Assembly: GCA_025057415.1 (NCBI GenBank)
Contig: JANWXI010000024.1
Span: 1-33,787, forward strand
Direction: 5' to 3'
DNA length: 33,787 nt
From: Chitinophagales bacterium
GTDB lineage: Bacteria; Bacteroidota; Bacteroidia; Chitinophagales; LD1
Made by a program: the position numbers and the translations under genes. Under the pieces are notes generated by a model. It did not search any database. It was not told where the DNA came from and was given only the letters and a program-made list of their open reading frames with translations. Below are positions 1-33,787 of the stretch, piece by piece. Position 1 is the stretch's first letter. Every line of letters starts with the position of its first letter.

Positions 1-1
1 T

Positions 2-460
2 GCCGCACACTACCGGAGCGACTTAAGCCCGCTCAAAGCCATTCAGTACCTCGACATAAAATGCTTTATGGGGGAGTTGGTGCTCACAAAAGTTGACCGT
101 GCAGGTATGGCAAACAGCTTAGAAGTGCGCGTGCCTTTTTTGCACCATCATCTGGTTGAAAAAATATTTTCATTGGGTGAACGAATGTATCATCACCCGC
201 AACAAACGAAATGGCTGCTGTACCAACAGTTGAAAAACACACTCCCTGCTGTAATATTGCAACGAAAAAAACAGGGATTTGTGGGGCCCGATAGCTACTA
301 TATGAACATTGATTGGTACAGACACGAATTGAAAAACTCCTGTTTAATTCAGGACGGATTGATCAACTCAGAATATTTGGACAAATTATTGCAAACGAAA
401 TACGATTGGAGATTGTGGAAAATTATGATAATGGAAAAATGGTATAGAAGATGGATGTGA
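2..460 (+). CDS. asparagine synthase-type amidotransferase, C-terminal part (truncated by window edge)
   Basis: This is the C-terminal end of an asparagine synthetase B-like protein; the reading frame is open to the window edge, so the start lies upstream. The family makes an amide from a carboxylate using ATP and an amino-group donor. The signature KVDRAGMANSLEVRVPFL matches the conserved C-terminal stretch of the synthetase domain, and the preceding YLDIK segment also fits. The glutaminase half is not in the window. It lies 58 bp before a glycosyltransferase on the same strand. In envelope polysaccharide loci such proteins often amidate uronic acids or act on unknown acceptors rather than making asparagine, so the substrate here is open. 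The family call is firm; the role is inferred from the neighbours. Confidence 0.9.
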   Translation, partial: AAHYRSDLSPLKAIQYLDIKCFMGELVLTKVDRAGMANSLEVRVPFLHHHLVEKIFSLGERMYHHPQQTKWLLYQQLKNTLPAVILQRKKQGFVGPDSYYMNIDWYRHELKNSCLIQDGLINSEYLDKLLQTKYDWRLWKIMIMEKWYRRWM

Positions 461-518
461 ACCCTTTTGGTGGTGCCCTATTACTATACCATCATTTATC
501 TAAAAGCAACTTTATATA

Positions 519-2528
519 ATGAAAGAAAATATTTATGTGTTTGTTGTGTGCGGAGACAAAGAGCATTTAGATACCTTACATTACGCTTTAACTGCACTGA
601 AAAAATTTTCACAAAATAAAATATGGGTGGTAACAGATTCACGGCGCAACGATACTCCTATAATTCATGAGCATGTACTAGATATAAAAACACCCGATAA
701 CTTAACCCGACATCAGGCAAGTATCTATCTGAAAACCGGTCTGTATCGTTTTTTGCCTGCGGGTAATTTCTATTGTTATCTTGATACAGATGTAGTTGCA
801 GTATCTCCCAAAGTAGATGAAATATTTCATGAATATGTGCCGCCAGTCACGTTTGCCCCTGATCATTGCAATCTAAGCAGGTTTAGTCCAAGTGCAGTGA
901 ATTGCGGCTGTGTTGAGGAATTCAAAATGCGGACAAACGAGTTACGTTACTTGTTTAAGAAATACCGCCACCTTACGCGTCCGCCTGAAAACGAACTTAA
1001 AAAACAGGCGCTAATTAAAAAGTTAGATGAGATCAAAAAAGATAAACTACGGTATAAACTCATATCTGTCAAGTTCAATTTATCCAGGTTTACATTTCGT
1101 TTGGATGAGGATAATTTCTTAGATAAAAGAAAACACTACTGGCACGATGCTGCCGGAAATGTTATATTATATGAACGAGAGGACGATGCTATATTACAAA
1201 TAGAACAAGCCACTGATTACCGCTGTGACACAAAGAATAACCATACCTGGACGTATCATGGTAAGAAAGTTTTCACCGAAGAGTTGGCCTGCGATCACCT
1301 GCGTGAACAGATAGAAAAAACTTTTCAGATCCGGATAACGGCTCCTGAATGGCAGCACTGGAACGGAGGTGTATTTCTGTTTGATGAGCGCGGATTTGAA
1401 TTTTTGCGCCGGTGGCACGAAAAAACCTTACGAATATTCTCAATGCCCGAATGGAAAACCCGCGATCAAGGTACATTGGCTGCTACGACATGGGAATTCG
1501 GGCTACAAAATCACCCTACTTTGCCGGAAACTTACAACCTGATTGCTGATTATCATCAACCGGTTTATCATTATTTGGGGGGCATGCGGTTTAAATCGGT
1601 TAAAAATGATAAAATTTTTGAGCCACATTTCATACATGTTTATCATCATTGGGCTGACCATGAATGGCCCGTATGGCAAGAGGTGGAGAAACGCACGGGG
1701 TTACATGTGCCTCCCCAGGAAAACACCATTAATGCGTTGTGGATCGGTGATCGCCTTTCGCCATTAGAATTGCTGACAATCTATTCATTCCTTGAGCATG
1801 GGATGAAGTTTCGCCTCTGGGCCTACGATAAAATTCGTACCCCTTTACCGCAGGGAACCATTGCCGAAGATGCGAATGATATTATACCGCGTGAAAAAAT
1901 TTTCCGCTACAAAAACAAAAGCCAGTTTGGGCACGGCAAGGGGAGTGTGGCGGGCTTTAGTGACATATTCCGGTATAAGTTACTGTATGAGCACGGAGGA
2001 TGGTGGGTGGATATGGACGTGACGTGCCTCAAAAAGTTTGATTTTCATCAGCCGTATTTTTTTCGCAAACACCACAATCTGAACGTGGTGGGTAACGTGA
2101 TGAAGTGCCCGAAAGGCAGTGTGTTGATGAAGCGATGTTACGAAGAAGCGGTTGAGCAGGTGGATGCCTATAACGCGGACTGGCATAAACCTATTCACAT
2201 ACTCAATAAACACATACAAGCGTTGCAGTTAGAAAATTACATTGTGAGCGATTGTGGTAATCAGGACCGTTGGGATGACACCGGCCGCTTTGTGTACGGC
2301 AAAGAAGAGTATCCCGACCACTGGTATTTTATTCATTGGCAAAATGAGGAGTGGCGCCACAAGAAAATCAGTAAACGATATTTTTGTCATTACAGTACAT
2401 TGGCAGAGTTCCTGTATCATTATGGTTTGTACAGGCGCCCCGGCGGGGTCGTATCGCAATGGCTGAATGAGTTGTACTATTTACCTGCCTGGAGAAGATT
2501 TCGCGAAAGGATATTCTCATTATTTTAG
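519..2528 (+). CDS. two-domain glycosyltransferase (GT-A-like + GT32-like sugar transferase)
   Basis: The protein has 669 residues and appears to join two nucleotide-sugar transferase domains. The N-terminal part has a GT-A-like beginning and a DTD metal/nucleotide motif at residues 89-91 in the context FYCYLDTDVVAV. The C-terminal part begins near residue 405 (NALWIGDRLSPLE) and carries the hallmark of DXD sugar transferases (GT32 / capsular polysaccharide synthesis type): an SDIFRYKLLYEHGG stretch followed by WWVDMDV, with DMD at 498-500. No signal peptide or membrane helix is evident, so it is probably cytoplasmic. The radical SAM gene A starts 5 bp after its stop, so the two are almost certainly cotranscribed. 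Sugar donor and acceptor cannot be read from the sequence. The transferase call is strong for the C-terminal half and moderate for the N-terminal half. Confidence 0.82.
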   Translation: MKENIYVFVVCGDKEHLDTLHYALTALKKFSQNKIWVVTDSRRNDTPIIHEHVLDIKTPDNLTRHQASIYLKTGLYRFLPAGNFYCYLDTDVVAVSPKVDEIFHEYVPPVTFAPDHCNLSRFSPSAVNCGCVEEFKMRTNELRYLFKKYRHLTRPPENELKKQALIKKLDEIKKDKLRYKLISVKFNLSRFTFRLDEDNFLDKRKHYWHDAAGNVILYEREDDAILQIEQATDYRCDTKNNHTWTYHGKKVFTEELACDHLREQIEKTFQIRITAPEWQHWNGGVFLFDERGFEFLRRWHEKTLRIFSMPEWKTRDQGTLAATTWEFGLQNHPTLPETYNLIADYHQPVYHYLGGMRFKSVKNDKIFEPHFIHVYHHWADHEWPVWQEVEKRTGLHVPPQENTINALWIGDRLSPLELLTIYSFLEHGMKFRLWAYDKIRTPLPQGTIAEDANDIIPREKIFRYKNKSQFGHGKGSVAGFSDIFRYKLLYEHGGWWVDMDVTCLKKFDFHQPYFFRKHHNLNVVGNVMKCPKGSVLMKRCYEEAVEQVDAYNADWHKPIHILNKHIQALQLENYIVSDCGNQDRWDDTGRFVYGKEEYPDHWYFIHWQNEEWRHKKISKRYFCHYSTLAEFLYHYGLYRRPGGVVSQWLNELYYLPAWRRFRERIFSLF

Positions 2529-2533
2529 CATTT

Positions 2534-4093
2534 GTGGAGTTGCATCCTAAAGTACTGGAGCAATATGCGGCATCGCGTCACCATACTTACCGGGGCATCG
2601 TATGCCATGCGCCCTTTGTAAGCATGAATTTTGACCAGACGGGCGGAGTTCGTGCCTGTTGTTATAATTTTACTCATCTGCTCGGCAAATGGCCGCATCA
2701 ATCCCTTTTAGAAATATGGAGAGGCGAACAAGCCCGAAAATTACGTCAATACATACGCGAAAATAACCTCGGCGGCGGTTGTAAAGAGTGTGGGAAAATG
2801 ATTATTGCCGGTAACCACCAGGGGGTACGCGCCCGATATTATGATGAGTTTATGCCTGATAATTTTTTTACCCGCCTGCGCTATACGGCTAATCGCTTGT
2901 GGGGTTATTTGCCCTATCCCAGAGTGATGGAGTTTGAGCTGAGTAACGAGTGTAATCTGGAATGTGTCATGTGTAATGGGGATTTCTCTTCGGCTATACG
3001 CAGAAACCGTGAAAAGCGCCCGCCCATCATTTCGCCTTACAACGATGATTTCGTAAATGAATTGGATGACTTCATCCCGCATCTTACAGATGCCAAATTT
3101 CTGGGTGGAGAACCTTTTATGATTGAAATCTATCTTAAAATCTGGGAACGAATCCTCAAAATCAAACCCGATATCCGCATTCACATCACTACGAACGGCA
3201 CATTTCTGAACAAACGCATCAAAGAACTGCTGGAAGGTTTGCGCGCAGGCATTGTAGTTTCTATTGATTCTGTACAGGAAGAAACTTATAAGAAAATACG
3301 TATCAACGGAAATTTCCAAAAAGTAATGGAAAATCTGGAATACTTCCGGGACTACACAGCCCGTAAAAAAACATTTATATCCATAGCTGCCTGCCCCATT
3401 ACGCTCAACTGGCACGAGTTGCCGGATATGCTTCGCTTTTGTTTAGAGAAAAATATTACACTTTATTTTAATGCCGTGTTTACACCGCGTGAACTTTCGC
3501 TTCGTGAACAAACTCCGGAATTTCTAGAAAACATTATCGGAGTATTGGAAAAACACCCCTTGCCTGATACGACAAAAAATGTACCCAATTCGCATAAAGA
3601 CAGTCTGAATGCTTACCGGGATTACATTAATCTGCTCAAAGGATGGCTCAAAGAACGTAAGCGCGAAGTAGCTTTGCACCGGCAGCGGGTTGTGGATGTC
3701 CATGAAATCTTGCGAAACGACTCAGTCCCTATTCTTGCCGGAAACCCGGACGAACTAATCGCTGATTTAATGGAGCTGAGCTATGAAGGATACCACGACA
3801 AAGAAAAAGAAATACAACAGCAGCTCATGACGCTTGTTAGCAGTGCAGATGAAAAAACGCTTGCAGATTTATTGAAATGTTATCAGCGTTTTTATTTGTT
3901 GTACAATCGGCTAGACCCATCGCAAATTGATCAGGAAAAAGCCAACTTATTTGCCTCGTTACTTTATACTCATCCCAAGAAAGATCAAATACTTTCCCTG
4001 ATGTGCTCCATGTCGCCCGTAGAAACGGGTGGTTTTATCTACCAAATGACCGCAGAACAACTTAGCGAAAATTTACAACGTTATTTCGCCTGA
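2534..4093 (+). CDS. radical SAM protein A with N-terminal SPASM/twitch-like domain
   Basis: This is a 519-residue radical SAM enzyme with reversed domain order. An N-terminal SPASM/twitch-like module (C24, C42/C43, then C83-x2-C86, with the typical SLLEIW...LR stretch between) precedes the radical SAM core, whose [4Fe-4S] motif CNLECVMC lies at 140-147 and whose GGEP lies at 191-194. About 170 C-terminal residues are mostly helical and unassigned, ending in a TAEQLSENLQRYF motif shared with B and C. The start is GTG at 2534, chosen because the next in-frame methionine would remove C24. It begins 5 bp after the glycosyltransferase stop, and its 3' end overlaps convergent gene B by 13 bp. The radical SAM class is certain. 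The reaction is unknown; sugar or peptide modification are both conceivable. Confidence 0.9.
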   Translation: MELHPKVLEQYAASRHHTYRGIVCHAPFVSMNFDQTGGVRACCYNFTHLLGKWPHQSLLEIWRGEQARKLRQYIRENNLGGGCKECGKMIIAGNHQGVRARYYDEFMPDNFFTRLRYTANRLWGYLPYPRVMEFELSNECNLECVMCNGDFSSAIRRNREKRPPIISPYNDDFVNELDDFIPHLTDAKFLGGEPFMIEIYLKIWERILKIKPDIRIHITTNGTFLNKRIKELLEGLRAGIVVSIDSVQEETYKKIRINGNFQKVMENLEYFRDYTARKKTFISIAACPITLNWHELPDMLRFCLEKNITLYFNAVFTPRELSLREQTPEFLENIIGVLEKHPLPDTTKNVPNSHKDSLNAYRDYINLLKGWLKERKREVALHRQRVVDVHEILRNDSVPILAGNPDELIADLMELSYEGYHDKEKEIQQQLMTLVSSADEKTLADLLKCYQRFYLLYNRLDPSQIDQEKANLFASLLYTHPKKDQILSLMCSMSPVETGGFIYQMTAEQLSENLQRYFA

Positions 4094-5547
4094 AGCTCGG
4101 AGTTCAAAAAATATTTCTTGAAATGCTCGGCCAATTGTACAGGATTCCCGTTATTCACTACTTCAAATAACATCGATACAGGTGTATGTAAAATACAGCC
4201 ATAAAAACGGGTATGGGGGGCTTCAAGCATCACACGCTCCTCAATGTTTAGCAGTTTTTGCTCAAATAATTGCAGGCGATATTTTTTTTGCTCTTCGCCT
4301 TCGTTAAAAGTCAGGTAAATGTGTTCTTCTACTTTTTTTAATAAGATTTTTCTGGCTTCGCGCTCCGAAATGTCTGCCCGAAACGGTGCATCGCTTTCGG
4401 CAACCCGACTCACGGCATCATTCCACCAGTTTTTAATCTGCACTTCCACCAAATTGTGATACAAACGAACATTATGCTGCGCAATCGGTTGGTTGTGATA
4501 TGGTTCATCAAACCGAGCAGCGGAGAGTTGTCGATAAATATCTTCCAGTTGATTTGCAGGTAATGCCCACAAACTCCATTCTACCGGGCGATGTATCGTA
4601 TTGAACCATATATGAATCTGGTGTTTATTTACAAAGCGAATGAACTCGGGCATCTCGTGCCAGTTGTTTCGCATAGGATTGACCATGATGCAGAGAACCC
4701 GATGATTACGTTTGCAATATTCGTGATAGAAATGAAAATTTTCCATCAGGCGATCAAAGTGTGCATTAACGCGTATCGTTTCGTAAATTTCGGGTGTAAG
4801 TGAGTCAATAGACAGATTGATATGGATGTTCAGTTTATTTAACCACTCTTTTACCTTGTAATTCACTACCGTGCCATTGGTAGCCATGACGATTTTTAAC
4901 TGAGGGTTAAGTTGGTAAACTTTTTCAAAGATTTTGAACACAATACCGATGAGAAACGGTTCTCCGCCGTTGAAGCGGAGTTCTTTAAGATGAGGGATAA
5001 ATTCTTCCAGTTGCTCCACAAACGCCTCGTCATACGGACTGCGGAGGGGGGGTAATTTATCTCTGTTTTTGCGGATAGATGAGGAGAGTTCACCTATGCA
5101 CATGACACACTCTAAATTGCAGGTGTTGCCCAGCTCCAGTTCCATCATAGCCGGGTAATCGGCTGGAGGGTTGATGTCATACGCGCGTGCCAATACCGAA
5201 CCGTAATTCCCGATTTGTAAATTTTTGAGACACACCTGGCATTTATCCGTCAAGTCATACGCCAATAATTTCCTGCGCAGGGATTGAAATTTTTCACCAA
5301 ACCAAATTTCCCGGATGGATTTTTGAGGATAAGAGTCGGGTTCAATAAAGGTGAGCCAGCAAGGCGCACAGTCGCCATGTACATTAAAATACATATTGCT
5401 GAATGGAGCATGACAGATATGAGTAGTACCCAGGCGGCCTCGCGAAGCGTTATAAGCGGCTATTACCTCTGCCGATAAGCCGGGGCCTTTGGGCTTACGT
5501 ACTTTGGCAATCAATCGACTCACAATGTCAGCAGCCAACCTTCTCAT
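4081..5547 (-). CDS. radical SAM protein B with N-terminal SPASM/twitch-like domain
   Basis: This is a close paralogue of A and C. Numbered from the ATG at 5547, the N-terminal cysteine module is C45, C60/C63 and C103-x2-C106 with SIREIW between; the radical SAM motif CNLECVMC is at 143-150 and GGEP at 194-197. A signature follows the cluster motif as in A and C: GELSSSIRKNRDKLPP and then PYDE. The C-terminal extension ends with NPVQLAEHFKKYF, matching the tails of A and C. An in-frame TTG at 5562 would add five residues; ATG is preferred. It lies 26 bp downstream of gene C on the same strand, so the two probably form one transcript, and it converges on gene A with a 13-bp overlap of coding ends. 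Substrate unknown. Confidence 0.9.
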   Translation of the reverse strand: MRRLAADIVSRLIAKVRKPKGPGLSAEVIAAYNASRGRLGTTHICHAPFSNMYFNVHGDCAPCWLTFIEPDSYPQKSIREIWFGEKFQSLRRKLLAYDLTDKCQVCLKNLQIGNYGSVLARAYDINPPADYPAMMELELGNTCNLECVMCIGELSSSIRKNRDKLPPLRSPYDEAFVEQLEEFIPHLKELRFNGGEPFLIGIVFKIFEKVYQLNPQLKIVMATNGTVVNYKVKEWLNKLNIHINLSIDSLTPEIYETIRVNAHFDRLMENFHFYHEYCKRNHRVLCIMVNPMRNNWHEMPEFIRFVNKHQIHIWFNTIHRPVEWSLWALPANQLEDIYRQLSAARFDEPYHNQPIAQHNVRLYHNLVEVQIKNWWNDAVSRVAESDAPFRADISEREARKILLKKVEEHIYLTFNEGEEQKKYRLQLFEQKLLNIEERVMLEAPHTRFYGCILHTPVSMLFEVVNNGNPVQLAEHFKKYFLNSELQAK

Positions 5548-5573
5548 AAATAAACAATACAAGTAATATATGT

Positions 5574-7076
5574 CTAAACTATCACGGCTTTTTCTAAACT
5601 TTCGCGTAACATGCTCACCAACTCATCTTCGGAATAATTTTTCAGTGAGTTGATGATTTGCTCCGGTGTGCCTTTCATCATAAGCCCATATATTTTGTCT
5701 TCTCGATCATCAATTTTACTTACTACGCGGCGCAGCTTATCGGTAAGCGCGATCATGTTTAGCTCCGAAAATTCAGAGTTTTTTACAATTGCTTCTGATA
5801 ACGCACCTAAAACATCTGCTTCGGTATATGATTTATCAATAACAATTGCCGTACGTTTTCTATATAATACGGGATCTTCATTTTGTAACAATATATTTTC
5901 AAAGCGATAGTCCAAGTATCGTTTTTCATCGGGGTTGTTGATATATGTTTGTATGTAGTGTTTAAAATCTTCAAAACATTGATAATTATGTCGTTCAGCG
6001 GGTGATTTTTTCGGCAAAGCGATGTTCCCCATATAACGCAGTATCTCCTTTAATTTTTCGGTAGGGTATTCGGCTATTGAGAAATGCGCGGGTCTCTCCA
6101 GGTAGCTGATGAATATATATGCTCCTAATTCATTACATAAATGAATCACCTGTGGCAACTCATGCCAGTTTTCCTGTTGCACAGTAAAACTTAACGACAG
6201 ATACTTCCCTTTTCTGCGACACACTTCATTAAACCTGCGGATGTTTTCCATCAATTTTTCATACTGTATGTTTTTGCGGATGCGTTCCACCAGTTGTTTA
6301 TCGGTTGCATCAATACTGATAGCCACCTCAAAATTCAAATCCCGAATAATGGACTCAATCTTAGCGTTCCAGTGAGTACCATTTGTAATTACAAACAACG
6401 GTAAACGCGGATTAAGTTGTCTGATTAAATCCCAAATTTTATAGTATATGGAAATCAAAAATGGCTCACCGCCATAAAACTTTGCTTCTTTAAGGTGAGG
6501 AATGTATTTAGCCAATTGTGTCAAAAAAAGGTCATCATAAGGCATAGGAATGGGCGGAAGTTTATCGCGGTTTTTGCGGATGCTGCTGCTCACTTCACCC
6601 ACACACATCTGACATTCTAAATTACATTCATTGCTCAATTCAAACTCCATCACCTGCGGAAATGTAGCGGCTGTATTTTGATAATATTTGTCAAAGACAA
6701 GCGGCTTCAGGTTGCTGAATTTCCCTTTTTCAAAGAAATAACGGCAGTGCTGACATCCATAGTTCAGATCGTTGTGAAGCATGAATTGGCGCAGTTGTTT
6801 TGCTTCAGGGCTATTCCAGATTTCGTCAATACTCTGTTCGGGGTATTTTCCTAACAGAACATCGCGATTGTACGAGCATGCAAATACTTTACCTGAGAAA
6901 GAAAAAGTTAAGCTATTAAAGGGGACATAACAAAATATGGGCTTTGCGCCAAGCGGGCGAAAACGATTATAACGCCTGTACTGGCGCAAATCGAGGGTAT
7001 CGTAACCGGCCGCACGCGCCTGCTGGATTTTCCTGTTAATAGTGAACAAAGTCCTGAAATGCTCCAGAATATCCAT
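5574..7076 (-). CDS. radical SAM protein C with N-terminal SPASM/twitch-like domain
   Basis: This 500-residue protein is the third member of the A/B/C subgroup. The N-terminal module has C49, C67 and C108-x2-C111 with QSIDEIW between them; the SAM-cluster motif CNLECQMC is at 151-158, followed by GEVSSSIRKNRDKLPP, and GGEP is at 202-205. The C-terminal helical tail ends with TPEQIINSLKNYSE, equivalent to those of A and B. The ATG at 7076 is preceded by an 85-bp divergent spacer shared with gene D, which should hold promoters for both directions. It is the first gene of a minus-strand pair with B. The radical SAM assignment is certain. Whether A, B and C act on the same substrate at different positions is an open inference from their similarity. 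Confidence 0.9.
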   Translation of the reverse strand: MDILEHFRTLFTINRKIQQARAAGYDTLDLRQYRRYNRFRPLGAKPIFCYVPFNSLTFSFSGKVFACSYNRDVLLGKYPEQSIDEIWNSPEAKQLRQFMLHNDLNYGCQHCRYFFEKGKFSNLKPLVFDKYYQNTAATFPQVMEFELSNECNLECQMCVGEVSSSIRKNRDKLPPIPMPYDDLFLTQLAKYIPHLKEAKFYGGEPFLISIYYKIWDLIRQLNPRLPLFVITNGTHWNAKIESIIRDLNFEVAISIDATDKQLVERIRKNIQYEKLMENIRRFNEVCRRKGKYLSLSFTVQQENWHELPQVIHLCNELGAYIFISYLERPAHFSIAEYPTEKLKEILRYMGNIALPKKSPAERHNYQCFEDFKHYIQTYINNPDEKRYLDYRFENILLQNEDPVLYRKRTAIVIDKSYTEADVLGALSEAIVKNSEFSELNMIALTDKLRRVVSKIDDREDKIYGLMMKGTPEQIINSLKNYSEDELVSMLRESLEKAVIV

Positions 7077-7161
7077 TAAAGCCGGGTATTCTTGTATTCC
7101 CGTGTAAATTTACCCATATTTATCATACAATTTGTAACTTTTGTACCTAAAATTCGGGTGT
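7077..7161. promoter_or_regulatory. divergent spacer between radical SAM genes C and D
   Basis: These 85 AT-rich bases separate the starts of two divergently transcribed radical SAM genes, so promoters for both directions are expected here. A 10-bp perfect palindrome GTAAATTTAC sits in the middle (about 7103-7112). On the plus strand TAACTTTTG at 7135-7143 resembles the Bacteroidota -7 box TAnnTTTG with one extra spacer base. On the minus strand TAAATTTA lies 15 bases after a TTG. None of these is a perfect match, so exact promoters are not claimed. Confidence 0.4.
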
Positions 7162-8406
7162 ATGTCTATCAAAGAAATATGGAAAAGATGGTTTGAGAAG
7201 CAGAAAATCCGGGATCCTGATAAAACTGACTTTTGCTATTATCCGTTTTTTCAGGTGTTGATGACTGCCGGCGGCAAGTATATGCCTTGCAGTAAACACG
7301 ATGCCTTTATCACACATGGCGGGCGAGTACTCACTTCCGATAAAGACAGTATTGAGGATGCCTGGAACAGCGACTACATGCAAGCGTTACGTCAATCTTT
7401 TTTAAAGGGTGGTCCCCGGTTTGACGGGTGCAAGGAATGTTGGCGCGAGCAGGCCATGGGGTTGCGCCCCATGCGATATGATTCTTACGGGTATAATGTA
7501 CCAGAGTCGCAGGTACAAAACCCGCTGATGCCCATGCGCGTAGAAATCAACGCCAGCAATATATGCAACCTGCGTTGCCGTATCTGCATGCCCACTGCCA
7601 GCCATCGCTGGATACCTGAAGCACAAAAGCTATATAATTGGCAGGAGGAAACACATTTCAACCTTACACCCCGAAACATAAAAATTATTCAACGCTGGGT
7701 ACCGCATTTTACACAAATAGGTCTCTTTGGGGGAGAGCCGCTTATGAGTCAGGAAAACTTAGACCTGTTGCGTTATTGTGCAGACACCGGACACAGTAAA
7801 CATATTTCCATTTTGCTCAACACCAATGGAACTATTTACAGCGATGAAATCGTACGCCTGTTTCTGCAATTCAAAAAGGTTTATATCAACTTCAGTATTG
7901 ATGATATTGGCGAACGATTTGAATACCAACGCAGTGGTGCTAAATGGGATGAGGTAGTACAAAATATGAAGAATTACCTGAAATATGGCGGACACACGGA
8001 TGCAGATATTATTGAAGCCAAAATCTGTTGCAGTGTTACTAACATGAACATCTGGTATTTTCCGGAGTATTTCACGTTTATGAATGAACATTTCCCGGGC
8101 ATGCCGGTATATTGGAACCTGGTGTATGAACCCTGGGAGTTTTCCATTGAAATTTTGCCCGAAGAAGTAAAAGAAAAAATCCGCCACCGATTGCGGAATT
8201 ATATAAAAACCACCTATGAAATGACACGCGAGAAAACAAAAACCATTGATGACCTCATTCTTTATCTCAACAATAAAATTGACAAGCCCTTTAGCGGTTT
8301 TCTGCAAAAGATAAAACGACATGATGAATATCGCAAGGAAGATTTTTCCAGAACATTTTCGGAATGGTGGGAGATTATCAAAGCGTATGACACGGTGGCT
8401 GTATAA
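7162..8406 (+). CDS. radical SAM protein D with N-terminal SPASM/twitch-like domain
   Basis: The product from ATG 7162 has 414 residues. The N-terminal cysteine module has C25, C43 and C90-x2-C93, with SIEDAW and LR between; the radical SAM motif is CNLRCRIC at 135-142 and GGEP is at 190-193. It lacks the IRKNRDKLPP signature of A-C and belongs to a different subgroup, closer to F in its DxxGxRFEYQRSGxKW-like segment. A TTG at 7141 is in frame, but a promoter-like TAACTTTTG overlaps it, so ATG at 7162 is preferred. Gene E follows after 13 bp. The class is certain; the substrate is unknown. Confidence 0.88.
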   Translation: MSIKEIWKRWFEKQKIRDPDKTDFCYYPFFQVLMTAGGKYMPCSKHDAFITHGGRVLTSDKDSIEDAWNSDYMQALRQSFLKGGPRFDGCKECWREQAMGLRPMRYDSYGYNVPESQVQNPLMPMRVEINASNICNLRCRICMPTASHRWIPEAQKLYNWQEETHFNLTPRNIKIIQRWVPHFTQIGLFGGEPLMSQENLDLLRYCADTGHSKHISILLNTNGTIYSDEIVRLFLQFKKVYINFSIDDIGERFEYQRSGAKWDEVVQNMKNYLKYGGHTDADIIEAKICCSVTNMNIWYFPEYFTFMNEHFPGMPVYWNLVYEPWEFSIEILPEEVKEKIRHRLRNYIKTTYEMTREKTKTIDDLILYLNNKIDKPFSGFLQKIKRHDEYRKEDFSRTFSEWWEIIKAYDTVAV

Positions 8407-8419
8407 GCTATGAATCAAT

Positions 8420-9547
8420 ATGAAACTGTTTTGCAAATTACCCTTTACGCGCATCTCGGTGGACGATTCGGGTAACGTATGGCCTGCGTGTTGTCCGGAA
8501 TGGGTGGCTTTTCCGCTTGGAAACATCTTTGAACAGTCCTGGGAAAATATATGGATGGGCAAAAACGCACGCTTATTACGCGAATCTTGTTTTGACGGCA
8601 GTTTGCGTTACTGCAAACATACGTGGTGTCCCAATATTACCGATGCAAAAGCCGGTATTGATAATTACCATGTCATTCCGTTAGAAAAAGCCCCCCGCCA
8701 ATGGCAGCCCGCGCCTCCTGTACACATAAATCTGAATTACGACCCCACGTGTAACTTGCGGTGCCCGAGCTGCAGGGCTGACTTTATCAAACTTACGCCA
8801 AACGAATTGAACCGGGTGTATGATTTACACAAATACACATTTAAATATATTGTGCCAGAAGTGGAAAGTATCGCCTTTACGGGAGTAGGCGATCCGTTCA
8901 TGAGTAAAGTTTTTCGCCAGTTTATGATGGAGTTTAACCCGGCAGATTTCCCGCGCTTAAAAGTGATACATTTGCACACCAATGGTTTGTTATTTGATGA
9001 AGAAACTTACACACAAATGAAAGGATTGCATCGCATACAACTCTCCACGGATATTTCTATTGATGCTGCCAGTGCCGATGTTTATGCTATCGTAAGGCCA
9101 CCCGGCAAATGGGAACGCCTGATGAAAAATCTGCAGTTTATTCGTAAATTAGATAATCTGGTGCTGTTGGGTATCAGTATGGTAGTACAACGCGCCAACA
9201 TGCATCAACTCAGGGAATTTGTGGCGTTGGGAGAGCAGCTTGTTTACGGCAGGCGTGAGACGTTTGTTGAGTTCAAACGATTGCGGCATGACCCGCATAT
9301 CAGCGCAGAAGCATACAGACAGATGAACGTGGATGATGCTCCGCCTGATTTGCTGCGCAAGTTTTCAGAGGACTTACAGTATTTGGAGCAACTCCGTCAA
9401 TATCAAAATCGCTACAGAATAATGCCCGAAATCAGGCATAATCTTCAGGTGTATTTAAATACTCAAACAAATGTTAGCCCATTACCACTTATAGTGCGGG
9501 GACGCCTTCTTGCGCGTAAGGTCTTTAATAGTGTTACTTTAGGTTAA
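8420..9547 (+). CDS. radical SAM protein E, divergent, with N-terminal SPASM/twitch-like domain
   Basis: At 375 residues this is the shortest and most divergent of the six. It begins directly in the cysteine module: C5 (FCKLPF), C24/C25 (WPACCPE), a SWENIW stretch, then C65 and C70 spaced CxxxxC rather than CxxC. The radical SAM motif CNLRCPSC is at 111-118. The GGEP motif that normally follows strand 2 is replaced by GVGDP (155-159). It lies 13 bp after gene D and is probably cotranscribed. Its 3' end converges on gene F with only 13 bp between the stops and no obvious terminator hairpin. The fold call is secure. The altered motifs may mean a different SAM-binding contact or partner; activity cannot be judged from sequence alone. 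Confidence 0.87.
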   Translation: MKLFCKLPFTRISVDDSGNVWPACCPEWVAFPLGNIFEQSWENIWMGKNARLLRESCFDGSLRYCKHTWCPNITDAKAGIDNYHVIPLEKAPRQWQPAPPVHINLNYDPTCNLRCPSCRADFIKLTPNELNRVYDLHKYTFKYIVPEVESIAFTGVGDPFMSKVFRQFMMEFNPADFPRLKVIHLHTNGLLFDEETYTQMKGLHRIQLSTDISIDAASADVYAIVRPPGKWERLMKNLQFIRKLDNLVLLGISMVVQRANMHQLREFVALGEQLVYGRRETFVEFKRLRHDPHISAEAYRQMNVDDAPPDLLRKFSEDLQYLEQLRQYQNRYRIMPEIRHNLQVYLNTQTNVSPLPLIVRGRLLARKVFNSVTLG

Positions 9548-9560
9548 CATCATTAAAATT

Positions 9561-10868
9561 TCAGATTACCAGTTCAGCCAGTTCCGGATAAATGTTGGCA
9601 AAATTTTCATTGCGCAAAGCATCTATACTTTTAATCCTGGTGCGCAACTCTGTTTGCCGGTCCGGTTCAGCAGAATACATATATTTCACAACGCTCTCTA
9701 AATGGTTACGGAAGTGTTCGCTTAGAGGGATGGTGGGTAAAGTGCTCTGGATGAAAGTTTGTATTTTACCGGCAGCGTGATCTTTCAAATGTTTTGGCAG
9801 TTGTGTGATTGAGAAGCATTCCGGCCCAAATAACAGGTAGAGGTTCATGCGCTCGGGCTGAACGAAACGATTATGAATCATATATTGATAGAAATCGGTA
9901 ATATCCATAATGTTAAAAACGCTTACAGTTACATTTACTCCGAATAAAATATTTGGACATTCCCGCTGGATCTCGCGGATGTTTTCTTCAATTTTGTTCC
10001 AACGTTGTCCCTTTCGCTGATAATCACCTTTGGCGCCCATACCATCTAAACTTGCCCAGACATCTACACACTTAAAATGCTTCCACATTTCGGTAAGGTT
10101 ATAGTTTTTATATCGAAGTGTGGAGAAATTAGTATTGTAACTCAGCGTTACTTCCGTATGGCCTACTTCCAATAACAAGTCAAGTATCCGGTAGTGTTCA
10201 TCCATAAAAAGGGGTTCGCCCCCGGCAAAATGAATACGTTCCACACGGGGAAGTAAGTTCCTTAATGATTCCCACATTTCATCTTCTCTGCCGGTTATCT
10301 TTTTTTCTTTAACAGGGGTATTTCCATACGGATGCCCCGCTACGATTTCCTCCTCATACCACAAAGAGGAATAATCAGAGTTACAAATTCTGCATTTATA
10401 GTTACATTTATTACTGAATCTTAAATCTAATAATAATATATCTGGTGTGTGCAGATAACCACTGGCATCGGTGAGCAAAATTCTATGCGCAATCTTTGCA
10501 TAATCACGATTATAATTCATACGTTCACTAACTTTACCTATATTTTCGTATTTATAACAGTTACCGCATATTGGCGATGATTTACCGGCTAACATATTTC
10601 TTCTGAGTTGGCGCATTTTAGGACTATTCCACTGCGACAACAGGTTGGCATCTTCATTTAAGTTGCCCGTTTCACGGCCATCCCAACTATCCGCCATACA
10701 GCAGGGAGCCACGTTCCCGTTGGTTTGCGCATGTAACTGTATAAAAGGCGCCATGCAAAAGTACTTTGATTTTTTCAACAAACTGTTCTTCCATCCAACT
10801 TGCAACAGAAAATAGCGCAAGGCCGGAATAGCATCCAAAAATTTAAATAGCAGTTTCCTGAAAATCAT
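9561..10868 (-). CDS. radical SAM protein F with N-terminal SPASM/twitch-like domain
   Basis: This is a 435-residue protein with a short hydrophobic N-terminal stretch, then the cysteine module C38 (FCMAPF), C56/C57 (VAPCCMAD) and C101-x2-C104. The radical SAM motif is CNYKCRIC at 155-162 and GGEP is at 216-219. The sequence is typical of what databases name twitch domain-containing radical SAM protein (family name from memory). It lies 19 bp downstream of SGNH-1 on the minus strand, so a radical SAM enzyme and a membrane SGNH protein appear to share a transcript. This is the most direct link between the two protein classes in the locus. Class certain, substrate unknown. Confidence 0.9.
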   Translation of the reverse strand: MIFRKLLFKFLDAIPALRYFLLQVGWKNSLLKKSKYFCMAPFIQLHAQTNGNVAPCCMADSWDGRETGNLNEDANLLSQWNSPKMRQLRRNMLAGKSSPICGNCYKYENIGKVSERMNYNRDYAKIAHRILLTDASGYLHTPDILLLDLRFSNKCNYKCRICNSDYSSLWYEEEIVAGHPYGNTPVKEKKITGREDEMWESLRNLLPRVERIHFAGGEPLFMDEHYRILDLLLEVGHTEVTLSYNTNFSTLRYKNYNLTEMWKHFKCVDVWASLDGMGAKGDYQRKGQRWNKIEENIREIQRECPNILFGVNVTVSVFNIMDITDFYQYMIHNRFVQPERMNLYLLFGPECFSITQLPKHLKDHAAGKIQTFIQSTLPTIPLSEHFRNHLESVVKYMYSAEPDRQTELRTRIKSIDALRNENFANIYPELAELVI

Positions 10869-10887
10869 TTATCCAAAAGTAATAAAG

Positions 10888-12159
10888 TTATGGTGAGCCC
10901 GATGGTGATTGACCGGCACTTACTTGTCGTTGTCCATTATCGATATTCTCTTGCTCATACATTTTTAAAATAGCAGCATACACTGCGCGTGCCAGCAAAA
11001 AGTATCCATTGGCATTGTGGTGCCCGTCTTTTTGCCAAAAGTAGGGCTTGGCATCTTGTGGCGTTTTGATGCCGGCGCTATCGCGATAAAACGGTAATAA
11101 ATCTACGTGGTAAAATTGAGTATGTTTTGCAACGAATGTGTCAAAAAACACCATGTTGTAAGCGTAACGATTGTCAACAATTTCGTTTTGTTCGGGACGT
11201 TTAACGAGTAATACCCGGCATCCATTTGCCTGTGCAAGTCGGTCAAGCTCAGCAAATATTTCGTTCCATTTGGGTTTTAATTCTTCTAAACGACGCTCTT
11301 TCTCTTTCTCCGTGTAAAAGCCATTCCAATAGGTGATGCCTGCTGCATGGAAAGCATAACGCACCGTATAATTTATGGCATATAAAAATTCCCACCAGGG
11401 TCCTTTTGGCTCTTTCCAACCGTTACTTGTGAATCTTTCTAGACCACCCCGGGTTAACAAATCATGCACAAAGTCAAAAATACTATAACTCAGCACAATA
11501 ACGTTTGGCTTGTATCGTGTACCGATTTTTCTAAATTGTGTAACGTAGAAGCCCGGATCATTTCCGCAAATGCCGTAGTTCTGAACCTGATAATCATTGC
11601 CAAGTAAACTGCGCAATATAGCAGGATAGCTGCTGTCAAAGGGGGCGCCATCGCCCTCGGTATAACTATCGCCATACGTTTGAATCAAAATTTTGGTTGT
11701 ATCGCGATAAAAATCATGATCGCTGAAGCCCCATTGATTGGAAAAGCGGGGAAAATTGTACTCCGGAGTACTTAAATAATACGGTTTATCAGGTGTGTAT
11801 GCCTGGATGGAGTCATAATACTGGTGATTATACAATGATTTGTAAAAGCCGCTGCGTTTTTCAATATAGGTCTTAGTAGAACCGGTAATCGTTAATATCA
11901 ACTCAATCATCCCCAACGTGCCAATCAATGAACTAAAAGCTAAAGAAATGTTTCTGCGCAAAAGTTCAGCCTTGAACCTACTTAATATAAGATTTCCTAT
12001 GAACCATACAAAAAGATAAGGTACAAAATGAGTATGCCATTTAACAAAAGACAAGCCCACTTTTTGATACCAGTAGTATTCCCAGGCTAGGTATGCGAGA
12101 AAAGCTAACATTATTAACACCCACACGGGTACCGCGATATTTCTGTAAAGAAATTTCAT
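10888..12159 (-). CDS. membrane-anchored SGNH/GDSL hydrolase-like protein (SGNH-1)
   Basis: This protein has 423 residues. Two or three hydrophobic helices (about 10-27, 44-60 and 73-92) precede an SGNH domain: the GDS nucleophile block is GDSYTEG with S165, the glycine/asparagine block is GICGNDP near 196-202, and the Asp/His block is DGHHN with D378 and H381. SGNH folds include esterases and the AlgJ/AlgX/DltD-type O-acyltransferases. The membrane anchor suggests that the catalytic domain faces the periplasm and acts on a surface polymer (inference). Between helices 1 and 2 it carries WExYWxxxVGxxFxKWHTH (26-44), shared with SGNH-2 and SGNH-3. It is first in a minus-strand unit with radical SAM F and is divergent from SGNH-2 across a 91-bp spacer. 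Confidence 0.85.
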   Translation of the reverse strand: MKFLYRNIAVPVWVLIMLAFLAYLAWEYYWYQKVGLSFVKWHTHFVPYLFVWFIGNLILSRFKAELLRRNISLAFSSLIGTLGMIELILTITGSTKTYIEKRSGFYKSLYNHQYYDSIQAYTPDKPYYLSTPEYNFPRFSNQWGFSDHDFYRDTTKILIQTYGDSYTEGDGAPFDSSYPAILRSLLGNDYQVQNYGICGNDPGFYVTQFRKIGTRYKPNVIVLSYSIFDFVHDLLTRGGLERFTSNGWKEPKGPWWEFLYAINYTVRYAFHAAGITYWNGFYTEKEKERRLEELKPKWNEIFAELDRLAQANGCRVLLVKRPEQNEIVDNRYAYNMVFFDTFVAKHTQFYHVDLLPFYRDSAGIKTPQDAKPYFWQKDGHHNANGYFLLARAVYAAILKMYEQENIDNGQRQVSAGQSPSGSP

Positions 12160-12250
12160 ATCTTGGGGTGAAAAATGTGTTATATATGAGTAAATTTAGT
12201 AATTTTATCTGGCTGACAATTATTTGGCGCCCTTGTTTGTATGGTAAAAT

Positions 12251-13481
12251 ATGATAATTACCCGTAGATTAGCTAACTTTCTTGCGCATCGCTTCACCCT
12301 GCGTATTTCTTTAAATGTAAAGCATCTGATTCTAGTTCTTCTGTTTATTTTGCTGATAACTTACTTGTGTTGGGAAATTTACTGGTGCGCTGCAGTTGGT
12401 ATTCGTTTTATTAAGTGGCATACCCACTTTGCAAGTTATGTCTTATTATATGTTATCGTTTGTACAACGCTGTATGTTTCTGGAAAAAATATATGGCTTA
12501 ACTTATTGTATACGCTTATCGCGCTGGTCGTCTTGGAGGCACTTTGTATGCTTGTGACACCGTCTGACAGGGAATTCATAGATTTTTTCACAGTAAATGA
12601 AAAAAATTATTATCACGTATGGACATCTGATACCTGTATTGAAATTTTGACAACAGAATTCAAACATGAGCGATGTTATAACAGTTTAGGATTCCCCGAC
12701 AAAGAGCCCTCCACACCAAAACATGACTCCGTTATCAGAATAATTTCACTGGGAGATTCATTTACTGAAGGATTTGGGGCTCCCTATGATTCATCTTACC
12801 CCTCCCTATTGAAAAAAGTTGCTGGGATATAAATATCAAATAATCAACGCAGGCACTTGTGGTAGCGATCCGTATTTTAATTACGTAAACTTAAGAGACC
12901 GCTTATTGCCGTATAATCCCGACTGGGTCATACAAACAATTTCTTATCACGATTTAATAAGCGACCTCGCCCTGAGAGGAGGGTGGGTCCGGTTCAAAAA
13001 TGACAGCACGTTGAATTGCATCAACAGGCCCCTTTGGTTTTATCCGGCATACATTAGTCATTTATTGCGGTTATTTTTCAGTGTTGCAGGATACAATTTA
13101 TACACCCCGCATGGTACATCCGATGCGGTTGAAAGAAGGGTACTCCACGATCTGGATACTCTGATGCAGCAGTACACGAATCTGGCTAAAAAAAATAACA
13201 TAAAAATATTATTCGTGATTATTCCCATGAATAACGAGGTGGCGGAGAAAGCATATAATTTGCCCATTACACATATTCTTAAAAAGTACGCAGATAATCA
13301 TACAATTTTTTGTTTGAGCTTGCTGGAAGATTTCTTAAACGAGAAAAAAAGCAAGCATTCTGAGCTAATCTGGAAGCAAGATGGTCATTATACACCATAC
13401 GGTTATTATATTTTTGCGAAAGCCGTTGCAGAAAAAATTTTACATTATGAAAAACAACAATACAGAAATACATTCAATTAA
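12251..13481 (+). pseudogene. membrane-anchored SGNH hydrolase-like protein, frameshifted (SGNH-2)
   Basis: Two reading frames together encode a paralogue of SGNH-1 and SGNH-3. The first (12251-12832) holds the membrane helices, the WExYWxxxVGxxFxKWHTH motif (41-59) and the GDSFTEG block (S170), then runs into a stop after DSSYPSLLKK. The second, from 12819, resumes at LLGYKYQIINAG and holds GSDP and DGHYTPYG near the end. The break falls at a run of six A (12812-12817). Removing one A restores LKKLLGYKY, which aligns with its paralogues. It is therefore either a recent frameshift pseudogene or a homopolymer sequencing error. The rest of both halves is intact, which argues for a very recent event or an artefact. 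The gene also looks AT-richer than its neighbours. Its 3' end overlaps SGNH-3 by 35 nt. Confidence 0.85.
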
Positions 13482-14751
13482 CAATTTCCTTAACCGTAAC
13501 ATAAACATCCAAATAACCTTATCGGTGGCGCAAATGCTATTAATCTTAGTAGCAATCCTACTCTCCTGCTATTTTATTTGGGAAATATACTGGTGGAACA
13601 AAGTGGGGCTGCGATTTATAAAATGGCATACCCACATCGTGTTTGCCTCGCTATGCGCCGGAATAATCGTGGGCATCGGCATATTCATTAGCCGTAAGGA
13701 AAAAAATCGCAACAAGAAGTTACAAACCCTCAGCACATCTTTAATCATAGCAATGATGGTAATTTTACTGGAAACCGCGTTAACCCTAACAGATTCCGTA
13801 AAAACCTATTCGGAGATACGCAGCCATTTTTATCAATCTCCGTTTGAACCTGACACAAAGAATTATTACCACACTGCCCAGCCCGGTAACAAAGTCACCG
13901 TTTCCGCGCCGGAGTTTTCCTATACAACCTCTTATAACTCTTTAGGTTATGCCGATGCCGAGTGGCCTGTGGAAAAACGCAAAGCTTTTCGGATTATCAC
14001 TTCGGGAGATTCATTTACCGAAGGGGACGGAGCACCGATGGACTCCAGCTACCCTGCGTTGCTCAGGCAGATGCTGGGCGATAGCGTAGAGGTGCTCAAT
14101 GCCGGAGTGCGTGGCAGCGACCCCGTGTTTGGGCTGAAAAACATGGAAGACCGCTTTGCCGCTTATCATCCTGATTTAGTAATTCAAGCCGTATCGGAAA
14201 ACGACCTGCTTTTTGATATGTGTATCCGCGGCGGGTATGAGCGCTTTCGACCAGATAGTACGGTGCAGTTTGCTGCTGCACCCTGGTGGGAACCGATATA
14301 TGCTATGAGCTATCTGAGCCGAGTTTTTTTTCACGCGCTGGGTTTCAACATGGCAGAGCCGTGCGGCAAGCCCACCCACTCCGATTTTATTGCCCGTCAG
14401 CAAAAACTGATGATTGACATTCTGAACCGGTTTGAAAAAGCAGCAAAAGCTCAGAATACCCGGGTGCTGATTGTATTTTATCCCACGAAAATTGAAACGC
14501 TGGATTTCCGATATACAACGGATTACCTGCCTCTGAAAAAACACATAGAAACCCTGCCACACGTATCCTACGCTGATATAATGGAGTGTTACCAACATCA
14601 AATAACCGCTCAGGGCAAAGAGCCGCAAGATTTTTATTGGGTAATAGACGGGCATCATAACGCTACCGGCTATCACCTCATGGCTACGTGTATTGCAGAG
14701 GCAATACGTAACTGGTTACAGAAGCGTGACAACCAGCAAGAAACACGCTGA
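13447..14751 (+). CDS. membrane-anchored SGNH/GDSL hydrolase-like protein (SGNH-3)
   Basis: The product from ATG 13447 has 434 residues. A longer frame from ATG 13381 would overlap SGNH-2 by about 100 nt, with a non-homologous N-terminus, so 13447 is preferred; a 35-nt overlap with SGNH-2 remains. Hydrophobic helices lie near 28-46, 65-83 and 97-114. The shared motif WExYWxxxVGxxFxKWHTH is at 45-63. The SGNH blocks are GDSFTEG with S189, a GSDP block, and DGHHNATGYH close to the end. It is the nearest intact relative of SGNH-2 and probably arose by tandem duplication. It likely acts at the membrane or periplasm on an ester in a surface polymer, as transferase or hydrolase; this is inferred. 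It ends in a double stop, TGATGA. Confidence 0.86.
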   Translation: MKNNNTEIHSINNFLNRNINIQITLSVAQMLLILVAILLSCYFIWEIYWWNKVGLRFIKWHTHIVFASLCAGIIVGIGIFISRKEKNRNKKLQTLSTSLIIAMMVILLETALTLTDSVKTYSEIRSHFYQSPFEPDTKNYYHTAQPGNKVTVSAPEFSYTTSYNSLGYADAEWPVEKRKAFRIITSGDSFTEGDGAPMDSSYPALLRQMLGDSVEVLNAGVRGSDPVFGLKNMEDRFAAYHPDLVIQAVSENDLLFDMCIRGGYERFRPDSTVQFAAAPWWEPIYAMSYLSRVFFHALGFNMAEPCGKPTHSDFIARQQKLMIDILNRFEKAAKAQNTRVLIVFYPTKIETLDFRYTTDYLPLKKHIETLPHVSYADIMECYQHQITAQGKEPQDFYWVIDGHHNATGYHLMATCIAEAIRNWLQKRDNQQETR

Positions 14752-14890
14752 TGATTTTTTATATATTCGATTCAAGGTTATAACCTGGCTGATGACGATA
14801 CCGAAGAGATACAGTATTTCCTGAGCTGCTGAGGCAATGGTTGTAGTGTTGAAACGGCCCACTGTTATTACTTTATTCTAATTTCACGCT

Positions 14891-15964
14891 GTGCAGCGCT
14901 TTTTTAAGGTAATCGGTATCAATCTCGCTGTATTACTTGCCTTAATGCTTTGCGTAGAAATTGTGTTGCGTGCCTTAGGATACAGGGCAGGGGATATTTC
15001 GCCCTACTGGAGTAATTTTCGCGCGGTTGACTCGTTGATTGTTTACAAACATTACTACGTGAATGAAGATGGTTTACAAGTTGCCGACCCTCGCGGTAAT
15101 AAAAATGTCAGTGTAAACCAAGACGGTTTCCGCTCGCCAGAGTGGGTTAATCTGGATACCAGCCAACCACGCCTGATGCTGATTGGAGATAGTTTTGTAT
15201 GGGGATTGAGCGCTACGCCCTTAGACAGCTCTTTTGCCGACTTACTGCGGAAGTTATTGCCGCGATGGCACGTAATCAATCTGGGAATACCGGTCACAGA
15301 CCCGGCTCAATATCTGGGGCTGGCAAAGAAATACATCCCCCTGCTGCGTCCCGATGTGGTAATCGTGGGTTTGTATCTCGGGAATGATTTGATGGAGGCG
15401 CCCCGCGAATTAATACCGCATCGCGCCGTGTGTTACTCTACGAATGCGGGTGTCCTGATGGCGAGCGATGGTGACAGGTACTTTGCATCAGCCGATGCAG
15501 CATACGATTATTATCTGAATGAAAAATACAAATTACTGCCTGCCAATACATGGGAACATGTCATGGCAGCATCTGCGCTGCTCTCGCGCGTGTACGCGCT
15601 CAAGTTCAGGTGGCAGGAACGGCAAAAATTTAAACGCCTGGCGCAGCACAACACCACTACGGCCGCATACCTGCGCCAAATACAGGAAGTTTGCAATCAA
15701 TACGGGGCATATTACCGTATTTTGGTTATACCGCGATTGCAGGAGTGCGACTTTGATGCAGACGAGTTAAAAGCAAGTTATCCGGCGGTATTTTCAGACA
15801 GCGTGCCTCATGACAGATGGATATTTATCAATAACTTAAATACGAGGCATTACGAGCCATTACCTGACGGGCATTTTAATAATGACGGGCATCGCAAAGC
15901 GGCAGATGCCCTGCTGCGCGCCATTAAGCAATACGAACAAAGTAATGGTAATGCTACCAAGTAA
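14891..15964 (+). CDS. SGNH/GDSL hydrolase-like protein with single N-terminal helix (SGNH-4)
   Basis: This 357-residue protein starts at GTG 14891; no better upstream start is available. It has one N-terminal hydrophobic segment (about 7-29) as signal anchor, then the SGNH blocks GDSFVWG (S101), GIPVTDP, a GNDL segment and PDGHFNNDGH near the C-terminus. It lacks the WHTH motif and extra helices of SGNH-1 to SGNH-3, so it is a separate subgroup placed next to them. The 139-bp gap before it contains TAATTTCA just upstream of the start, a weak -7-like box, so it may have its own promoter. The family includes both carbohydrate esterases and AlgX-like acetyltransferases, and the sequence does not decide between them. 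Confidence 0.83.
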   Translation: MQRFFKVIGINLAVLLALMLCVEIVLRALGYRAGDISPYWSNFRAVDSLIVYKHYYVNEDGLQVADPRGNKNVSVNQDGFRSPEWVNLDTSQPRLMLIGDSFVWGLSATPLDSSFADLLRKLLPRWHVINLGIPVTDPAQYLGLAKKYIPLLRPDVVIVGLYLGNDLMEAPRELIPHRAVCYSTNAGVLMASDGDRYFASADAAYDYYLNEKYKLLPANTWEHVMAASALLSRVYALKFRWQERQKFKRLAQHNTTTAAYLRQIQEVCNQYGAYYRILVIPRLQECDFDADELKASYPAVFSDSVPHDRWIFINNLNTRHYEPLPDGHFNNDGHRKAADALLRAIKQYEQSNGNATK

Positions 15965-15965
15965 A

Positions 15966-16014
15966 CTCTCACAGTTGTATGGGTTTGATGATAACGTGAG
16001 AGGGAGTTACTCCC
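15966..16014. terminator. candidate bidirectional terminator hairpins
   Basis: Between the convergent ends of SGNH-4 and the DUF962 gene, CTCTCAC (15966-15972) pairs with GTGAGAG (15996-16002). The stem can continue inward through GTT/AAC with one bulged base. It is followed at once by a second palindrome GGGAGTTACTCCC (16002-16014), which runs into the last codons of the minus-strand gene. Position and symmetry suit transcription termination in both directions, but there is no clean T-tract. Confidence 0.4.
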
Positions 16015-16366
16015 AGGGATTTGTTATGCCCAGTTTGCGATGTGCCTCTCTAACCTTGTCTGTAATTTGACCGGTGAGGATGTGCCAAAACATTACAAAA
16101 TCAGAACCCAAGCTGTACAGGGGATATTGAAATGTGGCGGGTTTGTTGCGCTCCAGAAAAAAATGACCTATCCACGCAAAGCCGTAGCCGAGCAGCGGTA
16201 TAAGGAGCAAGAGGTAGTATCGCTGCAACACAGGAGCCAGCACTGCACACACTATCACCAGGGCGGTACCGATGAAGTGCATGGCGCGGTTGGCAGGGCG
16301 CGCGTGTTCGGTGAGGTAGTAGGGGTAAAAGTCCCAAAACTTCGTATATCGTTGTTCGTTTTTCAT
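16007..16366 (-). CDS. Mpo1-like (DUF962) membrane protein
   Basis: This is a 119-residue protein of the DUF962 / Mpo1-like family. The N-terminal FYPYYLTEHARPANRAMHFI stretch, with its conserved H residues, is the family hallmark, followed by a GTAL segment and two hydrophobic helices (about 29-50 and 52-68). A second histidine-containing stretch WIGHFFLERNKPATF follows. In yeast, Mpo1 is an iron-dependent dioxygenase that shortens 2-hydroxy fatty acids by one carbon. Bacterial members are poorly characterised, so that activity is only suggested here. The length is short for the family but contains the conserved core. It is convergent with SGNH-4 and looks unrelated to the radical SAM locus. 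Confidence 0.88.
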   Translation of the reverse strand: MKNEQRYTKFWDFYPYYLTEHARPANRAMHFIGTALVIVCAVLAPVLQRYYLLLLIPLLGYGFAWIGHFFLERNKPATFQYPLYSLGSDFVMFWHILTGQITDKVREAHRKLGITNPWE

Positions 16367-16511
16367 ATTACAATATTTAATAAATTGTTTTCAGCAAGTT
16401 ATGTGTATTATACTTTTGTTTATATCATGAGTAAAAATATATGTTTTACGGTAAGTAAGGATGCAAAATAACGCGGAGCTTTTTGACAAAGCGTAGGGAG
16501 CGACTAACTGT

Positions 16512-16675
16512 CGGGTGAGGGATGTGGAGGGCGCGAGCGCAGCGAAGCGGCCGCACCCGTACGATAATAAACAAACAAATCAAGGGCGCGGCGGAAGCGA
16601 AGCGTACCCCGTAACAAGCCCGACCCCTGCAGCGGGGCGAGAGGTACGAGCGCCCCGCAGCAGGGGGCACCCCCA
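16512..16675 (-). repeat. GC-rich hairpin repeat, left copy
   Basis: This sits in the 351-bp gene-free stretch 16367-16717, where nothing else was recognised. Read on the minus strand it matches the block at 21573-21715 in order: GGGGGTGCCCCCTGCTGCGG, a hairpin, GGGGTCGGGCT, CGGGGTACGCT, GCTTCGCTGCGCTCGCGCCCT and CATCCCTCACCCG. The hairpin arms are 16 nt (16624-16639 and 16651-16666) with one mismatch. This copy is 164 bp against 143 bp for the other, with an AT-rich insert around 16561-16582. It lies just downstream of the stop of the giant CotH-type gene. It resembles dispersed intergenic palindromic repeats of Bacteroidota. Confidence 0.85.
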
Positions 16676-16717
16676 CATACGATTATATAACAATAAAAAA
16701 TAATATGTAAGCGTGTG

Positions 16718-19700
16718 TCAGCGCAGCAGGGTGATGTTCCCTTTTTTGCGGACTTCTTCACCGTTGGTGAGCTTACCGGTGAGTGTGTAGGTATAAACGC
16801 CTATGTCGCATTTTTTCTCGTTGAACTCCCCGTTCCACCCGTAGCTTTGGTTGTTGCTTTCAAATACTTTTTGTCCCCAGCGGTTGTATATCTGCAGGTG
16901 GAAGGTCTGGAAGAATGTGCCGTCGGGTTTGGTGAAGATGCGGAATATGTCGTTTACTCCGTCACCATCGGGGGTGAAGCCGGTGGGCGCGAGTATCTGG
17001 ATAGTGGTATCGGTTGAGAGGTTGCTTTCGTTGAAGTATGCAATTACGGTATCGGGCACCTGTGCGGTGATGAACACGATGGGGGAATTGGGGTTAGGGA
17101 AGGGCTGATGGTGCATGAACTCATAGCGGTCAAATGTGTATGTTTTGATGCCCGTAGAGGTATTAAGCGTATTACCTGAAGCTTCAAAGTCAATGTTTGT
17201 GCCTTCAGTTACCAGCATTGTGTAGGGGTATGTGGGTGGAGTAAAACCGCCCACGGTAACTTTACCTGCCAGCACGTGAGGTTTAATGTTTACTACGATG
17301 GCGAAGGTATCGGGCGGCTCGGGTATGTAGTAGGCATAGAGCGTATCATCCTGCAGGTGCGTAAACTGTATGGTTGATGCTGTGTTGATGGGCGATAGGG
17401 TGCCGTAAACCAGATGCCAGTTGCTGAACAGGTAGCCCGGGTTGGGGGTTTGTGTAGCCGTGATGTTTGTACCTTCTGCAAAGTATAATTTTTGCGGAAA
17501 GGTGGTATAGTTTACACCATTGAGTACAATAGAGCCGTTGCCGGGGTTGTACATTACCACCACCAAGTAATGTGTATCGGGTAATGCAACGAAGTTGGCG
17601 ATGAGTGTATCGTGTTGCGTAATAGTGAAGGATGCGTTGGGTGTAGTATTGTTGGGCACAAGCGTGTGGTGCTTGAGCGTGTATTGCTGAAAACTAAACC
17701 CTGCCTGCGAGGTAGCGGATAAGTTGATGTTGGTGCCGCTTACAAATTTGAGCGTAGTGGGGTAGCTGCCGGGCGTGGTGCCGTTTACGCTTACATTACC
17801 TGATGCAGGCGGATTTATCAGCACGGTGAGATTGAAGGTATCGGGGTTTTGGGTGAAATATGCAATGAGGGTATCGTGTTGCGTAATAGTGAAGAATGCG
17901 TTTGGCGTAGTGTTGTTGGGCGCAAGCGTGTGGTGCTTGAGCGTGTATTGCTGAAAACTAAACCCTGCCAGCGCAGTAGCGGATAAGTTGATGTTTGTAC
18001 CGCTTACAAACTTGAGCGTAGTGGGGTAGCTGCCGGGCGTGGTGCCGTTTACGCTAACATTACCTGATGCGGGCGGATTTATCAGCACGGTGAGATTGAA
18101 GGTATCGGGGTTTTGGGTAAAATAAGCAATGAGGGTATCGTGTTGCGTAATAGTGAAAGATGCGTTGGGTGTAGTGTTGTTGGGCGCAAGCGTGTGGTGC
18201 TTGAGCGTGTATTGCTGAAAACTGTATCCTGCCTGCGCGGTAGCGGATAAGTTGATGTTGGTACCACTTACAAACTTGAGCGTAGTGGGGTAGCTGCCGG
18301 GTGTGTTGCCGTTTAAACTTACATTCCCGGAGGAAGGTGGTGAAACGATGACAGTCAGATTAAACGTATCGGGCGGTATGAGGGCAAAATTGGCTGTAAG
18401 TGTATCATTTTTTGTAATCGTAAAGTTAGCAGCCGGAGTGGTATTGTTGGGCGTTAGTGTGTGGTAAAGCAGCGTGTAATTGACAAAATTGAATCCTGTG
18501 GCAGGAGTCGCCAACAGATTCACTTGTGTATTATATGGAAATTTCCATACAGCCGGATAAGCCGGTGGCGTATTACCGTTTAGGGCAACATCACCCCCGC
18601 CTCCCGGATTTACCAGTATGGTTAAGGTTATTGTATCGGGTTTAAAGATTACATACAGGGTATCGTCCTGTATGATTGTGAACGAGCCAATGGGTTGGTT
18701 GTTAGATGGCGATACGTTGTGGTGTGACATTTGCCATGCCTGAAAGTTGTATCCCACTGAAGGTGTTGCCTGTAGGTTCAGGAGGGTGTTTTTGGGAATG
18801 GGTAATGTTACGGGTGCGGGTACCGGTATGTTGTTAATCGTCACACTACCCCATCCGGGCTGTTGCACAATAACGGTGAGGTAATCGGTATCAATTGCAC
18901 AGTTATCAAATATGGCCACAAGCGTATCGGGCTGTGTAAAACAAAAACGGGCATTTTCGGTAGTATCGGTAGGGTAAATCAATGCATGCTTCAGCGTCCA
19001 CTTCGAAAAAGTGCAATTGGGGTTTGGCTGAGCATTGATATTGAGCTGACTGCCGAGGTTGAATGTGTACGTTTGTCCGTTTTGAACCGGGTTGCCGTTA
19101 ACGGTAACAACACCGGGGTTATTACCTTGTATCAATACGTACAGGTTGCCCGGTGTTGGGTTTTGTTGCACAAACACAGCTACGATTGAGTCACCGGAGT
19201 TGCCGAGGTCAAACCAGATACTGTCAGCAGTTGTGTTGGGCTGTGGAGTATGCGCCAACTGCCAGTGGCTGAATACCCATCCGGTAGCAGGCAGCGCTTT
19301 AAAGCTAACGTTGATGCCGCCGTAGTAAACGCCGGAGAAAGGATAGTCATCTGGGATAGTTGTGTTAACTTTTACCTTGCCTGCACAGGGCGGATACACG
19401 TTTACCTTCACGTTGTATGGACCGGTTACATTGTAGCAGGGGCCTAAGCCGGTTATAACATTGTTACATCGTTGCGCAATTTGATTGCGGGTGAAGGTTA
19501 CCGCGTTGTTCCATTGAGCAACTGAGCTGCCCCATCGCTGTGTATGGCGCTGCATCTCGGGCGCCAAACGCGCTATCATGGTATCAAAGTGATTGAGCAT
19601 GTTGGGGCAGTAAAATGCCGTATTTACTAAATCGGCATATCGGTTTATATATAACTGCCTGAACTGTTGATTTTGCATCAACCGGTTAAAGATGCGTATA

Positions 19701-21391
19701 TGACCAATGTGCGGATTGTTGGTATTGGCATAAGTTGAATTTGATTGTACATCGCAGGGCGAAGCCGTGGCAGTAGTGTTGCTGATGCCGGTGTAGTTTT
19801 GCCCCAGATTAAATGTATTGTCCTGGTCCCACAGGTTGTATCGCCATTTTACTTCTTTACCCGGTTTTCGTCCGCGCCACCAGGCGGTGTTCCAGTTGAG
19901 CCAATCGCTGTTTACGGTGTAGGTGTTCAGCACTATGTAATCAATTAAACTCATAAAGTCGAGCCGCTGTTGCACATACGCATAATTGGCGGGGTTGGTC
20001 ATGCTGTTATTGATGATAAAATTGAAAAGGTTATTCCACGCGGTATCGCTGCCGGCTTCAATATCCAGGCCGCCCCAATATTTGAGCATATCCACCCATT
20101 TTTCACCGTTGTCGTAGTAGTACTCGGTGTAATCCTCATCCACCCGTTCACGGCTTTCATAAATGCCCCAATATTGGCCGTTTACATACGTGATGGCGTT
20201 TTTAAAGCGGCGCACATCCACATTCAGGTTAAATTTTTCAGATAGGGTTTGCACGTACGCATCGCGTGTATGGGCGCATCGGTTGGGCGGATTTGAGCCG
20301 CCATCGGGAAAATTATCAGAGCCGGCTGCCTTAATTAACACCACGTCAAAATCGGTGCGCTGTGTAGTGGGGAATATCTGATAGTCCATCTTGTTAGCAT
20401 AACCGTAAACATCGCGGCTGTAGTAGCGGAAACCTTTTTGGGAGTACGCCCATGAGTCGTTGCCATGGCGCCTGATGTCACCTTCTTGCTGAAATATCCG
20501 CGGTCCGTTGTTAGAGGCAAAATATTCAATGCTCACCATCGTTTCGTTGCCATTGCTGAAGAAAGACCCCATGTTATTGGAAACTACCGACCACACCGGA
20601 TAGGTATTGACAGGTTCATTGATAAAATATGTGTTGGTAACTGTAAAACTACCCGCATACTGCCCGCTGTTATCGAAAGCCCTTGCGCGTATGGGGCGCG
20701 TAGAGCTGATAGTTATAGGACCGGTGTATTGCAAATTGGTTGCCGAAGGAGTATTGGTAGGCACCGCGCCGTTGGTAGTATAGTATATGGTAGTGTTGGG
20801 CATCGGGCACGAAAGCGTAAGCGTTTGTGTACCGGTGTAAAAACCGGCTTGTAAGCTAAACACTACCTTGGGCACGTAATCAATAAATGCCGTTTGCGTG
20901 TTATTGGTAGCATTCGGAGTAGGGGTTTCAAACACCCGCCAGTTGGGTGAGCCATCGGTAGCCCTGCCCCGCGAATGGTTTCTGCGATGCGGAATGATGG
21001 TAACCGAGTCCACAATCGTCCCCGACCCGTTCGCCAGAATAATTTCTTCCGTTCCGCTGCTCTGCGTAAGCTTAAAGTTCGTGTGATATTGCCCGCTGAT
21101 GAGTCCATCACGAGCCGAACAATAAAACATTCTGCGCCCTCCGGCGGCTAACGTAACACCCGCCGGTATCTGCCATTTAGTGGGCTGGCCTTTTTGATCG
21201 CTCAGGTACCAGCCGCCAATATTTACAGGACTTGCCCCTGCGTTGTACAACTCTATCCAGTCCTCGTAATTGCCGGTAGCATCTGCATGTTGACTTTTGT
21301 TGGCACAGGAATACTCATTTATAACTACTTGCGCATGTAGCGAGAAAACCATGGCGAGCATCCCCGCCAAAATGATACAGCCGTTTTTCAT
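16718..21391 (-). CDS. giant secreted CotH-kinase-like protein with InlB-like repeats and T9SS type B sorting domain
   Basis: This 1557-residue protein has a signal peptide (residues 1-20, ending SLHA before Q). Next come a lamin-tail domain (about 21-150, VINEYS...DWIELYN...GGWYLSD), a chitobiase/beta-hexosaminidase C-terminal-like domain (about 178-258, YYTTNGAVPT), and a CotH-kinase-like domain (about 290-620) with GIYESRERVDEDY and WDQDNTF, the expected acidic catalytic/metal motifs. Nine Ig/InlB-like repeats of about 88 residues follow (about 655-1455). A gliding-motility-type T9SS C-terminal domain ends the protein (about 1463-1557: FTPDGDGVNDIF, IYNRWGQKVFES). It should be exported by Sec, cross the outer membrane by T9SS and remain at or leave the surface. 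CotH relatives phosphorylate proteins in spore coats; the role in Bacteroidota is not established. Repeats 5-7 are nearly identical. Confidence 0.92.
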   Translation of the reverse strand: MKNGCIILAGMLAMVFSLHAQVVINEYSCANKSQHADATGNYEDWIELYNAGASPVNIGGWYLSDQKGQPTKWQIPAGVTLAAGGRRMFYCSARDGLISGQYHTNFKLTQSSGTEEIILANGSGTIVDSVTIIPHRRNHSRGRATDGSPNWRVFETPTPNATNNTQTAFIDYVPKVVFSLQAGFYTGTQTLTLSCPMPNTTIYYTTNGAVPTNTPSATNLQYTGPITISSTRPIRARAFDNSGQYAGSFTVTNTYFINEPVNTYPVWSVVSNNMGSFFSNGNETMVSIEYFASNNGPRIFQQEGDIRRHGNDSWAYSQKGFRYYSRDVYGYANKMDYQIFPTTQRTDFDVVLIKAAGSDNFPDGGSNPPNRCAHTRDAYVQTLSEKFNLNVDVRRFKNAITYVNGQYWGIYESRERVDEDYTEYYYDNGEKWVDMLKYWGGLDIEAGSDTAWNNLFNFIINNSMTNPANYAYVQQRLDFMSLIDYIVLNTYTVNSDWLNWNTAWWRGRKPGKEVKWRYNLWDQDNTFNLGQNYTGISNTTATASPCDVQSNSTYANTNNPHIGHIRIFNRLMQNQQFRQLYINRYADLVNTAFYCPNMLNHFDTMIARLAPEMQRHTQRWGSSVAQWNNAVTFTRNQIAQRCNNVITGLGPCYNVTGPYNVKVNVYPPCAGKVKVNTTIPDDYPFSGVYYGGINVSFKALPATGWVFSHWQLAHTPQPNTTADSIWFDLGNSGDSIVAVFVQQNPTPGNLYVLIQGNNPGVVTVNGNPVQNGQTYTFNLGSQLNINAQPNPNCTFSKWTLKHALIYPTDTTENARFCFTQPDTLVAIFDNCAIDTDYLTVIVQQPGWGSVTINNIPVPAPVTLPIPKNTLLNLQATPSVGYNFQAWQMSHHNVSPSNNQPIGSFTIIQDDTLYVIFKPDTITLTILVNPGGGGDVALNGNTPPAYPAVWKFPYNTQVNLLATPATGFNFVNYTLLYHTLTPNNTTPAANFTITKNDTLTANFALIPPDTFNLTVIVSPPSSGNVSLNGNTPGSYPTTLKFVSGTNINLSATAQAGYSFQQYTLKHHTLAPNNTTPNASFTITQHDTLIAYFTQNPDTFNLTVLINPPASGNVSVNGTTPGSYPTTLKFVSGTNINLSATALAGFSFQQYTLKHHTLAPNNTTPNAFFTITQHDTLIAYFTQNPDTFNLTVLINPPASGNVSVNGTTPGSYPTTLKFVSGTNINLSATSQAGFSFQQYTLKHHTLVPNNTTPNASFTITQHDTLIANFVALPDTHYLVVVMYNPGNGSIVLNGVNYTTFPQKLYFAEGTNITATQTPNPGYLFSNWHLVYGTLSPINTASTIQFTHLQDDTLYAYYIPEPPDTFAIVVNIKPHVLAGKVTVGGFTPPTYPYTMLVTEGTNIDFEASGNTLNTSTGIKTYTFDRYEFMHHQPFPNPNSPIVFITAQVPDTVIAYFNESNLSTDTTIQILAPTGFTPDGDGVNDIFRIFTKPDGTFFQTFHLQIYNRWGQKVFESNNQSYGWNGEFNEKKCDIGVYTYTLTGKLTNGEEVRKKGNITLLR
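17582..18373 (-). repeat. three tandem 264-bp near-identical coding repeats
   Basis: Three consecutive 88-codon units (18373-18110, 18109-17846 and 17845-17582, in coding order) lie inside the giant secreted gene, residues 1007-1270. Each begins PDTFNLTV and contains SYPTTLKFVSGTNINLSAT and YTLKHHTL. Adjacent units differ at only about 8-9 of 88 residues, while the flanking repeats of the same family are much more diverged. This points to recent duplication or gene conversion. Confidence 0.95.
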
Positions 21392-21572
21392 TACTTATAG
21401 AACAAATTAACTACGAATGTAAACATTCTTTTAATTTATTGTAACGTAAACCCACAAATATGGTTATAGATGTGAAAAAACCCCGAAGGGTTGTCCCAGC
21501 CGGTTTTTCTTTCAAAACCAACTTATACCGCTTCACGCTCAACACAGTTTGCATTTTGATATGTTATATTTT

Positions 21573-21715
21573 TGGGGGTGCCCCCTGCTGCGGCTCTCCG
21601 CGCGGCTACGCGCCGCAGCAGGGGTCGGGCTGCTCTCGGGGTACGCTATCGCTCCCGTACTCCACTTCGTTCCGTACCGCTTCGCTGCGCTCGCGCCCTT
21701 CGCATCCCTCACCCG
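21573..21715 (+). repeat. GC-rich hairpin repeat, right copy
   Basis: This is the inverted partner of 16512-16675, in the 412-bp spacer between the giant gene's start (21391) and the stop of the barrel gene (21804). It has perfect 13-nt arms, CCCCTGCTGCGGC (21582-21594) and GCCGCAGCAGGGG (21612-21624), then GTCGGGCT, CGGGGTACGCT and CATCCCTCACCCG at the end. The rest of the spacer is AT-rich. A small palindrome, GAATGT-AA-ACATTC, lies at 21415-21428 upstream of the giant gene and could be an operator or chance. No gene is seen in this spacer. Confidence 0.85.
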
Positions 21716-21803
21716 GCAAGCCCACCGCTAATATCTGCAGGTTTCTTGAAAAACTTACTGTTACACATTGTCAGCAAAATGCAAAAAAGCCCCATACAAG
21801 TCA

Positions 21804-22562
21804 TTACCATCGCTTACCGAAATGAAAGCCAAGGTACAATCCAATCTGGTAAAACCGGTTGCTGCGGTTTATCATCACCGGTATTCGTTTATAATAAAGG
21901 TCTAACATAACACCACACTCCAGCGCCTTCACAAATTCATCTTTGGAGCCCCAATCGAAGTCAAGACCTATTTTACCGTGCAGGCCGGGTATTGGCTCTA
22001 TCTGGTTTAAACCAAAACGCATGGGAGCCGCTTCGGCAATAGAGTCAAGCGATAAAAAACGCGAAGCATTCTGTGGGGAGTAACGCTCTTCCTTAAATAC
22101 CGGAATACCGTTATCGCTGGGCTGCAGTAACACAAGGTAATACGGCTTCAACAAACCGAGCGATATGCCACCAAATGCCGTAAACGACAACCTCACTCCT
22201 TTATAGGCAGCTTTATCGGCAATGCTTCTGCGTATGCCGTAATTGAGGCGCAGCGCGTGAAATTTGTTTTGCACCCCATACAAAAAATCGCGACCGTTGT
22301 TCAGCGGAGAGTTAATGCGTTTCTGCGCGTAGTTGATAAACAGGTTGTACTCGGCCTGCAGGTAATGGGTGCGGTAAATGTCCTTTATCCAGCCGTGCTC
22401 AGCGTACAGCGACAATCCGTTGGTTTGAATCCGCACACCCCCCGAGAACTCGCGTTTGTATTGATAATCGCGGGGGTCGTATGTTTTCCGGACACTACTG
22501 CGCTGAGCTGTGAGATTGCCACACAGAAAAAAAACAGCCAGTAATGTTATCGCACTGCGCAT
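21804..22562 (-). CDS. putative outer-membrane beta-barrel protein, uncharacterised
   Basis: The product from ATG 22562 has 252 residues; a TTG at 22571 would add three residues before the signal peptide. A clear signal peptide (RSAITLLAVFFLCGNLTA, then Q) leads into alternating short amphipathic strands such as GGVRIQTNGLSLYAEHGW, LRLNYGIRR and VRLSFTAFGGISLG. The chain ends in an aromatic-rich strand IGLYLGFHFGKRW. This pattern fits a small outer-membrane barrel, and similar proteins of about 250 residues are common in Bacteroidota without known function. It lies upstream of the giant secreted gene on the same strand, but a 412-bp spacer containing a repeat separates them, so cotranscription is unlikely. 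The localisation is inferred from sequence pattern only. Confidence 0.7.
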   Translation of the reverse strand: MRSAITLLAVFFLCGNLTAQRSSVRKTYDPRDYQYKREFSGGVRIQTNGLSLYAEHGWIKDIYRTHYLQAEYNLFINYAQKRINSPLNNGRDFLYGVQNKFHALRLNYGIRRSIADKAAYKGVRLSFTAFGGISLGLLKPYYLVLLQPSDNGIPVFKEERYSPQNASRFLSLDSIAEAAPMRFGLNQIEPIPGLHGKIGLDFDWGSKDEFVKALECGVMLDLYYKRIPVMINRSNRFYQIGLYLGFHFGKRW

Positions 22563-22811
22563 CTGAGTCAATTACAAATATAAACACTTACAGCAAAAGA
22601 GAGTTGCTAAACAAACACACTGCAGTACAAACTAATGCTAAGAAAAACCTTTGCATGGCTATCGCTGCACGGGATGCGGTATTTCGTATAAAATCAATTA
22701 GCTAATCCTGGCCGGCAATCCGGGCAGACGTTAACATCAGGTAACAAGGCAAACATGCCACCTGTGTATATTCCCAAACAATCCATAATTTTTTGAATTG
22801 TACTAACCGGC

Positions 22812-23513
22812 TTAACGAATCTGATTATCTGCCTGCCATCGTTTAAAAATCTTTGCCGGGTCCCGTACCGAGCGTAATACCCACTTGCGCCACAGGTGAT
22901 TTTTCTCCTGCTCGCTTAGATGCCAATTTATGCCTGAACGGTGCAAGCGCTGTACAATCGGAAAAAGACAAAGCGCTGCCGCCACAGATACATTATAACT
23001 CTCCGTAAAACCATACATCGGTATTTGTAAAAAATAGTCGGCTGCCGCTTTGGCGGTATCGCTCAACCCGGTGCGTTCTTTGCCGAGCATAATTATCAGA
23101 GGTTCTTCGATGGGAATATCCTCGGGTGAATAGCCACCAATCCCCGGCTCCGCGGCAGCCAGCCGGTAACCGGACCTGCGAAGAGATTCATACAGCTCAC
23201 CCGCATCGCTATCCGCATACAGATAGTGATGCATTGTGACCCACTTATGCGAACCGCGCGAAATTTTTTTGGCAGGTTTGAGTTTTTTCTCCTGTTCTAC
23301 CACGTGTATGTGCTGTATGCCCAAACATTCGGCTGTGCGCACTATAGCGTGCAGGTTTTGCTCATCATACAGGTATTCCGTCAATACGCTGATATGGGCA
23401 GTGCGTTTGCACAACACTTCCTGAAATTGCCTTCTGCGGTCTTCCGTGAGAAATTTGCTCAGATAATCCATGAAGGCATCGGGGTACTCGCATGCCGCCT
23501 TGTCGTAATCCAT
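22812..23513 (-). CDS. trmH: TrmH-family tRNA 2'-O-methyltransferase (SpoU/SPOUT)
   Basis: This 233-residue SPOUT-class enzyme carries all three SpoU motifs. Motif 1 is NLHAIVRTAE (N53 and R59, spaced as the catalytic Asn/Arg of TrmH), motif 2 is MLGKERTGLS (E146) and motif 3 is GFTESYNVSVAAAL (168-181). A basic C-terminal tail, beginning LSEQEKNHLWRKWVLRS, resembles the TrmH tail. It most likely methylates the ribose of G18 in tRNA using SAM. Other SpoU members (RlmB, TrmL) are less likely because there is no RlmB N-terminal domain and the protein has TrmH-like tails. A promoter candidate lies just upstream on the minus strand. The substrate is inferred from similarity. Confidence 0.87.
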   Translation of the reverse strand: MDYDKAACEYPDAFMDYLSKFLTEDRRRQFQEVLCKRTAHISVLTEYLYDEQNLHAIVRTAECLGIQHIHVVEQEKKLKPAKKISRGSHKWVTMHHYLYADSDAGELYESLRRSGYRLAAAEPGIGGYSPEDIPIEEPLIIMLGKERTGLSDTAKAAADYFLQIPMYGFTESYNVSVAAALCLFPIVQRLHRSGINWHLSEQEKNHLWRKWVLRSVRDPAKIFKRWQADNQIR

Positions 23514-23517
23514 AGAT

Positions 23518-23546
23518 GAAAGTTAATTTTACATTGCAAAAAACAA
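23518..23546 (-). promoter_or_regulatory. trmH: candidate promoter of the TrmH gene
   Basis: On the minus strand a TTG (23544-23546) is followed after 18 bases by TAACTTTC (23518-23525), one mismatch from the Bacteroidota -7 box TAnnTTTG. The start codon lies four bases further on, which would give an almost leaderless mRNA. Spacing fits; the match is imperfect. Confidence 0.35.
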
Positions 23547-23648
23547 TATCTGTACAGGGAAGTAAGGTCTGGCATCAGCAATAGAACCGGTTGTAAAAAA
23601 AAGAATCATCTGCCGTGCAAAAAAATTTTCCTGCGCTAACGTTTCTGA

Positions 23649-23727
23649 ACCCCGAGGGCGAAGCCCCGATATCCCAAAGTTGTATAACAAGCGAGCGAAG
23701 CCGGAAGCTGCCGCAACTCTACAATAC
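23649..23727. other. GC-rich patch with degenerate inverted repeats in spacer
   Basis: Within the 279-bp divergent spacer between trmH and the hydrolase gene, a patch containing GAGGGCGAAGCCCCG and GCGAGCGAAGCCGG stands out from AT-rich surroundings. Short self-complementary parts (GGGC-GAA-GCCC; AGTTG...CAACT) suggest a decayed copy of a dispersed intergenic repeat. It is not clearly related to the pair around the giant gene. Confidence 0.25.
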
Positions 23728-23792
23728 CTCTCCGTTCAAATAAGGAAACTTGTTTACTTTCAAGCCGGTTTTAAAACATTACTCAATACGGT

Positions 23793-24632
23793 ATGAAGCA
23801 TTTTGAATTTAACTGGAAACAAGAGGGCGAAACGATATTTGCGCAGGGATGGGAACCAAACGCGCCGCAGGCGGTGATTTGTATTGTACACGGTTTCAAC
23901 GAGCACAGCTCTCGCTATGAGCGCGCCGCCTCGCGATTTACCGATGCCGGCTATGCGGTATTGGCTTTCGACCATTTCGGGCATGGCAAAACTACCGGTA
24001 AAAGAGGGCATGTGAAGCGTTATGAAGATTTTCTGGACAGTGTGCAGCGATTGGCAGATGAGGCATCCGGTCGTTACCCGAACCTGAAACTGTACCTCTG
24101 GGGGCACAGCATGGGCGGCAATATTGTCACAAACTACATTTTGCGGAGAAAACACGCCTTTACAGGCGCTATTATCACCGGACCGCTATTCAGGTTAGGT
24201 TTTGAACCCCCTGCCTTAAAACTGTTCCTGGCTAAGATGATGGTAAACATCTATCCTGCCTTTACCGAAAATGCCGCACTTGATTCCTCTGCCATATCCC
24301 GCGACGCTGATGTGGTAAGAGCATACAATGAAGACCCGTTTAATCACGGCAAAATCACCGCCGGTACCTTTTTTGGATTTTATCAGGCAGCTCAGTGGGC
24401 GCTGGAACATGCGCAGGAGCTCAAAACACCCTTGTTAGTGATGCATGGCACAGCCGACCGTCTCACTTCGCCTGAGGGGAGCAAGGAGTTCGCTTCGCGT
24501 GCACCGAGCCAACTGGTGACTTTAAAATTATGGGAGGGTTTCTATCACGAACTGCACAACGAACCCGAACCCGATCGTACACAGGTAATAAATTACATGC
24601 TGGACTGGTTGCGAAAAACCTCCGCCTTGTAA
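23793..24632 (+). CDS. alpha/beta hydrolase, monoacylglycerol lipase-like
   Basis: This 279-residue protein is a serine hydrolase of the Hydrolase_4 / monoacylglycerol lipase type. The oxyanion-hole motif is VHGFNEHSSRYE (32-43). The segment FDHFGHGKTTGKRGHV (59-74) is typical of lysophospholipase or monoacylglycerol lipase members. The nucleophile elbow is GHSMGG with S106, and the likely acid and base are D222 (GTADRLTSP) and H252 (FYHELHNE). The length is normal for the family. There is no signal peptide, so a cytoplasmic esterase acting on glycerides or lysolipids is probable. It is divergent from trmH and lies 121 bp before the aminopeptidase gene. The exact substrate is not known. Confidence 0.9.
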   Translation: MKHFEFNWKQEGETIFAQGWEPNAPQAVICIVHGFNEHSSRYERAASRFTDAGYAVLAFDHFGHGKTTGKRGHVKRYEDFLDSVQRLADEASGRYPNLKLYLWGHSMGGNIVTNYILRRKHAFTGAIITGPLFRLGFEPPALKLFLAKMMVNIYPAFTENAALDSSAISRDADVVRAYNEDPFNHGKITAGTFFGFYQAAQWALEHAQELKTPLLVMHGTADRLTSPEGSKEFASRAPSQLVTLKLWEGFYHELHNEPEPDRTQVINYMLDWLRKTSAL

Positions 24633-24753
24633 ATTTCCCGGTATTCCTTTTAGTGAACATTAGCTCACATCCCGCTATTGTGGGGCGGTGTGGTGTGTAT
24701 TATTGCAGCATTGTTATTTTAGCCCCCTTTTGAAACGTTAAACACCTCTGCGC

Positions 24754-26196
24754 ATGAACTTTCAACTTCAATTATGTACCGACTACAATCGCTTTGCGAA
24801 TCGCGTTATCTTAATCAGCGAGGATACAGACCTGAAAAAACTGGGTTTTGACAAAAAAACCACACAAGCTCTCGAAAATTACTACCGTGAGAAAATCAAC
24901 CACATTTACTCCTGTACTACACCCGAGGGAAATGTTCATGTGGTGAAATTGGATATCGCTCATTCGGCCATCAAAAACACAGAGAATGCCCGCCATGCCG
25001 GCTATCAGGTCAACCGGCTCCTAAACGGCAAAAAAATTAAAGAAGCTTCGCTCTATAGTTATGTTGACAAATCCTTCACGGCTGCTATGCTGGAGGGGCT
25101 CGTGCTATCAAATTATGAATTTCTCAAATATAAAACCCTGCAGAAAAACGAAAAATCGCTCGCCAAACTGCACATTGACCGCCGCTGTGCCGACAAAGAA
25201 ATGATAGCAGGCATCACGGCAATAGCCACGGGCGTGTTTTTCACGCGTGATTTAGTCAACGAACCCCAGTCGTTTCTGACCGCCACCCAACTGAGCCGCG
25301 AAATCTCCTCCGCAGGTAAAAAATTTGGTTTCCAAGTGACCGTATTCGACAAACGGAAAATAACACAACTTGGTATGGGTGGTTTACTTGCTGTTAATCA
25401 GGGCAGCGTGGAACCGCCTACGTTTACCATACTGGAGTACAAACCTGCGCGGGCTGTCAATAAAAAACCAATCGTGCTGGTGGGCAAGGGTATAGTATAT
25501 GATACCGGAGGGCTTAGTTTAAAACCCACTCCCAACAGTATGGATTTTATGAAGTGCGACATGGCTGGAGCCGCTTTGGTAGCCGGTACGTTTATCTCTG
25601 TAGCATTAAATAAAATTCCTGTACATCTGATAGGGCTTGTACCTGCAACGGACAATCGCCCCGGCGGGCATGCATACGCCCCGGGTGACGTAATAAAAAT
25701 GATGAGCGGGCTGAATGTGGAAATGCTCAACTCCGATGCAGAAGGGCGAATGATACTGGCAGATGCACTACACTACGCCAAGCAGTATAAACCCGAGTTG
25801 GTGATGGATTTTGCTACCCTTACGGGTGCCGCCAAAGTGGCTTTCAGCCATGTGTTAACCCCCTACATGGGTACAGCAGACGAGGCGGTAAAAAAACAAA
25901 TTGAAGCATCGGGCGATGCCGTGTATGAACGGCTGTTAGAGCTACCCCTCTATGAAGAATATGGCGAAATGATAAAAAGTGATCTGGCAGATATTAAAAA
26001 CATCGGTGGTCCGGAAGCCGGCGCCATCACAGCTGCCAAGTTTCTGGAACATTTTACAGATTACCCCTGGCTGCACTTTGACATAGCCGGTACCGCCTAC
26101 ATTACCCGCGATGACAGTTACCGCGGCAAATACGCCACCGGCATAGGAGTGCGGCTTTTGACGCATTATCTCAAAAATTACCCGAGTACCCGATGA
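24754..26196 (+). CDS. M17 leucyl aminopeptidase
   Basis: This 480-residue cytosolic metallo-aminopeptidase removes N-terminal residues from peptides and has a two-metal (usually Zn or Mn) site. The catalytic domain shows VGKGIVYDTGGLSLKP (K245 and D250 equivalent to the catalytic Lys and metal Asp of PepA) and NSDAEGRMILADAL (326-339), the family signature with D328, E330 and R332. The N-terminal half (about 1-160) is the variable, less conserved domain. Its stop overlaps the pdxA start by 4 nt (ATGA), so the two are translationally coupled. Family members can also bind DNA in some bacteria, but nothing here suggests that. Confidence 0.93.
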   Translation: MNFQLQLCTDYNRFANRVILISEDTDLKKLGFDKKTTQALENYYREKINHIYSCTTPEGNVHVVKLDIAHSAIKNTENARHAGYQVNRLLNGKKIKEASLYSYVDKSFTAAMLEGLVLSNYEFLKYKTLQKNEKSLAKLHIDRRCADKEMIAGITAIATGVFFTRDLVNEPQSFLTATQLSREISSAGKKFGFQVTVFDKRKITQLGMGGLLAVNQGSVEPPTFTILEYKPARAVNKKPIVLVGKGIVYDTGGLSLKPTPNSMDFMKCDMAGAALVAGTFISVALNKIPVHLIGLVPATDNRPGGHAYAPGDVIKMMSGLNVEMLNSDAEGRMILADALHYAKQYKPELVMDFATLTGAAKVAFSHVLTPYMGTADEAVKKQIEASGDAVYERLLELPLYEEYGEMIKSDLADIKNIGGPEAGAITAAKFLEHFTDYPWLHFDIAGTAYITRDDSYRGKYATGIGVRLLTHYLKNYPSTR

Positions 26197-27242
26197 GCGC
26201 TAAACCTACTGTAGGTATCACCATTGGCGATTTTAACGGAATAGGGCCTGAGGTAATCATCAAAGCCCTGCAGGACGACCGCCTGCATCGTTATGCCCAT
26301 TTTATCATTTACGGGCAAAGGAATGTACTCTCGTACTACGCCAAGCAACTCAAGATACAGAACTTTCAACTGAACGAATTAAAAGAAGGCGCACCCCTCC
26401 ACCAGAAAATACCGAATGTGTGGAATTGCTGGACAGAGCACGTGCACATTCAACCCGGCGTTGCAACCGATGAGGCGGGCGCTCGCGCTCTCCTGTGTTT
26501 GCAAACAGCCGTGAAACACCTTACAGAGGGAAAGATTAATGTACTGGTAACGGGGCCGGTAAACAAACACACGGTGGCAAAACATCAACCTGATTTTACC
26601 GGGCAAACAGAATTCATCGCACGCGCGGCAGGTAGCACGCAGAGTTTGATGCTGCTGGTGAGTGACGAACTCCGCGTGGGCTTGGTCACACAACATGTTT
26701 CCATTAAAGAAGTGGCAGATAAAATTGATGCGCCGCTGCTTTATCAAAAAATAGAAATGTTTCACAGTTCTCTGCGAACCGATTTTCTCATCCACAAGCC
26801 GCGCATCGCGGTGCTGGGGCTTAATCCGCATGCAGGGGACCATGCCTTAATCGGTAAGGAGGAGAGAGATGTAATAGCCCCGGTGGTAAATAAATTAAAA
26901 GAGCGCGGGTTGTATGTTTTTGGGCCATATTCTGCCGATGGTTTTTTTGGCTCGGGTCACTATCGGCAATTTGACGGTGTACTGGCTATGTATCATGACC
27001 AGGGGCTTATCCCGTTCAAAACAATTTCATTTGGTCAGGGTGTAAATTTTACGGCAGGCATTCCGGTTATCCGTACATCGCCTGACCACGGTACCGGCTA
27101 TGATATTGCCGGAAAGGACCTGGCATCGCCTGAATCGCTGCGGAACGCAATTTTTACAGGTCTTGACATTCTGCGCAACCGGCAGGAATACAAAGAGATG
27201 ACCGCCAATCCTGTGGAGCGCGTGCAGGTAGAGCGCGAATAG
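26193..27242 (+). CDS. pdxA: 4-hydroxythreonine-4-phosphate dehydrogenase PdxA
   Basis: The 349-residue enzyme oxidises 4-phosphohydroxy-L-threonine with NAD(P), in the DXP-dependent pathway to pyridoxal 5'-phosphate. Landmarks are GITIGDFNGIGPEVI near the N-terminus, VTGPVNKH in the middle, LGLNPHAGD, and the C-terminal AMYHDQGLIPFK and TSPDHGTGYDIAG stretches, whose histidines bind the divalent metal. Length is slightly above the E. coli enzyme and normal for Bacteroidota. It overlaps the aminopeptidase stop by 4 nt. The downstream 136-bp gap contains a perfect 8-bp-arm palindrome that might end this transcript. Confidence 0.95.
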   Translation: MSAKPTVGITIGDFNGIGPEVIIKALQDDRLHRYAHFIIYGQRNVLSYYAKQLKIQNFQLNELKEGAPLHQKIPNVWNCWTEHVHIQPGVATDEAGARALLCLQTAVKHLTEGKINVLVTGPVNKHTVAKHQPDFTGQTEFIARAAGSTQSLMLLVSDELRVGLVTQHVSIKEVADKIDAPLLYQKIEMFHSSLRTDFLIHKPRIAVLGLNPHAGDHALIGKEERDVIAPVVNKLKERGLYVFGPYSADGFFGSGHYRQFDGVLAMYHDQGLIPFKTISFGQGVNFTAGIPVIRTSPDHGTGYDIAGKDLASPESLRNAIFTGLDILRNRQEYKEMTANPVERVQVERE

Positions 27243-27312
27243 GTGTTGCTCTGTCAAAGAATTTTGTTTACGTGCTTCTCGCACTTTCGAAACGTTTGAT
27301 TATCCGCTCAAT

Positions 27313-27330
27313 GTCTGACCAAGGTCAGAC
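27313..27330. promoter_or_regulatory. perfect 18-nt palindrome upstream of the dehydrogenase gene
   Basis: GTCTGACC-AA-GGTCAGAC is perfectly symmetrical and lies 70 bp after the pdxA stop and 48 bp before the next start. No T-tract follows. It could be an operator, a terminator stem or a dispersed repeat; its CC-AA-GG centre resembles that of the palindrome at 33620-33649. Confidence 0.5.
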
Positions 27331-27365
27331 CGAGTAACCCCCTCTTCATTTTCCCCTCAACCTTC

Positions 27366-27373
27366 TACTTTTG
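27366..27373 (+). promoter_or_regulatory. TAnnTTTG -7-like box before the dehydrogenase gene
   Basis: TACTTTTG exactly fits the Bacteroidota -7 consensus and lies five bases before the ATG at 27379, implying a very short or absent leader. No convincing TTG is present about 20 bases upstream, so it is only a half-match to the full promoter. Confidence 0.35.
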
Positions 27374-27378
27374 GCGCC

Positions 27379-28338
27379 ATGCGCCGCATACTTCTCACCG
27401 ACCACTTCCACCCTATCTTACGCGATGGTCTCATCGCTAATGGTTTCCTCGTGGACGAGCGCCCCGACATCACCCAGCCGGAAGTAATGGATGTAATACA
27501 TCACTACGAAGGGTTGGTGATAAACAGCAAAATATTTGCCGGTGAAGCATTGTTTAGCCGTGCACCGCAGCTCAGGTTTGTTTGCCGGGCGGGCAGCGGG
27601 CTGGAGGTGATAGACCGCGATGCCGCGCAAAGAAGAGGGATTGCATTTTTCAACAGTCCCGAAGGCAACCGGCAGGCAGTGGGGGAACATGCGCTGGCGC
27701 TGCTGCTCAACCTGCTCCGACACGTTACCAGGGCATATATGCAGATACAGAACAATGAATGGGTGCGCGAGGAAAACCGGGGCGTGGAGCTGCGCGGCAA
27801 AACTATAGCATTGTTGGGTTACGGCAACACCGGGCAGGCCTTTGCCCGTGTGCTGGCGGGCTTTGATGTGTGTGTGCTTGCGTACGACAAATACAAACAG
27901 GGTTTCAGCAACCTCACAGCGCTGGAAGCCACCTTGCCCATGATATTTGAAACGGCAGATATACTGAGTATCCATCTTCCGCTTACTGAGGAAACGCGAT
28001 ACATGGTGAACGCAGCATTTCTGCGCAATTTCAAAAAGCCGATATGGGTAATCAACACTGCACGGGGCAAAAACCTCCATACCGGTGATTTGCTCACGGC
28101 ATTAAATGAGGGCCGTGTAGTGGGCGCGGCGCTGGATGTGTTGGAGAATGAGAACCTGCAGGCGCTTACCGAAAGCGAGCGCGTAACTTTTGACCTGCTC
28201 AAGAACCATCCGCGTGTACTGCTTACACCTCACATTGCCGGCTGGACGCACGAAAGCAAATGCAAAATTGCTGAGGTGTTGCTGGAAAAAATCCTGCAGT
28301 TTTACAACCGAGGGCAGCACGACATACTAAAACACTAA
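27379..28338 (+). CDS. NAD-dependent D-2-hydroxyacid dehydrogenase
   Basis: This 319-residue protein belongs to the D-isomer-specific 2-hydroxyacid dehydrogenases (phosphoglycerate dehydrogenase-like). The Rossmann glycine motif is GYGNTG at 147-152 and D170 ends the next strand, suiting NAD. The catalytic set is visible: R229 (NTARG), E256 (LDVLENE) and H285 (TPHIAGWT). N-terminal residues include CRAGSGLEVID (69-79), contacting substrate. There is no C-terminal ACT domain, so it is the short form and may act on 3-phosphoglycerate, glycerate or another 2-keto acid. The family is certain; the substrate is not. The stop overlaps the convergent membrane-protein gene by 4 nt. Confidence 0.92.
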   Translation: MRRILLTDHFHPILRDGLIANGFLVDERPDITQPEVMDVIHHYEGLVINSKIFAGEALFSRAPQLRFVCRAGSGLEVIDRDAAQRRGIAFFNSPEGNRQAVGEHALALLLNLLRHVTRAYMQIQNNEWVREENRGVELRGKTIALLGYGNTGQAFARVLAGFDVCVLAYDKYKQGFSNLTALEATLPMIFETADILSIHLPLTEETRYMVNAAFLRNFKKPIWVINTARGKNLHTGDLLTALNEGRVVGAALDVLENENLQALTESERVTFDLLKNHPRVLLTPHIAGWTHESKCKIAEVLLEKILQFYNRGQHDILKH

Positions 28339-28754
28339 ACCGGGCGCAGTAATGCTCTTACAAATCGAAAGAAATAAATCAGCCGCCCGAAACGCTTCCA
28401 GATAAAAAACAGCACTGTTTCACGTATCAGCCAACTGAGTACCGGCACAAGCGCTATACTGATTACTAGCGTTATCCAAATTGGCACAGCGGTAAAAATC
28501 AACATCAGCACCAGCACACACAGCGCCACTGCCAGCGCAGCAATGACGGAACTATACACAAGAGCCATGCGAAACACACTTACGAAAGAAACCGCTCTGC
28601 GAAGCAGCGTAATACCCGATACGATGGCAACCAGCAATAAAATCACGGCGGTGAGTGTGGTGATACTGCTTATTGCCAGCAGCGCCACCACCACCTTAAA
28701 CAGCAGAGCCGACCATTCAGGTGCCGGCTCAAGAGGCAAGGCACTAAACACCAT
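28335..28754 (-). CDS. uncharacterised membrane protein
   Basis: The product from ATG 28754 has 139 residues; a TTG at 28772 would add six. Three to four hydrophobic helices are visible (about 18-47, 62-85 and 88-107), followed by a basic tail (WKRFGRLIYFFRFVRALLRP) likely facing the cytoplasm. No conserved functional motif was recognised. It lies 169 bp downstream of clpB on the same strand and converges with the dehydrogenase gene, overlapping its stop by 4 nt. The long hydrophobic frame and start context make it a likely real gene, but no function can be given. Confidence 0.6.
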   Translation of the reverse strand: MVFSALPLEPAPEWSALLFKVVVALLAISSITTLTAVILLLVAIVSGITLLRRAVSFVSVFRMALVYSSVIAALAVALCVLVLMLIFTAVPIWITLVISIALVPVLSWLIRETVLFFIWKRFGRLIYFFRFVRALLRPV

Positions 28755-28923
28755 AAAATAAGGTGTTGTCAAATCTTATACCAATTACAAAGTTGGCACA
28801 ATTTTCACGTACTCGAGCTACCGTAGGTACAGAGATCTTGTTTTTAGGAGAATTTAAGTATTTCTGTTTACGGTTATCTCCAACACCATATCAATGTTAG
28901 CGTTAGTTATGCGCTGTGCCGGA

Positions 28924-31548
28924 TTAGTTGGCAGAGACCGTTACGGCCGGTTTGCTGGGTCTCAGCACCAGTTCATCACCAAATGAGTCGGCTATCACGG
29001 TGCTCCCTTTTTCCGCTTCACCGGAGAGTATCAGCCGTGAGAGCTTGTTCACCAGTTCGCGTTGAATAACGCGCTTGAGCGGACGCGCACCGTATTGCGG
29101 GTCAAAGCCCTGAGTGGCAAGCCAGTTCATGGCATCCGGGGTTACTTCCAAATGGATTTCCTTTTGCGCAAGCATCTGACGCACGCGTTGCAGTTGCAAT
29201 TCTACGATTTCGAATATCTGCTTGCGCATGAGCGGATGGAACATAACTATCTCGTCAATGCGGTTCAGAAACTCCGGGCGCACCGTCTGTTTGAGCCGCT
29301 CCATAACTTCCAGTTTGGCGGTCTCACTGGCGCTCAGAAGATTATCTTCAGTTGCGTTTTCAAAAGCGGCTTGTATAATATCTGAGCCGATGTTGCTCGT
29401 CATGATGATGATGGTGTTTTTGAAATTCACGGTACGGCCCTTATTGTCCGTAAGGCGACCGTCATCCAACACTTGCAGAAGGATATTAAACACATCCGGG
29501 TGTGCTTTTTCTATTTCATCAAAAAGGATGACGGAGTACGGTCTTCTGCGTACCGCTTCGGTGAGTTGCCCGCCTTCTTCGTAACCCACATAACCCGGTG
29601 GCGAGCCCACGAGCCGGCTCACAGAGTGTTTCTCCTGATACTCGCTCATGTCAATACGCACCATGGCTGTTTCATCGTTAAACAGCACTTCGCTCAATGC
29701 CTTGCTGAGTTCGGTTTTGCCCACGCCTGTTGTTCCCAGAAACAGGAAAGAACCGATAGGTCTTTTTTCGTCCTGCAAACCGGCGCGGCTGCGGCGTATA
29801 GCATCTGCCACTGCCGTAATAGCTTCGTCCTGCCCTTTTACACGCTCGCGCAGACGCTCTTCCAGGTGCAACAGTTTTTCTTTTTCTCCCTCAAGCATTT
29901 TGGTAACCGGTATGCCTGTCCATTTACTCACAATAGCAGCGATATCATCTGCTGTGACCTCCTCCTGCAACATGCGCTTCTCGTTACTGATTGTGTTAAG
30001 CTCCTGTTGCCATTTCTTTATTTCGTTTTCCTGTTCTTTAATTTTGCCGTAGCGTATCTCAGCCACCTTGCCGTAGTCACCTTCGCGCTCATAGCGCTCG
30101 GCTTCCAGTTTGAGTTGCTCAATCTTCTCTTTAGCGGTGCTTATTTTGTCCACAATCTCCTTTTCGCGTTGCCACTTTGCTTTCAGCTCGCTGCGTTTCT
30201 CTTTCAACCCGGCAAGTTCGGCATTCAACTCGTCCATTTTCTTTTCGTCATTCTCGCGTTTTATCGCCTCCAGCTCAATTTCCAGTTGCAGTATTCTGCG
30301 TTCAATTTCGTCTAATTCTTCGGGTAGTGAATCCATCTCCAGCCGCAGTTTGGCAGCGGCTTCGTCTATTAGGTCAATGGCTTTATCGGGCAGAAAGCGC
30401 TCGCTGATGTAACGGTCGCTCAGGGTGACGGCTGCTATGATGGCATCGTCTTTTATGCGAACCTTGTGGTGATTTTCATAGCGCTCTTTCAGACCGCGAA
30501 GAATGGAGATGGCATCTTCAACGCTCGGCTCCTCTACAAGCACCTTCTGAAACCTGCGTTCCAGCGCTTTGTCTTTTTCAAAATACTTCTGGTACTCGTT
30601 GAGGGTGGTTGCGCCTATGGCGCGGAGTTCTCCGCGCGCTAACTCGGGCTTGATGATGTTGGCGGCATCCATAGCGCCTTCAGTAGCTCCGGCGCCTACC
30701 AGCGTGTGTATTTCATCAATAAAAAGTATAATACGACCAGCGCTCTCTTTTACCTCTTTTACTACGGCTTTCAACCGCTCTTCAAAATCGCCCCGGTATT
30801 TGGCGCCCGCCATGAGCGCTCCCATATCCAGAGCATAGATGGTTTTGTTTTTAAGGTTTTCGGGCACATCGCCTTTTACAATGCGGTGTGCGATGCCTTC
30901 GGCAATGGCAGTTTTACCTACGCCCGGCTCGCCCACCAGCAGCGGGTTGTTTTTTGTTTTGCGCGAGAGAATGTGCATCACGCGCCGTATCTCTTCATCG
31001 CGCCCAATAACGGGGTCCAACTTTCCTGAGCGGGCCTGTGCATTCAGGTTAATGGCGTACTTATCCAGTGCATTATAGGTAGCATCTGCATTCTGGTCGG
31101 TAATGCGGCTCCCCCTGCGCAATTCCAAAATAGCTGAGCGCAGTTTTTTCTCCTCCAGTTTTAGTTCCTTGAGCAGTCGGCTCGTGTCGTCACCGATGGT
31201 GAGCAATGAAAGAAGCAGTATATCGTTGCCAATGTAGCTATCCTGAAACTCCTTCATGAGTTTATTGGCTTGCAGTATCAGTTTCCCGAATGAATGTGAG
31301 GGCGTCAAATCGCTCACCTGGCCGCTAACTTTAGGCAGGGTTTTAAGTTTTTCCTCTACCCTTCCTAAGAGTATATTGCGATTCACTCCGCATTTCTCCA
31401 GTAAAAACGGCAAAGCGTCCTGGTCTGTGTCTAACATCCCTTTCAGAAAATGAAGCGTTTCTAACTGCGGATGCGAGTTATTAAACGCTTCTTGCTGCGC
31501 GCTGCTGAGCGCCTCAAGAGCTTTTGTAGTGAAATTGTTTGCGTTCAT
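28924..31548 (-). CDS. clpB: ATP-dependent disaggregase ClpB
   Basis: This 874-residue, full-length Hsp100 chaperone rescues aggregated proteins together with DnaK. It has an N-terminal repeat domain (1-145) and AAA+ module 1 with Walker A GEPGVGKT (206-213) and Walker [10 protein letters not shown]. The long middle coiled coil (about 395-535, rich in E, K, R and L) distinguishes ClpB from ClpA/ClpC. AAA+ module 2 has Walker A GTTGVGKT (605-612, K611) and [11 protein letters not shown]. No ClpP-binding loop type of IGF/L tripeptide was noticed, as expected for a disaggregase. The gene stands alone, with a gene-free 422-bp region upstream; no heat-shock operator was recognised there. Confidence 0.97.
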
Positions 31549-31970
31549 AGGTAACTATTGTGTACTGATTTTACATCAAATCACGCTCCATTAGAAGATT
31601 GTTTACATTTTGTCAGCCAGTACTTATTGGCAACTGACTTAATGGCTAACAATTTCAGCATTATCAGGAAAAAGTGGCTTACGGTATTAAAACTCTACCG
31701 CGATATGTTTTACTGCGGGCTTGTTGCAAATATTTAATGATGTTTTGCACGCATTGCACATAAACCTGCTTCCAATGCAAATCTATCAGGATAATACCGC
31801 GTATGGTTGTTCAGCTATCCCATCTGCCTGTTTGGATACGTATTACTACATTTACATTTGGTAAACAGAGCTTCTGGATTTCGGTGTATTTTTATGATGC
31901 AACTCATCCGTATTTATGTAGTTTTTTATATAACCCTACATTTACATACTTGCACCACCATTTACAGTAC
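31549..31970. other. gene-free divergent region between clpB and a T9SS gene
   Basis: This is 422 bp of AT-rich sequence. Apart from the promoter candidate at 31831-31860, no gene, RNA or repeat was recognised. An open frame extends upstream of 31971 to 31803, but it precedes a clear signal peptide and is not coding in my judgement. The clpB promoter should be near 31560-31620 on the minus strand but could not be pinned down. Confidence 0.5.
31831..31860 (+). promoter_or_regulatory. candidate Bacteroidota promoter (TTTG-N18-TAnnTTTG)
   Basis: TTTG at 31831-31834 and TACATTTG at 31853-31860 are separated by 18 bases, an exact fit to both boxes of the Bacteroidota housekeeping promoter. Transcription from here would give a leader of roughly 100 nt before the T9SS type A gene at 31971. 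It is the best promoter match in the window. Confidence 0.55.
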
Positions 31971-33083
31971 ATGATGAAGATTTTGCCATTTTTTGTTTGC
32001 AGCTTTTTGCCTATCGGCTCCGCAGCACAAATTTCGCTCACTGCAGATGACTTTCCCGATACCTGGGATACCGTACGCATGAGTGTAGCCGCCTGGTCGC
32101 CTCAAATTGACTATCAAAGTACGGGCCCTAACTACACGTGGGATTTCAGTAACCTCAACTGGCAAACACAGTACGTTGACACATTCCGGAGTCCGCTGTT
32201 TACTAACCCCGTATATGCTTTTACGTTCTCAAACCTGCCGCTCAATCCCTACCAATCAAACCTTGCCGTAAAACAGCAAAATATAAACACCGGACTACCT
32301 ATCATCAGCAGCGTATTTTCTGACCCGTATGCCTTTTACCTCAAAAACAACGCTGCCCTGCAACAAAAGGGTTTGGGTTTGCGCATCTCTGGCATACCCA
32401 CCTCGGTGCCGTTCAGCAAACCCGACACCATATACAGATTTCCGATTGTTTACGGTATTAAAGACACTTCCCTCTCACAATACAACGTTACTGTTCCTCA
32501 ACTTGGCGATTACACCTACCGCCAGCGCAGAGTAAACGAAGTAGATGGGTGGGGCACACTCACTACCCCCTTTGGTACATACGAAGTGCTGCGCATCAAA
32601 ACCGAGATACGCGGGGTTGATTCGCTTTACATAGATTCGCTCGGTTTCGGCTTCAACTCCCCTGCCGACATTACCCGCGAGTACAAATGGATAGGCGACC
32701 AGCACGATGCCCCACTGTTACAAATCAACACGCAAATAACGCAAATCGGTAACATACAACTTTTTGAAGTAGTAACCCGCATCCTCTACCGCGATTATCC
32801 CCGTTTTTCATCTGTTGCAAATCTCTCCGCATCTTCCGCCCCGGTGCGGGTTTATCCCAATCCCGCGCACCATACCGCAAACCTGCGCACCTCACAACTT
32901 CCGTCGGGTTCGCACCTCAGTTTTTACGACCTGCACGGCCGCCTGGTGCATGAGCTTCCGCTCACCGGTAACGCACTTTACACTTTAGACCTGAGCGACT
33001 GGGCGCCGGGTATTTACCTCGGCTCGCTATTCACACAAGACAAGCCCGATGAGTATTACACCTTTAAACTTGTGGTGTTTTAG
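31971..33083 (+). CDS. secreted protein with T9SS type A sorting domain
   Basis: The product from ATG 31971 has 370 residues. A signal peptide (MKILPFFVCSFLPIGSAA, then Q) fixes the start; a longer frame from 31803 would place it internally. The central 270 residues are beta-rich and not assignable to a known enzyme family by eye (FPDTWDTVRM near the start, YGIKDTSLSQYN in the middle). The last 75 residues form a typical type A sorting domain: VRVYPNPA, LSFYDLHGRLVHE and LDLSDWAPGIYLG. It should therefore be exported by the T9SS and perhaps anchored to lipopolysaccharide. No catalytic motif was seen, so it may be adhesive or structural. Confidence 0.85.
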   Translation: MMKILPFFVCSFLPIGSAAQISLTADDFPDTWDTVRMSVAAWSPQIDYQSTGPNYTWDFSNLNWQTQYVDTFRSPLFTNPVYAFTFSNLPLNPYQSNLAVKQQNINTGLPIISSVFSDPYAFYLKNNAALQQKGLGLRISGIPTSVPFSKPDTIYRFPIVYGIKDTSLSQYNVTVPQLGDYTYRQRRVNEVDGWGTLTTPFGTYEVLRIKTEIRGVDSLYIDSLGFGFNSPADITREYKWIGDQHDAPLLQINTQITQIGNIQLFEVVTRILYRDYPRFSSVANLSASSAPVRVYPNPAHHTANLRTSQLPSGSHLSFYDLHGRLVHELPLTGNALYTLDLSDWAPGIYLGSLFTQDKPDEYYTFKLVVF

Positions 33084-33130
33084 TATTTCGCAGAGTTTCC
33101 TACTTTCGCCCCCGTTTTAATCCAGCGCGT

Positions 33131-33364
33131 ATGAGCAAAGTATTAGCCGGTATCTTTACTATAGTGGGCGGCCTGCTTACCATTTACTTTTCATTTGTAC
33201 TTGCCAACAGTTCATGGTCATTAGATTACAATGACCCTAAACTTCATCAGAGCATGTACCAGACCGGCCACCTTGTGCCGTTCCTTGCCGGCATACTTTT
33301 GCTTACTACCGGTCTTATATTCTTCTTTGTAGCCAAAGAAGACAACAGCGAAATAAAGGATTAA
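33131..33364 (+). CDS. small two-helix membrane protein, uncharacterised
   Basis: This 77-residue protein has two hydrophobic helices (about 5-25 and 48-70) separated by a polar loop (SSWSLDYNDPKLHQSMYQTG) and ends with a short acidic tail. The start ATG at 33131 follows a TACTTTCG box about 30 bases upstream, one mismatch from the -7 consensus, which suggests its own promoter. It lies 47 bp after the T9SS type A gene on the same strand. Length and two-helix layout are common among unassigned Bacteroidota membrane proteins. No function is recognised. Confidence 0.7.
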   Translation: MSKVLAGIFTIVGGLLTIYFSFVLANSSWSLDYNDPKLHQSMYQTGHLVPFLAGILLLTTGLIFFFVAKEDNSEIKD

Positions 33365-33619
33365 TCCCATCCACATCACGACTTAAAATCGCGCCCTTCA
33401 CACCCACCCAATAGGGTGCTCAATCCTTGAGCGATTGTTTGAAATTATTCAATCAACACGTTACTGCTCTTTTACAACAAATACCCGTTAAAAAACTCTT
33501 CTTATCAAAATATTACAACTAATTACCATATCATCCGGGAAAACGACTATGTGATTAGAGTGTAACGAAGTGTTAGAGCAACATTTACGGTCGGTAGCTT
33601 ATTGAGATTTGGTTGTGTG
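33365..33619. other. gene-free AT-rich stretch with weak hairpins
   Basis: No gene is seen after the small membrane protein. Two short stems occur, CACCC-AATA-GGGTG (33405-33418) and CTCAA-TCC-TTGAG (33419-33431), placed where a terminator is expected but without a T-tract. The remainder is featureless up to the palindrome array. Confidence 0.4.
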
Positions 33620-33763
33620 CGGGTCGCCCGCCCAAGGGCGGGCGACCCGAGGGGTTGTGTCGGATTTCTGTGATGTGTCATGTCTGCGCGCCTGCGCCTG
33701 CGGCGCAGGCGCTGTAATATTTGTGTTGTAACCCTGCGAGCCGCCTGCGGCGGCTCGCAGGGT
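33620..33763. repeat. array of three perfect GC-rich palindromes
   Basis: Three separate, perfect hairpins follow each other. The first (33620-33649) has arms CGGGTCGCCCGCCC with loop AA. The second (33688-33712) has arms GCGCCTGCGCC with loop TGC. The third (33731-33763) has arms ACCCTGCGAGCCGCC with loop TGC. They are almost purely G+C, while the spacers between them are ordinary AT-rich sequence. The arm sequences differ, so these are not copies of one another, although the last two share the CC-TGC-GG centre. They resemble palindromic intergenic repeats rather than terminators. Confidence 0.8.
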
Positions 33764-33787
33764 AGTTGCTGTATAATTAGGTTGAAT

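Follow-up and report, generated by a model that had tools for sequence, protein, structure and literature searches.

What might six adjacent radical SAM enzymes, all with a cysteine module ahead of the catalytic domain, do in a single bacterial locus? The question is raised by contig JANWXI010000024.1 (label C113) of the assembly GCA_025057415.1, from an uncultured Chitinophagales bacterium, the whole of which, 33,787 nucleotides, was the window analyzed here. Its ORF list holds six consecutive radical SAM ORFs between positions 2534 and 10868, which we named A to F (table 1). To our knowledge, few SPASM/twitch radical SAM enzymes have a known substrate. Such enzymes are encoded by about 165,000 genes, as given in an excerpt of PMC9012708. 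Our answer, which we consider rather probable, is that the block forms the radical-tailoring part of a locus making and exporting a surface glycan or glycolipid, and that its enzymes are not peptide maturases.

Layout and Domain Architecture of the Block

Table 1. Genes of the block and its flanks, with positions in the window and supporting matches
Feature	Positions	Strand	Evidence
AsnB-type amidotransferase, C-terminal part only	2..460	+	Asn_synthase PF00733 1.6e-24; contig start cuts gene
Double glycosyltransferase	519..2528	+	PF04488 8.8e-8, PF05704 3.7e-6, both above cut-off
N-twitch radical SAM A, 519 aa	2534..4093	+	PF13186 + PF04055; NF033640 169.9 bits
N-twitch radical SAM B, 493 aa	4081..5562	-	PF13186 + PF04055; NF033640 164.7 bits
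N-twitch radical SAM C, 500 aa	5574..7076	-	PF13186 + PF04055; NF033640 177.2 bits
N-twitch radical SAM D, 421 aa as listed from TTG	7141..8406	+	PF13186 + PF04055; NF033640 306.9
N-twitch radical SAM E, 375 aa	8420..9547	+	PF13186 + PF04055; NF033640 84.9 bits
N-twitch radical SAM F, 435 aa	9561..10868	-	NF033640 377.9; PF13186 above, PF04055 just below cut-off
SGNH/GDSL-type protein, hydrophobic N-terminal part	10888..12159	-	PF13472 1.5e-8, above cut-off
Split SGNH-family gene, two overlapping ORFs (12251-12832, 12819-13481)	12251..13481	+	Local SGNH profile
SGNH/GDSL-type protein, hydrophobic N-terminal part	13381..14751	+	PF13472 2.7e-8, PF00657 3e-6, above cut-off
Second-type SGNH protein (local group SGNH19)	14891..15964	+	PF13472 1.6e-4, below cut-off

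A meets B and C tail-to-tail, the 3' end of B overlapping A by 13 bp, and the largest intergenic gap within 519-12832 is 91 bp, which leaves little space there for a precursor peptide gene. The start codons of B and D are listed as TTG, with an ATG a few codons downstream in each.

The first-pass annotation had described a cysteine module ahead of the radical SAM domain in all six genes, and domain searches agree: PF13186 (SPASM) is N-terminal and above its cut-off in every one, followed by PF04055 (Radical_SAM), which is above its cut-off in five and reaches 28.7 against 29.5 in F. In the alignment, the first and second twitch cysteines fall at 24/42 in A, 50/68 in B, 49/67 in C, 32/50 in D, 5/24 in E and 38/56 in F; B has an additional cysteine, C65, in the module. 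The third and fourth form CxxC in A, B, C, D and F and CxxxxC in E. CxxxCxxC is present throughout and GGEP, as that annotation had read, in five of six, its place in E being taken by GVGDP, common to the three E sequences compared. Seven cysteines are invariant both across the 46 A/B/C/G-type rows and across the 21 D/F-type rows, the number that two clusters require. A to C are extended at the C-terminus by an additional stretch, which the model of C shows as helical, and Pfam at E 0.01 detected neither PqqD nor another peptide-recognition (RRE-like) domain in any of the six.

The N-twitch architecture itself is already known. The family with the domain in front, to which the first-pass annotation had pointed, is NF033640 (N_Twi_rSAM), a curated N-twitch model with a cut-off of 170 bits that C, D and F pass and below which A and B fall narrowly and E widely. 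With E-values from 6e-24 (E) to 6e-113 (F), the six matches are not due to chance. As a control, the model gave matches at E 0.001 in all of 14 well-known genomes and passed its cut-off in none of them, so that low scores on a generic radical SAM core say little. The remaining matches in GCA_025057415.1 are two, with 30.8 and 23.4 bits.

Aligned to the BtrN twitch domain (profile E 6e-12), the N-terminal module of C has the four BtrN twitch cysteines in register with its own C49, C67, C108 and C111, all invariant in the 46 rows. BtrN has a single auxiliary cluster with four cysteine ligands, according to excerpts of PMC9012708 and PMC6231123, and the alignment suggests that a similar four-cysteine auxiliary cluster can be predicted in C. 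A twitch domain with one auxiliary cluster is defined, in the excerpt of PMC6231123, as a cysteine, a beta-hairpin, a cysteine, a helix and two cysteines. The same order of elements was found in the structure models, which cover two of the six enzymes: C49, E55-58/E63-65, C67, H90-100 and C108/C111 in C (pLDDT 91.8), and C38, E44-47/E52-54, C56, H83-93 and C101/C104 in F (pLDDT 89.6).

Orthologue Groups and the Stable Core

The divergence of the six paralogues, proposed from the sequence alone, was recovered by phylogeny as six supported orthologue groups: A (14 rows), B (15 rows), C (14 rows), E (3 rows) and F (11 rows), each with an SH-aLRT of 100, and D (5 rows) with 99. A is 19-34% identical to the other five.

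Loci with at least three N-twitch genes make up 25 of the 71 named loci by script, and 26 after the correction of one ORF-calling error, on maps from which further genes may be missing because ORF pruning favored longer antisense ORFs; the genes are thus not simply scattered. The C gene is present, with 511 aa, in L053/L042. A B orthologue of more than 55% identity is present in 20 named loci; C adjoins it in all of these and A in 17. The stable core is therefore the A/B/C triad, not all six genes. The first-pass interpretation keeps its reversed architecture, known family, divergence and co-occurrence, with the triad replacing the set of six as the stable unit; that every enzyme modifies its own position on one product, or that all belong to one complex, stays a proposal. 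Open frames of about 1000 aa spanning B and C raised the idea of a gene fusion, which we dropped because a stop codon separates the two genes in L026, the sole case inspected.

Vibrio phage records matching C number 40, all below 60% identity and, among the 15 listed, 23-27% identical over at most 63% of C; PHROGs phage radical SAM families match five of the six enzymes (best E 6e-15 to 7e-21), E being without a match. Phages therefore carry distant relatives, and nothing points to a phage origin of the block. The plasmid search gave no match for F. Brachyspira plasmid matches cover the radical SAM core only, 36% of C, and consequently the glycosylation block in the excerpt of PMC4267127 is a loose parallel only.

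Neighboring Genes and the Probable Substrate

The recurrent neighbors of the triad are a methyltransferase, a UbiA prenyltransferase and the double glycosyltransferase, joined in some loci by the AsnB-type amidotransferase and SGNH genes. The double glycosyltransferase has a glycosyltransferase-like N-terminal half without a Pfam match and a Gly_transf_sug C-terminal half. Its relatives, present in 14 of the 20 loci fetched, take the form of a single double gene, of two separate genes or of the N-terminal half alone. Glycosyltransferases are also the genes closest to A. The AsnB-type protein passes an asparagine-synthase model, scoring 464 against a cut-off of 267.1, and with the lasso cyclase model stays far below the cut-off of 525, at 226.8; Cys2 is retained in the five relatives inspected and the full-length relative in L030 carries GATase_7. 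Next to the triad, AsnB is absent in several loci. The GDSF and DGH motifs are conserved in the alignment of the SGNH family. The halves of the split SGNH gene scored 138 and 168 bits with our locally built SGNH profile, and neither had a Pfam match at E 0.01. In both L039 and L043, an SGNH19 gene lies near a radical SAM gene of group G.

We searched the 71 named loci with local profiles for the glycosyltransferase, UbiA, AsnB and SGNH families. Fifteen of them share contigs with the profile seeds and are therefore no independent test. In the other 56, at least one family was found in 40, with the glycosyltransferase in 28, SGNH in 25, UbiA in 19 and AsnB in 14. The sole control, a small one, gave no match among 39 ORFs from three stretches of GCA_025057415.1. 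Across the 71 loci the counts of SGNH and radical SAM genes were correlated (Spearman 0.41, p 4e-4), an association on which we do not rely because the loci differ in length and are related.

Long contigs of relatives add genes for a sugar amidotransferase, a carbamoyltransferase, a Wzt-like ATPase, B12-radical SAM enzymes and PhyH proteins. In GCA_025057415.1, contig C119, rather than the block contig, carries the ATPase and sugar genes, and the two ABC2_membrane permease matches are on C167 and C196; linkage of the ATPase and sugar genes to the block is thus shown in relatives only. WbuX, the N-acetyl sugar amidotransferase on C119, scores 215.8 against a cut-off of 203.2. Its close homologues, which are 84-90% identical in pairs, stand near the methyltransferase, UbiA, glycosyltransferase and A genes in genomes G002 and G005, and a homologue in G020 scored 183.4, below the cut-off. 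The Wzt-like ATPases belong to the general ABC_tran family only and passed no curated exporter model.

The gammaproteobacterium Methylomagnum ishizawai has on a plasmid a comparable module that includes an ABC exporter, in the order polyprenyl synthetase, twitch radical SAM, asnB, UbiA, hypothetical protein, ABC permease, ABC ATPase, methyltransferase and PhyH. Upstream of these lie six genes with a glycosyltransferase annotation. The twitch radical SAM protein of the module shares 37.5% identity with C across 69% of the latter.

The surface glycan or glycolipid reading draws on the triad and the identities of its neighbors, on the Methylomagnum module, on the homology of the twitch module to that of BtrN, an aminocyclitol dehydrogenase, and on the seven invariant cysteines and the little room left for a precursor gene. 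Against it stand the 16 of 71 named loci in which all four neighbor families are absent by the local profiles, some of them on short contigs, and the fact that SkfB is the top Foldseek match of C. As we picture the pathway, the glycosyltransferases, UbiA and AsnB would assemble an amidated, lipid-linked sugar. Every N-twitch enzyme would then cleave SAM at the CxxxCxxC cluster, and the resulting radical would abstract a hydrogen from one site of the sugar or oligosaccharide. By analogy with what is proposed for BtrN, the second electron may pass to the cysteine-ligated twitch cluster, giving a net two-electron oxidation such as the conversion of an alcohol into a ketone or a new cross-link. 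The SGNH proteins may acylate or deacylate the product, which an ABC exporter would move outward. More tentatively, and with some doubt, A to F may each add a different oxidation or cross-link to one lipid-linked saccharide before export, with A, B and C obligate and the same product methylated by B12-radical SAM enzymes and hydroxylated by PhyH proteins.

The enzymes could instead act on the lipid or isoprenoid part, that is, on an ether, polyprenyl or acyl chain anchor, which we regard as unlikely. The nearby UbiA and the polyprenyl synthetase adjoining the twitch enzyme in Methylomagnum would fit such a substrate, as would the PhyH-type and Asp/Asn-hydroxylase-type genes of the wider loci; a gene of the Asp/Asn-hydroxylase type has a match, below the cut-off, to the model for the lipid hydroxylase OlsC. 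F also matches the tetraether lipid synthase Tes by sequence (7tol, E 8.6e-5) and by structure (ranks 4 and 9), but the sequence match is limited to the radical SAM core, residues 144-306. Moreover, the 19 profile matches of C, including BtrN, viperin, BlsE and MoaA, contain no lipid enzyme, although Tes does come up weakly for C alone (E 0.66), and it is glycosyltransferases that stand nearest to A.

Many characterized SPASM/twitch enzymes are peptide maturases. They are presented as such in the excerpt of PMC8326336 as well. Several radical SAM maturases could accordingly act on one RiPP or protein precursor; AsnB would then close a lactam, and the transglutaminase-like or hydrolase genes would supply proteases. 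A transglutaminase-core gene does adjoin the group G relative in L043, and with the local transglutaminase-core profile 4 of the 71 loci score above 60 bits; SkfB, which heads the Foldseek matches of C, is itself a peptide maturase. Nevertheless, the gaps within 519-12832 leave little space for a precursor peptide gene, the six lack a PqqD or RRE-like domain at the threshold given above, AsnB fits the asparagine-synthase rather than the lasso cyclase model and keeps Cys2, and the recurrent partners are glycosyltransferases and UbiA, so that peptide maturation seems to us less likely still than a lipid substrate. Gene-dosage redundancy, in which six copies catalyze the same step and owe their clustering to chance duplication, would account for the single architecture throughout, but is hardly credible for copies that each have their own orthologue group, of which A differs so strongly from the rest and A, B and C are retained together.

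The block hints at a hitherto undescribed radical tailoring route for bacterial surface glycans, and if A to F do each place their own change on one saccharide, the product would represent a new class of bacterial surface polymers that carry multiple radical modifications. The Bacteroidota triad tied to glycosyltransferases and UbiA, and its single-enzyme gammaproteobacterial version, offer a concrete substrate class to probe in named carriers, such as Taishania pollutisoli (L104), whose fetched stretch has one twitch radical SAM gene, and Methylomagnum ishizawai (L126), and work on them would reveal the role of a twitch cluster sited ahead of the barrel.

Comparison with Known Systems

N_Twi_rSAM has the same order of N-twitch and radical SAM domains, with C, D and F above the curated cut-off, but it is a model name without a function, whereas here six diverged members share one block. 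Our data suggest that what is new is a multi-paralogue N-twitch module in a glycan-type setting; among the matches listed from the open-licence literature, we found none that describes a cluster of N-terminal-twitch radical SAM genes within a glycan locus. In classical SPASM/twitch enzymes the module is C-terminal of the barrel, in contrast to its N-terminal position in all six enzymes here. This also separates them from BtrN, the 2-deoxy-scyllo-inosamine dehydrogenase of butirosin, whose twitch module appears homologous by its four cysteines aligned with C but follows the barrel; BtrN differs further from A to C in their extra C-terminal stretch.

The resemblance to SPASM peptide maturases lies in the radical SAM core of SkfB, which tops the Foldseek list for C, although that match is partial (TM-score by query 0.33) and A to F have no peptide-recognition domain and sit in a block with little room for a precursor gene. 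Wzm/Wzt is the name given to ABC-transporter-dependent polysaccharide loci. With these loci the relatives' stretch shares glycosyltransferases, a sugar amidotransferase, a Wzt-like ATPase and a methyltransferase; it differs from them in its many radical SAM, B12-radical SAM, PhyH-type and SGNH genes. By annotation, glycosyltransferases, ATPase and permease stand together in Methylomagnum; no permease was found beside the ATPase in GCA_025057415.1.

Six adjacent genes with a front twitch module

The first-pass annotation had proposed six adjacent radical SAM genes of reversed architecture, and six neighbouring ORFs, from position 2534 to 10868, do carry a SPASM domain (PF13186) ahead of the Radical_SAM domain (PF04055) in every case. 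This N-terminal twitch (N-twitch) architecture is itself already known and named. The curated Pfam cut-off for SPASM is passed by all six and that for radical SAM by five, with F under it by 0.8 bits. Under the curated cut-off of the N-twitch family NF033640, A and B fall narrowly short and E clearly so. The claimed cysteine positions and CxxxCxxC motif were confirmed in the six enzymes, and GGEP in five; the exception, E, has GVGDP, which is common to all three E sequences compared.

Radical SAM genes of the block, with domain order and family match
Gene	Positions	Strand	Domains and family
A, radical SAM gene	2534-4093	+	PF13186 then PF04055
B, radical SAM gene	4081-5562	-	PF13186 then PF04055
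C, radical SAM gene	5574-7076	-	PF13186 then PF04055; passes NF033640
D, radical SAM gene	7141-8406	+	PF13186 then PF04055; passes NF033640
E, radical SAM gene	8420-9547	+	PF13186 then PF04055
F, radical SAM gene	9561-10868	-	PF13186 then PF04055; passes NF033640

The reading of the six as diverged paralogues also held: in a tree of 68 N-twitch proteins (the six plus 62 that 15 relatives contribute through 20 fetched loci), a quick one without bootstrap that gave long-branch warnings, A to F formed six separate groups (SH-aLRT 99-100). The tree also holds a fourth copy (C2) resembling the triad of A, B and C, and a further group, G. Identity of A to B, C, D, E and F is 34, 31, 22, 21 and 19%, respectively.

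Distribution and conserved order

N-twitch genes are dense in the window's own family and patchy elsewhere, as follows from the family and class counts. Some NF033640 match was found in 30 of 30 genomes of the family, 22 being over the cut-off and 26 having a match of at least 120 bits; among 198 genomes sampled from the class, the corresponding numbers are 182, 9 and 14 (own genome included in the last). A low-score match is no sign of the N-twitch family, since 14 of 14 control genomes have one and none passes the cut-off.

The best 80 of 200 relatives retained from a scan of named contigs correspond to 71 loci, mostly titled as Bacteroidota MAGs. Co-occurrence of at least three N-twitch genes was observed in 26 of these after correction of ORF calls (25 by script), and in 14 of 56 once the 15 loci on contigs that served as profile sources were left out. 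A B orthologue of more than 55% identity is present in 20 of the 71 loci, and C was found beside it in all 20, directly adjoining in 17 (L053 included) and with a C2 copy in between in three. A lies tail-to-tail with B in 17 of the 20, the ends ranging from a 17 bp overlap to a 2 bp gap in 16 loci and standing 571 bp apart in one. As for the three loci without A, the contig stops 271 bp past B in L056, and the assemblies of L100 and L105 have, on another contig, an A-like gene about 59% identical to group A. The complete A to F set also occurs in one relative (G005), plus a second F.

The large Vibrio phage K566 has three genes annotated as radical SAM (L128, 2714-7116), two side by side and the third one gene off; the product of one of them shares 27% identity with C across residues 45-340. 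Relatives also occur in KVP40 and other Vibrio phages like it.

Gene neighbourhood and candidate substrates

Where the contig reaches far enough, A is preceded in the fetched loci by methyltransferase, UbiA prenyltransferase and double glycosyltransferase genes, joined in part of these loci by an AsnB-type amidotransferase; many neighbour names come from locally built profiles, with representatives checked by Pfam or NCBIfam. Among the 14 loci with C fetched from relatives, eight (L042 included) have an SGNH gene directly bordering C on the far side, and in the window the SGNH genes come after F. One of them (12251-13481) is split into two ORFs overlapping by 14 bp, which points to a frameshift or to faulty assembly. 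At 16718-21391 the window also encodes a 1557-aa CotH-kinase protein that carries a type IX secretion signal, a lamin-tail domain and eight stretches of InlB-type B-repeat.

On the long contigs of three relatives (G002, G005, G020), the same stretch holds nitrilase, WbuX-type sugar amidotransferase, carbamoyltransferase, Wzt-like ATPase, B12-radical SAM and PhyH-type genes. The last three are present in the fetched part of a fourth (G014), within which neither amidotransferase nor carbamoyltransferase was found. In the own genome, genes of these types are on another contig (C119), so their linkage to the block is seen in relatives and not in the own genome. A second cluster on C119 (about 22.4-54.4 kb; L001, L002) comprises six B12-binding-type radical SAM ORFs, named by local profile with one checked by Pfam, together with a Wzt-like ATPase and genes of the SGNH, PhyH and Asp/Asn-hydroxylase types.

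Across the 71 named loci, local profiles matched glycosyltransferase in 41, SGNH in 35, UbiA in 30 and AsnB in 20, with at least one of them present in 55 (28, 25, 19, 14 and 40, respectively, in the 56 loci off the seed contigs); a small control of three own-genome stretches (39 ORFs) gave no match at 60 bits. The named complete case, by annotation, is plasmid pRS11DPr1 of Methylomagnum ishizawai, with the order polyprenyl synthetase, twitch radical SAM, asnB, UbiA, hypothetical gene, ABC permease, ABC ATPase, methyltransferase, PhyH. Further annotated N-twitch matches have different surroundings: one in Paracoccus adjoins a nucleotide sugar dehydrogenase and two glycosyltransferases, and one in a Vibrio phage is surrounded by hypothetical genes. 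The open-licence literature searched yielded no account of several N-twitch paralogues forming a module in a glycan locus.

In loci with a group G enzyme (L043, 15571-16851; L068; L069), its partners are a glycosyltransferase, a transglutaminase-core protein and a second SGNH type. In the close relative G002, the D gene lies between two proteins related to each other, of 601 and 567 aa (L041, 11266-13071 and 14371-16074); a scan of one of them gave no more than a GT61 match below threshold.

Beyond the observed architecture, orthologue groups, synteny and neighbour families, the substrate would be a lipid-linked saccharide. Alternatively, the enzymes may modify the lipid, as suggested by UbiA, by a polyprenyl synthetase, by a hydroxylase of OlsC-like type in the wider locus, and by F matching Tes across the core. 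Peptide maturation by the six enzymes is disfavoured, even with SkfB as the best structural match of C, because the block leaves little room for a precursor gene (the stretch left of the contig start lies outside the window), no recognition domain was found in the six, and AsnB fits an asparagine synthase, not a lasso cyclase.

Cysteines, models and the BtrN twitch

The 46 rows of A/B/C/G type and the 21 of D/F type each have seven invariant cysteines; for E, three sequences were compared. Seven is the number that the two clusters need, so no further invariant cysteine is left, which speaks against a role as Cys-donor epimerases.

AlphaFold models of C (pLDDT 91.8, pTM 0.76) and F (pLDDT 89.6, pTM 0.86) predict the twitch order, which for these two of the six enzymes means the order of elements, not cysteine geometry. 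Neither has a whole-length structural match among its best 50 Foldseek rows, since query TM-scores there stay at or below 0.35 (C) and 0.37 (F).

A phmmer search against solved structures matched residues 47-111 of C to BtrN's twitch region, with E 7e-5 over the whole sequence and 0.14 for that segment taken by itself; a profile of 46 relatives improves the whole-sequence E to 6e-12. C49, C67, C108 and C111 are in register with 169, 187, 232 and 235 of 4m7s, positions being counted from the alignment. According to PMC9012708 and PMC6231123, the auxiliary [4Fe-4S] cluster of BtrN has four cysteine ligands, and the twitch fold, a beta-hairpin leading into a helix, has one Cys ahead of the hairpin, a second behind it and two more past the helix. 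The barrel of the block's enzymes would generate a 5'-deoxyadenosyl radical and, by analogy, the front twitch cluster may accept the second electron, the net outcome being a putative two-electron oxidation as in BtrN, whose four twitch cysteines appear, from the aligned residues, to be matched by those of the front module of C.
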